Positions 1-64,000 of a DNA stretch of 64,000 nucleotides are shown here, piece after piece. Made by a program: the position numbers and the translations under genes. Source of the DNA: Novosphingobium flavum (GTDB taxonomy: Bacteria; Pseudomonadota; Alphaproteobacteria; Sphingomonadales; Sphingomonadaceae); NCBI RefSeq assembly GCF_014230315.1, contig NZ_JACLAW010000001.1, positions 310,001-374,000 of the forward strand, in the 5' to 3' direction. Positions within the stretch are counted from its first letter, which is position 1, and the number at the start of each line of letters is the position of its first letter. Under the pieces are notes generated by a model. It saw only the letters and a list, made by a program, of their open reading frames with translations. It did no database searches and was not told where the DNA came from.

Positions 1-1
1 G

Positions 2-1669
2 AATGCGAACGTGCCGACGGCGACCGTCACGGTTCCCTCGACAAATCCGTTCTTCGTCACGCCAGTGGCGGGGCGGACTTCCGTGGCCGTTGCCTACAAC
101 TTCTATCCGGAGATCGGGTACACCTATACCCCCGGCTACGAGAAAGCCGTGATGGCGGTCGGCGGGCTTCGCGCCAAGGTCGGCGGGGACTGGCGGGTCG
201 AACTGTCGGGTAGCATCGGGCGCTCGGACGACCTCACGAACAATACCCAGCAGGCCAATGCCACCGCGATCGCAGCGGCGGTTGCGGACACCAATCCGGC
301 GACATCGCTGAACGTCTTCGGCTCGGCCTACACCAACAATGCGGCTACCCTTTCGAACCTGTTCACCGGCCTTTTCGTCATCAAGGGCTACAACGTCCTC
401 AAGTCCGTGAACGGCAGCGCCCAGGGCTCGCTGTTCGACTTGCCCGGCGGGGCCGTGAAACTTTCGGTAGGCGGCGAATATCGCAGCGAGCTGAACTTCG
501 GCATCCTGACGCGGGGCACGCAATCGGCGCCGCTGGCCGGTGACCCGTTCAGGGGCACGCGCACCGTGAGTTCGGTCTTTGGCGAGGTTTACCTGCCGAT
601 CCTGCGCAACAGCGGCATTCCCGGGCTGCAATCGCTCAATCTGTCGCTGGCCCTGCGCCATGAGCATTATTCCGACGTCGGCAATACCACGAACCCCAAG
701 GTGGGAGTCACCTGGGTGCCCTTGGAAGGGCTGAGCCTGCGGGGCAGCTACGGGCGTTCGTTCCGGGCACCTTCGATCGCCGAGGCGAACTTCAAGTCGG
801 CCGGCTATGGCATCAACGTCAACACGGCGCTGGCCGATCCGCTCTCGCCTACGGGCGTGAGCAACGGGATCAGCCTGGTAGGCGGGAATCCCGACCTGGC
901 CCCCGAAAAGTCGCGGACCTATACGATCGGCGCCGACCTGCGGCCGCTTCCCGGCCTGAGCCTTTCGACGACATTCTTCTCGATCTCCTACACGGGCCAG
1001 ATTGCCGATCTGGTCAATCCGACCGTGCTGCAGAGCCCGTTCTATTCCGCCTATGTGATCCGCAACCCGACGCAGGAGCAGATCCAGCAATACCTGAACT
1101 TCGGCGGCTCACCGCTGCCGATCAGCCTGGGTACCTTGCCCGCCACGGTTTCCTTCATCATTGACGCGCGCCGCCACAATCTGGGCGATACGAAGATGGA
1201 GGGCCTGGATTTCGACCTCGGATACCAGTTCGGCACCGCGATCGGCGACTGGAACCTCCACACCAGCGCGACGCTGCTGACCAGACTGGCAGTGAGCGCC
1301 GCGCCCGGCGCGCCGGTGGTCGACGTGAAGGGACATATCAATCGCGCACCGGAGTTCCGCCTGCGGAGCGAGGTCGGTTTCCGGTCCGGGCCGGTTTCGG
1401 CGCAGATCGCGGCCAATTACGCCACGAGCTACATCAACGACCTGACGGCGCCGGCCTATCGCATCCCCGCAAACACGACCTTCGATCTGTTTGTCGGCTA
1501 TTCGCTGGGCAAGCTCGTGCCGGCGCTGAAGGATGGCAGCCTGTCGCTGACCATCAACAACGTCTTCGACCGCGACCCGCCCCATTCCAACACGGCACTG
1601 GGTTACGATCCCCAGTCCGCCTCTGCGCTCGGACGGACCATGGCCGTTGCGCTGAATACCCGGTTTTGA
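2..1669 (+). CDS. TonB-dependent receptor, C-terminal part (5' end outside window)
   Basis: The reading frame is open to the left edge, so the N-terminal signal peptide, TonB box and most or all of the plug are missing. About 555 residues remain. They look like an outer-membrane beta-barrel: repeated amphipathic strands, the family-typical LRGSYGRSFRAPSIAEAN segment near residue 250, an NNVFDRDPP segment near the end, and a C-terminal phenylalanine (NTRF) typical of barrel proteins recognised by BAM. TBDRs take up a ligand (siderophore, sugar, other nutrient) using TonB energy; the ligand cannot be read from this part. It converges on a LysR gene just downstream, with a shared hairpin between them. 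The call as TBDR is firm; the substrate is unknown. Confidence 0.9.
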   Translation, partial: NANVPTATVTVPSTNPFFVTPVAGRTSVAVAYNFYPEIGYTYTPGYEKAVMAVGGLRAKVGGDWRVELSGSIGRSDDLTNNTQQANATAIAAAVADTNPATSLNVFGSAYTNNAATLSNLFTGLFVIKGYNVLKSVNGSAQGSLFDLPGGAVKLSVGGEYRSELNFGILTRGTQSAPLAGDPFRGTRTVSSVFGEVYLPILRNSGIPGLQSLNLSLALRHEHYSDVGNTTNPKVGVTWVPLEGLSLRGSYGRSFRAPSIAEANFKSAGYGINVNTALADPLSPTGVSNGISLVGGNPDLAPEKSRTYTIGADLRPLPGLSLSTTFFSISYTGQIADLVNPTVLQSPFYSAYVIRNPTQEQIQQYLNFGGSPLPISLGTLPATVSFIIDARRHNLGDTKMEGLDFDLGYQFGTAIGDWNLHTSATLLTRLAVSAAPGAPVVDVKGHINRAPEFRLRSEVGFRSGPVSAQIAANYATSYINDLTAPAYRIPANTTFDLFVGYSLGKLVPALKDGSLSLTINNVFDRDPPHSNTALGYDPQSASALGRTMAVALNTRF

Positions 1670-1688
1670 ACCGCACGCCCTCGGGAAC

Positions 1689-1713
1689 GGCAGGGGAGCT
1701 ATGCTCCCTTGCC
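1689..1713. terminator. hairpin between convergent TBDR and LysR genes
   Basis: An 11-bp stem GGCAGGGGAGC / GCTCCCTTGCC (one G-U pair) with a three-base loop lies directly after the TBDR stop and contains the LysR stop codon. There is no clear T-tract, so it is a likely but not certain bidirectional terminator. Confidence 0.5.
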
Positions 1714-2616
1714 GCCTTCCAGCGCCGCAAGCCGGAGGCTGACCGGCTCGGCCGCGGCAAAGACGCGATCCCTCAGCCAGATGTTGGCGGGATCATGATC
1801 CTGACTGAAGGGCCAGGCCATCGCGCACTGGATGATCGGGGTCTCGAAGGGCAGCGGGCAACTGCGAAGGGGAAGGCTGAGCTGATGAAACTGGGCAAAG
1901 CTCGCAGGCACGATCGACACCCCGCCGCCGGCCGCGACGATGTGGGGAATGATTTCCATCGGAACCGCCGCGCTGTGCGGTGCCTCCAGATCCATCGGCG
2001 GCATGGCGAGGCGCTGTTCTTTCAAGGGCTCGACAAAGCGGAGGCGGGCCAGCTCGTCACGCGTGATCGTGTCTCCGGCAAAATGCTGCTGGGCCGAGAC
2101 GAGGCAGCGCCAATGATCCTCGAATACGATGATGTTGGGCGTCATCGGCGGGAGCAGATTGACGTTGGAAAGAACGATGTCGATGTCCCCGGCGCCGAAC
2201 TGCTCCCACGAGGAACCGAGCGGCACGCATTCAAGCCGAACCTGCGGCGCGACGAGGGCGATGGCCTGGATCAGGTTGGGCATCACCATCGCGCCGACGT
2301 GCGGCGGCATCGCCAGCGTGAAGCTCCGGTCATTTGCCGCCGGATCGAAATGGGGGCGGGCCTTCGCAAGCGCCCGAATGCCCTTGAGCGTGGCTGCAAC
2401 CTGCTCCTTCAGCGAATGGGCGAATGGGGTAAGCACCATTTGACCGCCGTGACGGATCAGCAGATCGTCGGAAAAATGCCTGCGCAATTGGCCCATGACA
2501 TTGCTCACCGCCGGCTGCGACAGCGCCAGGCGCTCGGCAGCGCGACTGATATGGCGTTCTGCCAGTACGGCTTCGAGAATTTCGATGTGCCGAACTTCCA
2601 ATCCCAACGGGGTCAT
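1699..2616 (-). CDS. LysR-family transcriptional regulator
   Basis: This is a 305-residue protein with an N-terminal winged helix-turn-helix (residues about 5-65; ISRAAERLALSQPAVSNVMGQLRRHF) followed by a LysR substrate-binding domain. The frame can be extended 20 codons upstream, but the conserved start of the family (TPLGLEVRHIEILEAVL) fits the ATG at 2616. The gene is divergent from the ThDP enzyme at 2729. A perfect inverted repeat lies in the 112-bp spacer, as expected for LysR control of a divergent target. It probably regulates the ThDP-enzyme/MFS genes; the inducer is unknown. Confidence 0.9.
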   Translation of the reverse strand: MTPLGLEVRHIEILEAVLAERHISRAAERLALSQPAVSNVMGQLRRHFSDDLLIRHGGQMVLTPFAHSLKEQVAATLKGIRALAKARPHFDPAANDRSFTLAMPPHVGAMVMPNLIQAIALVAPQVRLECVPLGSSWEQFGAGDIDIVLSNVNLLPPMTPNIIVFEDHWRCLVSAQQHFAGDTITRDELARLRFVEPLKEQRLAMPPMDLEAPHSAAVPMEIIPHIVAAGGGVSIVPASFAQFHQLSLPLRSCPLPFETPIIQCAMAWPFSQDHDPANIWLRDRVFAAAEPVSLRLAALEGGKGA

Positions 2617-2649
2617 AGCTTGCTTTCCGCAATGCGATTCTAGGATTTT

Positions 2650-2666
2650 ATCCGGAAGTTCCGGAT
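2650..2666. promoter_or_regulatory. Inverted repeat, probable LysR operator
   Basis: ATCCGGAA-G-TTCCGGAT is a perfect 8-bp inverted repeat with a one-base spacer in the AT-rich gap between the divergent LysR and ThDP-enzyme genes. A TATACT hexamer just downstream, near 2680, could be the -10 box of the rightward gene. Binding by the adjacent LysR protein is an inference. Confidence 0.5.
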
Positions 2667-2728
2667 TTAATGGCAATGTTATACTATTTAATAATTTAAT
2701 GCTATATCTTTTTTAAAGAGGTGACGAG

Positions 2729-4420
2729 GTGGCTTCTAATATTTCTGGAGGAGAGGCTGTTGCGGCGGCTCTAAAATCCTTCAAGATTAGAAATGTATTC
2801 GGAGTGGCAAGCGGAAAGCTTTCACCTTTACTGAAGGCAATTTCTGACAGGCCCGAGCTGGATTACATGGGCGTCAGGCACGAAGCGTCCGCGGCCTTCA
2901 TGGCGACCGCCATTGCCGCGCGCCATGGCGAACCTGCGGTGTGCCTGGGGGAAACAGGTGCGGGGGGGCTCAATCTGCTGAGCGGATTGGGCGGGGCGTT
3001 TGCCAACAGCCTGCCCGTCATCGCGATCACCTCCAACAACAGCAGCCATCTGATCGACCCCGACGCCGGCGTGTTCTCGTCGTCGCGCAACAGGGCGCTG
3101 TTCGAAGCTGTCACCAAGTGGTCCTGTGACGTGCGAGCCGGGGAACGCATACCGGAACTGATGCGCGAGGCATTCCGCCGGGCAACGACGGGAAGGCCGG
3201 GGCCGGTGCACATCGATATCCCGGCCGACATTCTCGCCAACACGATGGAAGCCCCGGCTGGCGAGCTCGAAGCACCGCGATGGCATTATGCCGTCCCATC
3301 GTCAGTTGGTCCGCGTTTTCATGAACTCGAGGCGGCTGCTGATGTCCTGCTTCGGGCTGAGCGCCCGCTGATAATCGCGGGTGGCGGGGCAATCGCTGCC
3401 AGCGAAAAGATCGTGGCCCTGAGCAACATGACCGGCTGGCCGGTTGTCACCACGCAGATGGGACTTGGGATAATGCCCTCCGATCACGAAAATCTGGTCG
3501 GTCAAGGCGGGATCATTGGTGGGCCTGCGGTCCAGAAGGCGCTGCTGGAGGCCGATGGCCTGCTGGTCGTCGGGTGCCGCTTTTCGTCCTGGATGTGGCC
3601 CGATGGAAGGCGCGGGTGGACTCATCCCGATCGCCAGAGCGTCGTGCAGGTCGACATCGATCCGCCTGTGATTGGCCGCTATGCTCCCGTCGACCACGGC
3701 TTTGTCTGCGACAGCAGCGCCTTTCTCAGTTCCATCATCGCCTGGGTGGGCGAACTGGCGATCCCTGATCGGCGCAAATGGGCGCAGGAGCTTCGCGAGG
3801 TCCGTGATCGGCATCGGGCCGCGCTCAGGGCCCTGTCGGACGAACGGACTACGCCGATCCACCCGGCGGCACTTGCCAATGCGGTCGGATCGGCAATCGG
3901 CGGAGCAGGCCTTGTCATCTTCGATGGCGGACACACGACCTTCTGGAGCAATGATTTTACCCCGGTGCCGGGGCCCCGTACCCGGTTTCACGAACCCGGC
4001 ATGACTCACCTGGGGTTCGGCCTGCCATGGGCCCTCGCCATGAAGCGGGCGGAGCCGGACCTGCCGGTGTGGTGCATCACCGGCGACGGCGCTTTCGGCT
4101 TTACCATCCAGGAACTGGACACGGCGCGCCGCGAAGGCCTCGACGTCCTGATCGTCGTGCACAACAACGAAGCGCTCGGGGTCATCCAGCAAGGTCAGGA
4201 AAAGGCAGGCTTTTCGCTCGGGACCAGCCTTGCTGGCACCGATTACGCTGCCGTGGCCAGGGGGTTCGGCTGCTTTGGCGAGGTGGTCACTACGCTGGAT
4301 GAAATCCCCGGCGCGATCGCCCGGGCGCGCGCGAGCGGACTGCCGGCGGTACTGGACGTGCGGGTGAAGTTCGTCCCGCATCCGATGCTCCCGGCCTTCG
4401 CCCGAAGCTCGCAGGGCTGA
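2729..4420 (+). CDS. Thiamine-diphosphate-dependent decarboxylase/synthase (acetolactate synthase-like)
   Basis: The 563-residue protein has the three-domain ThDP fold. The N-terminal PYR domain carries the catalytic glutamate in GVRHEASAA (about residue 52). A central domain follows (about 195-330). The C-terminal PP domain has the GDGAFGFTIQEL...NN metal/ThDP-binding motif near residue 450. Members include acetolactate synthase, benzoylformate decarboxylase and related 2-oxoacid decarboxylases; the substrate is not readable. The GTG start is chosen because AAAGAGGTGA lies just upstream. An MFS gene follows after 28 bp, so the two probably form an operon that moves and decarboxylates an organic acid. 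The first roughly 40 codons are noticeably AT-rich compared with the rest. Confidence 0.85.
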   Translation: MASNISGGEAVAAALKSFKIRNVFGVASGKLSPLLKAISDRPELDYMGVRHEASAAFMATAIAARHGEPAVCLGETGAGGLNLLSGLGGAFANSLPVIAITSNNSSHLIDPDAGVFSSSRNRALFEAVTKWSCDVRAGERIPELMREAFRRATTGRPGPVHIDIPADILANTMEAPAGELEAPRWHYAVPSSVGPRFHELEAAADVLLRAERPLIIAGGGAIAASEKIVALSNMTGWPVVTTQMGLGIMPSDHENLVGQGGIIGGPAVQKALLEADGLLVVGCRFSSWMWPDGRRGWTHPDRQSVVQVDIDPPVIGRYAPVDHGFVCDSSAFLSSIIAWVGELAIPDRRKWAQELREVRDRHRAALRALSDERTTPIHPAALANAVGSAIGGAGLVIFDGGHTTFWSNDFTPVPGPRTRFHEPGMTHLGFGLPWALAMKRAEPDLPVWCITGDGAFGFTIQELDTARREGLDVLIVVHNNEALGVIQQGQEKAGFSLGTSLAGTDYAAVARGFGCFGEVVTTLDEIPGAIARARASGLPAVLDVRVKFVPHPMLPAFARSSQG

Positions 4421-4448
4421 GCGTGCAAAGTCAGAACAGGGTCTGAAA

Positions 4449-5633
4449 ATGAGAATTCGCACCGAAATCGGTACGGCCGTGCTGCTCGCACTGGCATTCG
4501 GAACCGTCATGCTGGACCGGATGGTCCAGCTGTTCCTGGGCACGGACCTCACCGCGGAATTCAGTCTCACGGGCAGCCAGCTCGGCCTGCTGGCCGGGGT
4601 GGTGAGCCTGTCATGGGCGCTCTCGACAATGATCTTCGGGGCGCTGTCCGATCGAATTGGCAGGAAGCGCGTTCTGGTTCCGGCCATGATCGCCTTCTCG
4701 GTCGCCTCGCTCCTGACGGCCTTTGCGCGAAGTTTCGGCGAGCTGCTGGCGATGCGGGCCCTGCTCGGTTTCTGCGAGGGGCCCTGCTGGTCGGTGATCA
4801 TGGCGTTCATGTCCGACCGTTCGTCGCCCGACCGGCGGGGGCGGAATATCGGCATCGTCAACTGCGCGGGTTCGCTAGCCGGTTCTGCGCTCGCTCCCAT
4901 CTTCGCGGCGCAGATTACCACCGCGTTCGGCTGGCGGGCGGCCTTCCTGGTGGCGGGCGTGCCGGGCTTCGTGCTCGCCATGCTGATCGCCTATTTGCTG
5001 GATGAACCTGCGGTTCGGTCAAAGTCCGAGCGCATGGGGACAAGCGACCTGCGGCGCCTGATGCGGCAGCCGTCCTTGTGGCTGTGTCTTGCGGGCGCTT
5101 CGTGCTTCACGACCTTTGTCATCTCCTCCTCGATCTTCGCACCCATTTACCTCATCGCCGATCAGGCATTCACAAAGTCGGCGGCCGGGTTGGTGATGGG
5201 GCTGTCAGGGCTCGGCGGGTTCATCTATGCGCTGGTCGGGCCGCTCGCATCCGATCGGATCGGGCGGCGGAAAATCCTCGTTCTCGCTGCGGGCCTGAGC
5301 TGCCTGATGCCGATCACGGTGCTTGCCGGTGGAGGCATTCCGGTTGCGGCATTGGGCGCGGGCATGGTCCTCCTTACCGCGGCGCCCGTCATCGCCACCC
5401 TGATGCTGATCGTATTGCCGGTGGAATATTCGCCGCGGGCCCTGGGTGCCTCGGCGATCGGCTTCGTGGCAATCGGCGCCGAAGGGATCGGGGCTACTAT
5501 CGGTCCGGTTCTGGCTGGAATCGTCGCGGAAAGCTGGGGCCACGCGGCAGTGATGTGGTTCTGCAGCGCCACGATGGTCGTGGTCCTGCTGATCGCGCTG
5601 GTCTTGCCTGAGCCCGCACATGAGACGGCCTAG
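4449..5633 (+). CDS. MFS transporter
   Basis: A 394-residue polytopic membrane protein with about 12 predicted hydrophobic helices and the MFS motif A (GALSDRIGRKRVL) between TM2 and TM3; a second half-motif (GPLASDRIGRRKIL) occurs in the C-terminal half. It begins 28 bp after the ThDP enzyme and is likely co-transcribed. It would carry that enzyme's substrate or product across the inner membrane. Substrate class is not determinable by eye; aromatic or other organic-acid transporters share this architecture. Confidence 0.88.
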   Translation: MRIRTEIGTAVLLALAFGTVMLDRMVQLFLGTDLTAEFSLTGSQLGLLAGVVSLSWALSTMIFGALSDRIGRKRVLVPAMIAFSVASLLTAFARSFGELLAMRALLGFCEGPCWSVIMAFMSDRSSPDRRGRNIGIVNCAGSLAGSALAPIFAAQITTAFGWRAAFLVAGVPGFVLAMLIAYLLDEPAVRSKSERMGTSDLRRLMRQPSLWLCLAGASCFTTFVISSSIFAPIYLIADQAFTKSAAGLVMGLSGLGGFIYALVGPLASDRIGRRKILVLAAGLSCLMPITVLAGGGIPVAALGAGMVLLTAAPVIATLMLIVLPVEYSPRALGASAIGFVAIGAEGIGATIGPVLAGIVAESWGHAAVMWFCSATMVVVLLIALVLPEPAHETA

Positions 5634-5752
5634 GCATCCCGGCGCCGGGCTATCACGCGGCGAAATAGTCGTGATCAGGACAATGGATTGGCGCGGCTCG
5701 CATCATCGATGCACCCCGCCGGGGGAAGAACAGGGCATGAGAGGATAATGGA

Positions 5753-6784
5753 ATGATCAGAACCTTCGCGCTGGGGTGCAGCCTCGCTGCTATTTGCGCC
5801 TCGCCGGTTAATGCGAAGATCGTGGCTCGCGACATCAAGATCCTGATGGATGCGTCCGACCCGTCTCATGCTGCGGACGTTGGCAAGACGCATGAGGCGC
5901 GGATCTACTACGATGACAGCAAGATCGATCCGGTTAGCCATCGCGTGCCGATCCTGCACCAGCAGCACACCCCGATGCTGATCCCGGCCCATCCCGATGC
6001 CGCCGAAATGCCGGTGGGCAATGCCTGGCTGGATCTCGGGTCCAAGCCCTACCGCTATCACATGGCCGCTTCGCCCGCAGTGCGGCTGCGCCCTGACGGC
6101 AAACCGGCGTGGGCGCCCTATGCCATCCTGTTCGATGAGGACACCCAGCGCATGACCATCCGCCGGCAGTCAGACGGCGGGCTCGAACTCTCCGGCAAGT
6201 ACATCGTCGGCGAGGAGGAAATGAGCGGGCCGCAGGTTGACTGGGTGATCAACGGCAAAGGCGCCCCGGATGGGCGCGGGCAGGCCATGACAAACGTGTT
6301 GCCCGCCGTGGGAACAGGCAGCCCGTCGCCGGGCTTGCCGCACGCGCCAACGCCGCCGCTGAAGGTTGGCAAGAGTGCGAAGCTGGTCGCGCTTCGGGTC
6401 GACGTCGTGGTGGATCAGGTCGCTCCCGAAGATGAGGGAATGTACAAGGTCGGCCAGGCCGACACGGCTCGGATTGTCTATGACGCCTCGGCCGTGGACC
6501 CGAAAACGCACACCGTTTCGATCTTGGAGGAAGCCCATCTGATCGGCGGCAAGTATCACCCGAACAGGGAAACGCGTGCCTCGGTCCTGGACATGAGCCA
6601 GCGCCCTTATCGGCTCACTTATGCCTCATCCGTCACGCACGGGCGACCTCTTGTGGTCCTGTTCGAGGGAGCAACCCAGCGCATGGCCATGCTCGCCCGT
6701 CCGGATTTTCATATGTTGATCGCCGGCAAATACGTGATCAATCCGGAGCCGGTTCCCTACGACGTCAACCGCCCGGAAGATTGA
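5753..6784 (+). CDS. Secreted protein of unknown function with internal duplication
   Basis: 343 residues with a good signal peptide (MIRTFALGCSLAAICASPVNA, cleavage after about 21) and a GAGAGG-type ribosome site upstream. The mature protein is two repeats of about 110 residues. The first starts at ARIYYDDSKIDPVSHRVPIL and ends SGKYIVG; the second starts at ARIVYDASAVDPKTHTVSIL and ends AGKYVI. Both contain the phrases KPYRY/RPYRL and LFDEDTQRM/LFEGATQRM. A Pro-rich linker of about 60 residues joins them. I do not recognise the family. It is probably periplasmic or exported. It stands alone, 120 bp after the MFS gene. Confidence 0.75.
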   Translation: MIRTFALGCSLAAICASPVNAKIVARDIKILMDASDPSHAADVGKTHEARIYYDDSKIDPVSHRVPILHQQHTPMLIPAHPDAAEMPVGNAWLDLGSKPYRYHMAASPAVRLRPDGKPAWAPYAILFDEDTQRMTIRRQSDGGLELSGKYIVGEEEMSGPQVDWVINGKGAPDGRGQAMTNVLPAVGTGSPSPGLPHAPTPPLKVGKSAKLVALRVDVVVDQVAPEDEGMYKVGQADTARIVYDASAVDPKTHTVSILEEAHLIGGKYHPNRETRASVLDMSQRPYRLTYASSVTHGRPLVVLFEGATQRMAMLARPDFHMLIAGKYVINPEPVPYDVNRPED

Positions 6785-6794
6785 GCGGCTGATC

Positions 6795-6860
6795 CGAACC
6801 TGCCGCGGATATCGGTTCGTCTCGTGCGGGCCGATTTCGGTCTGGCGCGCGGCAGGTTCG
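6795..6860. repeat. Long inverted repeat / structured hairpin after the two-repeat protein gene
   Basis: A perfect 13-bp inverted repeat, CGAACCTGCCGCG / CGCGGCAGGTTCG, flanks 40 bases that contain a nested ATCGG/CCGAT stem. It begins 10 bases after the stop codon of the upstream gene, so a terminator or mRNA-stabilising structure is plausible. Confidence 0.5.
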
Positions 6861-6899
6861 AAGGCCCCGTTTGGCCAGTTGAACGTCGGTTTGATCGAG
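6855..6899. repeat. Degenerate intergenic repeat, copy 1
   Basis: The segment with GGCCAGTTGAACGTCGG resembles one at 33469-33515 with GGCCAGTCGAATGTCGG, by eye about 70 percent alike over some 45 bases. Both are non-coding. They look like decayed copies of a dispersed intergenic repeat. Confidence 0.3.
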
Positions 6900-6936
6900 C
6901 GGGCAATGTCACATCACCGGGCAACCGGCTCCATGA

Positions 6937-7095
6937 TCAGGTTGCCGCTGCTGGACTGGTGTTGGTCCGAAAGCCCTGCGACAGGGTATGATAGAGCTTG
7001 GCCGGGCAAATCTGACTGTCCACCCAGTCTGCCGTGAGCGGTGCCCGCACAACACCCATGAAATAGGCCGCGACGCCGAGCAGGATGATGGCGCC
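6937..7095 (-). pseudogene. ClC-type chloride channel, C-terminal remnant
   Basis: On the minus strand the peptide IILLGVAAYFMGVVRAPLTA matches the family-typical segment of ClC channels before the last helices. It then jumps directly to ICPAKLYHTLSQGF, which in intact ClC proteins lies some 25-30 residues further on. An internal deletion is therefore evident, and no upstream ClC sequence is recognisable. This is a decayed fragment; the assignment rests on recalled motifs. Confidence 0.45.
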
Positions 7096-7816
7096 GGATG
7101 GCCCGCCTTGTTGCTCGGAGAATGCATCTGGGCGAATGGTGCTCTCACGGTCACCTTTGCCCGCCCCTTCGATCTTCTCGCGAGCTATGCTGAAGCGGTG
7201 CGCGAGGATCGTGAGCCGGACGAATTGTTGGCGGCTCTCGGCAAGGCCGTTTCCCAGCCGAATGCGGCGGCCAAACAGTTGATCGCCCGTTACAATGCGA
7301 TGTGCCGTCTGCAGCAGAGCGAGGCAGAGCGGACCAGGGCAGACGAATATGCCTGGCCAGATCCGGCTGCGGCTGCGGGGTAAGGCATCCCGTCCCGAAC
7401 ATGCTGGCGGTGTGCCGATGGCAGCCATGGTCGGCAACGTCGCTAGCATGTTAGGTCGGGAGGGTTGGGCTTTTGACCGCTTAGTTCGGCGGTCCGGTAA
7501 GTCTCCTAACGAACCCGACCACGCGGCCATACGTTCACCGAAACAAAATGAGACGGTTGAACGGCGGCGAGTTGGATAGTCCTGAACGTCTATTTCCTGA
7601 CGGCCAAGGAGTAAAGCGGACCGACCGCTCCCAGATGAGCGCGACCGCGCATTGCACGGTCTTGGTTAGCCTTCGCCGTGCCGGCCGGCGAGTTCGTCCT
7701 TGGTGAGAGGGGGTATCACGATGCCGGGGCTAATCGTATCGATCCGGGCGCCGCGTCTCCTCCAACTGGTCATGTCGTGCGGCCGTGCGAACGGAGCCTT
7801 GATGTGGCGGCGAATG
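7096..7816. other. Non-coding region with gene remnants
   Basis: No intact gene is supported here. An open frame at 7135-7200 (+) encodes a peptide with TVTFARPFDLLASYAEAV, which is reminiscent of the C-terminal tail of serine recombinases, but the match is short and weak. A short-chain dehydrogenase remnant lies at 7666-7773 on the minus strand. The open frames on both strands between 6900 and 7580 otherwise have no recognisable protein character. Confidence 0.4.
7666..7773 (-). pseudogene. Short-chain dehydrogenase/reductase, C-terminal remnant
   Basis: The minus-strand peptide GARIDTISPGIVIPPLTKDE (then LAGRHGEG and a TAA stop) closely resembles the GARINTISPGIV-TPL--DEL-GPRG stretch of classical SDRs, which follows the catalytic helix. 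In intact SDRs another 40-60 residues follow, and the Rossmann N-terminus and YxxxK motif are absent upstream. It is therefore a truncated relic, just downstream of the LysR gene at 7817-8731. Confidence 0.5.
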
Positions 7817-8731
7817 TCACTCTTGCAGTATGACTGCCGCGAAATATCCAATCTGGTCGATTAGCCACCGCAGGCCGGCGTCGGTTGCACGTGTCTCGTG
7901 ATATTGCGCCAATTGCCTTAGAGGGGGCAGGGCGAAGGGCAGGTCTGCGTAGGCGAGGGGGAAGTGGCGTGCTGCATCGTGCGCCAGCCGGCGGTGCATG
8001 AGCGCCAGCCGCATGGTTCCTATCAGCAGCCACGGCACGACGACGAACGAAGGCGCTACGATGTCAATGCGGCGGGAGTAGCCAAGAAGTTCCAGTTGCT
8101 TGTCGCCAACCGCGGTAATCCGCGGGCCGCCGACCGAAACCGCGACATGTCCGTGCGCGAGCACGTCCTCGGCCGTGATCGGCGAGGCGAATATCGGGTT
8201 GTCGAGCCACCCGGCGAGGACGAACTCCTCTTCGTAAAGAGGCTCTGCGGGAAATCCGGCCACGGCCCATTCCGCTGGCGTGACCAGAAGATCGATCTCG
8301 CCGCGGCGCAGACGGCCCTCTGCGTGTTCATCACTTAGGCTGACGTGGATGCGCACGCCGGGAGCAGCCTGCGCGAGATGGCGGGCAAGCGGAGCGAGGA
8401 TGGTCGCGGCAACATAGTCAGATGCGTTGACGCGGAAAAGACGATCAGACCGTTCGGGCGCGAATTCCACCGGCATCGATAGGACTGATTCAGCGCTGCG
8501 CAGACAGGCCCGCACTTCCGGCAGGAGCGATTCGGCAAGTGGCGTGGGGTACATGCGCTTGCCCTGAACGACCAACAGTTCGTCGCCGAAGTATTCCCTG
8601 AGCCGCCCCAACGCGGCGCTCGCCGCAGGTTGGCTGATCCCGATCCTCTCCGCCGCCCGCGAGGTGCTGCGGGTCTCCATCAGAGCATCGAAGACAACGA
8701 AGAGATTGAGGTCGAGACCCTTCAGGCGCAC
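7817..8731 (-). CDS. LysR-family regulator, NodD-type
   Basis: A 304-residue regulator. Its N-terminus (RLKGLDLNLFVVFDALMETRSTSRAAERIG) is the NodD/NahR-type signature, so I chose the GTG at 8731 rather than upstream ATGs at 8764 or 8779. The helix-turn-helix spans about residues 20-50, with SQPAASAALGRLR as recognition region. A C-terminal periplasmic-binding-like inducer domain follows. It is divergent from the TBDR at 8874 with a 142-bp spacer and probably controls it in response to a small organic inducer. Confidence 0.88.
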   Translation of the reverse strand: MRLKGLDLNLFVVFDALMETRSTSRAAERIGISQPAASAALGRLREYFGDELLVVQGKRMYPTPLAESLLPEVRACLRSAESVLSMPVEFAPERSDRLFRVNASDYVAATILAPLARHLAQAAPGVRIHVSLSDEHAEGRLRRGEIDLLVTPAEWAVAGFPAEPLYEEEFVLAGWLDNPIFASPITAEDVLAHGHVAVSVGGPRITAVGDKQLELLGYSRRIDIVAPSFVVVPWLLIGTMRLALMHRRLAHDAARHFPLAYADLPFALPPLRQLAQYHETRATDAGLRWLIDQIGYFAAVILQE

Positions 8732-8802
8732 GCGAAACTCCAATCGATTAAGAAACGATATCATTATCGAGTTGATCAATTTGTTTTACAGCAGGGCGGG
8801 CT

Positions 8803-8822
8803 TTGGTCAATGATATTGGTCA
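8803..8822. promoter_or_regulatory. Tandem TTGGTCA repeats in the LysR/TBDR divergent promoter
   Basis: Two copies of TTGGTCA start 13 bp apart, just upstream of the TBDR gene. An ATCG-N9-CGAT inverted repeat lies further up at 8743-8759. Either could be part of the LysR-binding region; this is inferred only from position. Confidence 0.3.
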
Positions 8823-8873
8823 GACCGGTATGCTCTGCTGGTCGACCATTCAGAACAACAACAGGGAGAAACC

Positions 8874-11267
8874 ATGCGCCCCGCCCTCGCCACCGCGCTG
8901 CTGACTGCCAGCACCATGATCGCCCCCGCCGCTCTCGCGCAGGGTACCAGCCCGGCCGCAGCGAGCGTTGATGCAGCCGCCGATGGCACAGCCAGCGGCG
9001 AAATCATCGTGACCGCACAGCGGCGCAGTGAAAGCCTCCAGAAGGTCCCGGTCAGCCTGACCGCAGTGACCAGCGAAATGCTGCAATCGCGCCAGATCAA
9101 CGATCTGACCCAGATCGCCCGCGCCGCACCCTCGCTTCAGGTCGGCAGCGACAACACCTTCGCCGTGCGCGGCGTCGGGACACTGGCTTTCGCCGGGACG
9201 ATCGATTCGAGCGTGGCCCTCTCGCTTGACGAAGTGAACCTTGGCCGCCCGTTCCTTGGCGGTTCGCTGTTCAACGACCTTGAGCGCGTCGAAGTGCTCA
9301 ACGGGCCGCAAGGCCTGCTGTTCGGCAAGAACGCCTCGGCCGGCCTGCTCAATATAGTCACGGCCAAGCCCAAGCTGGGCGAATTCTCGAGCAAGACCGA
9401 TCTCGAATTCGTCTCGCGCGATACCCCGCAGTCGCCCGGCAATGCCAATGGCGTGATCGCCAAGCAGGTGCTCAACATCCCGGTTTCGGCGAATTCGGCC
9501 CTGCGTCTCAACGCGCTCTATTCCTATCAGGAACCGGGCACGACCTTCGTCGGCAAACTCAACCCCGGCGTGCGCAATGACATCAACCCGCGCTCGTGGT
9601 CGTTCAAGGCCAAGTACCTGCTCGAGGCCGATGCCCTGTCGCTCTACCTGATCGGCGATCTTAACAAGAACACTGGCGTCGGCGGCGGGTTCGACCGACC
9701 CTATTTCGTCGTCGCACCGGACAGCGTCAACACCGCCGCGCTTGCCGCCGACGGGATCACCCCGGGCGCGAACAACTTCAAATATGGCAGCGAAACCGGA
9801 TATTTCCGCGACATCAAGACCGGCGGCGCTCAGGCGCGGCTGGCCTATACGCTGGATTCAGGTCTTGAAATCAGCAACTTGGCGGCCTGGCGCTTCTACA
9901 CCGTTGAGCAGCAGTACGACATCGACAACCTGTCGGCCGACGGCGCCAGCATCAACCGCACCAGCGGCCGCTATGACCAGTATTCGAACGAACTGCGCGT
10001 GGCCCTGCCATCGGGCAACCGCCTGACTGGCCAGGCCGGGCTGTATTACTTCAAGTCGACCCTCGATCAGTCGAACGTGATCCGCGGCGCCAATTATGTG
10101 CCCTCGTTCGTTGCCAGCGGCTATCCGTTCTGCGTGGGAGTCACGGCCGTACCCGGCGCCAACCCGCCCACCTGCTCGGTCAGCAACGTATCCTTCCTCG
10201 GCCGGGACAACGCATATGTGCTGGATACCGAGAGCTATGCCGGGTTCGGCCAGCTGACCTATGACGTGACGAACCAGTTCAAGCTGATCGCCGGCGGCCG
10301 CGTCACCCATGACAAGGTCTCGATCCACCTCGTCCAGGGGCAATACAACTACTTCACCAACCTGGGCGGACCGAATGCGACGATCGACCGGCGCTATTCC
10401 CACACCAACTTCAGCTGGAAGCTGGGCGCACAGTATCAGGTGACGCCCGACATCATGCTCTATGGCTTCTATGGTCGCGGCTACAAGGGGCCGGGCTTCA
10501 ATGACGTCGCCCCGGTGATCACGGCCTCGCTGGTGGTGCGCGAGGAATCTTCGAAGGCGCTTGAAGCGGGCATCAAGTCGAGCTTCTTCAACCGCCGCCT
10601 GACCCTGAACCTGTCGGCCTTCCAGACCAAGTTCGACAACTTCCAGGTCCAGTCGTTCGACACAGTGATCCGCACGTTCCAGATCCTGAACGCGGCCAAG
10701 GTTACCACCAAGGGTATCGAAGCGAGCCTGTATGCAGCGCCGGTAACCGGCCTGACCCTGAACGCCAGCGCTTCGCTGCTGTCGTCCAAATTCGGCAGCT
10801 TCCCGGGCGCCCAGTGCTACCCCACCCAGACGACCGCGGGCTGCACAATTACCCAGACGACCTTTGACGCCAGCGGCCTGCGCCTGCCCAACTCGCCGGA
10901 ATTCACCTCTACGGTCCAGGCCAAGTACGAATTCCCGGTCAGCGGTTCGGTAAAGCCGTTCATCGAGGGTAACTGGTATCACCGAAGCTCGGTCAAGACC
11001 TCTCCGGCTGAAACGCCGGGGGCGACGATCCCGATGGTGGACCTGTTCGGCGCCAGCCTTGGCGCGCAGATCGGCGGCAACATCCGCGTCACGCTGTTCT
11101 GCCGCAACTGCACCAATGTCCACATGCCGACCTCGATCGGAACCGATCCGGGCGATGCCTCGGCTCGGGACAATCGGGGTAATGCGGTCCCCAAGCTGAC
11201 GCTGCTCCGCACCTTCTCGCTGGATTCGTTTCGTACCTTCGGGCTGGGGCTTGGCTTCCGGTTCTGA
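8874..11267 (+). CDS. TonB-dependent receptor
   Basis: 797 residues: signal peptide (MRPALATALLTASTMIAPAALAQ), a TonB-box-like GEIIVTAQRR near residue 43, and a plug domain with LERVEVLNGPQGLLFGKNASAGLLNIVT (about 140-165). A beta-barrel ends in a terminal phenylalanine (GLGFRF). A strong AGGGAG site precedes the ATG. It is an outer-membrane importer driven by TonB. The neighbouring NodD-type LysR suggests induction by a specific organic compound. A perfect hairpin terminator follows. The substrate cannot be read from sequence. Confidence 0.92.
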   Translation: MRPALATALLTASTMIAPAALAQGTSPAAASVDAAADGTASGEIIVTAQRRSESLQKVPVSLTAVTSEMLQSRQINDLTQIARAAPSLQVGSDNTFAVRGVGTLAFAGTIDSSVALSLDEVNLGRPFLGGSLFNDLERVEVLNGPQGLLFGKNASAGLLNIVTAKPKLGEFSSKTDLEFVSRDTPQSPGNANGVIAKQVLNIPVSANSALRLNALYSYQEPGTTFVGKLNPGVRNDINPRSWSFKAKYLLEADALSLYLIGDLNKNTGVGGGFDRPYFVVAPDSVNTAALAADGITPGANNFKYGSETGYFRDIKTGGAQARLAYTLDSGLEISNLAAWRFYTVEQQYDIDNLSADGASINRTSGRYDQYSNELRVALPSGNRLTGQAGLYYFKSTLDQSNVIRGANYVPSFVASGYPFCVGVTAVPGANPPTCSVSNVSFLGRDNAYVLDTESYAGFGQLTYDVTNQFKLIAGGRVTHDKVSIHLVQGQYNYFTNLGGPNATIDRRYSHTNFSWKLGAQYQVTPDIMLYGFYGRGYKGPGFNDVAPVITASLVVREESSKALEAGIKSSFFNRRLTLNLSAFQTKFDNFQVQSFDTVIRTFQILNAAKVTTKGIEASLYAAPVTGLTLNASASLLSSKFGSFPGAQCYPTQTTAGCTITQTTFDASGLRLPNSPEFTSTVQAKYEFPVSGSVKPFIEGNWYHRSSVKTSPAETPGATIPMVDLFGASLGAQIGGNIRVTLFCRNCTNVHMPTSIGTDPGDASARDNRGNAVPKLTLLRTFSLDSFRTFGLGLGFRF

Positions 11268-11283
11268 TCGCAGCGGTTGATCT

Positions 11284-11320
11284 CCACCGGCCGGGGAAGC
11301 GGGCATTCCCCGGCCGGTGG
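11284..11320 (+). terminator. Hairpin terminator after TBDR
   Basis: A perfect 15-bp stem, CCACCGGCCGGGGAA / TTCCCCGGCCGGTGG, with a 7-base loop starts 16 bp after the TBDR stop. There is no strong T-tract, but position and stability argue for a terminator. Confidence 0.65.
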
Positions 11321-11457
11321 CTGGACTGAAAGAAAGTGTCATGAGTTTCGCACGGCGCGAAATTGCCGGTTCGATGGGAGCTCTGCCAGCCCACTGGTTT
11401 GCCGAAACGCCCGGTGGATCAACTGCGCGAGGCAATTAAAAATACGGCAGGTCAGCC

Positions 11458-11613
11458 ATGACGATACCAACGATCAATTTCGACCCTTACGCAGAAGACG
11501 TTCTTGCTGCCCCTTTTCCACATCACACAGGTTTACGGGACGTCGGTCCTGTAATGAGGTTGGAGCGATACGACTGTTATGGCATCGCTCGATATGCGGA
11601 ATGCACCGGCTAG
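11458..11613 (+). pseudogene. Cytochrome P450, N-terminal remnant
   Basis: The 51-codon frame starts with ATG and encodes TINFDPYAEDVLAAPFPHHT, then GLRDVGPVMRLERYDCYGIARYAE, then a TAG stop. This is the standard start of bacterial class I P450s (DPF...DVL--P-P-H--LR--GPV--L--Y---ARY-EV). The remaining 350 or so residues, including the heme-binding Cys loop, are absent. The frame breaks exactly where an 18-bp inverted repeat begins, so the gene was cut by a deletion or insertion at that point. Confidence 0.7.
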
Positions 11614-11647
11614 CGAAACCAGCCTCGCTGTTTCGCTAGCCGGTGCA
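11602..11647. repeat. 18-bp perfect inverted repeat at the P450 breakpoint
   Basis: TGCACCGGCTAGCGAAAC and its exact reverse complement GTTTCGCTAGCCGGTGCA are separated by 10 bases. The left arm starts inside the last P450-like codons and the right arm precedes the serine acetyltransferase remnant. It could be a scar of a mobile element, a recombination site, or a terminator-like hairpin. Confidence 0.6.
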
Positions 11648-11660
11648 GTTGCTTTGACTG

Positions 11661-11894
11661 AGCCGGGAATCCATCTTCATCGATCACGGCACTGCGTGGC
11701 AATTGGCCAGGCGGCAATCATCAGTGACCGCGTGCGGATATATCAGGCCATAACACTCGGCGCGCGCAGCTTCAGCGCCGATGCCGAAGGCAGGCTCATC
11801 AAGGACGAACGTCGTCACGCGTCATCCAGAACGACGTGACGATCTATGCCGGCGCGGCGATCCTCGGGCGAATAGCCGTCCGAGCCGGGCTATG
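11661..11894 (+). pseudogene. Serine O-acetyltransferase (CysE/SAT), frameshifted remnant
   Basis: Three reading frames together give the left-handed-helix core of serine acetyltransferase: FIDHGTA (11676-11696), then VAIGQAAIISDRVRIYQAITLGARSF...GRLIKDERRHA, then VIQNDVTIYAGAAILGRIAV (from about 11821). Single-base losses near 11693-11698 and 11817-11822 explain the shifts. The N-terminal alpha-helical domain and the C-terminal tail are absent, and the remnant runs into the stop of the ABC gene on the other strand. It is a dead fragment of a cysteine-biosynthesis gene next to a sulfur-scavenging locus. Confidence 0.7.
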
Positions 11895-13722
11895 CATTGG
11901 CAATCTCCATGGTGACGCCGCTCGACGACGAGTAAGCCGCATAGAGCTGGGCATAGCGACCCTTGCCGGCCAGTAGCTGTCCGTGCGGGCCCAGCTCGAC
12001 AATTTCTCCCTCGTGGACGACGGCGATCCGGTCCGCTTCGCGGATGGTTGCCAGCCGGTGAGCGATGATGACCGAGGTGCGGCCCTGGCACAGGCGGCGC
12101 AAGGCCACCTGGATCTTTCGCTCGGTCGCCACGTCGACGGCCGAGGTGGCTTCATCCAGCACCAGGATGGCGGGATCGGCCAGATAGGCCCGAACGAGGC
12201 ATACGAGCTGACGCTGGCCCTGACTCAGCTGGTTGCCGAGGGCGCCGACCTGGGTGTGATAGCCGTGCGGCAGGGCTTCGAGCACCTCGTCGGCGCCGAT
12301 GGCGCGGGCGGCTGCGATCAGATCGGGGTCGGATGCATCGGGCTTGGCGAGGCGCAGGTTTTCCAGCACCGTGCCGCCAAACAGGACATTGTCCTGCAGG
12401 ACAACGCCGACTTCCTGGCGCAGATCGGCCTCTGACAGGGTCCGAATGTCGTGCCCGTCGAGCAGGACCGCGCCTTCATCGACATCATAGAACCGCGTGA
12501 GCAGCTGGACGAGGGTGCTCTTGCCGTGCCCGGTGGGGCCGACGATCGCCAGCGTCTCGCCGGGGCGGATCGTGAGATTGAGCCCCCGGATCACCGGCTT
12601 GCCGGGCAGGTAGCCGAAGGAGACATCGCGAAAGCGGATCTCGCCCTCGAGCGGGGGCAAGGGAACCGGTCGCTCGGGCTCCGCAACATCGGGCCGCGTA
12701 TCGAGCAGGAGGAAGATGCGCTGGGCGCAGGCCGTGCCATTGGCGAAGCGTTCGAACAGGTCGCTGAATTCCTGCAGCGGAGCGAGGAACAGGTATACGT
12801 AGAACAGGCTCTGCGCGAGCTGGCCCAGCGTCAGCGTGCCGAGCGCGATCCCGCGCCCGCCGATGGTGAGGATGAGCGCCAGCCCCAGCGTGGTGAGCAC
12901 GCCGGTGAACGGGGCGAACCAGCCGGACCGCGACGAGCCGCGGACCAGGGCGCGGTTGAAATCATGGAGCAGGCTTTCGTAGGCGAGCAGGTTCTCCTGC
13001 TCGCGCCCCGCCTGCTTGATCAGGCGTACCCCGGCGACGGTTTCGACCAGATGAGCGGTAAACCGGCTGCGATGCTCGGCCACCTTGGCCCAGTTGCGCT
13101 GGGCGAGCCGCTTGAACAGTACGGTTCCCAGCACGAGCAGGGGCACGATGCCGGCTAGGCCGAGCAGCAGGTCGGGTGCGATCAGCCACAGCAGGGCCGC
13201 GGAAATCAGCAAGCGCAGCACGGCCGAGAGGAATTCGGGCGGCCCCTGGATCAGCAGCGGCTCGAGCGTGTCGACATCGCGGTCGGCGCGCGAGATGATC
13301 CGCCCGGCCTTGGTGCGATCGAAATAGCCGACGCTCAGCCGCTGCACATGGGCGAAGACCTGCGCGCGCAGATCGTTGAGGACGCGGATCGCGGCGAGCC
13401 CGGCGCAGTATTGCGAGAGGCCGCCCAGCGCGAACCGCGCCGTCCAGGTGGCGGCAAGGCCGGCACATGCCCAGGCGATGACGGGCCAGTGGATGCCGCC
13501 TTGCCGGAACCCCCGGTCGATCACGAGGCCGATCAGGGCCGGCCGCAGGAAAATGACCGCCACCTGCGCCAGTTCGATCGACACGACGGCCGCGATCAGG
13601 GCGCGCACAGGCGTCAGGAGCGGCAGGAGGCGGCGGCGGATGGCGCGTTCGAGCCCGGCCTTGGCCAGCTGTTCTTCCAGTTCGATGTCGGAAAGCGCGG
13701 AATCGCCGCGAAACCCCTTCAT
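11890..13722 (-). CDS. ABC exporter half-transporter, subunit 1 (consensus ATPase residues)
   Basis: 610 residues: an N-terminal six-helix exporter membrane domain (about 35-330) and an ABC ATPase domain. Walker A is GPTGHGKS near residue 394, the signature LSQGQ near 499, Walker B VLDEATS, and the H-loop IIAHRLAT. The catalytic Glu and His are present, but the signature departs from LSGGQ. It starts two bases after the partner half-transporter, so the two form a heterodimer like MdlAB or TM287/288. It is the last gene of the leftward six-gene operon that starts at 19916. Substrate is unknown; export of a desulfurised product or toxic intermediate is one possibility. Confidence 0.88.
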   Translation of the reverse strand: MKGFRGDSALSDIELEEQLAKAGLERAIRRRLLPLLTPVRALIAAVVSIELAQVAVIFLRPALIGLVIDRGFRQGGIHWPVIAWACAGLAATWTARFALGGLSQYCAGLAAIRVLNDLRAQVFAHVQRLSVGYFDRTKAGRIISRADRDVDTLEPLLIQGPPEFLSAVLRLLISAALLWLIAPDLLLGLAGIVPLLVLGTVLFKRLAQRNWAKVAEHRSRFTAHLVETVAGVRLIKQAGREQENLLAYESLLHDFNRALVRGSSRSGWFAPFTGVLTTLGLALILTIGGRGIALGTLTLGQLAQSLFYVYLFLAPLQEFSDLFERFANGTACAQRIFLLLDTRPDVAEPERPVPLPPLEGEIRFRDVSFGYLPGKPVIRGLNLTIRPGETLAIVGPTGHGKSTLVQLLTRFYDVDEGAVLLDGHDIRTLSEADLRQEVGVVLQDNVLFGGTVLENLRLAKPDASDPDLIAAARAIGADEVLEALPHGYHTQVGALGNQLSQGQRQLVCLVRAYLADPAILVLDEATSAVDVATERKIQVALRRLCQGRTSVIIAHRLATIREADRIAVVHEGEIVELGPHGQLLAGKGRYAQLYAAYSSSSGVTMEIANA

Positions 13723-13724
13723 GG

Positions 13725-15539
13725 TCAGATCCCCATCAGCGCGCGGTAGGATGCATTGCCCGCGGCAAGTTCGGCATGGCTTCCTTCCGCGCCGACCCGT
13801 CCTTGCCCAAGCACCACGACCCGGTCCGCGGCGAGGATCGTGGACAGCCGGCTCGATACGATTAGCATCGTAACGGGGTGGTCGAGGCCCTGGCGAAGGC
13901 TGCGGATATTGTCGATGGCACGCCGTTCTGTGGCCGCATCGAGCGCGCTCGTCGCATCGTCGAGAACAAGGATATCGGCGCCGGCGAGAAGCGCGCGGGC
14001 GAGGCAGATGCGCTGGCGCTGCCCGCCCGACAGTGTCACGCCCCGATCTCCCACGCGGGTGGCGAAGCCATCGGCGAGCCGCTCGAGCACCTCGTCCGCA
14101 GCGGCGAGCCGAAGTGCTCGCACCAGGTCCTCGTCGCTCGCTTCCGGCGCGGTAAGGCGCAGATTGGCGGCCAGAGTGTCGGAGAACAGGAAGCTTTCCT
14201 GCGGCAGGACGTGGACGCGGCGGCGCAGGGCGGCAAGATCGAGGCCGCGCACGTCGTGCCAGCCGATCGCGTCCGAACCGATCTCGACCGAGCCGCTCTC
14301 CGCTTCGAGGAGGCGCGGCAGGAGCCCGGTCAGGAGCGATTTTCCGACACCGGTGGGGCCGACCAGCGCGACGATCTCGCCGGGCTGGATGTCCAGCGAA
14401 AGGCCCTTGAGAACGGTCGCGTGGTCATCCAGCGGAGCGACGGCCACGTCGCGGAGACGCAGGCCAAGCGGGCCGCCCGGCAGATGCGCCGTACCCGGCC
14501 GGATCGCCGGCTGCGCGTCGAGCACTTCCCAGATCCGTCCGGCCGAGGCGCGCGCATCGGCCACGACCTGGAGCAGTCGTCCGATCCCTTCGATCCGCAG
14601 GACCATCGTGTTCACCACCAGCATGGCGGCCACCAGCGGCCCGAGCCCGAGCCGGCCCTGCGCGACCAGCCAGGCGCCATAGCCCAGCACCCAGACATGG
14701 CTGAGCGCGATCACGGCCTGGGGCAGCGGAACCCGCCGCGAGGCATGGGCCAGCGCCGCGCGGGCTTCGTGCCGGAAGACCTCGATATGTTCGCGAAAGC
14801 GGGCGGTCCGCGCTTCGCCGAGGGCAAAGGCCTTGATCACCCGTACCCCGTTGACCCCTTCGGAAAGGTCCTGCGTTACCGCATCGTAAGCAGAGCCGAT
14901 GCGCCGGTCGAGCGCCACCAAGGTGTCGGCCTCGCGCGCTAGCAGGGCAATCCCCAGCAAGACCAGCGCCAGCGGCACGATCCCCAGCAGCGGCGCCCAG
15001 CTGAACAGGACGCCGAGCGAAATCAGCACCATCAAGCCCGTCTCGAACATCTGCCGCCAGAAATTGATCAGCGCATCGCGGACCTTGTCCGCATCACGGG
15101 TCATGCGCGTGACCATCTCGCCGACGCCGTGCCGCCAGTGATAGGCAAGGTCCAGCCGCTGGATCTGGACCATGATCCGGGAACGCAGGATCGTCAGCAG
15201 GGCCTGCCCGATCGAGAGGGAGAGCAGGCCGGCGCCATACTGCACGATGGCCCGGGCCACCGCGAGGGAGAGCAGCAGCGCCACCCAGTGCCATGCCCGC
15301 GAATAGTCCAGCGCGCCGTCAGTCAGGCGCCGGACGAGCTTGCCCGCGCCCGCTTCCTGCACGGCGTGGCCGACCAGCACCTGCTGGCCGACCAGCGCGA
15401 CATTGACCACCGCGAACAGGGTGGCGGTCAGGGCAAAGCGCAGCGGCATCTCGCGATAGATGGCGAGACAGCGCAGCAGCGGGCTGTTGGCGAGCGGGCC
15501 GGTGCCGAGAGGCCGGGCTCCGGACGGAAGATCCCCCAT
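13725..15539 (-). CDS. ABC exporter half-transporter, subunit 2 (degenerate ATPase residues)
   Basis: 604 residues with exporter-type membrane domain then ATPase. Walker A is GPTGVGKS near 392, the signature a canonical LSGGQ near 501, Walker B VLDDATS with Asp in place of the catalytic Glu, and the H-loop reads VSSRLST with the His lost. This is complementary to subunit 1, which has LDEATS and a His but LSQGQ. The frame extends 64 codons further upstream, into the preceding gene; the ATG at 15539, 13 bp after the upstream stop, is the sensible start. Membrane heterodimer, exporter orientation inferred from family. Confidence 0.88.
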   Translation of the reverse strand: MGDLPSGARPLGTGPLANSPLLRCLAIYREMPLRFALTATLFAVVNVALVGQQVLVGHAVQEAGAGKLVRRLTDGALDYSRAWHWVALLLSLAVARAIVQYGAGLLSLSIGQALLTILRSRIMVQIQRLDLAYHWRHGVGEMVTRMTRDADKVRDALINFWRQMFETGLMVLISLGVLFSWAPLLGIVPLALVLLGIALLAREADTLVALDRRIGSAYDAVTQDLSEGVNGVRVIKAFALGEARTARFREHIEVFRHEARAALAHASRRVPLPQAVIALSHVWVLGYGAWLVAQGRLGLGPLVAAMLVVNTMVLRIEGIGRLLQVVADARASAGRIWEVLDAQPAIRPGTAHLPGGPLGLRLRDVAVAPLDDHATVLKGLSLDIQPGEIVALVGPTGVGKSLLTGLLPRLLEAESGSVEIGSDAIGWHDVRGLDLAALRRRVHVLPQESFLFSDTLAANLRLTAPEASDEDLVRALRLAAADEVLERLADGFATRVGDRGVTLSGGQRQRICLARALLAGADILVLDDATSALDAATERRAIDNIRSLRQGLDHPVTMLIVSSRLSTILAADRVVVLGQGRVGAEGSHAELAAGNASYRALMGI

Positions 15540-15552
15540 GAGAACGCCTGCC

Positions 15553-16611
15553 TCAAACCGCCAGGGCGGCGTGGCGAACGGCTTCCAGCGGCCGGGCGTC
15601 GATCCATTCGCGCACCGCGAAGTCGTTGGGGATGAATCCCCAGCGATGGAGGAAACTGGTGAAATCCTGCAGCGCCGTGACCGACTGTTCGGCAAGGTCG
15701 GTGCGCAGGCGCTTGTGCGCATCCTCGCCATAGGCCGCAGTCACCCAGTATTCGCTGGCATTGGTCTCTCGGCCGAGGAAGCGGCGGACCTCGGCAGGGT
15801 GTTCCCAGGCCCATTCCTCCGCCCGGATCACCTGATCGAGGATGGTGACGGCCGCATCGAAGTGATTGTCGAGCAGGTGGCCATCGACGGCGAGCGTGCG
15901 CGGCGTGCCGTTGTTGGAGCGCACCAGCGGATCGGGATGGCTGCCGGTGTCGATCACGGTGGTCAGCCCGAACTGGCTGGCGACCTGCGCGCCGTGTGCG
16001 CCCTTCAGGAAGATCGCGTCGACCTCTCCGCGCAGAAGCGCGATGACTTCGAGGTTGCTGGCCCGCCCGCGGCTGACGGAGCGGCCGTTCCACGTCAGGG
16101 CCCCGCCCACCTGTTCGGCCGCGCGGTCGGAATAGTGGCGCTCGATATCCTGATCGACCAGTTCGACGTCGCTGACTTCGAGGCCTTCCAGCCGCAGCGC
16201 GTTCTCAAGCCCGCGGATCGCCTGGGCGCGGGAAAAGTCGATCTCCACGTTCTTCCAGTTGGGCAGGCCGAAGCGGCGGCCCTTGAGGTCCTTCACACTT
16301 TCGATGCCGGATTCGGGGCGGGCAAGAATCAACTGCGCCTCGTCGGCCCAGGAGAGGCCGATGAGGCGAGTGTCCCGCCCGAGCGACCGCGCGCTGATCG
16401 CAGGGATGCTGCCGCCATGGCGCACCGAATTGCGCACCTTGTGGCTGAAGTGGGATTCGCGCGTGGCGAAGTCATTGGATTCCAGGATCGAGCCAAGCTC
16501 GGTCCCCTGACGGCGGAACACCTCTTCCAGCCATCCCTGCTGGATCGCGATGCCCAGCCCGGTCGGAACCGGGCAGCGGGTGTACCAGAGCTTGTCGAGC
16601 TGCGCGGACAT
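15553..16611 (-). CDS. DszB-like sulfinate desulfinase (paralogue 1)
   Basis: 352 residues with the periplasmic-binding-protein fold shared by SsuA and DszB, but without a signal peptide. The DszB catalytic residues are present in the right spacing: Cys13 in YTRCPVPTG, His54 and Arg64 in HFSHKVRNSVRHGG. DszB uses Cys27, His60 and Arg70. DszB splits an aryl sulfinate into the phenol or hydrocarbon and sulfite. Automatic pipelines would probably call this an ABC substrate-binding protein; presence of the Cys and lack of export signal argue for a cytoplasmic enzyme. A CAGGAGAG ribosome site sits 8 bp upstream of the ATG. It lies between a DszA-like monooxygenase and the ABC exporter. Confidence 0.75.
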   Translation of the reverse strand: MSAQLDKLWYTRCPVPTGLGIAIQQGWLEEVFRRQGTELGSILESNDFATRESHFSHKVRNSVRHGGSIPAISARSLGRDTRLIGLSWADEAQLILARPESGIESVKDLKGRRFGLPNWKNVEIDFSRAQAIRGLENALRLEGLEVSDVELVDQDIERHYSDRAAEQVGGALTWNGRSVSRGRASNLEVIALLRGEVDAIFLKGAHGAQVASQFGLTTVIDTGSHPDPLVRSNNGTPRTLAVDGHLLDNHFDAAVTILDQVIRAEEWAWEHPAEVRRFLGRETNASEYWVTAAYGEDAHKRLRTDLAEQSVTALQDFTSFLHRWGFIPNDFAVREWIDARPLEAVRHAALAV

Positions 16612-16643
16612 GGATTTCTCTCCTGAATGGGATGGCTGGACGG

Positions 16644-17999
16644 CTATTCGGCCGCTTCGAGCGAGGCAGGGGCGGCGATCGTGTTGCGATTTTGCGGGCG
16701 CGGCAGACCAAGGTGTTCGCGCAGGGTCGATCCTTCGTATTCCTTGCGGAAGATGCCGCGCCGCTGGAGTTCGGGCACCACCTGGTCGACGAAGTCGGTC
16801 AGCGAGGAGGGCAGGAGCGGCGGAATGAGGTTGAAGCCGTCTGCCGCATCGCGCTCGAACCAGTCCTGGATCTGGTCGGCGATGTCGGTCGCCGTGCCCA
16901 GCACCACGCGGTGCCCGCGCACCGCGTTGAAGCGCAGGAACAGCTGGCGGATGGTCAGGTTCTCGCGCCGGGCAAGGGCAGTCAGCTGCCGCCAGCGGCC
17001 CTTGCCGTTTTCCGGTTCGGGCAGGTCGGGCAGCGGCCCGTCGAGCGGATAGGCGCTGACGTCGTGGCCCATCAGGTTGAGCTCGCCCGAGAAATCAACC
17101 GCCGCTTCGAGGGCGCCGAACTTGTCCTGCGCTTCCTGCACGCTGCCGGCGATGGTGAACGAGAGGCCCGGCATGACCTTGATCGTGTCGGCATCGCGGC
17201 CATGCGCCGCGGTGCGGGCCTTGACGTCGGCGTAGAATGCCTGCGCGTCCTCGATGAACTGCGCGGCGGCATAGATCATCTCGGCGTGCCTTGCGGCAAA
17301 GTCGCGGCCGACCTCGGAATTGCCGGCCTGGACGAAGACAGGATAGCCTTGGACCGGGCGGGCTGCGTCGAGCACGGAATCGACCTGGTAATAGGCGCCG
17401 TGGTGATGGACCGGGTGAACCGCGCCGGCGTCGAGGTAGATCCCGCTCTCCGCATCGGCGCCCTCGAAGGCATTGTCCTCCCAGCTGTCCCACAGGGACT
17501 TGGCGAGATCGACGAATTCGTCGGCTCGGGCATAGCGCTCGGCGTGGCTGAACGAGGCGTCGAGACCGAAGCTGCGCGCGGCGCCGTCCGCGAGCGACGA
17601 GACGATGTTCCAGCCGATCCGCCCGCCGCTGATGTGGTCAAGCGAGGCGAAACGGCGGGCGAGCGCATAGGGCTGCTCAAAATTGGTGTTGACCGTGGCG
17701 ACCAGCCCGATCCGGCTGGTGATGGCGGCCAGCGCCGCCGTAACGGTCAGCGGCTCGAAATCGAGGAAGGCATGGCGGCGCTCGATGCCCTTGGTGCTGT
17801 CGCCGCTGATGCCGACGAAATCGGCGAAGAACGCCGCATCGAGCTTGCCCCGTTCGGCCGTGCGGACGAGGTCGGCCCAGTGCCGGAAATCCGGCTTGCC
17901 GGTCGCGGCGGAATCCGGCTGGCGCCAGGCGCCGGGGTGATGACCGTGGCGGGTGAGGAATACGGCAAGCGCCAGTTGCCGCCGGCGGGCAGTACTCAT
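16644..17999 (-). CDS. FMN-dependent monooxygenase, NtaA/DszA family
   Basis: 451 residues, close to DszA (453). Family features include GAWRQPDS near the start, TAERGKLDAAFFADFVG, FASLDHISGGRIGWNIVSS, ERYARADEFVDLAKSLWDSW and a C-terminal EYEGSTLREHLGL that parallels DszA. These luciferase-like TIM-barrel enzymes use FMNH2 supplied by a separate reductase. DszA-type members open sulfones to sulfinates, which would feed the DszB-like enzymes on either side. A nitroreductase in the divergent operon could supply reduced flavin. The exact substrate (sulfone, polyamine-carboxylate or other) is open. Confidence 0.85.
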   Translation of the reverse strand: MSTARRRQLALAVFLTRHGHHPGAWRQPDSAATGKPDFRHWADLVRTAERGKLDAAFFADFVGISGDSTKGIERRHAFLDFEPLTVTAALAAITSRIGLVATVNTNFEQPYALARRFASLDHISGGRIGWNIVSSLADGAARSFGLDASFSHAERYARADEFVDLAKSLWDSWEDNAFEGADAESGIYLDAGAVHPVHHHGAYYQVDSVLDAARPVQGYPVFVQAGNSEVGRDFAARHAEMIYAAAQFIEDAQAFYADVKARTAAHGRDADTIKVMPGLSFTIAGSVQEAQDKFGALEAAVDFSGELNLMGHDVSAYPLDGPLPDLPEPENGKGRWRQLTALARRENLTIRQLFLRFNAVRGHRVVLGTATDIADQIQDWFERDAADGFNLIPPLLPSSLTDFVDQVVPELQRRGIFRKEYEGSTLREHLGLPRPQNRNTIAAPASLEAAE

Positions 18000-18070
18000 G
18001 GGTCTATCTCCGGTAGGTCAGGTGTGAAGGGCCGGCACCGCCATCGGCGCGCGGCGCCGGCCCGGAAGGA

Positions 18071-18817
18071 TCATTCGGCGGGTTCGGCGACCGGCTGGGC
18101 GAGATGGATCGTGCCGTCGTCAGCAACATGGGCATCGGCCGGAACCAGCTTGCTCATCTTCCACTGCTGTTCGAGCACGCCAGCGCCGAACGGCTGCGAA
18201 CCGCCCAAGGCCGCGGCAAGCACCTGGAATCGCGCGCCCTCCTCGAGCAGGACGATGGTGTTGGCGAGATCGCGGATCCCCTTCCAGCTCCAGATCGTGG
18301 CGCCGCCGTTGGCCTCGACGATGCCCGGCACCTGGCGGTCGGCGGCGATCGCTTCGAGGATGAAGTCCACCTCCTTCTGGCGGCGGTTGATGTAGACCGG
18401 CAGCTCGGTCGAGAAGCGGAAGCGGCGGTTGGGAACGTAGAGCAGGGGCAGTTCCGCATGGGCCTGCGAGTAGGCGCCGAGATGCGGCGCATGAACGTGG
18501 CTGATCGCCTGGAAATCCGGATGCTCGCGGAACAGCTTGAGGTAGCGGGATTCGCCGGCCGGCCGGTCGCCCCAGTAGGAGTTGCCGTCGAAATCGATCA
18601 CGGCGGTGCGCGGCTGGTCGGGATCGTCCTCCCACGGGCCGGCGTAGCCGAAGGTCACGATCTTGTCCTCGCCGGGGATGCGCTGGGCAATGCCGACAGT
18701 GCCGCTGGGCGAGATGGTGTGCGTCTCGCGCAGCCAGCGGAAGGCGCGGCGCGCGTCCTTTTCAGCGTTGAGCACGAAGCCGATGGCGGCGGGGGAAAGT
18801 CCGGTGGTTTGAGACAT
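18071..18817 (-). CDS. Class II aldolase/adducin-domain protein
   Basis: 248 residues from the ATG at 18817, which has an AGGAG site and follows the upstream stop by 13 bp; the longer frame merely overlaps the previous gene. The class II aldolase fold is indicated by HVHAPHLGAYSQAHAELPLL (about residues 112-131), with two of the expected metal-binding histidines, and by EANGGATIWSWKG, the usual site of a third ligand motif that here lacks the usual HG. Class II aldolases cleave or epimerise sugar phosphates using zinc. The role in a desulfurisation operon is unknown. Confidence 0.7.
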   Translation of the reverse strand: MSQTTGLSPAAIGFVLNAEKDARRAFRWLRETHTISPSGTVGIAQRIPGEDKIVTFGYAGPWEDDPDQPRTAVIDFDGNSYWGDRPAGESRYLKLFREHPDFQAISHVHAPHLGAYSQAHAELPLLYVPNRRFRFSTELPVYINRRQKEVDFILEAIAADRQVPGIVEANGGATIWSWKGIRDLANTIVLLEEGARFQVLAAALGGSQPFGAGVLEQQWKMSKLVPADAHVADDGTIHLAQPVAEPAE

Positions 18818-18830
18818 GGGCAGGTACTCC

Positions 18831-19916
18831 TCAGGCCAGGATGGGGTCGGATTGGGGAACGGAAGCGTTGAAGGCCTCGGCGGCTTGCAACGGGCGGGTG
18901 TCGATCCAGTCGGCGAGCGCGAAATCGGCATCGAGGAAGCCATGGGTGAACAGGAACTTCTTCTGCTGCTCGAAAAGGGCGAGCCGGTCGGCATCCAGCG
19001 TCGGGCGCAGTCCTTCGTGCAGGCGGGCATAGGCGTGGCTCACTGCCTCGGCGCTGCCGGCGGTTTCGAATTCAAGGATCTCGCGCAGCCGGTCGGGCTG
19101 AGCGGCAACCCAGTCCGCCGCGCGCAGGGTGACGGCGAGGAACCGCACCACGAGGTCGAAATGCTCGTCCAGCAGGCGCTGGTGCACCGTGATCGGACGG
19201 GGAGTCCCGTTGTTCACCCGAAAGCGCCGGTCGGGCAGGGCATCGAGATCGACCGCCACGACCAGCCCGGCTTCGCGCGCCTGGTCCAGCGCCGCTGCGC
19301 CCTTGACGTAGATCGCATCGACCTCGCCGGAGAGGAGCGCGGCGAACGGCCAGAGCCGGTTCACGCCGCGATCGGCCCGGGGCTGGAGATCGCGCCCGGT
19401 TCCGCCGATATTGCGAAGGCGGTCGGGCACTTCGACGAGGTTCACATCGTCAAGCGTCAAGCCGGCCGAGGCCAGCGCGCCCTTGTAGCCGGCGAGCGAC
19501 ATGCCGCGTGCGATGCTCGTTCCGCGGACGTGGCTGGGGATGGGGTTGTGGGACCAGCCCGGCAGGGCCAGCCGCTTGCCCTTGAGGTCGGCCGCCGAGA
19601 AGATCCCGGAGTCCGCACGGGTGAGGATGAGCTGGCTCTCCTCGATCCAGGTCAGGCCGATCAGGCGGGTCGGCTCGCCCTGCGCGCGCGCGCCGAAGGC
19701 CAGCATGTTGCCGCCTTCGCGGATCAGCGTCGGAAGGCCGTGATCATAATGATGCCGCGCAAGGTCGGAACCCGATTCCTGCAGCGTGCGCAGGGCGATG
19801 CCATCGCCGGCGAAGGCTTCGGTCAGCCAGCCCAGCTTGTAGGCGATGCCGGTTGCGGTCGGCACCGGGCAACGGGTGAACCAGATGGTTTCAGGCTGGT
19901 TATGCGCTTCGGGCAT
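18831..19916 (-). CDS. DszB-like sulfinate desulfinase (paralogue 2)
   Basis: 361 residues. The catalytic set of DszB is conserved: Cys16 in FTRCPVPTA, His56 and Arg66 in HYDHGLPTLIREGG. It lacks a signal peptide. The frame extends to a TTG at 19973, but that TTG is part of the -24 element of a sigma-54 promoter, and AAGGAGAT lies 9 bp before the ATG at 19916, so the shorter start is right. It is the first gene of the six-gene leftward operon. It should release sulfite from a sulfinate; substrate unknown. Confidence 0.78.
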   Translation of the reverse strand: MPEAHNQPETIWFTRCPVPTATGIAYKLGWLTEAFAGDGIALRTLQESGSDLARHHYDHGLPTLIREGGNMLAFGARAQGEPTRLIGLTWIEESQLILTRADSGIFSAADLKGKRLALPGWSHNPIPSHVRGTSIARGMSLAGYKGALASAGLTLDDVNLVEVPDRLRNIGGTGRDLQPRADRGVNRLWPFAALLSGEVDAIYVKGAAALDQAREAGLVVAVDLDALPDRRFRVNNGTPRPITVHQRLLDEHFDLVVRFLAVTLRAADWVAAQPDRLREILEFETAGSAEAVSHAYARLHEGLRPTLDADRLALFEQQKKFLFTHGFLDADFALADWIDTRPLQAAEAFNASVPQSDPILA

Positions 19917-19955
19917 GGCCCGCGATCTCCTTGCGAGTTGGTCTCGCCGGTATGA

Positions 19956-19973
19956 TCGCAAGAGCTGTGCCAA
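19956..19973 (-). promoter_or_regulatory. Sigma-54 promoter of the desulfinase/monooxygenase operon
   Basis: Minus-strand TTGGCACAGCTCTTGCGA fits the -24/-12 consensus TTGGCACG-N4-TTGCW, with GG and GC exactly 10 bases apart. It lies 39 bp before the ATG at 19916. The activator gene for this promoter class is immediately upstream. Confidence 0.85.
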
Positions 19974-20049
19974 GTCCGGAAAGGGCGGAAAACCGCCATT
20001 CCTGAAGCGGCTGGTCTGGCGAGGCTGTGCGATATTGCGCAGCGCCGCT

Positions 20050-20063
20050 GCTGCATTTGCAGC
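20050..20063. promoter_or_regulatory. Palindromic upstream activator site
   Basis: GCTGCA-TT-TGCAGC is a 6+6 bp inverted repeat about 77 bp upstream of the sigma-54 promoter at 19956-19973. The same half-sites with an AT centre occur upstream of the sigma-54 promoter at 31772. It is the likely binding site of the SfnR-like activator. Confidence 0.6.
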
Positions 20064-20072
20064 GGCGCCGGA

Positions 20073-21188
20073 TCAGATCAGGCCAAGGTTCTTGAGATAG
20101 GTCCGCACGACATTGCGCGTGACGCCGAGCGCTTCGGCCGTCTTGATCTGGTTCTCGCCTGATTTCTGGAATGCCTCGCTGACCGTCATGCCAATCAGTC
20201 GCTCCAGCAGTTCGGGATGCCCCCCGTCGAGCAGCCGCGTCACGAACGGGCGGAGCTGTTCTTCAAGGGTGCCGGCCGGTCCATCCTCGCTGCCAAGGGC
20301 AGGAGCAAGGTTCAGGTCGATCAGCGCCAGGTCGTCGGGCGAGACCTGCCCGTCGCGGCTGATCAGCGTGGCCCGGTAGATCGCATTTTCGAGTTCACGA
20401 ATGTTGCCGGGCCAGGAATGGCGGAACAGCGCTTCCTCCGCGGCAGGCGTCAGTTCCACCCGCGAAAACTGGGTCATGTCGCCATAGACCTGCAGGAAAT
20501 GGCGTGCCAGCGGCAGGATGTCGGCCCGCCGGTCGCGCAGCGGCAGAAGCGGCACGGGCACGACCTGCAGGCGGTAGAACAGGTCTGAACGGAAGCGCCC
20601 GGCCTGCACCGCCTTGTGCAGGTCGACATTGGTTGCGGCGATGACCCTGACGTCGAGGCGCACCGGGGTGCGCGAGCCGATCCTTACGACTTCGCGCTCC
20701 TGCAGAACGCGCAGCAGCTTGACCTGAAGCGACGGGGGAAGGTCGCCCACCTCGTCGAGAAACAGGGTTCCGCCGTTGGCGGCCTCGAACCAGCCCGCGC
20801 GCGCCATGTTCGCGCCGGTGAATGCCCCGCGTTCATAGCCGAACAGTTCCCCCTCCACGAGCGCCTCGGAGAAGGCACCGCAGTTGACGGCAAGGAACGG
20901 TCCCGCCGCACGGTCGCTCAGTTCATGAACGTAGCGGGCCACCAGTTCCTTGCCGGTGCCGGTCTCGCCGATGATCAGGACGTTCGCCTGGCTCGGGGCG
21001 ACCCTGGCCAGCAAGGGCAACAGGGCCCGGGAGCGGGGATCGGTAAATACCAGGGCGCGCGCACGCGGCCCCTCGGCGTGATGGTCTTCATGATCGAAGG
21101 TCAGCAGCGGACGGCCGTCCGCATTGGTGCCCGAGACCAGGCTGACCGTCCGCGCCGGCTGGGAAGATTGGTTTCGAGTCGCGGGCAT
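20073..21188 (-). CDS. Sigma-54-dependent activator, SfnR-like
   Basis: 371 residues. A short N-terminus (about 50) lacks any sensor domain. A sigma-54-interacting AAA+ domain carries Walker A GETGTGKE (about residue 74), the GAFTGA loop (about 120) and Walker [13 protein letters not shown] Fis-type helix-turn-helix lies at the C-terminus ([22 protein letters not shown]). SfnR, which controls dimethylsulfone and sulfonate use in pseudomonads, has this same sensor-less layout. Four sigma-54 promoters surround it, so it very likely activates the whole locus. Without a sensor domain its amount is probably the signal. It lies 73 bp downstream of the third DszB paralogue and may be co-transcribed with it. 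GGAGGT precedes the ATG. Confidence 0.88.
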
Positions 21189-21261
21189 TGAGACCTCCGG
21201 GTGTACTCGGAAGCATAATCAAAAAATCTCTACCAACTTAGTAGAAAATAGATCGAAACGA

Positions 21262-22335
21262 CTAGCCGAGCTTTAAACCCGCTGGAATGCGGGCTTGTTC
21301 GCGCTGTTTCCGGGCCAGAACGGCGTGCAGCGGGCCTGGCTCGATCCACTGGTTCACCTCCACGCGGCGCGCGAGAAAACCGTTGTCCCACAGAAAATCG
21401 GCCTGGACCCGGAGCATGCCGATCCGGTCGGGCGAAAGGTCGGGGTGCAGGGCGCGGTGTACCCCCCGGCGGTAGGCCATGGCCACGCCGTCCGGCCCGG
21501 CCAGCGTCGTCCGCGCCAGAATGGGGCTCAATTCGCGGGGGTGCGTCGCCGCCCAGTCCGCCGCCCGCATGGTCTGTTCGAGAAAGCGCTCCACAAGCTC
21601 GGGATGGCGCTCCAGCATATGCTCGTGAACCACGATCGGCCGCGGCGTGCCGTTGTTGATGCGGGCCAGCCTGCTGGGATAGGCATCAAGATCGATGGCG
21701 ACCACAAGCCCCAGACTTTCTGCCATCTCGGCGGCGGCGGCACCCTTGATATAGGCGGCATCGGCCCGGCCGTCCGCGACCCAGTCGAGCGCGTTCCACA
21801 ATTGGCGCATCCGTTCGGGCGTCAGTCGGCCGACCCCGGGGACGGGGATTTCCACCAGGTCTGCAGCGGCCAGCACGTGGCCACCAAGGGCAAGCGCGCT
21901 GCGGATCCCGTGGAGGCTCATTCCCCGGGCCATGCTTTCCCCGGGATGGGCGGCGAAGCCGGGCAGCGCGAAACGTAGTCCGCCAAGATCCGCAGGGTCC
22001 AGCACCGGCGTATCGGGCCGCACCACGATCGCCTGGCCCTCGTCTATCCAGGTGAGGCCGATCACCCTTGTCGGCGCGCCGAGCGCCCGGGCCGCCAGGG
22101 CCTTGATGTTGCCGCCCTCGCGAAAGAGATGGCGGGCCTGCCGTTCGGGATCGCATGCCACGATGTTGAGGCCGTTTTCGTAGATCCGGCCTACGCGGAT
22201 GCCATCCTGTCCGAATTCCTCGGCCAGCCAGCCCAGCGACCACGCCACCGCCGAGGCCGCCGGCACCGGGCCATGCGTCAGCCAGATCGCTTCCGGCATC
22301 CGGTGCCGGTCACTAGCCAAATTCCCGATCGACAT
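21262..22335 (-). CDS. DszB/SsuA-like protein lacking the desulfinase catalytic residues (paralogue 3)
   Basis: 357 residues, clearly homologous to the two DszB-like proteins (shared phrases GPVPAA, FREGGNIKALAARALG, RVIGLTWIDEGQ, RINNGTPRPI). However, Gly22 replaces the catalytic Cys (THGPVPA) and Asp62 sits where the catalytic His belongs; the Arg (Arg72) is kept. It has no signal peptide. It may bind ligand rather than cleave it, for example as a sensor or chaperone for the adjacent regulator, or it may have another activity. It is preceded by its own sigma-54 promoter and followed by the activator gene. Confidence 0.75.
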   Translation of the reverse strand: MSIGNLASDRHRMPEAIWLTHGPVPAASAVAWSLGWLAEEFGQDGIRVGRIYENGLNIVACDPERQARHLFREGGNIKALAARALGAPTRVIGLTWIDEGQAIVVRPDTPVLDPADLGGLRFALPGFAAHPGESMARGMSLHGIRSALALGGHVLAAADLVEIPVPGVGRLTPERMRQLWNALDWVADGRADAAYIKGAAAAEMAESLGLVVAIDLDAYPSRLARINNGTPRPIVVHEHMLERHPELVERFLEQTMRAADWAATHPRELSPILARTTLAGPDGVAMAYRRGVHRALHPDLSPDRIGMLRVQADFLWDNGFLARRVEVNQWIEPGPLHAVLARKQREQARIPAGLKLG

Positions 22336-22403
22336 TGGCCCTCCGAGGGAGGCGGCGCTTACGGGTCAAGTGGGCACCGCTTTGCAGACTGATGGCTACC
22401 GGT

Positions 22404-22421
22404 TCGCAAAGGCCATGCCAA
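22404..22421 (-). promoter_or_regulatory. Sigma-54 promoter of paralogue 3/activator unit
   Basis: Minus-strand TTGGCATGGCCTTTGCGA has GG and GC 10 bases apart and matches the -24/-12 consensus well. It lies about 70 bp before the ATG at 22335. If transcription continues into the activator gene, the activator is autoregulated. Confidence 0.78.
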
Positions 22422-22484
22422 GAACGCGGCACCGCGCCGGGGGCGGGCCCCTGCAGGCCGGCTGGCGCCCGCGGCCCGTCCCGG

Positions 22485-22523
22485 CTGCGCATTTTCGCAC
22501 AGGCCTGCGCCGATTTCCACAGG
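22485..22523. promoter_or_regulatory. Tandem repeat between divergent sigma-54 promoters
   Basis: Two 19-base units of the form CTGCGC-N7-CACAGG start at 22485 and 22505, 20 bp apart (two helical turns), with 14 of 19 positions identical. They lie between the divergent promoters at 22404-22421 and 22577-22594, about 55-100 bp from each, a normal place for enhancer sites. Confidence 0.4.
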
Positions 22524-22576
22524 TCCCGGGGTGGCGGCGAGCTCCCGAAACCCCGCGAATGCGCGGTGTCGGCAGA

Positions 22577-22594
22577 TTGGCACGGCCCCTGCAA
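22577..22594 (+). promoter_or_regulatory. Sigma-54 promoter of the sulfonate importer operon
   Basis: TTGGCACGGCCCCTGCAA has GG and GC 10 bases apart and a perfect -24 element; the -12 element reads CTGC rather than TTGC. It lies about 40 bp upstream of the GTG start of the SsuA-like gene. Confidence 0.78.
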
Positions 22595-22633
22595 CACTGG
22601 GATCGGCCCTCAGCAGGAAAGGCGGCTTTCATC

Positions 22634-23773
22634 GTGTCAAAGACCCCCATCGGCTTCGAACCACCCCGGGCGCAAGCCTGGCAGCGCAAGTTGCTCCTCG
22701 CGCTTGCCGCCGCAGCGGTACTCGGGCTGGGAGCGTGGCAGTGGCTGCGTCCTGCGGCCGCCTCGGGCGGCAACGCGGTGCGAACGGTCAACATTGCCGC
22801 GATTGCGCATCCCTTCCAGGGCCAGCAGATCTACAGCGGCCTGACCGGGGTGATCATCCGCGACGGCTGGCTCAAGGCGGAATTGGCCAAGCGCGGCGTC
22901 GAGCTTGCCTTTACCCCGGTGCCCACCGCTGTCGGCGGGCCGCTGATCAACGAGGGCTTTTCCGGCAAGCGCATCGACTTTGCATCCTACGGCGATTTTC
23001 CCGCCGTGATCGCGGTCGCCGGCGGGGTTCCGCTGAAGCTCGTCGCTCCGCTTGCGCAGGGGCAGGAAACCTACATCGTCGTTCGCAACGGCCTGCAAGC
23101 CGCTTCCATTGCCGACCTCAAGGGCAAGCGCATTGCGCTTCATCGCGGGCGTCCGTGGGAACTGCCGTTCTCCAAGCTGCTGGATGCCAACGGCCTGAAG
23201 TTTTCCGATTTCACCATCGTGAACATCAATCCCTCCGCAACCCCGGCCGCGCTGTCCTCGGGCAGCGTCGATGCGGCCGTGCTGCTGGCCGACGGCCTGC
23301 TCGCGCAGGAACGCGGCATCGGCAAGATCCTCTGGTCGACCAAGCAGGCCCCGCGCGATTGGAAAATGCGCGCCGAACTGTTCGGCCGGGCCGACTTCGT
23401 GAACGACAATCCTCAGCTGACCCAGCTGGTGGTGGATGCCTATCTCCGCGCCGCCGCGTGGTCCGCGCAGGATGCCAACCGTGACCAGGTGATCAAGGAT
23501 TCGTCGCGCGGATCGCTGCCGATCAACGTGGTCGTGAACGATCTCGATCCCCGGATAAGCTGGCGAGATCGCTACCTGCCCTATTACGACGACGCGCTGC
23601 GCTCGCATTACCGCTCAGTCACGGAATATGCGCTCAAGCGCGGCCTTGTGCGGGAAAAGGTCGATGCGGACGCCTTGCTCGACGATCGTTTCGTGCAGCA
23701 GGGCCTGAAGGACCTCGACCTGGCCAAGTTCTGGTCGGCGGCCGAACCCGCCGCTGCCCAGGGGAATTCGTGA
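22634..23773 (+). CDS. SsuA-like ABC substrate-binding protein
   Basis: 379 residues from the GTG at 22634. The longer open frame to 22199 runs through the promoter and is rejected. It has an N-terminal hydrophobic segment (LLLALAAAAVLGLGAW, about residues 17-32) that acts as export signal or membrane anchor. The remainder is the nitrate/sulfonate/taurine binding family, e.g. GFSGKRIDFASYGDFPAVIA, IADLKGKRIALHRGRP and SGSVDAAVLLADGLL. It delivers a sulfonate-type ligand to the two permeases and ATPase encoded next. First gene of an eight-gene rightward operon. Confidence 0.85.
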   Translation: MSKTPIGFEPPRAQAWQRKLLLALAAAAVLGLGAWQWLRPAAASGGNAVRTVNIAAIAHPFQGQQIYSGLTGVIIRDGWLKAELAKRGVELAFTPVPTAVGGPLINEGFSGKRIDFASYGDFPAVIAVAGGVPLKLVAPLAQGQETYIVVRNGLQAASIADLKGKRIALHRGRPWELPFSKLLDANGLKFSDFTIVNINPSATPAALSSGSVDAAVLLADGLLAQERGIGKILWSTKQAPRDWKMRAELFGRADFVNDNPQLTQLVVDAYLRAAAWSAQDANRDQVIKDSSRGSLPINVVVNDLDPRISWRDRYLPYYDDALRSHYRSVTEYALKRGLVREKVDADALLDDRFVQQGLKDLDLAKFWSAAEPAAAQGNS

Positions 23774-24564
23774 TGGCCGGCTCGCTCGTTTCGCCAAGCC
23801 TGGGAGAAGCGCGCGCTTTCGCGGGCAATCTCGCCGCCCTTGCACCGCCGGTCCTCCTTCTGGCACTTTGGGAAGTGGTCAGCCTGTCCCACCTTTTCCC
23901 CGAACAGGTGCTCGTGCCGCCGGCCGAAGTCTTCCGCACCCTGTTCGCGATGACCCAGTCCGGCGAGCTGCAAAGACACGTCGGAGACAGCCTGCACCGC
24001 CTGTCGGTCGGCTTCATCCTCGGGGCGGCGGCGGGCCTCGCCTTCGGGGTGACCATTGCCCTGTCGCGCCTTGCCGAGGCCGCGTTTGTCCCGCTCTTCC
24101 TGACCCTATGGCAGGTTCCGGTCATCGCGCTGGTCCCGCTTCTCGTGATGTTCCTCGGCATCGGCGAACCCTTCAAGGTCGCGATCGTCGCCATCGCATC
24201 GTTTTTCCCGGTGGCACTCGCCGCGTTCGACGCGGTACGCGGCGTCCCGCGCGCATGGTTCGAGGTGGGCCGGGTCTATCGCCTGAGCCTTGCCGACACG
24301 GTCTGGCGGATTGTCGTGCCGGCCACGGTACCGGCCGTCGTCACCGGGCTGCGGATCGGCCTGACCCGGGCCTGGGTCGTGCTCGTCGCTTCCGAGCTGC
24401 TCGCCGCCGATAGCGGCATCGGCCAGATGATGGAGATGGGGCGGCAGCTCTTCCAGATCGACGTAGTGCTCTCGGGCGTGATCGTCAGCGGCCTGGTGGG
24501 GTTCGCGATTGACCGGGGCGCGCGTGCCATCGAGCAGCACGCGACGCGGTGGAGGGCGGCATGA
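23773..24564 (+). CDS. SsuC-like ABC permease 1
   Basis: 263 residues with about six hydrophobic helices and the permease EAA-like loop (FDAVRGVPRAWFEVGRVYRLSL, about residues 155-176) that docks the ATPase. The ATG at 23773 overlaps the upstream TGA by one base (TGATG); a GTG one codon earlier is the alternative. It forms the membrane channel together with the next gene. Confidence 0.87.
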   Translation: MAGSLVSPSLGEARAFAGNLAALAPPVLLLALWEVVSLSHLFPEQVLVPPAEVFRTLFAMTQSGELQRHVGDSLHRLSVGFILGAAAGLAFGVTIALSRLAEAAFVPLFLTLWQVPVIALVPLLVMFLGIGEPFKVAIVAIASFFPVALAAFDAVRGVPRAWFEVGRVYRLSLADTVWRIVVPATVPAVVTGLRIGLTRAWVVLVASELLAADSGIGQMMEMGRQLFQIDVVLSGVIVSGLVGFAIDRGARAIEQHATRWRAA

Positions 24565-25337
24565 CCCGGAGCTTGCTTTCCGCTCCGCTTCGCACGGCCG
24601 CCGGGCTTGTCGCGCCGGCCCTGCTGGTGGCGCTCTGGCAGTGGAATTCGGGCGGCGCCCTTGGCAGCGTGGCAATTGCCCCGCCTTCGGCCCTGCTGAC
24701 CGCGGGGCGGGAACTGGTGGCTGACGGCACGCTCGGTGCCGGCGTGGCGGCAACGCTGGCGCGTGCGCTGACGGGCTTTGGCATCGGTGCCGCCCTGGGC
24801 TTTCTGACCGGCGTGGCCATGGCGCTGTCGTCCGCGGTAAACCGTGTGCTGGGGCCGCTGCTGCAGGCCTTGCGGCAGGTGCCGATGCTGGGGTGGATGC
24901 CCCTGATCGCTCTGTGGTTCGGGACGGGCGAAGGGTCCGAGCTGATCGTCGTCTGCGTCGCCTCGTTTTTCCCGACCCTGCTCAGCACCCACAGCGGCTT
25001 GCGGCAGGTCGAAAGCCGCTATCTCGAAGTCGGCCGGATCTATGGCCTCGATACCGGCCAACGGTTCGCGCTGGTTCAGCTGCCTGCCGCTCTGCCGTTC
25101 GTGCTGACCGGGCTCAATCAGGCTCTTGCCTTCGCCTGGATCGCAACGATCGCCAGCGAGATCCTGCTGGGAACCGGCGCCGGGCTCGGCGTGACGATGC
25201 AGCAGGCGCAGATGCAGCAGCGTCTCGACATGATGCTCGTCGCCGTCATCGTCACCGCGTTCCTTGGCTTCGCGATCAACCAGATCCTCCTGCACCTGCG
25301 GCGCGGCCTGCTGCGCTGGCAACCCGACAACCGCTGA
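24561..25337 (+). CDS. SsuC-like ABC permease 2
   Basis: 258 residues, paralogous to the preceding permease, with hydrophobic helices and an EAA-type loop (HSGLRQVESRYLEVGRIYGLDT). The ATG at 24561 overlaps the previous stop (ATGA). Sulfonate importers usually have one homodimeric SsuC; two adjacent permease genes suggest a heterodimeric channel. Confidence 0.87.
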   Translation: MTRSLLSAPLRTAAGLVAPALLVALWQWNSGGALGSVAIAPPSALLTAGRELVADGTLGAGVAATLARALTGFGIGAALGFLTGVAMALSSAVNRVLGPLLQALRQVPMLGWMPLIALWFGTGEGSELIVVCVASFFPTLLSTHSGLRQVESRYLEVGRIYGLDTGQRFALVQLPAALPFVLTGLNQALAFAWIATIASEILLGTGAGLGVTMQQAQMQQRLDMMLVAVIVTAFLGFAINQILLHLRRGLLRWQPDNR

Positions 25338-25350
25338 AAGGAGCTCAGTC

Positions 25351-26211
25351 TTGAGTATCGACCCTTCGCTCCGCCTCCCGGCCGAGACACCGAACACACC
25401 CGTGCGGGGCGAGCTGGCCATCGCCAACCTGTCCAAGAGCTTCCGCATCGGCGGGCAGCTCCGCCCGGTGCTGGAGGGGATCAACCTGACCCTACGCCCC
25501 GGCGAATTCGTCAGCATCGTCGGCGCGTCTGGCTGCGGCAAGTCCACCCTGCTACGCCTGATCGTGGGCCTGGACGACGATTACCAGGGCGAAATCCGGC
25601 TGGACGGCGAGCGCGTCGCCACGACCAGTCTCGATCGCGGGATCGTGTTCCAGGACCACCGCCTGTTCCCGTGGATGACGCTCGAACAGAACATCGAGCT
25701 GGCCCTGCGCAACACCAATGTGCCCAAGGCGCGGCGGGCGCAGATCGTGGCCGAGCACATCGCGCTGGTGGGGCTGGAGGGGTTCGAAAAGGCTTATCCG
25801 CACCAGCTTTCGGGCGGCATGGCGCAGCGCGGGGCCATTGCCCGGGCGCTGGTGACCGAACCCAAGCTGCTGCTGCTGGACGAGCCGCTGGGCGCGCTCG
25901 ATGCGCTGACGCGGGTCAACGTCCAGACCGAGTTGCAGCGGATCTGGATGGCGCAGCGCTCGACCATGCTGATGGTTACGCACGACGTCGAGGAAGCGCT
26001 TTACCTGGGTGACCGGGTGATCGTGATGTCGCCCAATCCCGGGCGGATCAGGCGGATCGTCGATGTCGACCTGCCCCATCCGCGCGACCGCCGTTCGCCG
26101 CTGCTGCATCGCCTGAAGGATGAGATCCTGGCCGAACTGACTGCGGCCCCGGTCGAGCCCGGAGGCGTTTCCGACAACCTGGTGCGCCTTCCGGCGCGGG
26201 AGGCCCGCTGA
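25351..26211 (+). CDS. SsuB-like ABC ATPase
   Basis: 286 residues. Walker A GASGCGKS (about residue 58), Q-loop [10 protein letters not shown], signature LSGGMAQR, Walker [13 protein letters not shown] and switch His THDVEEAL are all intact, as in the SsuB/TauB family. The start is a TTG at 25351 with AAAGGAG eight bases upstream; no ATG or GTG fits between the previous stop and the conserved N-terminus. It powers the importer. Confidence 0.88.
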
Positions 26212-26819
26212 TGCCGCGCAGTCCCGATCATCCCGTCGATCCGGTGTTCACGCAGCGCTGGTCTCCGCGCAGTTTTACCGGCGAAGCCATACCGGAAAGC
26301 GTGCTCCTGAGCGCCTTCGAGGCGGCCCGCTGGGCGCCCAGTGCCTCGAACGTGCAACCGTGGCGCTTCGTGGTTGCAACGCCGCTGCAACCCTTGTGGG
26401 AGCCGCTGCTGGGCCTGCTCGCGCCGCGCAACGCCAAATGGGCGGCCAAGGCGTCGGCCCTGATCGTGATCCTGTCAGACCGCTTCGTCGAGCGCCGGGG
26501 TGAAGTGGTGGAGAACGGGTCGCACAGTTTCGATGCCGGGGCGGCCTGGTCCAACTTTGCCCATCAGGCGCTTCGGCTCGGCTGGCACAGCCACGGCATC
26601 GGCGGGTTCGACCGGGCGGCCACGCGTGACCTGCTGGCGGTGCCCGATGAATTCGCGGTCGAGGCCGTGGTCGCGCTCGGCCGGAAGGGCGGGCTGGACC
26701 AGCTCGATCCCGAATTCCATGCCGCCGAGGCCCCGAATTCCCGGCGGCCGCTGGCCGAGACGGTTTTTGTTGGTCGCTTCGGCGAGCCGGCTTTTGACGC
26801 AGAGAAGGATGTCGCATGA
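26211..26819 (+). CDS. Nitroreductase-family FMN oxidoreductase
   Basis: 202 residues with the family N-terminus RWSPRSFTGEAIPESVLLSAFEAARWAPSASNVQPWRF, whose Arg-Ser and Ser-Asn-Gln residues bind FMN. The ATG overlaps the upstream TGA. Its place just before two FMNH2-using monooxygenase genes suggests it supplies reduced flavin, the role that SsuE plays in other organisms. Direct reduction of a substrate is an alternative. Confidence 0.82.
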   Translation: MPRSPDHPVDPVFTQRWSPRSFTGEAIPESVLLSAFEAARWAPSASNVQPWRFVVATPLQPLWEPLLGLLAPRNAKWAAKASALIVILSDRFVERRGEVVENGSHSFDAGAAWSNFAHQALRLGWHSHGIGGFDRAATRDLLAVPDEFAVEAVVALGRKGGLDQLDPEFHAAEAPNSRRPLAETVFVGRFGEPAFDAEKDVA

Positions 26820-27778
26820 CCATCAGCGCTTACTGGGAGCTTGATCCCGCCGCCGAGCCGCAGCGTTTCGAGCCTCTCGCCGGGCGGCAGTTGCCCGGCA
26901 TTGTCAAGTCGCAGCGCGGGCCGGCGCTGAACCGCTTCGATTACTACGCGCAAGTGGGCAGCGCCGCGGCCCAGGCCGGGTTTTCCGGTCTGTTCATCCG
27001 CCACCGCGAAGAGGCAGACGAAAGCCGGGTGATCGCCGCCGCGGTTGCACGAGAAGTGCCGGGAATTGTCCTCGTGCCGGAGTTTCCGGCCTCGGTCGGA
27101 TCGGCGGTCTATGCCGCGAAGCAGGCCGTTTCGTTCCAGCGCAGCACGCGCAACCGGCTCGGCTGGGCGATCGCGGCAGCGGAGGGCGCTGCCGACCGCC
27201 GGCGCTCGGGCGATTACATCGGCGCGGATGACCTGGGCGAGCGGCTGGAGGAATTCCTGACCGTCGCGCGCGGGGTTCATGCCGCGCAGCCCTTCACATT
27301 CGAGGGGCGGCACTTCGCGGTGAAGGACGGCGGCTTTGCCGATCCGCTCAACCGGGCGGATTTCCCGCAGGTGTTCCTGCAGGGCGAAGACGAGGAAGAC
27401 CTCGAATATTCGGCGCGGCAGGCGGACGTTCATCTGTTTCGGGCGAGCGCCTTGGCGGACGTGTCCCGGCAGGTCGAGACCCTGGACGGACTGGGCAAGC
27501 GAACCGGCCGCCCGGTCGCCTATGGCCTGCTCCAGCCAGTCGTCGCGCGCCCGTTTGCCGACGAGGCGCAGCGTCATGCCGAGCGGATCGGCGCGCCTGC
27601 CGAGGCCCTGGTCGGGTCCTATGACGAGGTCGCCGCAAGGCTTGCCGACCTGGCAGGCGTGGGGATTTCACACTTCGTCTTTCGCAGCCTGCCCTCGCTC
27701 GAGGAGGCCTATCTCGTCGGACAGCACGTCCTGCCCCGGTTGCGGGCGCGGCTCTCGACCCTGCGCGTCGCGGCCTGA
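26816..27778 (+). CDS. Luciferase-like (LLM) flavin monooxygenase, divergent SsuD paralogue
   Basis: 320 residues. The TIM-barrel luciferase-like fold is indicated by GFSGLFIRHREEADESRVIAA, VGSAVYAAKQAVSFQRSTRNRLGWAI, FTFEGRHFAVKDGG and the SsuD-like end LPSLEEAYLVGQHVLP. It is shorter than SsuD (about 380) and much diverged. The ATG overlaps the previous gene (ATGA). It may oxidise a different sulfonate from its neighbour or act as a partner subunit. Confidence 0.78.
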   Translation: MTISAYWELDPAAEPQRFEPLAGRQLPGIVKSQRGPALNRFDYYAQVGSAAAQAGFSGLFIRHREEADESRVIAAAVAREVPGIVLVPEFPASVGSAVYAAKQAVSFQRSTRNRLGWAIAAAEGAADRRRSGDYIGADDLGERLEEFLTVARGVHAAQPFTFEGRHFAVKDGGFADPLNRADFPQVFLQGEDEEDLEYSARQADVHLFRASALADVSRQVETLDGLGKRTGRPVAYGLLQPVVARPFADEAQRHAERIGAPAEALVGSYDEVAARLADLAGVGISHFVFRSLPSLEEAYLVGQHVLPRLRARLSTLRVAA

Positions 27779-27796
27779 GACCAAAGGAGCACTTTC

Positions 27797-28951
27797 ATGG
27801 CGATCGACTTCTACTGGCGCCTGCCGACCCATGGCTGCCATTCCAGCCTGCGCACCCACGACTACGACCGGGGCGACTGGTCGCCGCTGCGGCCGGGCAA
27901 TATCGCCCCCGGCCCGGCGAGCGACGGCGGCGCGGACCAGTTCGCCTATATCGATCACTTGTCCCAGATCGCGAAGGCGGCGGAAGGCGCGGGCTTTCTT
28001 GGCGGGCTGATCCCCTCGTTCCCGGGGACCGAGGACCCTTGGGTGATCTCCTCGCTGCTGGCCCGCGAGACCAGCACTTTCCGCTTCATGCTCGCCTTCC
28101 AGCCGGGCTTCGGAAATCCGGTCCACAGCGCGCGGGCGGCAGCCAGTCTGCAGCGCCTCAGCGGCGGCCGGGCCCTGTTCAACATCATCACCGGCGGCGG
28201 CGGCCCATCGCAGCTGTGGTGGGGCGACAGCTTTTCGCACGACGACCGCTATGGTCGCACCCGGGAATGGCTCGACGTGTTTCGCGGCGTGTGGGGTGGC
28301 GGCTCGTTTGATTACGATGGCCGCTTCTACCAGGTCGAGAACGCTGGCCTGGCACCGCTTCTGGCAAACGAGGAATTTCCCGAGATGTGGTTCTCGGGCT
28401 CGTCCGATGCGGCGCTCGAAGTCGCGGCGCGGCATGCCGACTATTACCTGTCGTGGCTGGAGCCGTTCGACCAGTTGGCGGACAAGTTCGACCGCGTGAA
28501 GGAGCGCACTGCGCGGCTGGGCGGTGAACAGAAGTGCGCGATCCGCGTGGATCTCGTCGCCCGGCCGACCGAGGAGGAGGCGTGGCGCGAGGTCCAGATC
28601 GGCTTCGAGAACGTCAGCGAAGAGCGCCGCCGCACCCGCACGCGCGGCACGGACTCGGTCGGCGCCGCCCGGCAGGACGCGTTGCGGCCCGCCGATGCGA
28701 CGCGCTACGACGACCTGATCGTCGCGCCCAACCTGTGGGGCGGCTTCAACCTGCTGCGCGGCGGCCCGGCGCTGGGCATCGTCGGCAGCTATGAGCAATG
28801 CGCCGAGCGGCTGGACGAACTGATCGCGCTGGGCGCCGATGGCTTCATCCTCGCGGGCACGCCCCATCTGGAGGAAGCCTGGCGCGTGGGCGAGGAAGTT
28901 CTTCCGCTGCTCGGGCAGAGCGGTGTGGCGTTGCTTCAAGCTGCCGAATAA
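27797..28951 (+). CDS. Alkanesulfonate monooxygenase-like (SsuD family)
   Basis: 384 residues, aligning with SsuD along its length: FYWRLPTHG start, LIPSFPGTEDPW, LQRLSGGRALFNIITGGG, DRYGRTREW, RGTDSVGAARQ, NLWGGFNLLRGG and GTPHLEEAWRVG. From memory of the E. coli enzyme, the position of Cys54 is Thr here and His228 is Asp, while Arg226 and the PHLEEA histidine are retained, so substrate preference probably differs. SsuD converts alkanesulfonates and FMNH2/O2 to aldehyde and sulfite. GGAG precedes the ATG. Last gene of the rightward operon, followed by a strong terminator. Confidence 0.85.
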   Translation: MAIDFYWRLPTHGCHSSLRTHDYDRGDWSPLRPGNIAPGPASDGGADQFAYIDHLSQIAKAAEGAGFLGGLIPSFPGTEDPWVISSLLARETSTFRFMLAFQPGFGNPVHSARAAASLQRLSGGRALFNIITGGGGPSQLWWGDSFSHDDRYGRTREWLDVFRGVWGGGSFDYDGRFYQVENAGLAPLLANEEFPEMWFSGSSDAALEVAARHADYYLSWLEPFDQLADKFDRVKERTARLGGEQKCAIRVDLVARPTEEEAWREVQIGFENVSEERRRTRTRGTDSVGAARQDALRPADATRYDDLIVAPNLWGGFNLLRGGPALGIVGSYEQCAERLDELIALGADGFILAGTPHLEEAWRVGEEVLPLLGQSGVALLQAAE

Positions 28952-28973
28952 CCGCTTGGCAGAGGGCCTGGAG

Positions 28974-29008
28974 AAGGGGCGTCGGGAGCAATCCCGGCGC
29001 CCCTTTTC
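28974..29008 (+). terminator. Rho-independent terminator of the sulfonate operon
   Basis: GGGGCGTCGGGA / TCCCGGCGCCCC stem (one G-U pair) followed by TTTTCT, 25 bp after the SsuD-like gene. Confidence 0.85.
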
Positions 29009-29282
29009 TGTGGGGGCGAGCGGATATGGTTGAAGTCTCACGGCCTGAGCAACGGTCCGCTTTCGGCATGTCGGAACTTGTTTCAGCACGACGATTGGGG
29101 TGAGGGCAGCTTTGTCGGGGGGCGACATTCTCGATCCAGCCACAAAACTCCGCTCAGCCTGAGCGGGTTTGGAAATAAGTCCAACGTTCGCAAAGTCGGC
29201 GTGTCCGGACCACATTTAGGCAGGCAGCCGTCATTGCGGCCGTTGGATGCGCCCCCGGATCCATCTCAAACGACATGGCCCC
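29009..29282. other. Non-coding spacer between convergent transcription units
   Basis: No supportable gene. An 8+8 bp palindrome CCGCTCAG-C-CTGAGCGG lies at 29150-29166; phrases such as AAGTCCAACGTTCGC look like decayed intergenic repeat material. Confidence 0.5.
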
Positions 29283-29316
29283 AAAAAAGGGCGCCGGGAT
29301 TGTTCCCGACGCCCTT
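29283..29316 (-). terminator. Rho-independent terminator of the TBDR at 29378
   Basis: On the minus strand AAGGGCGTCGGGA-ACAA-TCCCGGCGCCCTT is followed by a run of T. The stem is nearly the same sequence as that of the terminator at 28974-29008. Confidence 0.85.
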
Positions 29317-29377
29317 CCGGTCTGCCGCTGGTGATGGAGGCGAGGCGGCAGGGATCGCGCCGCCCCGCTTTCCTTGG

Positions 29378-31720
29378 TCAGAAGCGGTAGATCACCGATG
29401 CACCCCAGGTGCGCGGATCGCCCCACTGGACCACGTCGCCCGTTACCGTGGCCGAGGCCGCGACGAGCGAGTGGTTGAGATAGCGGGCATTGAGCAGGTT
29501 GTTGACGAAGGCCGAGACGCTGAACTTGTCGTCGGCGGTGGTGTAGGTGATGCGGGCGTTGGCGAGGGTGTAGCCCGGCTGCGAGGTGTAGTAGCGCGTC
29601 GCCGGGTCCTGCGGGGTGACGTAGTAATACTGCAGCGAGGTGTAGCGCGCGTCGGCCTCGAACTCGATGTTGCCAGAGTTGCGCAGCGGCACGGTGTAGC
29701 TGGCCGCGACGTTGAGCGTGGTGTGCGGTGAACGGACGAACTGCGCGCCGGACAGGTTGGCCCCGCCGTTGAGCACGTTGAACTGGTCGTAGCGCGTATT
29801 GAGCAGGCCGAGTGCGGCGTTGAGGTGCAGGTTTTCGACCGGGCGGACCGCCAGTTCGACCTCGGCCCCGTCGACGTGGCCCTTGGCGGCGTTCTGGAGG
29901 TAGGAGACGGTCGTGCCGCCGACCGCGCCCGGGTTCGGGCCGACGACGTTCACCTGCACGTTGCGGTAGTCATAGTGGAAGCCGGTCAGGTTGAGCGTCA
30001 CGGCGCCGTCCAGCCACTGCGACTTGTAGCCGACTTCATAGGAGTTGAGCCGTTCCGGCTCGACCGCGATCAGGGCGGCGGGAAGGGTGGCCGCCGTGTT
30101 GAAGCCGCCGGACTTCAGGCCGTGCGAATACTTGAAATAGATCAGGTTGTGGCGGTCGATCTGGAACGAGGGGGTGGCGTCATAGGTGAAGGCATCCCAG
30201 GTCCGCGAGAGGTTGCCCGAGAAGGTGCCGGCACCGCCGTAAGTGCCGGTGTAGCTGTTCCACCACTGGGCATAATTGCTCCATGACGCCGTGGCCGCGC
30301 TGGCCGAGGCGAGACGGTTGAATTCGAGCTGCTTCGTCTCGCGGGTCCAGCGGCCGCCGAGGGTCAGCTTGAACCTGTCGGAGATGTTGAGCGTGCCGCT
30401 GGCGAACACCGCGCCGCTTTCGGTCTTGTGGTTATAGCGGGTGTTGCTGAAGGCGACCGTGGCGCCGCCGCCGGCCAGCGCGGGCACGGCGGTTTCCGGC
30501 AGGGCCGCGGAATAGGCATTCGAGCGGATCTTCTCGTTGAAATAGAAAGCCCCGACGATCCACGACAGGGTCTGGTCCTTGGGCGAGGTCAGGCGCAGTT
30601 CCTGCGACCATTGCCGCGAGCTGGCGTTAGAATAGCCGCGCGAAATCTCGAACGGCGTATAGTCGTTGTCGCCGGCGCTGCGGCTGTCGAAGCGTTCGTA
30701 GCCGGTGATCGAGGTAAGCGTCAGGTCTCCGGGATGCCAGTCGAGATGGAGCGAGCCGCCGACCTGCTTGTTGTTGGTCCATTCCGGCGCATTGGTATTC
30801 GTGGTGTCCTGGTCGGTCGAGGGCACGTAGCCCCCGCGATAGACCCCGCTGGCGGCATAGCTTGCCGTGTTCCAGTAGCTGCCGTCGGTCTTGTAGCGAC
30901 GGTAGTGCAGGCTGAGCAGGGCTTCGAGGTCGTCGGTCGGCTTGGCCAGGATCTGGCCGCGGAAGACCTGGTCGCTGATCGCGTTGGAATTCTGGCCGGT
31001 GAACAGGTTGGTGAAGCGGCCGTCGCGGTCGTCGATGCGGAAGGAGCCGCGCACGGCCAGCTTGTCGGGCACGATCACGGCGCCGACGCCGCCTTCGGCG
31101 ATCTTGTCGTCGTAGCTGCCGTATTCGAGCTTCAGGTAATTCTCGTCATCGCCGCTCAGGCTGGGGCGCTTGGAAATGACGTTGATCGCGCCGCCGGTGG
31201 TGTTCTTGCCCCACAGCGTGCCCTGCGGGCCGCGCAGGATTTCCACCCGCTCGATGTCGAACAGGGGCAGGCCGGTCGCGCTGGAATTGCTGATGTAGAC
31301 GTCGTCGAGATAGAACCCGACCGGGTTTGCGAGGTCGAGCTGCTGCTGGCCCGCGCCGACGCCGCGGATCCACCAGCGAGGGCGGCCGTGCTGCTGCGTG
31401 CCGGCCGAGGCGTTGGGGACAAGGCTCAGCACTTCATTGGCGGAACGGCCGATGCCGCCGACCTGGAACTGTTCCTTGCTGAGCGCGCTGACGGCGGTGG
31501 GAACGTCCTGCAGCCGTTCCTCGCGGCGGCCAGCGGTGACGACGATGTCGTAGCTGCCGCCGGCGGCTTCGTCGGCCGCTTCGGCGGCGGGGATGGGAGC
31601 TTCGGGCGCCGCAGCCTCTTCGGCCGTCGCGGCGAGCGCCGGGGTTGCGGCCAGGCTCAGCGCCAGGGCGCTGGCTCCGGCGCTCAGGAAGCGGGCGGTG
31701 CGGTGAACTCGGTACGACAA
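29378..31720 (-). CDS. TonB-dependent receptor under sigma-54 control
   Basis: 780 residues from a TTG at 31720 that has GGGGGAAG five bases upstream. Signal peptide RVHRTARFLSAGASALALSL...ATPALA, TonB-box-like SYDIVVTAGRREERLQDVP, plug motif IERVEILRGPQGTLWGKNTT, a beta-barrel and terminal phenylalanine (VIYRF). Longer ATG starts at 31789 and 31804 must be wrong, because the ATG at 31789 is the -24 element of a sigma-54 promoter. Its promoter and the palindromic activator site place it in the same regulon as the desulfinase and sulfonate operons, so it is probably the outer-membrane importer of the organosulfur substrate. Confidence 0.92.
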   Translation of the reverse strand: MSYRVHRTARFLSAGASALALSLAATPALAATAEEAAAPEAPIPAAEAADEAAGGSYDIVVTAGRREERLQDVPTAVSALSKEQFQVGGIGRSANEVLSLVPNASAGTQQHGRPRWWIRGVGAGQQQLDLANPVGFYLDDVYISNSSATGLPLFDIERVEILRGPQGTLWGKNTTGGAINVISKRPSLSGDDENYLKLEYGSYDDKIAEGGVGAVIVPDKLAVRGSFRIDDRDGRFTNLFTGQNSNAISDQVFRGQILAKPTDDLEALLSLHYRRYKTDGSYWNTASYAASGVYRGGYVPSTDQDTTNTNAPEWTNNKQVGGSLHLDWHPGDLTLTSITGYERFDSRSAGDNDYTPFEISRGYSNASSRQWSQELRLTSPKDQTLSWIVGAFYFNEKIRSNAYSAALPETAVPALAGGGATVAFSNTRYNHKTESGAVFASGTLNISDRFKLTLGGRWTRETKQLEFNRLASASAATASWSNYAQWWNSYTGTYGGAGTFSGNLSRTWDAFTYDATPSFQIDRHNLIYFKYSHGLKSGGFNTAATLPAALIAVEPERLNSYEVGYKSQWLDGAVTLNLTGFHYDYRNVQVNVVGPNPGAVGGTTVSYLQNAAKGHVDGAEVELAVRPVENLHLNAALGLLNTRYDQFNVLNGGANLSGAQFVRSPHTTLNVAASYTVPLRNSGNIEFEADARYTSLQYYYVTPQDPATRYYTSQPGYTLANARITYTTADDKFSVSAFVNNLLNARYLNHSLVAASATVTGDVVQWGDPRTWGASVIYRF

Positions 31721-31771
31721 GGACTTCCCCCTCAAATCGGGCGCAACGGTGCGCGGGTGTCGGGAGGGGTT

Positions 31772-31789
31772 ACGCAACGAGCGTGCCAT
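31772..31789 (-). promoter_or_regulatory. Sigma-54 promoter of the TBDR
   Basis: Minus-strand ATGGCACGCTCGTTGCGT matches TGGCACG-N4-TTGC perfectly, GG and GC being 10 bases apart. It lies 51 bp before the TTG start. Confidence 0.9.
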
Positions 31790-31854
31790 CCTTGCTGAAA
31801 TCAATATATATCAATGTGATATATCGATTTTGGCGCGAAATCCGGCCCTGCGGC

Positions 31855-31872
31855 ATGCTGCAATTGCAGCAT
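31855..31872. promoter_or_regulatory. Palindromic upstream activator site of the TBDR promoter
   Basis: ATGCTGCAATTGCAGCAT is a perfect 18-bp palindrome about 65 bp upstream of the sigma-54 promoter. It shares its GCTGCA-NN-TGCAGC core with the site at 20050-20063. An AT-rich stretch between the palindrome and promoter could allow DNA bending. Confidence 0.7.
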
Positions 31873-32036
31873 CAGCGGTGACGGCGCTGCTGGATCTTGC
31901 GCAGCCCATGGCCCGGCGCGCCATGGCCGGGGCACCGCACGGGTGAAGCCGCTCGGCGCGCAATGTCTATTAAAAGAGTTGAGTTTTTTCCGATCTGCTT
32001 CCTAGGGTGCGCGCCAGCCGGAAACAGGAGCGATTC

Positions 32037-33392
32037 GTGAAGCGCGACGGGCAGAAATTGCCGATTGCCATCGTGGGAGCAGGGTTCAGCGGAACCCTCC
32101 TCGCCATTCATATCCTGCGGCATGGCGGGCGCGTCGTGCTGGTCGAGCGCGACCATACGAGCATCGCGCGCGGCCTGGCCTATGGCACGCGGCGGCCGGA
32201 GCACCTGCTGAACGTGCGCGCCAGCAACATGAGTGCTTTCCCCGATGATCCGGGCCACTTCCTGCGGTGGATGGGCTTTGCCGAACGGGAGCAGGTCAAC
32301 CGGTTCGTCCCCCGCCTCGCCTATGGTCGGTATTTGCGCGAGTTGCTGATGAACGCACTGGGCAAGTCGCCTGACCGGATCCGCATCGTCGAAAGCGAGG
32401 CTGTCGACGCGGTGGTCGGCCCGGGCAGCACTCGCCTAGACTTTGCGGATGGTCGTAGCCTCGACGTCAGGGCGGTCGTTCTGGCGATCGGCAACTGTCC
32501 GCCGCGACTGCCTCCCGCCTTCGCCGGGCTGCCCGGTTCGATCGTGATCAGCGATCCCTGGCAGGGCGCGATCGACGCTGTCGCCCGGGCTGGCGGTGAC
32601 GTGCTGCTGCTGGGAACGGCGCTGACGGCGGTGGACGTGATCCTCGGCCTTGTCGGCGCGGGGCACCAGGGGCGGATCACGGCGCTGTCGCGGCGCGGCC
32701 TGGTGCCATTGGCGCATGACGCCGAGGCGGCGACGATCGCGTTCGTCTCCCGTCCCGAGGGGCGCGGGTCGTGGCTCTTGCGGCATGTCCGCAAGCGCTC
32801 CGAGCGGGTGGGGTGGCGCGCGGCGGTGGATGAGCTGCGGACACATACCCAAAGCTTGTGGCGCCTGCATGACGAGCAGGCACAGCGCCGTTTCCTGCGG
32901 CACCTGCGCCCGTTCTGGGATGCGCACCGGCACCGGATCGCTCCCGCAGTGGCCGAAAAGCTCGAGGCCCTGCAAGACAGTGGGCGGTTGCGATTTGCCG
33001 GTGGGCGGATCCTGTCAGCCGAGCGATCCGGGCCGGGGCTGCTCTTGAATTGGTCCCCGAGAGGCACGGGACAGACCACGACCGATCATTTCGACTTCGC
33101 GATCAATTGCACCGGGCCGGAGGGCGACATTCACCGGATCGCCAATCCTTTGCTGACCAGTCTCATTGCGCAGGGCCGCGTCCGGCCCGATCGGCACGGC
33201 CTGGGGATCGACGTCGATCGGCTGGGCAGAGCCGTCGACAGCGCGGGCGGCAAGCAGGAATCCCTGTTCGTTGTCGGCCCCCTGACCAAGGGGGAGGCAT
33301 GGGAGGCGGTGGCGGTGCCTGACATCCGCCGTCAGGTGTGGGAGCTTGCGCGATTTCTCACCAATTCGCATGTGATTTCGACGGACATCTGA
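32037..33392 (+). CDS. FAD/NAD(P)-binding protein (NAD_binding_9-type)
   Basis: 451 residues. The N-terminus LPIAIVGAGFSGTLLAIHIL holds the GxGxxG dinucleotide-binding motif. ERDHTSIARGLAYGTRRPEHLLNVRASNMSAFPDDP is typical of the hypothetical FAD-NAD(P)-binding family (YdhS-like), whose reaction is unknown. A second cluster near residue 185 (GGDVLLLGTALTAVDVILGLVG) supplies another nucleotide-binding site. The GTG at 32037 is chosen for its CAGGAG site. It is transcribed away from the TBDR and may share the divergent control region, but no sigma-54 promoter was found for it. Confidence 0.82.
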   Translation: MKRDGQKLPIAIVGAGFSGTLLAIHILRHGGRVVLVERDHTSIARGLAYGTRRPEHLLNVRASNMSAFPDDPGHFLRWMGFAEREQVNRFVPRLAYGRYLRELLMNALGKSPDRIRIVESEAVDAVVGPGSTRLDFADGRSLDVRAVVLAIGNCPPRLPPAFAGLPGSIVISDPWQGAIDAVARAGGDVLLLGTALTAVDVILGLVGAGHQGRITALSRRGLVPLAHDAEAATIAFVSRPEGRGSWLLRHVRKRSERVGWRAAVDELRTHTQSLWRLHDEQAQRRFLRHLRPFWDAHRHRIAPAVAEKLEALQDSGRLRFAGGRILSAERSGPGLLLNWSPRGTGQTTTDHFDFAINCTGPEGDIHRIANPLLTSLIAQGRVRPDRHGLGIDVDRLGRAVDSAGGKQESLFVVGPLTKGEAWEAVAVPDIRRQVWELARFLTNSHVISTDI

Positions 33393-33574
33393 CTTGGCCG
33401 CCAGACTGACCCGCATCCTGGATTGTCATCAATTAGAGGTCGTCCTTTGCGCACCTGAACGGCTGGCCGGTTTGAGGCTTCCGGTTCGGCCAGTCGAATG
33501 TCGGCTTTGGTTGAGAGCTACAGATCTGCATATAGGGGCCCACGACGAGCAGAACTTCGTGGGGCTCTCGCCTG
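33393..33574. repeat. Spacer with degenerate intergenic repeat, copy 2 (33469-33515)
   Basis: The spacer between converging genes contains GGCCAGTCGAATGTCGG, similar to the element at 6855-6899. No gene or clear terminator was seen. Confidence 0.3.
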
Positions 33575-36500
33575 TTAGCGGCCGCTGAGCGTAACCGAAT
33601 TGCCAGGACCGCTGCCGCTGCTGCAGTGAAGGTACCAAGGGCTCAGCGGATCGATGATCTCGATGATCACCGTGTCGATTGCTGGCTTTTTGCCTGCCTG
33701 CACAGTATCCGGCGCATCTACCACTTTCGCATTCCAGATCTTCGTTTCGAGCTGGTGTGAACCGCTACCGGTGACTGAAAGCTCGATGGTCCGGCGCCTG
33801 CCGTTGCTGCTGCGCACGACTGCGGCGAGAGATGCTGAACGCAATGGATCCAGTGCCAGCGTCAGCGTGGTTCCGTCGGCAACGGAAAGGGACTGTTCAA
33901 CCCCGCCGAAACGGACTGCGTAACGTCCGGAAGCGAGCTGGATGCCAAACTTTCCGGGGCGAACGCGGGTGATCGCGCCCGTCCGCTCGTTCCGGAATTC
34001 GGCGCCTTGCGGTGCACTGCCGCTGACGCTGGCGCCGATACCGATCCGTGCAAGGTTCATGGCCATACGGCAGTTCGAATAGACCCACATTTCTTTGTAC
34101 GGGAACACGGCGTTGTTGCCCCAGGCGGGCGCATCGCCTTCATAGGAGTTGAAGCCCAGCGACATGCCGCCGACGAAGTTGGGCAGCGCAACGGTGAAGT
34201 TCTGCCAGAAGGCATTGCCGACGCCGTAGATCAGCGAGCGCGAGAACGGGTTGGTACCCAGGACCCACTGGACCTGACGGGCTGCAAGGTCGGACAGATC
34301 GGGGCGGTGCAACGCCGCGGCCGCTACGCCCAGGCCGATGGTCTTGCTCATGTGCACGGTGGTCGCGCCTTTGCGGACGTGGTCATACCACAGCGGGAAG
34401 ACGCGGAGCCGGTGGTTGGGCCCCAGCGGCGTGCCATCAGCGTACTGCTGTTGCATCTGCCGACGGATCAGCTCCGGGGTGGGCGGCGTCGGGAATACCG
34501 CGTTGGGGTGCTTGGCCAGCATCATGCCGGTACGGTCGAGCGGCTGCGGGGCATCGAGGTCGGCCTGCCGCCATACCGCTGCGGGGACGACATCGAACGG
34601 CGCCGATGCCTTTGAGCCGCTGACGCAGTAGTGCTCGGCATAGATGGCCAGGCCGACATGCCACTCCATCCACTCCGGATGGCTGGGAAGCGCATCGCAC
34701 AGCGCTGCGAAGGCGAGCAGGCCGCAATCCTCGAAACTGTTGTGGTATTCGTGGACAATCCGGGTTCGTCCGGCGTCCTCGTAGAAGTAGCCCGAAATGC
34801 CGATGCCATCGACGAAGCGGCGTTCCTGGATCTGGACCAGCCATCGGCCGAACCGCACGGCTTCCTCGGCATAGCGGGCATTTCCGGTCGTACGGTAGAG
34901 TTCGACCGCGGTCAGGGTCAGGTAACCGACGGTGTCACGCCAACTGGGCTCGTTGATTTCGCGGGGTAGTGCTTCTGTCGGCGGAGCGGAAATGGCCGCC
35001 GTGATCAGGGCAAAATCTTCGGTCGCCGCCTTGAGCAGGCTGGCGGCGAATGCCGGTTCGAGCCGCCGAAGCGTCCGAACCGCGCGCGCGGCAACGAGGA
35101 CACCCAGTGTGTTCTGGAAATCGTCGCGGCCAACGCTTCCCCTTGCGTCGTCCTGTACGACATCGTCGAAGGTGTCGCGCAGGCTGTCGGTCCAGTAGGA
35201 GACGTGATTGTAGAGCGCCCGCAGACCGGGAGCAAAACGGGTTCGCACCGACCAGTCGAGCCCCCAGCGGGCTTCCTCCAGTGCCCTTTCGGCAAGGGCA
35301 TGGTCTCCCTTGCGGACGAGGGCATCGTGCAACTCGAGCAGCGCATAGATCGAGAGGTGGGTACGGTACGGGCTCTGGGTAAGGTTGGCGGCATCATGCC
35401 AGCCACCCTCGATGCTCCGCTTGTCGCCCTTGTATTCGGCAAACACGTCCTGGTGGCAGGCATCGTGAACGCCGGGGAGCGGGAACCCGCAACGTAGGCC
35501 GTAGAAGGCGTTGAGCGTGGCCTCGATCGTGAAGCGCCATGCGTCCTCGCCGATAGGAAAGGCTTCGCTGATGGCGGCCCCATGCCGGATCCGGTAGCGG
35601 CCCGGTCCGGCAAACCCGGTAAAGTCCAGGACGCGGTAGATGCCTCGGGCATTCTCGATCCGCTGCGCAGGAAAGGTTGCGATAGTGCGTCCCCCCTCGG
35701 CATCGAGGAGCTCGAACTGGTCCGGTCCTTCGGGAGCAATCGCGACCTTGGGCCCGGCAGGCTGGTAGCCGACATGGCTGTAGGCGATGGTGCCGGGCGC
35801 AATCGACCAGCCCTTGGGCGGCTCCGCATCGATGCGCTCTACCGCGAGATCATCGAAATCGAACGTCACACGCGGGTCCGCACCGGCCACGCTGACGCCG
35901 GAGAGGGTCTGGAAGATGGTGAACTCCACCACCCTGTCGCGCTGGTGCTCTGGAATCTCCCAGACGATGTGGTTCCATTCGCCCGCCCTGAGATCGCCGA
36001 CGTAATGAACGGCGACGGGATCGAGCGGGCCCGCTGATGCACCTTCTGACAGGAACTGGATGGAGATGGTGTTGATCGGATTATCGGTCGGGTGAAGGTA
36101 AGCCCACAGCGAAATGCGGTTGTATCCGCTCCAGTCCTGCGGCTGCTTGAAGCGCAGGCGGGCGAAGGCAGCGAAAGGCTGTCCCTCGAACAGGACGCCG
36201 TCGCCCTGGAATGTCCCATTTGGACGGCGCGCAGCCCGGATGTGCTCCTCATTGCGTAGAAGCGTGCTGAACCGGAGCGAGCGGGTGCCGACCCGGCTGC
36301 GCTCCGAGGTGTACCCCAGTTGCACCGCCGGGGACGCGATCCAGCCTGCATCATCCTCCATGTCGTCGAGCACGTGCCGGTCGTGCACCGGTTTATGCCG
36401 TCCCTTTTCGTCGAGCAGTTTGGACAGGTCTGCCTGAAGGAGCGGACGCACGGGCCAGCGTCCCTGCCAGAGCGACGCTGCGCTGTCGGCGCCGCGCGTG

Positions 36501-36628
36501 GCTGCCTGCGCAAGTGAGGCGGGCAGCACGGCGACGAGGCTTAGCGCCGTGCCACTCCTCAGGGCGCCGCGGCGGCTGCAGGACAGGATGCCGGCTTCAC
36601 GGTGGGCTGCGATCTTGTCGTTCGGCAT
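33575..36628 (-). CDS. GH9-like glycoside hydrolase, Tat-type signal
   Basis: 1017 residues from the ATG at 36628 (AGGGAGAG upstream; the frame runs further but into a divergent gene). The signal region CSRRGALRSGTALSLVAVLP looks twin-arginine. A beta-rich CBM-like domain (about 70-220) is followed by an Ig-like CelD_N segment (AYSHVGYQPAGPKVAI). The GH9 (alpha/alpha)6 domain has GGWHDAANL near 412, LGTNPFSRSLIYGVG near 790 and PYKEMWVYSN near 845. A C-terminal beta domain of about 150 residues follows. In GH9 endoglucanases the first motif is DAGD, and its second Asp is the catalytic base. Here it reads DAAN, so specificity or mechanism may differ. Control is probably by the divergent TetR regulator. 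Confidence 0.78.
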   Translation of the reverse strand: MPNDKIAAHREAGILSCSRRGALRSGTALSLVAVLPASLAQAATRGADSAASLWQGRWPVRPLLQADLSKLLDEKGRHKPVHDRHVLDDMEDDAGWIASPAVQLGYTSERSRVGTRSLRFSTLLRNEEHIRAARRPNGTFQGDGVLFEGQPFAAFARLRFKQPQDWSGYNRISLWAYLHPTDNPINTISIQFLSEGASAGPLDPVAVHYVGDLRAGEWNHIVWEIPEHQRDRVVEFTIFQTLSGVSVAGADPRVTFDFDDLAVERIDAEPPKGWSIAPGTIAYSHVGYQPAGPKVAIAPEGPDQFELLDAEGGRTIATFPAQRIENARGIYRVLDFTGFAGPGRYRIRHGAAISEAFPIGEDAWRFTIEATLNAFYGLRCGFPLPGVHDACHQDVFAEYKGDKRSIEGGWHDAANLTQSPYRTHLSIYALLELHDALVRKGDHALAERALEEARWGLDWSVRTRFAPGLRALYNHVSYWTDSLRDTFDDVVQDDARGSVGRDDFQNTLGVLVAARAVRTLRRLEPAFAASLLKAATEDFALITAAISAPPTEALPREINEPSWRDTVGYLTLTAVELYRTTGNARYAEEAVRFGRWLVQIQERRFVDGIGISGYFYEDAGRTRIVHEYHNSFEDCGLLAFAALCDALPSHPEWMEWHVGLAIYAEHYCVSGSKASAPFDVVPAAVWRQADLDAPQPLDRTGMMLAKHPNAVFPTPPTPELIRRQMQQQYADGTPLGPNHRLRVFPLWYDHVRKGATTVHMSKTIGLGVAAAALHRPDLSDLAARQVQWVLGTNPFSRSLIYGVGNAFWQNFTVALPNFVGGMSLGFNSYEGDAPAWGNNAVFPYKEMWVYSNCRMAMNLARIGIGASVSGSAPQGAEFRNERTGAITRVRPGKFGIQLASGRYAVRFGGVEQSLSVADGTTLTLALDPLRSASLAAVVRSSNGRRRTIELSVTGSGSHQLETKIWNAKVVDAPDTVQAGKKPAIDTVIIEIIDPLSPWYLHCSSGSGPGNSVTLSGR

Positions 36629-36677
36629 CGAATTGCTCTCCCTGCGCGACCTCATGGATCGGCGTGCTTGATAGCGT

Positions 36678-36697
36678 ATTTGTACGCGTGTACAAAT
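36678..36697. promoter_or_regulatory. TetR-type operator
   Basis: ATTTGTACGCGTGTACAAAT consists of perfect 8-bp arms ATTTGTAC / GTACAAAT around GCGT, in the 99-bp spacer between the GH9-like gene and the TetR gene. It would let one regulator control both directions. Confidence 0.7.
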
Positions 36698-36727
36698 TAT
36701 TCCTGCAAGGGCGGTGACGAGGGTGCA

Positions 36728-37405
36728 ATGGCAGGGTACGGGAGGGACATGAGCAGTTCGGACATGAGCACCCGCACGCGCATTCTGCGTGCCGCCGAGA
36801 CGTTGTTCGCCCAGGCGAGCTACGCGCGCGTTTCCATGCGGGCGATTGCGTCTGCATCCGGGGTGCACCTGGGAGCCTTGCCCTACCACTTCGGGACCAA
36901 GGAGGCGCTCTATCGCGCGATCTGGGAGGAATGGCAGGGCGAACTCGATGCACGCGCCTTGCTGAAAGAAGCCAGGCTGCAGCCGAAAGCTTCGCGCGAA
37001 GAGGAACTGACAAGCCTTGTCGAGGCCTTCTTTGCCGGCCCGCGGAACCTGCTGCGGGACCCGCGCGGGCGCTATTTCGTGTCGATCATGGTCCGCGAGG
37101 CGCAAGACCCGACCAGCGGCGAACGCACCCTGCTCGCTGACTTCATCTATCCGAACGGGAACCTGATCCGACAGGCCTTGGCAGATCTGTTTCACGACTT
37201 GCCGGCGGACGCGCTCGATGCCTCATTCGACATGATGATTGCGGCACTGCGCATCGTGATCGAGCGGGGCTCGAAATCAGGCACGCTCCCCGCCCCTGAA
37301 CAGACTGAACCCCTGTTCGACCTTCTGACGGACTTTGTGGTTCAGGGCTGGATGGCCGTATGCAGGCGTTGCGAGAGCGAAGATTGCCAGCAATCGGCTG
37401 GATGA
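36728..37405 (+). CDS. TetR-family regulator
   Basis: 225 residues from the ATG at 36728; in-frame ATGs at 36749 and 36764 are alternatives. The N-terminal helix-turn-helix (about 18-62; TRTRILRAAETLFAQASYARVSMRAIASASGVHLGALPYHFGTKEALY) is classical. The C-terminal helical ligand domain resembles CerR/RutR-like regulators. It is divergent from the GH9-like gene with a palindromic operator between, so it probably represses that gene and itself. Confidence 0.9.
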   Translation: MAGYGRDMSSSDMSTRTRILRAAETLFAQASYARVSMRAIASASGVHLGALPYHFGTKEALYRAIWEEWQGELDARALLKEARLQPKASREEELTSLVEAFFAGPRNLLRDPRGRYFVSIMVREAQDPTSGERTLLADFIYPNGNLIRQALADLFHDLPADALDASFDMMIAALRIVIERGSKSGTLPAPEQTEPLFDLLTDFVVQGWMAVCRRCESEDCQQSAG

Positions 37406-37561
37406 ACGGGCGGCGGCTAATAGGGCAGAGATGCGGTGGGCCGGAAGGCGGCTCTGTTGAGGTCACCCGACTTTACCGTAGGATGGTGAGCCCCTTCAAC
37501 AGCGGCGACGCCTCAGCTTTAACCAATCCAACCTGTCAGGAAAATTTGCTCTGACATGATG

Positions 37562-38089
37562 CTACGTGCGTTTCGCAAGCCGTTCATTTTCGAGGGCTAC
37601 TGAGGCTGCCCGCGCCAAGGCTTCGAGAAGGGCGATTTCATGATCGCTCGGCTCCCCCGCTTCGGACCAATACGCGCCAATTGCCGCGATCGGCTTGGTT
37701 TGCCCGATGGGCACCATCAACATCGAACGCACAAAGGTCGTCCGATAGGCGTCGACGGGAACACGCGGATCGTCGAAGACATCGCCGATTACGGCCGTCT
37801 CCCGATGCTTCATGGCCCATCCGGACACACAAGATGACGCCGGGAAAAATTGTCCTTCCCACAAGGGCTCCATCGAATCTTCCGCGACATAATGACATCG
37901 ATCCCCGTCAGGCAGGACGATCGCTATGCCGTCAGCGCCCACCACCCGTCGTGCGAATGCACGCAACACGGTGACAACCGCATCGAGAGACCGAGCACCA
38001 GCCAACGCCTCTATAGCTTCGGCGGCGGCGCTCCATCTTGCTGCAAGCGCTTTATCTTTGGCTCTGCCCCCTTCGAATGTGTCATCCAT
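37562..38089 (-). CDS. GAF-domain protein
   Basis: 175 residues, essentially a single GAF domain (about 35-170): GADGIAIVLPDGDRCHYVAEDSMEPLWEGQFFPASSCVSGWAM...RSMLMVPIGQTKPIAAIGAYW. GAF domains bind small ligands or chromophores; Cys86 in ASSCVSGWA is at the place where some GAF sensors have functional cysteines. No output domain is fused and no kinase or cyclase gene is adjacent, so the partner is unknown. It follows the amine oxidase on the same strand by 142 bp. Confidence 0.82.
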   Translation of the reverse strand: MDDTFEGGRAKDKALAARWSAAAEAIEALAGARSLDAVVTVLRAFARRVVGADGIAIVLPDGDRCHYVAEDSMEPLWEGQFFPASSCVSGWAMKHRETAVIGDVFDDPRVPVDAYRTTFVRSMLMVPIGQTKPIAAIGAYWSEAGEPSDHEIALLEALARAASVALENERLAKRT

Positions 38090-38231
38090 CGACCAGCTTT
38101 CCGTCTATGTCATTCACATCTATCATCAAAAGTGACGCAAAAGAAGATTTCAGCTCTGCCATCTGTGTCGAGAATGGCCGGTTTGTTGAGGGAGGCTGCC
38201 GGGCCGGCTTCCCAGCCTGCAGCTTTGGTTA

Positions 38232-39767
38232 CTACCGGTCCGCAAGGATCGTTTCGGCTGCGAGGCGCCCGGTTTGCGCTGCGCCGTTCATGTACCCCGG
38301 CCAGGCGTCGGACGTGTGCTCGCCAGCAAATATGATCGGTCCAGATCGTGCCGTCCGCGTGACCTTCCGCCCAGCTTCGAGCCATGTAAGACTGCCGAAC
38401 CGCGTGAACTGACCCTTGGAAAAATTGATGTAGGCGCCCTGGGTAAATGGCTCGCGGCTCCACGAGGACAAGTGAGCCTGGTCGGAAGCGACACCAGTCA
38501 GATCTCCGAGAGCGCTACCTACAGTCGTTTCGAGCTTCGTGCGGACACCAGCTTCGGAATAGAGCTTGGTCTGATCCCCCCCGAAGAACCACGTGAGGAT
38601 GCCCGCGTGGCTGTCTTGCCCTGCCGAACAGTCCCATACTTCGGCAAAGAGCGCCTCGCGGGTTGCATCCCATGTGCTTCCCGCCTCGCCCATGGGCTGC
38701 TTCCATACCCTGCGGTCGTAGCGGGCGTTGAGCTTCTCGTTTCTGCCCAGCCGCAGTTCGCGTGCAGCAGCCTGCCAGGGCGCCGAGAACAGGCCGCCAT
38801 GGTCAATCTGTCCGAGCAGGGCAGGGGGAAGGGTAAGGACCACGCGGTCGGCGGCAACGGTGGTGCCGTCGGCAAAGCGCAGTTCCGTCTGCGATCCTGT
38901 TGGGGTCAGGGCGACCAACTGGCGACCCGTGTCGATCCGCGAGGCGTGCGCTTGCGCCATGGCATCGACGAGCCGCCCCGAACCTCCTTCCAGGACGAAC
39001 CGCTCGTCGCTGTTGCCCAAGGTTTCAAACGCCCGGCCGTTCACCGTCGGCAGGTTGAAGATCAGTTCGACCGCACTGGCTTCACGAGGCTCTACCCCGA
39101 ATTCCGTTCGGATGCCCTGCTCCAGGAGGACGCGGACAGCATCCGATGCGAGCAAGGCCCGGTGCCGGGCGAGGTATTCTGCCACCGACATACGGTCGAG
39201 CCGTGCCACGGCGGCCCGCCCCCCTCGGTCGAGCAATTCGCTGTCTCTGGCAATCTGTGACGCGATCGGGGCGAGCTCGCGAGCGAGCTGTGCCGTTGAT
39301 ACGCGTTGACCGCCCCTGATCACCAGTTCGCGGCCACCTCGGGCCTTCCTGTCGATGAGCCTGATGCCGAATTGATGCGACAGGCGGATGATGTCCGCGT
39401 GGTCAGAATTGACAAGCTGCCCGCCCATCTCCTCCCAGGTTCCCGGCGCCCGCTCGTCCCGAAGTGTGAGAACCCGTCCGCCAAGCCGTGAACGCGCTTC
39501 ATAGAGGCGGGCATCGATGCCGCGCTCCGACAAAACTTTGAGTGCGTTGAGGCCTGCGAGACCCCCGCCGACGATGGCGACGCTGCGTACCGGTGGGCTG
39601 GCCAAGGCGGGAGCCGCCATAGTTGCTGCCCCCGTACCCAACATCCCCAGGACATGGCGGCGGGCCAGCCCGGTCGAGGAAAGATGCTCAGGATCCGGCA
39701 GACCTGCTGCACGCCGCTCAACGCGGCGGGCAAGCTGCAATGCATCCCTGAGAATGGTTCCCCGCAT
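38232..39767 (-). CDS. Flavin-containing amine oxidase, Tat-exported
   Basis: 511 residues. The N-terminus has a twin-arginine-like signal (GLARRHVLGMLGTGAATMAAPALA, about 33-56). It is followed by the FAD-binding motif VAIVGGGLAGLNALKVL and the family motif YEARSRLGGRV (about 89-99). The C-terminus has the second FAD contact, GPIIFAGEHTSDAWPGYMNGA. Such enzymes oxidise primary or secondary amines or amino acids to imines with release of H2O2 in the periplasm. GGGAG lies seven bases before the ATG. Substrate unknown. Confidence 0.88.
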   Translation of the reverse strand: MRGTILRDALQLARRVERRAAGLPDPEHLSSTGLARRHVLGMLGTGAATMAAPALASPPVRSVAIVGGGLAGLNALKVLSERGIDARLYEARSRLGGRVLTLRDERAPGTWEEMGGQLVNSDHADIIRLSHQFGIRLIDRKARGGRELVIRGGQRVSTAQLARELAPIASQIARDSELLDRGGRAAVARLDRMSVAEYLARHRALLASDAVRVLLEQGIRTEFGVEPREASAVELIFNLPTVNGRAFETLGNSDERFVLEGGSGRLVDAMAQAHASRIDTGRQLVALTPTGSQTELRFADGTTVAADRVVLTLPPALLGQIDHGGLFSAPWQAAARELRLGRNEKLNARYDRRVWKQPMGEAGSTWDATREALFAEVWDCSAGQDSHAGILTWFFGGDQTKLYSEAGVRTKLETTVGSALGDLTGVASDQAHLSSWSREPFTQGAYINFSKGQFTRFGSLTWLEAGRKVTRTARSGPIIFAGEHTSDAWPGYMNGAAQTGRLAAETILADR

Positions 39768-40278
39768 TATATCGCTCCCGGTCCCTCGTTCGCCCCGCCA
39801 ACATCATGGAACCGGATTGCGCAAGACCGCTCCACCTGGGGTGACGAGCTTCCCACAGGACTCGCGCCATATGGCGGCGGCGGGTGATGTCAAAGCAACT
39901 GCACCGCATGGTGGTGTCGCGGTGTATGCGGTAGGGCGAGGCGCATGCCTCGACGCCTCGGTTAACAACCTTTTTGCTCAGGAACGCCACCTCGTCAGCA
40001 GAGAAGTCTACAAGCAGAGACGCTCGGCGGCTCTCGCCGAATGGCAATCGCTCATGAGCTGAGCGGCTGCGCGGAGAAAGGGTGATCTGACCAACGGAGA
40101 GCGGTTCGCATCGGACTGACACCTCCGCCGAAAGTACGCCTTATTCCGCCGATGAATCGGATCTGGGGGAGGCGGAGTGGAGAATCACTCCGCTACTCCC
40201 GGCACAATCTGGCCAGCGGCGAGCGGATTGCATCAGGCAGACAAACAGGAGTCAAAGGCAGGCGGCAAGGGTCCTGCA
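39768..40278. other. Intergenic region upstream of the amine oxidase and downstream of ribH
   Basis: No convincing gene. Open frames of about 100-180 codons on both strands here lack recognisable features and mostly overlap the amine oxidase. An inverted repeat GCGGAGTG / CACTCCGC lies at 40172-40193. Confidence 0.45.
40172..40193 (-). terminator. Possible terminator after ribH
   Basis: Perfect 8-bp stem GCGGAGTG / CACTCCGC with a six-base loop, 86 bp past the ribH stop. No T-tract follows on the minus strand, so this is weak. Confidence 0.3.
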
Positions 40279-40701
40279 TCAGACTCCGAACTTGTCCCGC
40301 AGCGCAAGCAGGGCGAGCGCAGCCTTGGCCGCTTCGCCGCCCTTGTCCTTTTGCGCCGGATCGGCGCGGACGATCGCCTGAGCCTCGTTTTCCACGGTCA
40401 GGATCCCGTTGCCGATGGCCATTCCGTCCATCGTCAGGGCCATGATCCCGCGAGCGCTTTCGCCGGCTACGATCTCGAAGTGATAGGTCTCGCCGCGAAT
40501 GACCACGCCGATGGCGACGTACCCTTCATAAGCGCCGCCCTGATCTGCGAGCGAAATCGCTCCCGGAATCTCCAGCGCGCCCGGCACGGTGATCACGTCC
40601 ACCCTGTGGCCCGCAGCCTTGAGTGCGGCGCGAGCGCCTTCGACCAGCATGTCATTCAGGTGATCGTAGAAGCGAGCCTCGACGATAAGAAAATTTGCCA
40701 C
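40279..40701 (-). CDS. ribH: 6,7-dimethyl-8-ribityllumazine synthase
   Basis: 140 residues. It condenses 5-amino-6-ribitylaminouracil with dihydroxybutanone phosphate, the penultimate step of riboflavin synthesis. Diagnostic segments are [14 protein letters not shown] (substrate-binding aromatic), [32 protein letters not shown] (catalytic His of the RGxTxHF motif) and [12 protein letters not shown]. It begins 24 bp downstream of the RibBX gene on the same strand, whose product makes one of its substrates. Slightly shorter than the usual 155 residues, at the N-terminus. Confidence 0.95.
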
Positions 40702-40725
40702 GTAAGTGCCCTTCCGAGAATTCGT

Positions 40726-42012
40726 TCAGTCGATCCGGCGTTCGCCGACGATGCTGAGCCCATAGCCTTCAAGCGCTACAAGCGAGTGATGCGTGTTGGT
40801 CAACAGAACCATGTCGTGAATGCCAAGTTCGGCCAGGACCTGCGCCCCCACCCCATAATCACGCAATTCCTCGACAGGGGTTTCCTCACCGGCGAGTGCA
40901 CGCGCCTTCATCTCGATCGACCGCGAGACATAACCCCGCATCGGCCGGTTGATCGCCACGATGATGCCCGAACCTTCCTCCGCGATGATCTCCATCGAGC
41001 GGGCAAGCAGGTTCTCGCGGTCGCCCACTTCACCGAACGTGTCGTGGAACACCGAGAGGGTGTGCATCCGTACCAGCGTCGGCTTGTCGGGCTCAACCCG
41101 CCCCTTCATCAAGGCCACGGTCTCGTCACCGGTCGCCTTGTTGAAGAAGGTGATCGCACGCCACTGGCCGCCGAAGTGGCTGGTGAAGTCGATCTCCGCC
41201 CGCCGCTCGACCATGCGGTCGTGATTCCGCCGATAAGCGATCAGATCGCGAATGGTGCCGATCTTGAGGTCGTGCATCCGCGCGAAAGTGACCAGATCGT
41301 CCAATCGCGCCATCTCGCCATCGTCCCGCATGACCTCGCAGATCACCGCGGACGGATTTAGGCCGGCGAGGCGGGAGATATCGACACCCGCCTCGGTATG
41401 GCCGGTGCGAACCAGCACGCCGCCATCGCGCGCCTGAAGAGGGAAGACATGCCCGGGCGACGTAATGTCGGCCTTGCCCTTGGTTCCGTCGATGGCGACG
41501 GACACGGTGCGGGCGCGATCGGCTGCGGAAATGCCAGTAGTGATCCCTTCGCGCGCCTCAATCGAGACTGTGAAGGCCGTTCCGAGTGGAGTTCCGTTTT
41601 CCTGCACCATCGGGGGCAGTTCGAGCTGCTCGCAGCGCTCACGCGTCAGGCACAGGCAGATCAACCCGCGACCGTGGGTTGCCATGAAGTTGACTGCGGC
41701 CGGCGTCGCCATCTGCGCGGGAATGATGAGGTCGCCCTCGTTCTCGCGATCCTCGTCATCGACCAGAATGAACATGCGGCCGTTGCGCGCCTCATCGATG
41801 ATTTCCTCGATGGTGGCGAGGACCGGACGGTCATCGTTCGACATGAGGAACCGCTCAAGCTTGCTGAGGGTCTCGGCTGTCGGGTTCCAGTTGGAGTTGC
41901 CGCAATCCCTCAGCGTGTTGGCGTGCAATCCGGCAGCCCGCGCCAAGCCTGCCCGGGACATTTGCCGGCTGACAACGAGATGGGTGATTCGGTCGATGAG
42001 ATCTTTTGCCAT
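40726..42012 (-). CDS. ribB: 3,4-dihydroxy-2-butanone-4-phosphate synthase with HTH domain and degenerate GTP cyclohydrolase II domain (RibBX-type)
   Basis: 428 residues from the ATG at 42012. Residues about 1-60 form an XRE-like helix-turn-helix (MSRAGLARAAGLHANTLRD). The RibB domain (about 70-270) has VDDEDRENEGDLI, with its acidic metal ligands, and GHTEAGVDISRLAGL. The C-terminal third follows RibA (DYGVGAQVLAELGIHDMVLLTNTHH) but has no cysteines, so the zinc site C-x10-C-x-C of active GTP cyclohydrolase II is absent. It should therefore make dihydroxybutanone phosphate only. The HTH fusion suggests DNA-binding or autoregulation. No FMN riboswitch was recognised upstream; an inverted repeat sits right before the start. 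Confidence 0.9.
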   Translation of the reverse strand: MAKDLIDRITHLVVSRQMSRAGLARAAGLHANTLRDCGNSNWNPTAETLSKLERFLMSNDDRPVLATIEEIIDEARNGRMFILVDDEDRENEGDLIIPAQMATPAAVNFMATHGRGLICLCLTRERCEQLELPPMVQENGTPLGTAFTVSIEAREGITTGISAADRARTVSVAIDGTKGKADITSPGHVFPLQARDGGVLVRTGHTEAGVDISRLAGLNPSAVICEVMRDDGEMARLDDLVTFARMHDLKIGTIRDLIAYRRNHDRMVERRAEIDFTSHFGGQWRAITFFNKATGDETVALMKGRVEPDKPTLVRMHTLSVFHDTFGEVGDRENLLARSMEIIAEEGSGIIVAINRPMRGYVSRSIEMKARALAGEETPVEELRDYGVGAQVLAELGIHDMVLLTNTHHSLVALEGYGLSIVGERRID

Positions 42013-42019
42013 ATGGGCA

Positions 42020-42057
42020 TTTTTCACAGTGCGATGTGAATTGCAAGGAGTGAAAAA
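42020..42057. promoter_or_regulatory. Inverted repeats upstream of RibBX
   Basis: TTTTTCAC (42020-42027) and GTGAAAAA (42050-42057) form 8-bp arms, and TTCAC-N8-GTGAA/TTCAC-N22-GTGAA are nested within. They lie just before the start codon of a protein with its own helix-turn-helix, so an autoregulatory operator is possible. Confidence 0.35.
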
Positions 42058-42347
42058 ACAGCAATGCGTCCTGCCGCACATCGAGCGGTTGTTCGTCGGT
42101 GCCCAGCGTTTTCAGGTTCGCCTTCGCTCAGCAGGGAAGTGTCCGTGGAATGGGAATTCGTCTCCCCTGGGTACAGCTACCTCCGAAGCATGGAAATGCG
42201 AGGCCACGCGCGACTGCCCACGCGAGGTACTGTGACCGCTTCTCGGCGGCGTCGGGCAAGTGGAGGGCGTTTGCATGTTGAGCACCGCGCGGAGGATTTT
42301 GCCTGGTGCTCCGTCTTGGTAACAGGTGCGCGGACCGGATCGCACTC
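42058..42347. other. Spacer between ribBX and the TBDR terminator
   Basis: Nothing recognisable: no gene, no FMN riboswitch core and no clear promoter beyond the repeats at 42020-42057. Confidence 0.45.
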
Positions 42348-42380
42348 AAAAAAATGGGGGCGGCGCAGCGCGCCGCCCCC
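42348..42380 (-). terminator. Rho-independent terminator of the TBDR/kinase operon
   Basis: On the minus strand GGGGGCGGCGC-GCT-GCGCCGCCCCC, a perfect 11-bp stem, is followed by A and seven T residues. Confidence 0.9.
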
Positions 42381-42404
42381 AGCGAGGAGGGGCCTTGCAG
42401 ACCG

Positions 42405-45400
42405 TCAGAACTTCATGCGTGCTGCCAGATAGTACCGGCGGCCGATGATGTCCCAGATGGCATTTGGGCTACCGTTGGGAGTGCCGTTCCAAAGCGGCGG
42501 GGCATCCACGTTGAACAGGTTGTTCACGCCGAAGTTCAGTTCCAAATGCTCCGTCGGATTGAAGCGGATCTGCGCGTTGGTGTAGATTTTCGCGCCGATG
42601 GTGAAGTACTTGCGATCCGGTAGCGAGCCGTCCGCCAGCTTGAAGTTCACCTGATAATTTTCGTAGTCGAACATCTGCGACCCGACGTAGCGGTTCACAA
42701 CGGTCAGGCCGTACCGGGGCGTGTCCCAGTTGAACCCTAAAGTCGCCGTGTCGCGCGGGGTGCCGATTTCACCCATCAGGTTGTCATAGGCATCGCCGTC
42801 AAGCGGGCGTTGACCCTGCTTGATCAGGTGAGTCCAGCTGCCGTTCCAGACCATCGTCCCGCCAAGCAAATGGTGCTGGTAGCTGAGCGTGAAGTCCAGG
42901 CCCCGAGTGAAGATGCCGCCACTGTTGATCAGGCCGCGAACGACCTGTTCGACCGAGCCGACGCTGAACGCGCCCGAAGGCTGCTGGCGGCGGGTGACGA
43001 ACTGGCAGAATTCCTGCTGGCCGCCGGCATAGCACTTGTTGAGCACCGTGGCCGCGGCAAGGCGGTTGATGGCCCCTTCAAGCTTGATGTCGTAGTAATC
43101 GGCCGTGAAGGTCAGTCCGCGCAGGGCGTCGATCGAGCGAGGAGCAATGACCACGCCGAAGGTCAGGGTCTTGCCGGTTTCCTGCTTGATGTTGGGGTTG
43201 GCAGCGGTGATGCTGCCGACGCCGGCCGTATCGGATGAGGTCAGCGTCATCGAGCCGTTGGAGCTGATGTTTGCCAGAACCCCCGCGTCCTTGCGGCAAT
43301 TGATCGCCACGGTGCTGGTCTGGGCAAGGGTAACGCCCTGGCACGGGTCGGTAATGGCAATGATGCCGGCTGCCGACGCCGCGTAGAGTTCCCCGATGTT
43401 GGGCGCCCGGACCGCATGGGCATAGACCGCGCGGAAGCGGATATCGTCGACCGGCGTCCATTCTCCGCCGACGTTCCACGCCCAGAAGCTGCCGACGGTC
43501 GAGTAGTCGGACAGGCGGGCTGCGCCGCGCAGCGTCAGGTTGCGGATGAACGGAGCATTGTGAATGACCGGTACCGAAACTTCTCCGTAAGCTTCCTTGA
43601 CGTTGAAGCTGCCGCTGGTGTCAAGCAACTGGACGTAGCCGTTGCGCGCGGCGTTGGTCAGCGGATCGAAGTCATCCATGCTCGATTCAGAGCGCCATTC
43701 AGCCCCGACCGAAGCCTGAACCGGACCGGCGGGAAGGTTGAACACCGTGCCGCCGACGTTGGCCGATGCGCTTTGCAGCACCTGCTTCGAGTAGCGGCTC
43801 ATCTCCGCGTAGAGCCAGGAGGCGGCTTCGCTCGACACCTTGGTGCTGCCGTCAGCGTTCAGGCCGAAAACGTTGATCGGCACACATCCTTGCGAACGGG
43901 CGTTGGCGTCAACGCAGACCGCTTCGGTGGTGTTGCCGTCGCGGTCATAGTCGAACACGTCGGGGATGGCCTGGACCGCCTGGGCAAGGCGATAGAGGTC
44001 AGCCAGGTTGGTCATGCCCTGGCGCTGCTTGGTAAAACCGTACTGGTAATAGAAGTCGGCCGTCCAGTCGCCGCCGAGCTTCAGCGTGCCGCCTGCGGCA
44101 GCGCGGAAGTTGTCACGCTCGGTCGGTGTGCTGCGGGTGCCGTCCCCGAACATGCTCGTCCGGATCAGGAAGCTCATGTCCTTGGAGCCGATGGTGTCAT
44201 TGTTCGCCCGGTTGTCTGCGGCTGCCACCACGGAGGCCGGGACGAACGGGTTGGTCAGGATGCGGATGTCCGACGGATTGTTCGGATTGGCGACCTGGAA
44301 CTGGATGGGGAAGAACCCATTCGTTCCGGTGAAGGCGCCAAGCGCACTGTCGGTCCGCATCGGCGAGGCTTCGCGCCGACCGACCGTCTTGTAGTTCGAG
44401 AAGGTGGTCTCCGCGAAGAGGTTGAGGTTCTCGGTCACGTCATAGTTGGCGCGCATGGCAACCGTGAACTGATCCGAAGGCGATGCCTGCTGGCCCAAGG
44501 CAGCGGCATTGTATCCGTACTTCGCCACCTTCGCGAGAGTGGTGGGGTCGTTGATGTTGCTGGCGGTGAGCGATGGGAATGTGTCGATCGTCCCGTCAGC
44601 AAGGATCAGCCGGCTGCCGGTGCCGCCGAAGTTGAACACGCCGCCCGGTCCCACGTTCGACGGGCCGTAGTAGCGGTTGAACAGGTTCTGCGCTGCCGTG
44701 AGGTTGGCGTCGTTGTTGCCGCCCGTGCGCAGCAGGTTGCCAAGGCTGCTCCAGCCCGATGCGGTCCGCTCGCGCTTGTAGTTGGGCACGTTACCTTCGT
44801 GGTTGTACCCGGCATAGAGCATCACGTTGCCGCGATTGTCGGCAAAGTTGCTGCCGAAGGTGACGTTGCCCGAATAGCGCTTGTCGTCGCCAAGCTCGGA
44901 AATGCCCGCCTGGGCATTGGCTTCAAGTCCCTGGAAGTTCTTCTTGTAAACGAAGTTCACCACGCCCGCGATCGCGTCCGAGCCGTAGACGGCAGAGGCA
45001 CCGCCGGTCAGCACATCGACCCGTTCGACGAACTGCGTGGGGATCATCGCGAGGTCGACCTGCGCGGTGCCGGGCACGCCGGCAACCGTGCGGCGGCCGT
45101 CGATGAGCACCAGAGTACGGTCGGTGCCCAGGTTGCGGAGGTTGACGGTGGCAAGGCCCGGGTTCGTGTCCGCGGCGTTGCTGACGCGGGTCTGGCTGGG
45201 AATACCGACTGCCGGAACCAGCGCCAGGACGTCCTGCACGTTGGTTGCGCCGGTGTTCTCTATCGTCTCGGCCGTCACCGCCTGCAGCGGCGAGGGCGAG
45301 GTGAGGGACGGGCTCTTGATCCGGGTGCCGGTGACGACGATGGCCGCCTCGGTCGACGCGGAGGCGCCCTCCGGCGGCGCGGCAGCCGTCGTTCCCGGCG

Positions 45401-45512
45401 CGGTCTGGGCCATGGCTCCGGACGCAGTGATCAGCGTCACTGCGCTGACGCCTGTCAGGAGGACCCGGCGCAGCAATTGGGCGGTGTGTGGCCCCTCGCT
45501 AGACATTTTCAT
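42405..45512 (-). CDS. TonB-dependent receptor, large (probable glycan/oligosaccharide type)
   Basis: 1035 residues from the ATG at 45512 with AAGGGAG five bases upstream (a GTG two codons earlier also fits). Signal peptide (LLRRVLLTGVSAVTLITASGAMAQ), TonB box-like AAIVVTGTRI, plug with LVLIDGRRTVAGVPGTAQVDLAMIP, VERVDVLTGGASAVYGSDAIAGVVNFV, and a long barrel with terminal phenylalanine (ARMKF). The size and plug phrases are those of the carbohydrate-type receptors common in sphingomonads and Caulobacter. It lies 69 bp after the FGGY kinase gene and is likely the last gene of that operon. It probably imports the glycoside that the exported GH140/GH78/GH42 enzymes process. Confidence 0.92.
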   Translation of the reverse strand: MKMSSEGPHTAQLLRRVLLTGVSAVTLITASGAMAQTAPGTTAAAPPEGASASTEAAIVVTGTRIKSPSLTSPSPLQAVTAETIENTGATNVQDVLALVPAVGIPSQTRVSNAADTNPGLATVNLRNLGTDRTLVLIDGRRTVAGVPGTAQVDLAMIPTQFVERVDVLTGGASAVYGSDAIAGVVNFVYKKNFQGLEANAQAGISELGDDKRYSGNVTFGSNFADNRGNVMLYAGYNHEGNVPNYKRERTASGWSSLGNLLRTGGNNDANLTAAQNLFNRYYGPSNVGPGGVFNFGGTGSRLILADGTIDTFPSLTASNINDPTTLAKVAKYGYNAAALGQQASPSDQFTVAMRANYDVTENLNLFAETTFSNYKTVGRREASPMRTDSALGAFTGTNGFFPIQFQVANPNNPSDIRILTNPFVPASVVAAADNRANNDTIGSKDMSFLIRTSMFGDGTRSTPTERDNFRAAAGGTLKLGGDWTADFYYQYGFTKQRQGMTNLADLYRLAQAVQAIPDVFDYDRDGNTTEAVCVDANARSQGCVPINVFGLNADGSTKVSSEAASWLYAEMSRYSKQVLQSASANVGGTVFNLPAGPVQASVGAEWRSESSMDDFDPLTNAARNGYVQLLDTSGSFNVKEAYGEVSVPVIHNAPFIRNLTLRGAARLSDYSTVGSFWAWNVGGEWTPVDDIRFRAVYAHAVRAPNIGELYAASAAGIIAITDPCQGVTLAQTSTVAINCRKDAGVLANISSNGSMTLTSSDTAGVGSITAANPNIKQETGKTLTFGVVIAPRSIDALRGLTFTADYYDIKLEGAINRLAAATVLNKCYAGGQQEFCQFVTRRQQPSGAFSVGSVEQVVRGLINSGGIFTRGLDFTLSYQHHLLGGTMVWNGSWTHLIKQGQRPLDGDAYDNLMGEIGTPRDTATLGFNWDTPRYGLTVVNRYVGSQMFDYENYQVNFKLADGSLPDRKYFTIGAKIYTNAQIRFNPTEHLELNFGVNNLFNVDAPPLWNGTPNGSPNAIWDIIGRRYYLAARMKF

Positions 45513-45581
45513 ATCCACTCCCTTTTTGTTGGACGCATCTTCGACACGTCAGGCTTTTGGAGGCGGAGTCCCGTCTCCCTG

Positions 45582-47066
45582 TCACGTTTCCTTGCTGGTG
45601 GAGGCGGCGCGGACGGCGCTCGCCACTGCGTTGCTCCATTGGCGCAGGACGGTTTGGCGCCGGGCTTCCGGCATGGCCGGAGCGAAGCGCACATCCGGCA
45701 TCACATGCTCCACCGCCGTGGCCGTTCCCATCGCTTCGCGCGCAAGTCGAGCGGCGCCGAGCGCGCTTGCTTCGGCCATGGCCGGGCGAGCCACATCCCG
45801 CCCGGCAAGATCGGCGAGAAGCTGCACCAGAAAGTCGTTGCGGGATGCGCCGCCATCAACGGAGATCTCGGCCAGTCGGGTGCCGAGGTCCGCGTCGAGG
45901 GCGTCGATAACGTCGCAGATCTGGAGCGCGATTGCTTCCAGCGTCGCACGCGCCACGTGAGCGGGAGTGGTGCCCAGCGATAGCCCGGTCAGGGAACCGC
46001 GCGCCTCGCTGCACCAGTGAGGCGCGCCAAGACCTGCCAGAGCGGGCACGAACACCACACCGCCGTTGTCGGGCACCGAGGCGGCGAGTTCGGACAGCGC
46101 CTGTTCGTTCGGCAGGCCCAGCAGCCCGGTTGCAAATGCGGCGGCGTGGCCGGAAACCGAGATATTGCCTTCCAGCGCATACTGCACACGGCCGCCGCGA
46201 TTCCACGCAATGGTGGTCGACAGGCCATGCGACGAACGGACGGGAGAAGGGGTGGCAGTCATCAGAGAACTGCCCGTGCCGATGGTCACCTTGGTGGCGC
46301 CATCCATGCCTGCGCCTTGTGCGAACAGCGCGGCGTGACTGTCCCCGATCATGGCGCGAACAGGGATTCCGGAGGCGAGATCGGGTATCGCAACCTCGCC
46401 GAACCGGCTGTCGGACGGCATGATCTCAGGCAGCATGGCAAGCGGCACGTTGAACAGCCGCGCCAGTTCTTCATCCCACCCAAGGGTTTCGATGCTGAAC
46501 AGCTGGGTGCGCGAGGCGTTGCTGTGATCGGTGGCGTGAACTGCACCGCCAGTCAGGTTCCAGAGCAGCCAGCTATCGACCGTCCCGCACTTTACTTCGC
46601 CGCGTTCGGCACGGAGCCGCGATCCGGGCACAGAGTCCAGCAGCCACGCGATCTTGCCGGCTGGAAACAGCGGGTCCAGCCCGAGGCCGCTGCGCCGGGC
46701 GATCTCCGGGCCATGCCCGGCCGCGTCAAGGGCGTCGCACCGATCGGCCGAGCGGCGGCACTGCCATACGATCGCCGGACCGAGCGGCTCGCCGGTCGTC
46801 GCGTCCCAAACCACCACGGTTTCGCGCTGGTTGGAAATCGCGAGCGCGGCAATCTGCGCTCCTTCGGCAGCAGAAGCGAGATCGACGACGAGGGACTGGA
46901 CGACGTCCCTGATCTCCAATGCGGACTGTTCCACCCAGCCGGGCTGGGGATAGGCAATGCCCATCGGCTGCGATCGCGCAAGGCGCACCGAACCATCCGG
47001 CGCAACAAGCAGCGCCTTGGTGTTGGTTGTGCCCTGATCGATGGCAAGGATGAGCGGTTCGGACAT
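45582..47066 (-). CDS. FGGY-family carbohydrate kinase (apulose kinase candidate)
   Basis: 494 residues. FGGY motifs: LAIDQGTTNTKALLV (N-terminal phosphate-binding loop), ISNQRETVVVWD, GTVDSWLLWNLTGG, GDSHAALFAQG, and ISVDGGASRNDFLVQLLADL near the C-terminus. It looks glycerol-kinase-like in parts. It is followed by the TBDR and starts two bases after the transketolase C-terminal subunit. In characterised D-apiose pathways an FGGY enzyme phosphorylates apulose next to a split transketolase, which is the arrangement here. Glycerol or another polyol/ketose as substrate cannot be excluded. Confidence 0.85.
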   Translation of the reverse strand: MSEPLILAIDQGTTNTKALLVAPDGSVRLARSQPMGIAYPQPGWVEQSALEIRDVVQSLVVDLASAAEGAQIAALAISNQRETVVVWDATTGEPLGPAIVWQCRRSADRCDALDAAGHGPEIARRSGLGLDPLFPAGKIAWLLDSVPGSRLRAERGEVKCGTVDSWLLWNLTGGAVHATDHSNASRTQLFSIETLGWDEELARLFNVPLAMLPEIMPSDSRFGEVAIPDLASGIPVRAMIGDSHAALFAQGAGMDGATKVTIGTGSSLMTATPSPVRSSHGLSTTIAWNRGGRVQYALEGNISVSGHAAAFATGLLGLPNEQALSELAASVPDNGGVVFVPALAGLGAPHWCSEARGSLTGLSLGTTPAHVARATLEAIALQICDVIDALDADLGTRLAEISVDGGASRNDFLVQLLADLAGRDVARPAMAEASALGAARLAREAMGTATAVEHVMPDVRFAPAMPEARRQTVLRQWSNAVASAVRAASTSKET

Positions 47067-47068
47067 GG

Positions 47069-48019
47069 CTATCGGCCGACCAGTTCGCGGGCCGCGGCAG
47101 CGATGCCGTTCGCGTTAAGTCCGAACCGGTCCATCAGCCACGCGGCAGAGCCAGTCGGCAGGAAACCGGGGAAGCCCAACATCCGCATGGGTACGGGGTG
47201 ATGGCGAGCGCACAGTTCGGCCACCGCGCCTCCCAGCCCGCCCGAGGCAAGGCCTTCTTCGGCTGTGACGATCGCTCCAGTTGCAGCGCAGGCGGCAATC
47301 GCTTCGGCGTCGAGCGGAGAAACGGTGGCCATGTTGACCACACGCGCCGAGATGCCCTCGGCGGCAAGGTCTTGCGCGGCAGCAACCGCCTGATGCAGCA
47401 GGGTGCCATTGGCAATGATCGCAAGGTCGTTGCCGACGCGCAGCACCTCTGCCTTGCCGATGGCGAAGCTCGCGCCCTCGGCGCGGGCGATCTGTGGTAC
47501 GGGCATCCGGCTGATGCGGATGAACACCGGCCCGTCCATCTCCGCCGCCGCCTTGATTGCCGCCGCCGTTTCCCAGGGATCGGATGGAACGATCACCGTC
47601 AGGTTATCGATCGCGCGCAGCCATGCCACGTCCTCGATGCTGTGGTGGGTTGCGCCAAGCTCGCCATATGCAACGCCCGACGAGATGCCGCAAAGCTTGA
47701 CGTTGGAATTGCTGTATGCGCAATCGACCTTGATCTGTTCCATCGCGCGCGCGGTTAGGAAGCAGGATGCGCCGCTGACGAACGGGATCTTGCCGCCATT
47801 GGCAAGGCCGGCGCCGATACCGACCATGTTCTGTTCGGCGATGCCCACGTTCACCAGCCTGTGCGGGAAGCGATCACGAAACTTGCCCAGCTTGGACGAT
47901 CCGACCGAATCATTCACCACCGCGACGATGCGATCGTCCGCAATCGCAAGCTCTTCCACCGCGCGCACATAGGCGTCCCGGCAGTCGAAGAGTCCGCTCG
48001 AAGGGGCGCTTGCGCTCAT
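47069..48019 (-). CDS. Transketolase, C-terminal subunit (split form)
   Basis: 316 residues covering the PYR and C-terminal domains. IAEQNMVGIGAGLANGGKIPFVSGASCFLTARAMEQIK contains the catalytic glutamate that activates ThDP. Further features are GELGATHHSIEDVAWLRAIDNLTV and the transketolase C-domain. The ATG overlaps the stop of the N-terminal subunit (ATGA), so the two are translated together. Split transketolases occur in specialised sugar catabolism, including apulose-4-phosphate transketolase. Confidence 0.9.
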   Translation of the reverse strand: MSASAPSSGLFDCRDAYVRAVEELAIADDRIVAVVNDSVGSSKLGKFRDRFPHRLVNVGIAEQNMVGIGAGLANGGKIPFVSGASCFLTARAMEQIKVDCAYSNSNVKLCGISSGVAYGELGATHHSIEDVAWLRAIDNLTVIVPSDPWETAAAIKAAAEMDGPVFIRISRMPVPQIARAEGASFAIGKAEVLRVGNDLAIIANGTLLHQAVAAAQDLAAEGISARVVNMATVSPLDAEAIAACAATGAIVTAEEGLASGGLGGAVAELCARHHPVPMRMLGFPGFLPTGSAAWLMDRFGLNANGIAAAARELVGR

Positions 48020-48903
48020 GCGTGGATTTCCGCTTCGAGTTCGGCAAGCGCCTGCTGGTACTGCTCGGGATTAGGCACGCCGTGGTGCCATCCGGCCTGG
48101 TTTTCCATGAAGCTGACGCCCTTGCCCTTGATGGTGTTGGCGATGATCACCCGCGGCTGATTACGCGGGGCGCAGGCATCGTCGAATGCCGCCAGCAAGG
48201 CTGCGTGATCGTGGCCATCAACCTCGACGACCTGCCAGCCGAAGCTGGCCCATTTGCCGCCCAGCGGCTCCAGGCTGTTCGTGTCTTCCGTCCGCGCGCC
48301 CTGCTGAAGCCGGTTGCGATCGACGATTACCGTGAGATTGCCGAGGCCGCGATGACCGGCGAACATCGCCGCTTCCCACATGCTGCCTTCCTGCAATTCG
48401 CCATCGCCGGTCAGCACGAAGACGCGGTAATCCGCATTGTCGATCTGGCCTGCGACGGCGATGCCTACTCCAACGGGCAAGCCATGACCGAGGGGGCCGG
48501 TATTGGTTTCCACGCCCGGCAGATAGGTCCGGTTCGGATGGCCGTTCAGTCGCGAGCCCGGCTGGAGATAGGTGTCAAGATCGGCCTCGGGGAAGAACCC
48601 CGCCCCGGCGAGCGCCGTGTAAAGGGCGCCGGTGCAGTGCCCCTTGCTAAGGATGAAACGGTCGCGGCTGGGGGCAAGCGGTGCGGTGGGGTCAAAGCGC
48701 AGAATATCAAAATAAAGCGCAGCAACGATGTCGGTGGCTGACAGGTCTCCACCCGGATGGCCTTGGCCCGCGGCCACGATCATGCCGAGCAAGCGGCGGC
48801 GCATCCAGTTGGCGCGCTCACCAACATGGCGCGCACGCTGGGCTTTGCCGCCGATGTCCAAGGCGGCGTCGCCTGTTGCGGGGTATTGTTGTGGAGTGCC
48901 CAT
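48016..48903 (-). CDS. Transketolase, N-terminal subunit (split form)
   Basis: 295 residues corresponding to the ThDP-binding PP domain: GQGHPGGDLSATDIVAALYF, SKGHCTGALYTAL, GPLGHGLPVGVGIAVAG, and GDGELQEGSMWEAAMFAGHRGLGNLTVIVDRNRLQQ (GDG...N motif). GAGAGGAT precedes the ATG at 48903. First gene of the leftward operon; divergent from the DeoR regulator. With the C-terminal subunit it would transfer a two-carbon unit; in the apiose pathway the donor is apulose 4-phosphate, releasing dihydroxyacetone phosphate. Confidence 0.9.
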   Translation of the reverse strand: MGTPQQYPATGDAALDIGGKAQRARHVGERANWMRRRLLGMIVAAGQGHPGGDLSATDIVAALYFDILRFDPTAPLAPSRDRFILSKGHCTGALYTALAGAGFFPEADLDTYLQPGSRLNGHPNRTYLPGVETNTGPLGHGLPVGVGIAVAGQIDNADYRVFVLTGDGELQEGSMWEAAMFAGHRGLGNLTVIVDRNRLQQGARTEDTNSLEPLGGKWASFGWQVVEVDGHDHAALLAAFDDACAPRNQPRVIIANTIKGKGVSFMENQAGWHHGVPNPEQYQQALAELEAEIHA

Positions 48904-48972
48904 TATCCTCTCTTTTCAGGCTCCGCCTACTCCTCTCTTACGGACTTCGCAAGTTTAAACTTTCTATTTTTT

Positions 48973-49019
48973 TCGTTTTGAGGGGTGAATGGGTTGCAAT
49001 TGACAAAATGCGAAAACGA
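48973..49019. promoter_or_regulatory. Possible DeoR operator in the divergent spacer
   Basis: TCGTTTT (48973-48979) and AAAACGA (49013-49019) form an inverted repeat. Read on the minus strand the second site is TTTCGCATTTTG, close to TTTCGTTTTG at the first. It lies between the transketolase operon and the DeoR gene. Confidence 0.4.
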
Positions 49020-49123
49020 TGCCTACCAAGGTGACAGGTGACTGGCCCGTGAAGCGGCCGGGATCAGAGGATGCGGAAACGAAAGGTCTTGCCAAGTGGC
49101 CGGCAGACGACATTACAGAGGCA

Positions 49124-49960
49124 ATGAACCCCGTGGAGGCCGCAAGGCCTTCGCCAGCTGTCGAGCAATTTCGAATGAATCAGCAGCCGAAAGTCCGTCT
49201 CCTTGCCGAGGCGCGGCGCAACAAAATTCTGGAATGGTTGCAGGAGGAGGGCAGTGCCCGGGTGCGAACCCTGGCGGATGCCTTCGGCGTGTCCGAAGTG
49301 ACCATGCGACAGGATCTGGAAAAGCTGGAAGCCGACGGGCACATAGCGCGCGAGCACGGCGGCGCCTTCCTGAAGTCTGTGCCGCAGCAGGTTCGGGCAA
49401 TGGCCCTGCAGCACCTCGACAACATGGACGCCAAGCGTCGCATCGGGCGGGCTGCGGCGCAGTTGGTGGGCAATGGCGAGACGATCGTGCTCGATTCTGG
49501 TTCGACCACTACCGAGGTGGCGTCCAACCTGCGCACACTGCGCGACATGACGGTGATCACCAACGCGCTGAACATCGCCCTGATGCTAGGAGCGGAAGCG
49601 GGCTTCGAGGTGCATATGCCGGGCGGGCACTTCAAGGCGCCGACCCTTTCGCTGAGCGGCGAGCGCTCTGCCGACTATTTTCGCGGCCTCTTCGCACAGA
49701 AGCTCTTTCTGGCCACGGCCGCGCTCGATCTGGATGCGGGGCTTACCTATCCGGCCCTTTCGGACATTCCCGTCAAGCGAGCGATGATCGAGGCCGCCGA
49801 GCGGGTCTATCTCGTCGCGGATTCCAGCAAGATCGGCCAGCGGTCGTTCACGTCGCTGGGCGGGATCGATCTGATCCATGTCCTGATTACAGACGAGGGC
49901 ATCCGGCCCGAGGATCGCGCGGCGCTCGAAGCAGCCGGCGTGGAAGTGATTATCGCCTGA
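49124..49960 (+). CDS. DeoR-family regulator
   Basis: 278 residues from the ATG at 49124 (AGAGG upstream). An ATG at 49175 would give 261 residues, nearer the family norm, and the frame also extends to 49019. N-terminal helix-turn-helix (RNKILEWLQEEGSARVRTLADAFGVSEVTMRQDLEKLEADG) and the sugar-phosphate-sensing DeoRC domain (VLDSGSTTTEVA, GGHFKAPTLSLSGERS, FLATAALDLDAGLTYP). DeoR regulators respond to a phosphorylated sugar. Placed between the divergent transketolase and isomerase operons, it probably represses both until the pathway intermediate accumulates. Confidence 0.9.
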   Translation: MNPVEAARPSPAVEQFRMNQQPKVRLLAEARRNKILEWLQEEGSARVRTLADAFGVSEVTMRQDLEKLEADGHIAREHGGAFLKSVPQQVRAMALQHLDNMDAKRRIGRAAAQLVGNGETIVLDSGSTTTEVASNLRTLRDMTVITNALNIALMLGAEAGFEVHMPGGHFKAPTLSLSGERSADYFRGLFAQKLFLATAALDLDAGLTYPALSDIPVKRAMIEAAERVYLVADSSKIGQRSFTSLGGIDLIHVLITDEGIRPEDRAALEAAGVEVIIA

Positions 49961-50018
49961 CGGTCGCGGGCAGGGGGCCCGCCACGATCGTCGTCCATTC
50001 GCAGGAGAGGAAGCGATC

Positions 50019-50999
50019 GTGAGCAATCAGAAGTACGGCGCCGGCATCTGGCATTTCGCCACCTACGTGGATCGTTATGCCACTGATGGCTACGGTCCAC
50101 CACGCTCGCTGGTGGAGATGATCGACCTTGCCGGGCAGGTTGATGACCTGTCGGTTGTCGATATCAACTATCCTTTTCCCGGCGGCGAAACCTCGATGGA
50201 GAAGATCGAGGAAGCGCTTCGGCGCAACAACCTTACGGTCATCGGGATCACTCCCGAGATCTATACGCGGCGCTTCGCCAAGGGGGCCTTTACCAACCCC
50301 GATCCAGGAATTCGCCGCCTTGCCAATGAGATGGTGAACGAGGCGGCCAACGTAGTGCGGCGCTTCAACGCCAGCTATGTCAAGCTCTGGCCCGGTCAGG
50401 ACGGATGGGACTATCCGTTTCAGGTAGATCACCGCCGGGTCTGGCAGCAGTCGATCGAGGGGGTGGCGGAACTCGCCGAGCAGAACCCGGACCTGCGTTT
50501 CGTCATCGAATACAAGCCGCGTGAACCGCGGGTGCATATGAGCTATGACAGCGTTGCACGCACCCTCCTCGGGATCGAAAAGATGGGCGTGCCCAACGTC
50601 GGCATCCTGCTGGACTTCGGGCATTCGCTCTATGGCGGCGAAAGCCCCGCCGACGCGGCGCAGCTGGCCATCGACCACGGCCGCCTGTTCGGCATGGACG
50701 TGAACGACAACCTGCGCAGCTGGGACGATGACCTGATTGCCGGGTCGGTGCATCCGATCGAGCTGTTCGAGTTCTTCTACACGCTGCGCAAGAACAAGTG
50801 GGAGGGCGTCTGGCAGCTTGACCAGTTTCCTTTCCGTGAGGACTCGGTGCGTGCGGCCAATTCCGCGATCGGGTTCCTGAAGGGGATCGAGCGGGCATTG
50901 GACAAGCTGGACTTCGAGGCCATGCAAAAGGCGCAGGATGAACATGACGCGGTCACCGCGCTCAAGCTTGCACGCGATGCCCTGTTCACTTCCTACTGA
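50019..50999 (+). CDS. Xylose isomerase-like TIM-barrel sugar isomerase (D-apiose isomerase candidate)
   Basis: 326 residues from a GTG at 50019 with AGGAGAGGAAG upstream. Sugar isomerase/AP-endonuclease-2 fold with the usual metal ligands: Glu in RFVIEYKPREPR, Asp-x-x-His in LLDFGHSLYGGE, Asp in GMDVND, and Asp in WQLDQFPF. In described apiose pathways a TIM-barrel isomerase makes apulose for the FGGY kinase, and the kinase plus split transketolase lie just across the divergent promoter. L-rhamnose isomerase-like or other aldose/ketose chemistry is the main alternative, given the rhamnosidase downstream. Confidence 0.85.
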   Translation: MSNQKYGAGIWHFATYVDRYATDGYGPPRSLVEMIDLAGQVDDLSVVDINYPFPGGETSMEKIEEALRRNNLTVIGITPEIYTRRFAKGAFTNPDPGIRRLANEMVNEAANVVRRFNASYVKLWPGQDGWDYPFQVDHRRVWQQSIEGVAELAEQNPDLRFVIEYKPREPRVHMSYDSVARTLLGIEKMGVPNVGILLDFGHSLYGGESPADAAQLAIDHGRLFGMDVNDNLRSWDDDLIAGSVHPIELFEFFYTLRKNKWEGVWQLDQFPFREDSVRAANSAIGFLKGIERALDKLDFEAMQKAQDEHDAVTALKLARDALFTSY

Positions 51000-51062
51000 T
51001 CCCGTGTCCGGACCTGCCCCGGCCCCGGCCCCGGCCCTCGCCGCTGCTGCGGCGCGCGGCTG

Positions 51063-52553
51063 ATGGCCTTGTGCATGCCTGAACCGGACGCCGGCGTACT
51101 GGCCCGGCGCGGCGCGATCGTGGCCGCGCTGCGCCGGATCGTGCCCGACGGAGTGATAGATGACGGCGACTGCCTGGCGCCCTACGAATGTGATGGGCTG
51201 ACCGCCTATCGCCAACGACCGATGGTGGTGGTCCTGCCCGAAACGACGGCGCAGGTGGCGGCCGTGCTTGCCTGGTGCCAGGCGAACGGCGTGAAGGTGG
51301 TTCCGCGCGGCGCGGGGACGTCGCTTTCGGGCGGCGCACTCCCGCTGGTCGATGGGGTGCTGCTGGGCATGGCCCGGTTCAACCGCATCCTGGAAGTGGA
51401 CTATCCCGAGCGAGTGGCGGTGGTCCAGCCGGGCGTGACCAATCTTGCGATCACGCGGGCCGTGGAAGATGCCGGGCTGTACTATGCCCCTGACCCGTCA
51501 AGCCAGATCGCCTGCACCATCGGCGGTAATGTGGCGGAAAACTCGGGCGGCGTGCATTGCCTCAAATACGGCCTCACCAGCAACAACGTGCTGGGCGTGG
51601 AACTCGTCACCATGGAGGGCGAGGTCCTGCGGCTGGGCGGCAAGGGGCTGGAGCCGCAGGGGCTGGATCTGCTGGGGGTCGTGGTCGGATCGGAGGGCCT
51701 GCTGGGTGTCGTGACCGAGGTGACGGTCCGCCTGTTGCCCAAGCCTGAGACGGCCAAGGCCTTGCTGATCGGGTTTTCCAACGTGGAAAGCGCCGGCCAA
51801 TGCGTTGCCGAGGTGATTGGCGCAGGCATCATCCCGGCGGGCATGGAAATGATGGACCGCGAGGCGGTTCATGCTGCCGAAGCCTTTGTCGGCGCGGGAT
51901 ACCCGCTGGACGTGGAGGCCCTGCTGATCGTCGAGCTGGACGGCCCTGAGGCGGAGTGCGTCCACCTGGTCGGCGAAGTGGAGCGGATCGCGAGGGCGAA
52001 CGGCGCCGTATCCGTGCGGGCGTCCCGCGACGATGCCGAGCGGGCGGTGTTTTGGGCCGGTCGCAAGGCGGCTTTCCCCGCGGCCGGGAGGATTTCACCC
52101 GACTATTATTGCATGGATGGCACGATTCCCCGGCGGCGCTTGCCAGAGGTCCTGCGGCGGATGAAAGAGCTTTCCGCACAGTTCGGCCTTGGCGTGATCA
52201 ATGTATTCCACGCAGGCGACGGAAATCTGCACCCCCTCATCCTGTACGATGCAAACCGCGACGGCGAATTGGAGCAGGCGGAGGCCTTTGGCGCCGAAAT
52301 CCTGAAGCTGTGCGTGGAAGTGGGAGGTGTCCTCACGGGCGAGCATGGCGTGGGCGTGGAAAAACGCGACCTGATGCCGACCATGTTTACGCCTGTCGAT
52401 CTGGCTCACCAGCAGCGAGTCAAATGTGCGTTCGATCCGTCACTGCTGCTAAATCCCGGCAAGGTTTTCCCGCAGCTTCACCGGTGCGCCGAGCTGGGGC
52501 GGATGCATGTGCACGGCGGGCAGTTGCCCCATCCCGAACTGCCGCGCATCTGA
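51063..52553 (+). CDS. glcD: GlcD-like FAD-linked oxidase subunit
   Basis: 496 residues with the vanillyl-alcohol-oxidase-type FAD domain (VPRGAGTSLSGGALPLVDGVLLGM near residue 80; IGGNVAENSGGVHCLKYGLTSNNVLGVELVT) and the C-terminal substrate domain ending GEHGVGVEKRDLMPTMF. With GlcE and GlcF it forms glycolate (or another 2-hydroxyacid) dehydrogenase feeding the respiratory chain. A short GTG frame (51004-51063, rich in CCGGCC repeats) ends on its start codon as TGATG. In this locus it would oxidise a C2 or hydroxyacid by-product of branched-sugar breakdown; D-lactate is another possible substrate. Confidence 0.87.
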   Translation: MALCMPEPDAGVLARRGAIVAALRRIVPDGVIDDGDCLAPYECDGLTAYRQRPMVVVLPETTAQVAAVLAWCQANGVKVVPRGAGTSLSGGALPLVDGVLLGMARFNRILEVDYPERVAVVQPGVTNLAITRAVEDAGLYYAPDPSSQIACTIGGNVAENSGGVHCLKYGLTSNNVLGVELVTMEGEVLRLGGKGLEPQGLDLLGVVVGSEGLLGVVTEVTVRLLPKPETAKALLIGFSNVESAGQCVAEVIGAGIIPAGMEMMDREAVHAAEAFVGAGYPLDVEALLIVELDGPEAECVHLVGEVERIARANGAVSVRASRDDAERAVFWAGRKAAFPAAGRISPDYYCMDGTIPRRRLPEVLRRMKELSAQFGLGVINVFHAGDGNLHPLILYDANRDGELEQAEAFGAEILKLCVEVGGVLTGEHGVGVEKRDLMPTMFTPVDLAHQQRVKCAFDPSLLLNPGKVFPQLHRCAELGRMHVHGGQLPHPELPRI

Positions 52554-53662
52554 TGCTGCGCCCTTCGACCATAGGCGACCTGTGCGAGATCGTGGCCGAC
52601 GGCGGCCCGCTTCGGCTGCGCGGCGGGGGCAGCAAGGATGCGATCGGATCTTCGACCGAAGCGGCGGTCGTGGATATGCGCGGGTTTTGCGGAGTGGCGG
52701 ACTATGACCCGCCCGAACTGGTGCTGACCGTTGGCGCGGGAACGCCGCTGGCCGAGGTCGAGGCGCTGGTGGCCGCAGAGCGGCAGATGCTGGCGTTCGA
52801 TCCGGTTGATCACGCGCATCTGCTGGGCGGCGAACCGGGGCGGGCGACGATTGGTGGAATTATAGCAGCCGGGGTTGCCGGGCCGGCGCGGTTGAGCCGG
52901 GGCGCCGCGCGGGATCACGTCCTTGGCTTCACAGCCGTTTCCGGGCGAGGAGAAGCTTTCGTGGCCGGGGCCAAGGTGGTCAAGAACGTCACGGGATATG
53001 ACTTGCCCAAGCTCGTCACCGGCAGTTGGGGAAGGCTGGCCGCCTTGACGCAGGTCACTCTGAAGGTGCTGCCTGCGCCGGAGACGAGCGGGACCGTGGT
53101 CCTGCGAGGGCAGGATGCGGCGCATGCGCAGGGCGCCATGGCGCGCGCCATGGGAACCGCCGCCGAGGTTTCCGCAGCCGCTCATTTGCCGGACTGGGAC
53201 GGCGGCGCGGTGACTGCGCTGCGACTGGACGGGTTCGCCCCCTCGGTGCGGGGCCGGATCGAACGGCTGAAGGCGGAAATACCGGCGCTTGAGGTGCTGG
53301 AAGACGGGGCGCGGTTATGGGAGGCCGTTCGCCATGCAACGACGCTGCCGCGCAGCCGGCCGCTCTGGCGCTGCATCGTCCCTGCGCGGCAGGCCCCGGT
53401 GCTGGTCGATGCGTTGCCTGGCTCCGACTGGTTGTTCGACTGGGCAGGGGGGCTGGTGTGGCTGGCGACCGAGGCTGATCCGGCGCTGGTGCGCAGCGCG
53501 GCCGAAGCCGCGGGCGGCCACGCCATGCTTGTGCGCGCCAGCGCAGTGATGCGCGCAGCCGTTCCTGCCCTGCATCCCCAGCCAGCACCTCTTGCGGCGC
53601 TGGAGGAGCGGGTGCGCCGCGCCTTTGACCCTGCCGGCGTGTTCGAGACGGGGCGCTTCTGA
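52553..53662 (+). CDS. glcE: GlcE-like FAD-binding subunit
   Basis: 369 residues. Shorter FAD_binding_4 protein: PLRLRGGGSKDAIGSS, GGEPGRATIGGIIAAGVAGPARLSRGAARDHVLGFTAVSGRGE and VVKNVTGYDLPKLVTGSWG are typical of GlcE. The ATG overlaps the GlcD stop (TGATG). Second flavoprotein subunit of the glycolate dehydrogenase complex. Confidence 0.88.
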   Translation: MLRPSTIGDLCEIVADGGPLRLRGGGSKDAIGSSTEAAVVDMRGFCGVADYDPPELVLTVGAGTPLAEVEALVAAERQMLAFDPVDHAHLLGGEPGRATIGGIIAAGVAGPARLSRGAARDHVLGFTAVSGRGEAFVAGAKVVKNVTGYDLPKLVTGSWGRLAALTQVTLKVLPAPETSGTVVLRGQDAAHAQGAMARAMGTAAEVSAAAHLPDWDGGAVTALRLDGFAPSVRGRIERLKAEIPALEVLEDGARLWEAVRHATTLPRSRPLWRCIVPARQAPVLVDALPGSDWLFDWAGGLVWLATEADPALVRSAAEAAGGHAMLVRASAVMRAAVPALHPQPAPLAALEERVRRAFDPAGVFETGRF

Positions 53663-54987
53663 TGCAGACGACGTTTTCTTCCGACCAGCTGGCCGACCCG
53701 GCGACGGCCGCGGCAGCGGCGGTGATCCGCAAGTGCGTGCATTGCGGCTTCTGCACTGCAACCTGTCCGACCTATGTCCTGCTGGGCGATGAACTCGACA
53801 GTCCGCGCGGGCGAATTTACCTGATGAAGGACATGCTCGAAAACGAGCGGACGCCCAGCGCCGAGGTGGTGAAGCACGTCGACCGGTGCCTGTCATGCCT
53901 CTCATGCATGACGACCTGCCCGTCGGGCGTGAACTACATGCACCTCGTCGATCACGCCCGGGCATATATCGAGGCGCGGCACCGGCGGCCTTGGCATGAG
54001 CGCCTGCTGCGCGCCGCTCTGGCGCACATCCTGCCTTATCCGGGGCGCTTCAGGCTGGCCTTGGGCACGGCGCGGCTGGCCCGCCCGCTTGCCGGCCCCC
54101 TGGCGCGTGTGCCGGCGCTGCGCCCGCTTGCGGCGATGCTGACGCTGGCTCCCGGCCGGGCGGCCAAAACAAGCGATCCGGTTTCAACGCGAGGGGCGCC
54201 AGCGGCTGCTGCACGCAAGCGAGGGCGGGTTGCCTTGCTGCAAGGTTGTGCCGAGCCGGTCCTGCGACCGCAGTTCCGCGCGGCAACGGTGCGCCTGTTG
54301 ACCCGCCTCGGCTATGACGTGGTTTTTGCCAAGGGCGAAGGATGTTGTGGTGCCCTGGTTCACCACATGGGACGCGAGGAAGACGGGCTGGCCGCCGCGC
54401 GCCGGAACGTGGACGCCTGGACGCGCGAGATCGAGGCCGGCGGCCTTGATGCCGTGGTCATTACCGCTTCCGGCTGCGGCACGACGATCAAGGACTATGG
54501 CTTCATGCTGCGGGGCGATCCCGCCTATGCCGAAAAGGCTGCGCGCGTTTCCGCTCTTGCGCGGGATATAAGCGAACTGCTTGCCGAGGTGGATCTGCCG
54601 CCGGGCGATGGGCGCGGGCTGACGGTCGCCTATCAGTCGGCCTGCTCACTGCAGCATGGGCAGAAGGTTGATGACGCGCCGCGCCGGCTTCTGGCCCGTG
54701 CCGGCTATGTCGTGCGCACTCCGGCCGAGGCCCATTTGTGCTGCGGTTCGGCGGGAACATACAACATTCTTCAGCCTGACATCGCGGCCCAGCTTGGGGA
54801 GCGCAAGGCGGCTCAGCTGGAACGGCTGCAGGCAGACGTGATCGCCACGGGCAACATCGGTTGCGCCATGCAGATCGGCCCGCGCGTGGGGGTTCCGGTC
54901 GTCCATACGATTGAACTGCTGGACTGGGCCACGGGCGGCCCGGCGCCGGAACAACTGGCTGCCAGGGCGGCCACGGGAGAGAATTGA
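53662..54987 (+). CDS. glcF: GlcF-like iron-sulfur subunit
   Basis: 441 residues. Two 4Fe-4S motifs, CVHCGFCTATCPTY (about residue 26) and CLSCLSCMTTCPSG (about 76), are followed by two CCG domains (GEGCCGALVHHMGREEDG and HLCCGSAGTYN). It links the flavin subunits to the quinone pool at the inner membrane. ATG overlaps the GlcE stop (TGATG), and its own stop overlaps the next ATG, showing tight coupling with the glycosidase genes downstream. Confidence 0.92.
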   Translation: MQTTFSSDQLADPATAAAAAVIRKCVHCGFCTATCPTYVLLGDELDSPRGRIYLMKDMLENERTPSAEVVKHVDRCLSCLSCMTTCPSGVNYMHLVDHARAYIEARHRRPWHERLLRAALAHILPYPGRFRLALGTARLARPLAGPLARVPALRPLAAMLTLAPGRAAKTSDPVSTRGAPAAAARKRGRVALLQGCAEPVLRPQFRAATVRLLTRLGYDVVFAKGEGCCGALVHHMGREEDGLAAARRNVDAWTREIEAGGLDAVVITASGCGTTIKDYGFMLRGDPAYAEKAARVSALARDISELLAEVDLPPGDGRGLTVAYQSACSLQHGQKVDDAPRRLLARAGYVVRTPAEAHLCCGSAGTYNILQPDIAAQLGERKAAQLERLQADVIATGNIGCAMQIGPRVGVPVVHTIELLDWATGGPAPEQLAARAATGEN

Positions 54988-56366
54988 TGAGAGCGATCAC
55001 CGCGCTGTTCGCGGCGACCCTGCTGGGCGGGGCACTGCCTGCGGCTGCGCAAACGCCTCCGTTATCGGTGGCTCCGGGCGGTCATTACTTGCTGGCGGGC
55101 GGCAAGCCATTCTTCTGGATGGGCGATACCGGCTGGCTGCTGCTGAGCCGGACCAGCCGGGCCGAGGCTGAACGCTATCTGGTTACCCGCAAGCGGCAGG
55201 GCTTCAACGTGGTGCAGGTGATGGTCCTGCATACCGAACGCATGGCCAATCCCGCGACGGGAACGGCGCTGGAGAATGGCGACCCGGGCCGCCCCCGGGT
55301 GACACCGGGCAGCGATCCTGCCCGTGCAGGCGAATATGACTATTGGGATCATCTCGACTGGGTGGCGCAGCGCGCGGAAGAACTGGGAATCTACCTTGCG
55401 CTGGTGCCCTGCTGGGGTTCCATCGCCGACGAGGGCAAGCTGAACCCGCGCAATGCGGCTGCCTACGGCCGTTTTCTGGGTGAGCGATATGGCAGGCGGC
55501 CCAACATCATCTGGCTCAACGGCGGGGATACCCGGTCGGAGCAGCGCAGCATCGTGTGGGACGCGCTGGGGGCTGCCATCAAGCAGGCCGACCCGCGGCA
55601 CCTGATGACGTTCCATCCGATTGGCCGGACGGACTCCGCGTGGCAGTTCCACACCGCGCCGTGGCTTGATTTCAATATGTTCCAGTCAGGACACCGGTCA
55701 TATGCGCAGGAGGGACCGAGCGCTCACGGCGAGGACAACTGGCGTTACGTTGCCGACGACTGGGTGCGAGTCCCCGCCAAGCCGGTGATCGACGGCGAGC
55801 CGAGCTATGAAAACATTCCGCACGGTCTGCACGAACCGGCGCCGCAGCCGCGCTGGCAGGCCGCAGACGCGCGGCGATACGCCTGGTGGGCCGTCATGGC
55901 AGGGGCCTTTGGGCACACCTACGGCGAGAACCACGTCATGCAGTTCTTCACGCCCGGCGCGGACACGGCCAATTTCGAGCCGGTGACGCCGTGGACCGAG
56001 GCGCTCGAGGCGCCGGGTGCGAACCAGATGCAATTCCTCCGCCGCCTGATCGAATCCCGGCCCATGCTGGAGCGGGTGCCGGACCAGTCGCTGATCGTCG
56101 GCAATGGGGTGCGTTACGAGCGGGTGCTGGCGAGCAGGGGCCGCACCTATGCGTTCGCCTATGCCTATACCGGGCGAACCTTCACCATGCGGCTTGGCGC
56201 GGTGAGCGGCGGGCAGGTGCGGGCGCAGTGGTATTCCCCTCGAGACGGCGCGGCCGTTCCCATCGGCACTTTTCCCAACCGCGGGGTGCGGCGGTTCGAT
56301 CCGCCCGGCAATCCCGCGCCGGGCAATGACTGGGTACTGGTTCTGGATGGCGTGAGGGCGAAGTGA
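54987..56366 (+). CDS. GH140-like (DUF4038) apiosidase, copy 1
   Basis: 459 residues from the ATG at 54987, overlapping the GlcF stop. Signal peptide MRAITALFAATLLGGALPAAAQ. The DUF4038 TIM barrel begins GGHYLLAGGKPFFWMGDTGWLLL and includes GEYDYWDHLDWVAQRAEELGIYLALVPCWG. Asp181 (WLNGGDTR) and Glu271 (VIDGEPSYEN) are likely catalytic acid/base and nucleophile. A small C-terminal beta domain (pfam12904-like: YSPRDGAAVPIGTFPNRG) follows. The family includes the apiosidase acting on rhamnogalacturonan-II. It probably releases apiose in the periplasm. A close paralogue lies at 61397. Confidence 0.85.
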   Translation: MRAITALFAATLLGGALPAAAQTPPLSVAPGGHYLLAGGKPFFWMGDTGWLLLSRTSRAEAERYLVTRKRQGFNVVQVMVLHTERMANPATGTALENGDPGRPRVTPGSDPARAGEYDYWDHLDWVAQRAEELGIYLALVPCWGSIADEGKLNPRNAAAYGRFLGERYGRRPNIIWLNGGDTRSEQRSIVWDALGAAIKQADPRHLMTFHPIGRTDSAWQFHTAPWLDFNMFQSGHRSYAQEGPSAHGEDNWRYVADDWVRVPAKPVIDGEPSYENIPHGLHEPAPQPRWQAADARRYAWWAVMAGAFGHTYGENHVMQFFTPGADTANFEPVTPWTEALEAPGANQMQFLRRLIESRPMLERVPDQSLIVGNGVRYERVLASRGRTYAFAYAYTGRTFTMRLGAVSGGQVRAQWYSPRDGAAVPIGTFPNRGVRRFDPPGNPAPGNDWVLVLDGVRAK

Positions 56367-59300
56367 GCACCCGTGTCGTTGACCTGCGCGCCGAGAACAC
56401 GGTGGACCTGCTGGGCACCGAAGTGGAACGGCCGCGTCTTTCGTGGCGGATCGAGGCAGACCGGTCCGGCGTGATGCAAGCCGGCTACCGCCTGCGCGCG
56501 GCCGGCAGCATTGCCGCCCTGAACGGCGAAGCAGAGCTGTTGTGGGACAGCGGCGCGGTTGCGGGCAGCGCGAGCTTCGACATCGCCTGGGGTGGGCCGC
56601 CACTGAAATCGATGCAGCGCGTCTGGTGGCAGGTTGAGGTGACCGACAACCAGGGCGGAGTGGTCCGCTCCGATCCCGCCTGGTTCGAGCAAGGGCTGCT
56701 TTCGGCCGGAGACTGGCGGGCGGATTGGATCGAGGCGGAGGACGACTTTGCCGCCGCCGAGCGCCACGCGGGCGTGGACTGGGTGTGGAGCGAGACGGCG
56801 CTGGATAACCGCCCCCACGCATTCCGGCTGGACTTTGATGCGCCTGCGGACCTCACGCGCGCCGAAGTGCTGATCACGGGCAAGGACCACCTGCGCGGCG
56901 TCTGGATCAATGGCGCGCCCTCTCCGCTCGAGCGGCCCTTCGACTGGAACACCTACCTCCCGTTCTGGGGCACGCTGGCTGTCTATGCAGGAGAGGTGCG
57001 CCCGGGCCGCAATTCGGTCTGCGCGCTGGTCGAGGCGGATACGGTCGGGTTCTTTCCCGTCGACGGCGGCGCGTTTGCCGCTCTGATCCGGCTCTATCGC
57101 GCGGATGGCAGCGTGGAGCGGATCGTCAGCCGGGCGTTTCGGGTATGCCCGGCTGCGCCGGAGGGCTGGATCGACCCGGAATTCGACGCGAGCAGCTGGG
57201 ATGCCGTGGTGGCCAGCACATCAGACGCGCAGGGCGACCCGCGCCCGAGCGAGCCGGCCATGCTGCTGCGCACAGGCTTCGTCGTGGACAAGCAGGTGGC
57301 GGAGGCGAGGCTCTATGCCACGGCACTTGGCTCCTATGTGGCCACGATCAACGGGCAGCCCGCGGCCGAGGCCATTCTGGCGCCCGAGATCAGCGTGGCC
57401 AAGGACCACGTGCAATATCAGACCTATTGCGTGACCGGGCTGATCGCGCAGGGCGAGAACGTGCTGGGCGCGCTGGTGGGGGATGGCTGGTATGCCAGCC
57501 CCTTTGGCTGGCGTATCGAACGCTACGGCTTCGGTCCTGCGCCGAGGCGGTTTCGGGCGCAGCTGCGGATCGACTATACCGATGGCACGAGCTGCTGGGT
57601 GACCACAGGGCCGAACTGGCGCATAGCCACGTCGGCCATAGCGAAGTCCGAGATCTACGACGGCGAAATCCGGGACGCCCGTGCCGTGATGCCGGGCTGG
57701 GACAGGCCGGGCTTCGATGCGGCGGAATGGGCTTCTGCGCGGGTGGGGGCGGACCCGGGCACGCGACTGGTGGCGCAAACCTCGCCCCTGCTGGAGCGGC
57801 GCGGTACCTTGCGGGCGGTGAGCGTCAATGAGCCGGTCTCCGGGCGCTTCGTATTCGACTTCGGGCAAAACTTTCCGGGGTGGGCCCGCATCCGCGCGAC
57901 CGGGGCGGCAGGGACCAAGATCACGGCCCGCTATGCCGAACTGCTCAACCCGGATGGCACGGCCGACCTTTCCAACCTGCGGCTGGCGGAGGCAACCGAC
58001 CGCTTCACCCTTGCCGGCGGAGGGGAGGAAGTCTTCGAGCCGACCTTTACCTATCACGGGTTCCGCTATGTCGAGATCAGCGGTTACCCCGGGGTGCCGA
58101 CGACCGACACAGTCGAAGGCATAGTGGTTCACAGCGCCTGCCGGGAAACCGGGGTCATGACCTTCGCCGATGCGCCGCTGTTGCAGACGATCTGGGAAAA
58201 TGCGCTCTGGAGCCAGCGATCGAACTTCTTCTCCGTACCCACTGACTGCCCGCAGCGCGACGAGCGCATGGGGTGGATGGGCGATATTCAGGTGTTCCTG
58301 GATGCGGCGGCGTTCAACATGGAAGTCGATCCGTTCATCCGTCGCTTCCTGCTGGAAGCGAGGGCAGCGCAGCGGCCCGACGGGGGCTATCCCATTGTCG
58401 TGCCGCAGCCGCTGTCCTTTCCGGACGTGGTCACGGCCGGGTGGAGCGAGGCGGGCATAATCCTGCCGTGGCAGTTGTGGCAGCGTTATGGCGACACGGC
58501 GGTGATCGATGAGAACTGGGCCGCGATGGAAGCGTGGATGGCCTATGTCGGCCGGGCTAACCCGGATGGCATCTGGCGCAACGAACGCGGTCTGGATCTG
58601 GGCGACTGGCTTTCGGTAGATGCGATTAAGCCCGACGACGAGACGACCCCGCGCGCGCTGTGCGCCACTGCATACTGGGCCTGGTGCGCCGACCTGATGG
58701 CGCAAATGGCAAGGGCGACCGGGCGCGACGGTGACGCGGCCCGCCACGCGGCGCTGCGGGAACGGATCGGCAATGCCTTTGCCGCCGAGTTCGTGCGGCC
58801 TGATGGAACAGCGGGCAACGGCAGTCAGGCCAGTCAGGTCCTGTCGCTGTACATGGGGTTGGTGCCATCCGAATTGCGGGCGGCGGCGGCAGGCATCCTT
58901 GCAGCGGACATCCGGGCCCGGGGAATGAAGCTCTCGACCGGGTTCCTCGGAACGCCCTACATCCTTGATGTGCTGGCCGATGCCGGGCGTCACGAGGAAG
59001 TGTCGGGTCTGCTGCTCCAGACCGGCTATCCCAGCTGGGGCTATATGCCGAGCCAAGGCGCCACGACCATGTGGGAGCGCTGGAACGGCGACACGGGCGA
59101 CCTGTCGATGAACAGCTACAACCACTATGCCTTCGGCGCGGTGGTGGGCTTTTTCTACCGCCGTCTGGCCGGCATTGCGCCGGCCGAGCCGGGCTTCCGC
59201 AGGATTGCGGCGCGCCCACTGTGGTATCCGGCGGTCGGCCGGGTGGCGGCCCGGTACGAAGCAATCGTGGGCACCATCAGCACCGAAACCGGCGGCGACG

Positions 59301-59458
59301 AACGCGGCCTGACCCGGTTCCGGCTGTCCATTCCCGCCAATACCACCGCCGAGGTCGAACTGCCGGGTGACGGGTGGCTGCTCGCGGGCAGGGCCGTCGG
59401 CAACCGCGCCGAAGTGGGCGGGGGCGATCATGAATTCATCAAATCGGGACAGGACTGA
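56363..59458 (+). CDS. GH78 alpha-L-rhamnosidase
   Basis: 1031 residues from a GTG that overlaps the upstream stop (GTGA). N-terminal beta domains (VDLLGTEVERPRLSWRIE; AEVLITGKDHLRGVWING; bacterial alpha-L-rhamnosidase N domain). The (alpha/alpha)6 catalytic domain has NFFSVPTDCPQRDERMGWMGDIQVFLDAAAFNME (about 615-650), with the acidic catalytic residues, and WERWNGDTGDLSMNSYNHYAFGAV (about 908-931); a C-terminal beta domain follows. No signal peptide is obvious, so it may act in the cytoplasm on imported oligosaccharides. It removes alpha-linked rhamnose. Confidence 0.93.
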   Translation: MSTRVVDLRAENTVDLLGTEVERPRLSWRIEADRSGVMQAGYRLRAAGSIAALNGEAELLWDSGAVAGSASFDIAWGGPPLKSMQRVWWQVEVTDNQGGVVRSDPAWFEQGLLSAGDWRADWIEAEDDFAAAERHAGVDWVWSETALDNRPHAFRLDFDAPADLTRAEVLITGKDHLRGVWINGAPSPLERPFDWNTYLPFWGTLAVYAGEVRPGRNSVCALVEADTVGFFPVDGGAFAALIRLYRADGSVERIVSRAFRVCPAAPEGWIDPEFDASSWDAVVASTSDAQGDPRPSEPAMLLRTGFVVDKQVAEARLYATALGSYVATINGQPAAEAILAPEISVAKDHVQYQTYCVTGLIAQGENVLGALVGDGWYASPFGWRIERYGFGPAPRRFRAQLRIDYTDGTSCWVTTGPNWRIATSAIAKSEIYDGEIRDARAVMPGWDRPGFDAAEWASARVGADPGTRLVAQTSPLLERRGTLRAVSVNEPVSGRFVFDFGQNFPGWARIRATGAAGTKITARYAELLNPDGTADLSNLRLAEATDRFTLAGGGEEVFEPTFTYHGFRYVEISGYPGVPTTDTVEGIVVHSACRETGVMTFADAPLLQTIWENALWSQRSNFFSVPTDCPQRDERMGWMGDIQVFLDAAAFNMEVDPFIRRFLLEARAAQRPDGGYPIVVPQPLSFPDVVTAGWSEAGIILPWQLWQRYGDTAVIDENWAAMEAWMAYVGRANPDGIWRNERGLDLGDWLSVDAIKPDDETTPRALCATAYWAWCADLMAQMARATGRDGDAARHAALRERIGNAFAAEFVRPDGTAGNGSQASQVLSLYMGLVPSELRAAAAGILAADIRARGMKLSTGFLGTPYILDVLADAGRHEEVSGLLLQTGYPSWGYMPSQGATTMWERWNGDTGDLSMNSYNHYAFGAVVGFFYRRLAGIAPAEPGFRRIAARPLWYPAVGRVAARYEAIVGTISTETGGDERGLTRFRLSIPANTTAEVELPGDGWLLAGRAVGNRAEVGGGDHEFIKSGQD

Positions 59459-59463
59459 AAACC

Positions 59464-60150
59464 ATGCCGACACTGGGACTCATCCATAACTCGCCGATGC
59501 TGGCAGCAGTGTTCAACGAGATCGCGGCGCGCGTGATGCCGGATGACGTGAAGCTCCTGCACTTCGTTGACGAGAGCACGATCAAGAACACCATTGCCGC
59601 CGGGTATTTGCAGAAGTCCACGATGCGGCAGGTGATCCGCCTGGTCGGATCGGCCTTCGACGCTGGCTGCGACGTGGCGATGGTAACCTGTTCTTCCATC
59701 GGCCGGGCCGTGGACATGGCAGCCGAGCTTTACGATCAGCCGGTCCTGCGGGTGGACCGGGCGATGGCCGACAAGGCGATCGCGACCGGCCGGCGGATCG
59801 GCGTCGTTGCCACTCTGCCCACCACCCTCGGCCCCACGGCGGAACTGATCCGGCGCGTCGCCATGGAGCAGGGCCGGGACATCGAGATCGTGGAGCACCT
59901 GTGTGAAGGCGCCTTCGATGCCGTGATGGCAGGCGACGGGGCGACTCATGACCGGATCGTGGGGGAAGGGCTGACCCGGGGCATGGAGGGCGTCGATGCC
60001 ATCGTGCTGGCGCAAGCCTCGATGGCGCGCGTCGTTGCCAGCCTGCCTGAAGGAGCAGTGCAGGCGCCCGTCTATTCCAGCCCGGAACTGGGGATGCAGC
60101 GGGCGGCCGAGGTGCTCGCCGGGCTGAAGGCTCGGGAAGCCGGGCGATGA
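59464..60150 (+). CDS. Aspartate/glutamate racemase-superfamily protein
   Basis: 228 residues: GLIHNSPMLAAVFNEIAARVMP start, Cys in MVTCSSIGRAVD (about residue 80), and a second motif QASMARVV (about 182) where a classic racemase would have its second Cys (Ala here). The superfamily also contains decarboxylases and isomerases (maleate isomerase, arylmalonate decarboxylase, hydantoin racemase). With one Cys only it may not be a racemase. It lies five bases after the rhamnosidase and overlaps the transporter, so it belongs to the glycan operon; its substrate is unknown, perhaps a sugar-derived acid. Confidence 0.75.
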   Translation: MPTLGLIHNSPMLAAVFNEIAARVMPDDVKLLHFVDESTIKNTIAAGYLQKSTMRQVIRLVGSAFDAGCDVAMVTCSSIGRAVDMAAELYDQPVLRVDRAMADKAIATGRRIGVVATLPTTLGPTAELIRRVAMEQGRDIEIVEHLCEGAFDAVMAGDGATHDRIVGEGLTRGMEGVDAIVLAQASMARVVASLPEGAVQAPVYSSPELGMQRAAEVLAGLKAREAGR

Positions 60151-61400
60151 GCAAGCGGCGCATCGTCCTTGGCTTTCTGGCGCTCCTGTCGATCATCACC
60201 TTCATCGACCGGCTGGCCATCGCCGTCACCGGGCCGGCCATCCAGAAAGACCTTTCGATCAGCCCGCAGCAATGGGGCTGGGTGCTCAGCGCCTATGTGA
60301 TCGCCTATGCCGTGTTCGAGATCCCCTCGGGCGCGATGGGTGATCGGCACGGCGTCCGCAAGGAACTGACCCGGATCACGGTATGGTGGTCGTTTTTCAC
60401 GGCCCTTACTGCGGCCTGCCGCAATTTCTGGCAGTTGGCGGCCGCGCGGTTCCTGTTCGGGCTGGGGGCAGCAGGCGCCTATCCCAACATGACGGGGGTG
60501 CTTTATCGCTGGCTCCCGGCGCGCGAACGTGCGCGCGGGCAAGGCGTGATCTGGGCGGCAAGCCGGTTTGGGGGCGGGCTCGCGCCCTTGCTGCTGGTCC
60601 CTGCCAACAAGATACTTGGCTGGCAGGCCGTGTTCATCATCCTGGGGGCAGCGGGCTTCGCCTGGAGCATCGGCTGGTGGACCTGGTTTCGCGATCGGCC
60701 CGCCGATCAACCCGGCATCACGCCCGAGGAGGTGGCCGAGATCGGCGCGGACGACACAGCCGGGCATGTCGGCACGCCGTGGCGCCAGTTGCTTGGCCTG
60801 CCCCAGTTGTGGCTGATCTCCCTTGCCTATCTGTTCTATGCCTTCGGCAGTTGGTTCTTCTTCGGCTGGTTTCCCACCTGGATGGTCAAGGGGGCTGGGT
60901 TTACGGTGGACGAGATGGGGCTTTACGGCTCCGTCCCGTTCCTGCTGGGGGTGGTGGGCAATCTGTTGGGCGGCCTGCTGTGTGACCGGTTGGCCGCACG
61001 CATGGGCGTCCGCAATGCCTATCGGATGATCGCTTCTTGCTGCCTGATCGTCACTGCCGGCCTGCTTGTGGCGATGAGTCTTGCAACGGACAAGATGGCG
61101 GTCGTCGTCCTTGCCGGCATGGCCTTCATGGTGATGGATCTGATGCTCCCCGCGGCGTGGGCCATGTGCATGGCCATCGGCGGAAGATACGGCGGCACGG
61201 CATCGGGCGTCATGAACACGGCCGGCAACATCGGCGGGTTCGTTTGTTCGGTGGCCTTCGGCTATGTCGTGGCGGCGACGGGCAATTATGACCTGCCCTT
61301 GCAGGGCGTGGCCGCGATGGTCGTGATTGCCGCGGTGCTGTTCGCCCTGATCGACTGTACGCGCGGGCTGGATCACAAGATCAGGGCCGAGCTTCCATGA
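60147..61400 (+). CDS. MFS transporter, anion:cation symporter (hexuronate/sugar-acid) type
   Basis: 417 residues with about 12 helices. FIDRLAIAVTGPAIQKDLSISPQQWGWVLSAYVIAYAVFEIPSGAMGDRHGVR is typical of the ACS family (ExuT/GudP-like). The ATG overlaps the upstream stop (ATGA) and the stop overlaps the next gene. It likely imports a mono- or disaccharide or sugar acid freed by the exported glycosidases. Confidence 0.9.
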   Translation: MSKRRIVLGFLALLSIITFIDRLAIAVTGPAIQKDLSISPQQWGWVLSAYVIAYAVFEIPSGAMGDRHGVRKELTRITVWWSFFTALTAACRNFWQLAAARFLFGLGAAGAYPNMTGVLYRWLPARERARGQGVIWAASRFGGGLAPLLLVPANKILGWQAVFIILGAAGFAWSIGWWTWFRDRPADQPGITPEEVAEIGADDTAGHVGTPWRQLLGLPQLWLISLAYLFYAFGSWFFFGWFPTWMVKGAGFTVDEMGLYGSVPFLLGVVGNLLGGLLCDRLAARMGVRNAYRMIASCCLIVTAGLLVAMSLATDKMAVVVLAGMAFMVMDLMLPAAWAMCMAIGGRYGGTASGVMNTAGNIGGFVCSVAFGYVVAATGNYDLPLQGVAAMVVIAAVLFALIDCTRGLDHKIRAELP

Positions 61401-62815
61401 TGAGGAAGGTCGCAGCCACTCTGGCGGCCTTTGTCGGCATGGCGGGCGTGATTATCGCAGCCTCCATCCTCGCCGCATCCGGCGCAATTGCCCGGGAGAC
61501 GCCTCGTCTCACCGTTTCGGCCAACGGCCGCTACCTTCTGGCGGGCGGAAAGCCGTTTTTCTGGCAGGGCGACACTGCCTGGCTGTTGCTCGCCAAGCTC
61601 AACCGCGACGAGACGGAACGCTATCTTGCCGCGCGTGAGGCCCAGGGCTTCAACGTCATTCAGGTGATGATGCTCCACCGGCCGGACATGGCCAATCCCG
61701 TGGCCGGGCCTGCGCTGGAGAACGGCGATCTTGCTCGCCCCCGGGTGACGCCGGGCAATGATCCGGCAAAGCCGGGCGAATACGATTACTGGGATCACCT
61801 CGACTGGGTGTTTGACCGGGCGGCAGCGCACGGCATCTATATCGCGCTGGTCCCGGTCTGGGGCGACTTTGCCGATTTCCGGCTGTTCAACCCGGAGACC
61901 GCGCCAATCATCGGCCGCTTCGTGGCCGAGCGATACAGGAACAAGCCCAACCTCATCTGGGTCAACGGGGGCGATCGCTATGGCGAGCTTTCTCCGCTTG
62001 CCTGGAACCGGCTCGGCGAGACGATCCGGGCAAGCGATCCTGTCCACCTGATGACCTACCACCCGGCGGGCAGGGCCAGTTCCTCATGGGCGTTCCACCG
62101 CGCTGCCTGGCTGGACTTCAACATGTATCAGTCCGGGCATCAGGACTATGCGCAGGACCAGCAACTGCACGCGAGGGGCGAGGACAACTGGGTCTACACC
62201 GCCGACGATCTGTCGCGCCGCCCGCGAAAACCGACCATCGACGGTGAGCCGAGCTACGAGAACATCCCGCACGGGCTTGATCGGGCGCCCGAGCCGCGCT
62301 GGACGGCGGCGGATGTGCGGCGTTATGCATGGTGGTCGGTCATGGCGGGCGCGTTCGGCCACACCTATGGCGAGAACAGCGTGATGCAGTTCTTCGTCCG
62401 CGGCACCAAGGCCAATGCCTACTGGCCCGAGCTTTCCTGGCAGGAGGCGCTGGATGCACCCGGCGCGCGCCAGATGCACCACCTGAAAGACCTGATCCTG
62501 TCCCGCCCGTTTCTGGACCGCATACCGGACCAGTCCCTGATCACTGACAGCGGGCCGCGTTATGCGCGCGTCGCCGCAAGCCGGGGACGCAGCTACGCCA
62601 TTGCCTATACCTGGACCGGCCGCCCCTTCCACGTGAAGATGGGCAAGATCAGCGGAGGCCGGGTGCGAGCCTCGTGGTTCGATCCGCGGACCGGCCGGTT
62701 CACCCCCATCGGCACTTTTGCCAATCGCGGCGTTCGTCGTTTCACCCCGCCGGGCAGGCCTTCGCCCGGGAACGACTGGGCGCTTGTGCTGGATGATGCG
62801 CGAGGATTGAAATGA
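61397..62815 (+). CDS. GH140-like (DUF4038) apiosidase, copy 2
   Basis: 472 residues, closely similar to the gene at 54987 (shared NGRYLLAGGKPFFWQGDTAW, GEYDYWDHLDWVFDRAAAHGIYIALVPVWG, WVNGGDRYG, TIDGEPSYENIPHGL, FANRGVRRFTPPG). An N-terminal hydrophobic segment (AATLAAFVGMAGVIIAASILAASGAIA) is a signal peptide or anchor. The presumed Asp and Glu catalytic residues are both retained. It overlaps the MFS stop. The two copies may cleave apiosyl linkages in different contexts. Confidence 0.85.
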   Translation: MMRKVAATLAAFVGMAGVIIAASILAASGAIARETPRLTVSANGRYLLAGGKPFFWQGDTAWLLLAKLNRDETERYLAAREAQGFNVIQVMMLHRPDMANPVAGPALENGDLARPRVTPGNDPAKPGEYDYWDHLDWVFDRAAAHGIYIALVPVWGDFADFRLFNPETAPIIGRFVAERYRNKPNLIWVNGGDRYGELSPLAWNRLGETIRASDPVHLMTYHPAGRASSSWAFHRAAWLDFNMYQSGHQDYAQDQQLHARGEDNWVYTADDLSRRPRKPTIDGEPSYENIPHGLDRAPEPRWTAADVRRYAWWSVMAGAFGHTYGENSVMQFFVRGTKANAYWPELSWQEALDAPGARQMHHLKDLILSRPFLDRIPDQSLITDSGPRYARVAASRGRSYAIAYTWTGRPFHVKMGKISGGRVRASWFDPRTGRFTPIGTFANRGVRRFTPPGRPSPGNDWALVLDDARGLK

Positions 62816-64000
62816 AAGCGAAACTGATCGCGGCTGCCGGCCTGTTGCTTGTGCCGTCGTCTGCGGTGCTGGCTGCCGATCCGGCCGTTCAGAAGGCCGC
62901 GCCGCCCGCCCTTGCCGTGGCGCATGAGCGTGTGTGGCTGGGTTCGGCGTGGTATCCCGAGCAGTGGCCTGAGACGGCCTGGGAAGAGGACCTGGGCCTC
63001 ATGCAGGCCCACGGCGCGAATGTCGTGCGCATCGGAGAGTATGCGTGGAGCCGTCTGGAGCCGGAGGAAGGGCACTATGACATGGCCTGGCTGGTTCGCG
63101 CGGTCCGGCTGGCCGGGCGTCACGGGATCAAGGTGGTGGTAGGTACGCCGACCGACACGCCGCCGGCGTGGCTTACCCAGAAATACCCCGACACCCTGCA
63201 GGTCGACGGAACCGGGCGGCGGCTGGGGCACGGCGGGCGCCGGCAGTTCTCGATTTCGTCGGCCCGCTATCGCGACCTTGCCCGCGACATCGTGACCCGC
63301 ATGGCGCAGGCCCTGAAGGACGAGCCGAACGTGATCGGCTGGCAAATCGGGAATGAGCCGACGGACGAGAGCTATGACGCCGAGGCGCGGGCGCACTGGA
63401 TCGATTGGCTGAAGGCGCGCTACGGCACGCTGGACCGGCTTAACGATGCCTGGGCCACGGCATACTGGTCGCAGACCTATACTGCCTGGGATCAGGTGCC
63501 GTTCAACACCGATAAGGCCAATCCCGGCTGGATGCTGGAGCTGAAGCGCTTCATCACCGCCGAATGGCGGGCCTTTCACCGTAACCAGATCGACGCGATC
63601 CGCGCGGTGGTGGGGGGGCGGCAGTTCGTCACCATCAACTTCGGCGGGCTGGGCTGGGCCAACCGGTTTGACCGTTATGAGATGAACCGCGATCTCGATC
63701 TCGCATCGTGGGACGAATATGTGGGCATGGGGCACCTGAAGCCCGACCGCATGGGTGCGTCACACGATCTGGTTCGCGGCTGGAAGCGGCAGAACTTCTG
63801 GGTGATGGAAACCCAGCCGGGTTTCGTGAACTGGGCCCCGGTCAGCAATATGCTCTACCCCGGAGAAACGCGGGCGGCCGCTTGGCAGGCGGTCGGCCAC
63901 GGGGCCGACGCGGTACTGTACTGGCAATGGCGAAACGCGCTCAACGGGCAGGAAACCATGCACGGCTCCATCGTGGGGCCGGACGGAAAGCCACTGCCGA
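62812..64000 (+). CDS. GH42 beta-galactosidase, exported (3' end outside window)
   Basis: 396 codons are visible before the right edge. Signal peptide MKAKLIAAAGLLLVPSSAVLA, then the GH42 TIM barrel: GSAWYPEQWPE, GANVVRIGEYAWSRLEPEEG, GWQIGNEPTDESY (acid/base Glu after Asn) and FWVMETQPGFVNW (nucleophile Glu). GH42 enzymes remove beta-galactose from oligosaccharides; bacterial members of this family are mostly cytoplasmic, so the export signal is unusual. It overlaps the previous stop by four bases, continuing the operon. Confidence 0.9.
   Translation, partial: MKAKLIAAAGLLLVPSSAVLAADPAVQKAAPPALAVAHERVWLGSAWYPEQWPETAWEEDLGLMQAHGANVVRIGEYAWSRLEPEEGHYDMAWLVRAVRLAGRHGIKVVVGTPTDTPPAWLTQKYPDTLQVDGTGRRLGHGGRRQFSISSARYRDLARDIVTRMAQALKDEPNVIGWQIGNEPTDESYDAEARAHWIDWLKARYGTLDRLNDAWATAYWSQTYTAWDQVPFNTDKANPGWMLELKRFITAEWRAFHRNQIDAIRAVVGGRQFVTINFGGLGWANRFDRYEMNRDLDLASWDEYVGMGHLKPDRMGASHDLVRGWKRQNFWVMETQPGFVNWAPVSNMLYPGETRAAAWQAVGHGADAVLYWQWRNALNGQETMHGSIVGPDGKPLP

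Follow-up and report, generated by a model that had tools for sequence, protein, structure and literature searches.

A window of 64,000 nucleotides from Novosphingobium flavum carries two GH140-type genes, and the rebuilt active-site rim of the second product, GH140b, suggests from sequence that the two enzymes handle different apiose-containing plant molecules. We consider it fairly probable that the locus is an apiose-harvesting and apiose-catabolising operon in which both GH140 proteins are exported β-D-apiosidases and GH140b takes a different apioside, not repeating the work of GH140a. In the mechanism that we propose, GH140a would be the resident apiosidase with the more ancestral catalytic rim. 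GH140b would be a remodelled subtype, B2, acting on an apioside with another aglycone or another substituent on apiose, since the β3-β5 loops of B2 are unlike those of stand-alone B enzymes.

The genes for the putative GH140-type apiosidases GH140a (subfamily A; 54987-56366, with ATG 54987 taken as the start where the mechanical ORF list gives TTG 54984) and GH140b (subfamily B, paired subtype B2; 61397-62815) lie on the plus strand. Between them, on the same strand, are genes for a GH78-type α-L-rhamnosidase with no signal peptide and a predicted cytoplasmic location (56363-59458), an Asp/Glu/hydantoin racemase family protein conserved in A-type clusters (59464-60150), and an MFS transporter which is likely an importer of released apiose or rhamnosyl-apiose (60147-61400). 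A GH42 β-galactosidase-type gene with a signal-peptide-like start (62812-63999, plus strand) follows GH140b, as it does in paired genomes, and continues beyond the window end, its remainder lying in locus L006. Upstream, the plus strand encodes a DeoR-family regulator at the operon head (49019-49960), a xylose-isomerase-like TIM barrel (50019-50999; nearest PDB entry 3ktc, E 4.9e-138), a GlcD-like FAD-linked oxidase recognised by domain match (51063-52553), a GlcE-like FAD-binding subunit (52553-53662, within the mechanical ORF 51956-53662, its start picked by eye as the ATG at 52553 that overlaps the GlcD stop) and a GlcF-like iron-sulphur subunit (53662-54987). The minus strand encodes the N-terminal transketolase half, an AptA homologue (48016-48903; 48% identical to E. 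coli SE15 ECSF_RS02710), the C-terminal half, an AptB homologue (47069-48019; 42% to E. coli SE15), an FGGY sugar kinase homologous to AplK (45582-47066; 44% to E. coli SE15) and the TonB-dependent receptor of the cluster (42405-45518). From GlcF to GH42, neighbouring genes overlap by 1-4 bases at five of six junctions, and at the remaining one GH78 and the racemase gene are separated by 5 bases. This packing supports a single operon from GlcF to GH42, and the preliminary description was right to place two GH140-type genes in one operon, both being complete, on the same strand and tightly packed with their neighbours. The promoter scan gave 0 sites against 2.1 in shuffled sequences, and the terminator scan found terminators at chance level. 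Besides GH78 and GH42, the locus contains GH106, GH29 and GH127-domain enzymes and an esterase, and GDSL genes are also present. All 12 GH78 proteins checked lack a signal peptide, with starts set by eye.

The AplK, AptA and AptB homologues and the 3ktc-type isomerase surround the GH140 genes, and we take 3ktc to be an ApsI-type D-apiose isomerase. The TonB-dependent receptor and the MFS porter would admit released apiose or, presumably, rhamnosyl-apiose, from which the signal-less GH78 would strip rhamnose inside the cell. The D-apulose route leads from D-apiose to D-apulose by the isomerase, to D-apulose-4-phosphate by AplK and to triose and pentose phosphates by AptAB, and D-apiose would follow the same course here. 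Just downstream of the window, a gene for a kinase with SBD_N/NBD_C domains, presumably of the DUF1537 type, adjoins a gene for a RuBisCO-like protein. Together with GlcDEF, these two may belong to a second route of the apionate type, ending in glycolate; the GlcD-like protein is, we assume from its domains, a glycolate oxidase-type subunit. A D-apulose pathway of ApsI, AplK, AptA and AptB is described for Pectobacterium and E. coli STc131 in PMC13001218. The kinase and split transketolase of our locus are 42-48% identical to the E. coli SE15 genes, and a 3ktc-type isomerase gene is present, whereas the Escherichia cluster, as that text gives it, lacks apsI. In N. flavum the pathway is moreover tied to exported GH140, GH78, GH42 and a TonB receptor, with GlcDEF-like and RuBisCO-like genes in addition. 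The 3-oxo-isoapionate-4-phosphate route with RuBisCO-like proteins, credited to Carter et al. 2018 in PMC6302742, resembles our locus in one gene pair, a sugar-acid-type kinase gene adjoining that of a RuBisCO-like protein.

GH140a and GH140b are probably exported and cut apiose off plant molecules, an activity read from their family, predicted fold, catalytic residues and signal-like N-termini. Both match PF13204 (E 1.4e-105 and 2.1e-103, respectively) and PF12904 with scores far over the curated cut-offs, and both are full-length with the same domain layout and 61% identity (285/470 columns). The predicted catalytic pairs, D181/E271 in GH140a and D193/E284 in GH140b, align with D187/E284 of BT1012 from Bacteroides thetaiotaomicron (PDB 3kzs, 5msy), which we take by number and role to be its catalytic pair; this numbering fits the PDB chain numbering once 20 signal residues are added. 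The Asp and Glu are invariant across the 40-sequence alignments. The earlier statement that the two proteins share landmark segments and both presumed catalytic residues is borne out. The predicted models show a barrel and a C-terminal β-sandwich as in 5msy (BT_1012), which is the top structural match of both (TM 0.89 and 0.87 by query length). BT1012 is 43-46% identical to the two proteins and has the QSGH, DGEP and HTYG motifs in common with them. In GH140a, GRT is retained, as are the R and H found at positions 243 and 295 of BT1012, while GH140b has GRA, Q249 and D295 there and differs in the β3-β5 loops; the N. flavum genome also lacks a DUF3826 methylesterase. The GH140 apiosidase 8t9w from a mangrove metagenome shares the fold and the catalytic pair, but is 37-40% identical, stands on its own tree branch and has a longer β3 loop.

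For comparison, relatives were collected by a pattern scan that took GH140b as its seed and is biased towards GH140b kin; the best 80 of 125 confirmed stretches gave 73 distinct loci, with L001-L008 left out. In the tree, alignment and fixed-site comparisons the long-branched L047 was removed from subfamily A, and paired A sequences cut at a locus edge were used uncorrected. A and B form separate Sphingomonadales subfamilies (100/99 each), and the best tree groups A with type C, not with B (91/95, not starred), although the AU test does not formally reject A+B as a single clade (p 0.267). Since A and B are distinct clades and A groups with type C in the best tree, a recent tandem duplication giving rise to GH140a and GH140b is disfavoured. 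Either subfamily also occurs beside apiose genes without the other, A at L019, L025, L026, L028 and L029 and B at L015 and L016.

The main evidence for remodelling comes from comparing B2, that is, B proteins with an A protein beside them in the genome, with solo B proteins that stand alone. There are 22 fixed differences between these groups, and catalytic-face loops hold 14 of them (14/141 vs 8/294, p=0.0037). This test was fixed beforehand, with loops assigned by DSSP on a predicted model instead of by distance to a ligand. A and B as wholes show no such enrichment (4/132 vs 9/270, p=1). Therefore a blanket divergence of the A and B active sites is disfavoured, and we narrowed the claim to B2. 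Among the catalytic-face changes specific to B, that from H to D295 is clear and that from R to Q249 less clear. The B2/solo-B split is not alone in its face-loop enrichment, which B and C (p=0.047), B2 and C (p=0.001), solo B and Hymenobacter (p=0.001) and B2 and Hymenobacter (p=0.0004) show too. Paired and solo A differ at 1 fixed site. This is a weak control, since the best tree does not recover paired A as a clade, though a single paired-A clade is not rejected (AU p 0.158). The preliminary description had based different specificity on the loop CWGSIADEGKLN in GH140a versus VWGDFADFRLFN in GH140b. Both forms are present as quoted, but the loop fails as a divider of A and B, A members having WGS or WGD and none of the 13 fixed A/B differences lying in the β3-β5 loops. 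Its form in GH140b is instead part of the B2/solo-B differences, and it is through these fixed sites that the inferred difference in specificity finds support.

Thirteen of the 22 B2/solo-B fixed sites fall in the β3-β5 loops, a region picked for focus after this result had been seen. The corresponding shares are 0/22 between two Hymenobacter groups, 0/17 within solo B, 2/13 for A and C, 1/20 for B and C, 2/14 for A and solo B, and 3/23 for A and B2. Wider splits gave 7/46 (B2 and C), 5/40, 4/48, 5/69, 15/67 and 13/92 (A, B, C, solo B and B2 with Hymenobacter, respectively). Outgroups place changes both on the B2 side and on the solo-B side, and the loop change counts as one observation because the B2 clade is a single evolutionary event. 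Loops may also change for reasons unrelated to substrate.

The gene order A, GH78, racemase, MFS, B, GH42 recurs in 5 other genomes, and in a sixth on split contigs. GH140b and GH42 follow the MFS gene in L009, L010, L011, L018, L024 and L021. They are succeeded by the kinase gene, on the opposite strand, in N. flavum, L009, L011 and L021, with 1-1.6 kb of other sequence ahead of it in L009 and L011. In five A-only loci (L019, L025, L027, L029 and L051), B and GH42 are missing and the kinase gene lies directly behind the MFS gene. An insertion does not describe every genome, because in L010 genes other than the kinase come after GH42, and in the A-only loci L026 and L028 the MFS/racemase pair was not found behind GH78. 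We tentatively raise the possibility that B2 GH140 was neofunctionalised beyond Api-β1,2-GalA, for example towards apiosyl-xylose or apiosyl-glucose as they occur in saponins and flavonoids, and that a GH140b-GH42 cassette spreads into apiose operons behind the transporter gene.

As for the substrates themselves, it is possible, though hardly the leading expectation, that the locus serves apiosylated metabolites (saponins such as platycosides, or flavonoid apiosides), GH140b having lost a preference for GalA and taking Api-Xyl or Api-Glc. The C-28 apiosyl-xylosyl-rhamnosyl-arabinosyl chain of platycosides requires apiosidase, xylosidase, rhamnosidase and arabinosidase for its breakdown, according to PMC9952785. 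The GH140, GH78/GH106, GH42-type and GDSL genes could fit such a task, and pectin-backbone enzymes (DUF3826, GH28 and PL1) are mostly absent from the 23 genomes at the thresholds used. On the other hand, BT1012, the RG-II enzyme, is a nearer relative of both GH140 proteins than 8t9w is.

Side chains A and B of RG-II both hang on apiose, and one of them contains galactose. A division of labour with one enzyme per side chain, GH42 marking the galactose-containing chain, would agree with the position of GH42 after GH140b and with the GH78, GH106, GH29, GH127-domain, GH42 and esterase genes of the locus, but we regard it as unlikely. DUF3826, the domain of the RG-II methylesterase BT1017, is absent in 23/23 genomes, PL1 (E <= 1e-10) occurs in 1/23, and GH28 (E <= 1e-20) occurs in 8/23, including N. 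flavum but 0/6 of the other paired genomes. At E <= 1e-20, GH88/105 is found in 17/23 genomes and GH106 α-L-rhamnosidase in 21/23, N. flavum having one GH106 at C11:381863-384367 and one on C3. The GH127-domain enzyme is closer to 5opj than to 6ex6, which we take to be an RG-II aceric acid hydrolase, and its assignment to that function is not supported. In favour of RG-II, the characterised GH140 cuts Api-β1,2-GalA of RG-II; the substrate of BT1012 is Rha-α1,3-Api-β1,2-GalA, and a rhamnosidase acts on Rha-Api, according to PMC7939467.

Redundancy is similarly doubtful. Both enzymes would then act on the same apiosides, the second copy providing dosage or serving other conditions and the loop differences being drift, as the shared catalytic pair, 61% identity and identical domain layout would allow; 15 of the 22 related genomes carrying GH140 manage with just one. 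Yet the β3-β5 loops are conserved within the B groups and diverged between them: relative to the overall pairwise difference, they differ x0.24 within solo B, x0.73 within B2 and x1.85 between the two, the second-highest ratio being x1.65 (C with B2). Control splits of 13-23 fixed sites likewise place only 0-3 in this region, against 13/22 for B2 and solo B.

The N-termini bear on location. The contrast noted earlier is present as described, with an uncharged run of 28 residues and a maximal 19-residue hydropathy of 2.38 in GH140b against 19 and 1.74 in GH140a, but the long segment is private to the N. flavum strain among the B proteins of the tree, and both proteins keep an AxA site ahead of the mature domain (AAA at residue 21 in GH140a, AIA at residue 32 in GH140b). 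The N-termini of all 13 other B proteins look like ordinary signal peptides, with uncharged runs of 15-20 residues, hydropathies of 1.24-2.02 and an AxA-like site. L028, an A-only locus, was left out of the N-terminus comparison because its start was not found. An inner-membrane anchor formed by the long hydrophobic segment of GH140b is therefore very improbable, for a trait of one strain that retains its AxA site. Of the two differences proposed at the outset, specificity is thus supported, with 14 of the 22 B2 fixed sites in face loops, and location is not, the long N-terminus being strain-private and the other B proteins ordinary.

To our knowledge, there is no sequence rule that separates RG-II GH140 apiosidases from those acting on apiosylated metabolites. 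The natural series of A alone, B alone and A with a remodelled B supplies matched enzymes for comparison and points to D295, Q249 and the β3-β5 loops as candidate specificity residues. Narrow-specificity glycosidases, β-D-apiosidase included, are wanted for saponin processing, as PMC9952785 states. The locus also joins the isomerase, kinase and transketolase route with a RuBisCO-like gene pair typical of the other apiose breakdown route.

Both GH140-type proteins of the window, GH140a (54987-56366) and GH140b (61397-62815), are encoded by genuine, full-length open reading frames and are 61% identical to each other. In profile searches, the PF13204 'Apiosidase' family was matched with E values of 1.4e-105 by GH140a and 2.1e-103 by GH140b, and PF12904 was matched by both. 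The solved relatives found by sequence were 3kzs/5msy, 4qfu, and 8t9w only. The predicted models had mean pLDDT values of 93.7 for GH140a and 91.2 for GH140b, and their first Foldseek match was 5msy, BT_1012, the GH140 beta-apiosidase BT1012 of Bacteroides thetaiotaomicron (E 1.3e-58 and TM 0.89, and E 7.0e-56 and TM 0.87, respectively). Both proteins keep the residues aligned with D187 and E284 of BT1012, which we take to be its catalytic residues. Since the six gene junctions from GlcF to GH42 are so tight, with five overlaps of 1-4 bases and one 5-base gap, this string of genes is likely one transcription unit. The preliminary description had placed two GH140-type proteins in one operon, and the open reading frames, the two domain matches, and the tight packing bear this out; judged by sequence, the predicted apiosidases are a real pair in an apiose operon.

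Downstream of a DeoR regulator, the plus strand carries an isomerase and GlcD, E, and F-like genes, the last three being a possible glycolate oxidase for a second apiose route. The nearest solved relative of the isomerase is 3ktc (E 4.9e-138), presumably an apiose isomerase. The minus strand carries homologues of E. coli SE15 proteins, an FGGY kinase (44% identity to AplK) and the two halves of a split transketolase (48% to AptA and 42% to AptB), with gene identities as given in an excerpt of PMC13001218. The remainder of GH42 lies beyond the window end. Just downstream, the minus strand encodes a kinase with SBD_N/NBD_C domains (L006:1893-3257), which we assume to be of the DUF1537 type, and a RuBisCO-like protein (L006:3167-4438; nearest 3nwr, E 2.5e-120); further genes beyond the window encode a GH127-domain enzyme, an aldo-keto reductase, GH106, a second GH42, a GDSL esterase, and GH29. 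An excerpt of PMC6302742 gives 3-oxo-isoapionate-4-phosphate as a substrate of RuBisCO-like proteins in the catabolism of apiose. Because homologues of the D-apulose pathway and a RuBisCO-like protein surround the GH140 genes, the locus links sugar release to the breakdown of apiose, for which one route is clear and a second possible. The RuBisCO-like and SBD_N/NBD_C kinase genes adjoin the apulose-pathway genes, so that one locus perhaps holds two apiose routes. An Asp/Glu racemase-family protein (59464-60150) recurs in most A-type clusters at 72-86% identity; sequence search found no solved relative, and an obvious apiose role is lacking. Near the locus, the minus strand encodes (33575-37195) a protein of 1206 aa that has a CelD_N domain and matches GH9 in part.

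To place the pair among its relatives, 73 loci were collected by a scan seeded with GH140b, and trees of 86 proteins and, more carefully, of 37 proteins were built. In both trees the sphingomonad GH140 proteins form one clade, comprising subfamily A, subfamily B, and a small type C; in the 37-protein tree, A (13 rows) and B (14 rows) each have support of 100/99. When whole genomes were read together with loci and trees, 5 of the 22 genomes besides that of the window had A and B in identical gene order (L009, L010, L011, L018, L024) and one had them on two contigs (L021, L094). Seven had A alone, six had B alone (L057 of these being fragmentary), two had C alone, and one had B and C on separate contigs. 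The B proteins of paired genomes (B2) form one clade with support of 100/100 in the 37-protein tree; the paired A proteins are not monophyletic in the best tree, but their monophyly is not rejected (AU p 0.158). Two adjoining GH140 genes on opposite strands in Cohnella (L062, L063, L064) represent a separate pairing in Bacillota.

In five A-only loci (L019, L025, L027, L029, L051) an MFS transporter gene is followed by a kinase gene, and at that MFS/kinase place GH140b-GH42 stands in the genome of the window, L009, L011, and L021. In L009 and L011 an extra 1-1.6 kb separates GH42 from the kinase, in L010 GH42 is followed by other genes, and the L018 and L024 sequences stop within GH42. AptA lies beyond GH140a and GlcDEF- or FMN-dehydrogenase-type genes in all five paired genomes fetched further upstream. 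Two further A-only loci, L026 and L028 of Tsuneonella, showed no racemase/MFS pair behind GH78. GH140b adjoins an MFS gene and an opposite-strand DUF5060-family gene in each of the three B-only loci that were tested (L013, L015, L016); MFS and DUF5060 genes paired in this way are also present in the genome of the window, at C11:397468-400500, but no full GH140 accompanies them. Based on this comparison of A-only and B-only loci, with its insertion place and separate B-only neighbourhood, we suggest that the pair was probably assembled rather than freshly duplicated. A DUF5060/DUF5605 protein (L007:6402-8003; nearest 4n0r) matches PF13204 weakly and is encoded beside an MFS gene (L007:4965-6299); weak matches of this kind occur in 18 of 22 related genomes, and near GH140b in the six B-only loci. 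Between GH140a and GH78 the window has nothing and the paired loci L009, L010, L011, L018, and L024 have about 3.6 kb, while L019 (11052-15121) encodes an enolase-superfamily protein, an SDR, and an amidohydrolase, perhaps an oxidative set of the L-fucose/L-rhamnose type. An enolase-type gene also follows GH140a in L026 (11344-12564) and L094.

The preliminary description had also proposed divergent specificity. Subfamilies A and B as wholes differ at 13 fixed positions, without enrichment on the catalytic face (4/132 versus 9/270 elsewhere, p=1). After beta6 and beta7, two of the four on-face differences are changes in B: H to D295, with H in 27/27 outgroup rows, and, less clearly, R to Q249, with 18 R, 7 Q, and 2 K. 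The loop quoted in that description as an A/B marker was rejected, as it is not fixed in A. Comparison of B2 with the stand-alone B proteins revealed 22 fixed differences, 14 of them in catalytic-face loops (14/141 versus 8/294, odds ratio 3.9, p=0.0037; 11/141 versus 6/293, p=0.0066, without L021 and L057), although such enrichment also appears in some other comparisons. Thirteen of the 14 fall within the 30 positions of the beta3-beta5 loops, a focus picked after the first result was seen, and include the two residues after Asp193. Relative to the overall difference, these loops are conserved within the two B groups (x0.24 and x0.73) and divergent between them (x1.85); among control splits whose fixed sites number 13 to 23, 0 to 3 of these sites lie there. 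Paired and solo A proteins differ at one fixed site only, a weak control because the paired A proteins do not form a clade. Counting against the B2 signal, changes are seen on both sides and B2 itself amounts to a single clade. Even so, a functional change in B would be expected to leave such a pattern, and from it we suggest that the two enzymes likely differ in specificity.

A different location of the two enzymes, proposed from their N-termini, is not upheld. With start codons chosen by a simple rule, the N-terminal hydrophobic segment of GH140b in the window is unusually long (an uncharged run of 28 and a hydropathy of 2.38), whereas the 13 other B proteins have runs of 15-20, hydropathy of 1.24-2.02, and in every case an A/V/T-x-A site close to the run end; all six paired A proteins read are ordinary. 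The long N-terminus is thus peculiar to this strain. The start of GH42 is signal-like. Because GH78 lacks such a start in 12/12 genomes, with starts judged by eye, its sequence suggests that a rhamnosyl-apioside is imported first and then loses its rhamnose within the cell. This is consistent with the order in Bacteroides, where, according to an excerpt of PMC7939467, BT1012 cuts the apiose-GalA bond before a rhamnosidase splits Rha-Api.

The substrate may be RG-II, in line with the kinship of both proteins with BT1012 and with the presence of GH106 in 21/23 and GH88/105 in 17/23 genomes (E <= 1e-20). On the contrary, DUF3826 was found in 0/23 (E <= 1e-3) and PL1 in 1/23 genomes (E <= 1e-10), and GH28 in 8/23, including that of the window, but in none of the six other paired genomes (E <= 1e-20, a threshold below which weaker GH28-like proteins are possible). 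Alternatively, it may be apiosylated metabolites such as saponins, as the set of apiosidase, rhamnosidase, GH42-type enzyme, and esterase could match the platycoside C-28 chain described in an excerpt of PMC9952785. The evidence favours neither decisively, and we do not class the locus as an RG-II locus.

PF13204 was matched in 0/36 other genomes of the sampled genus, within which the locus is rare. In the literature on apiosidase/GH140, apiosyl compounds, BT1012, and RG-II in Sphingomonas, none of the matches listed concerned GH140 paralogues of sphingomonads by title or abstract start. The GH140 family is already known; what is new is the pairing, its position in the operon, and the remodelled rim of B2.
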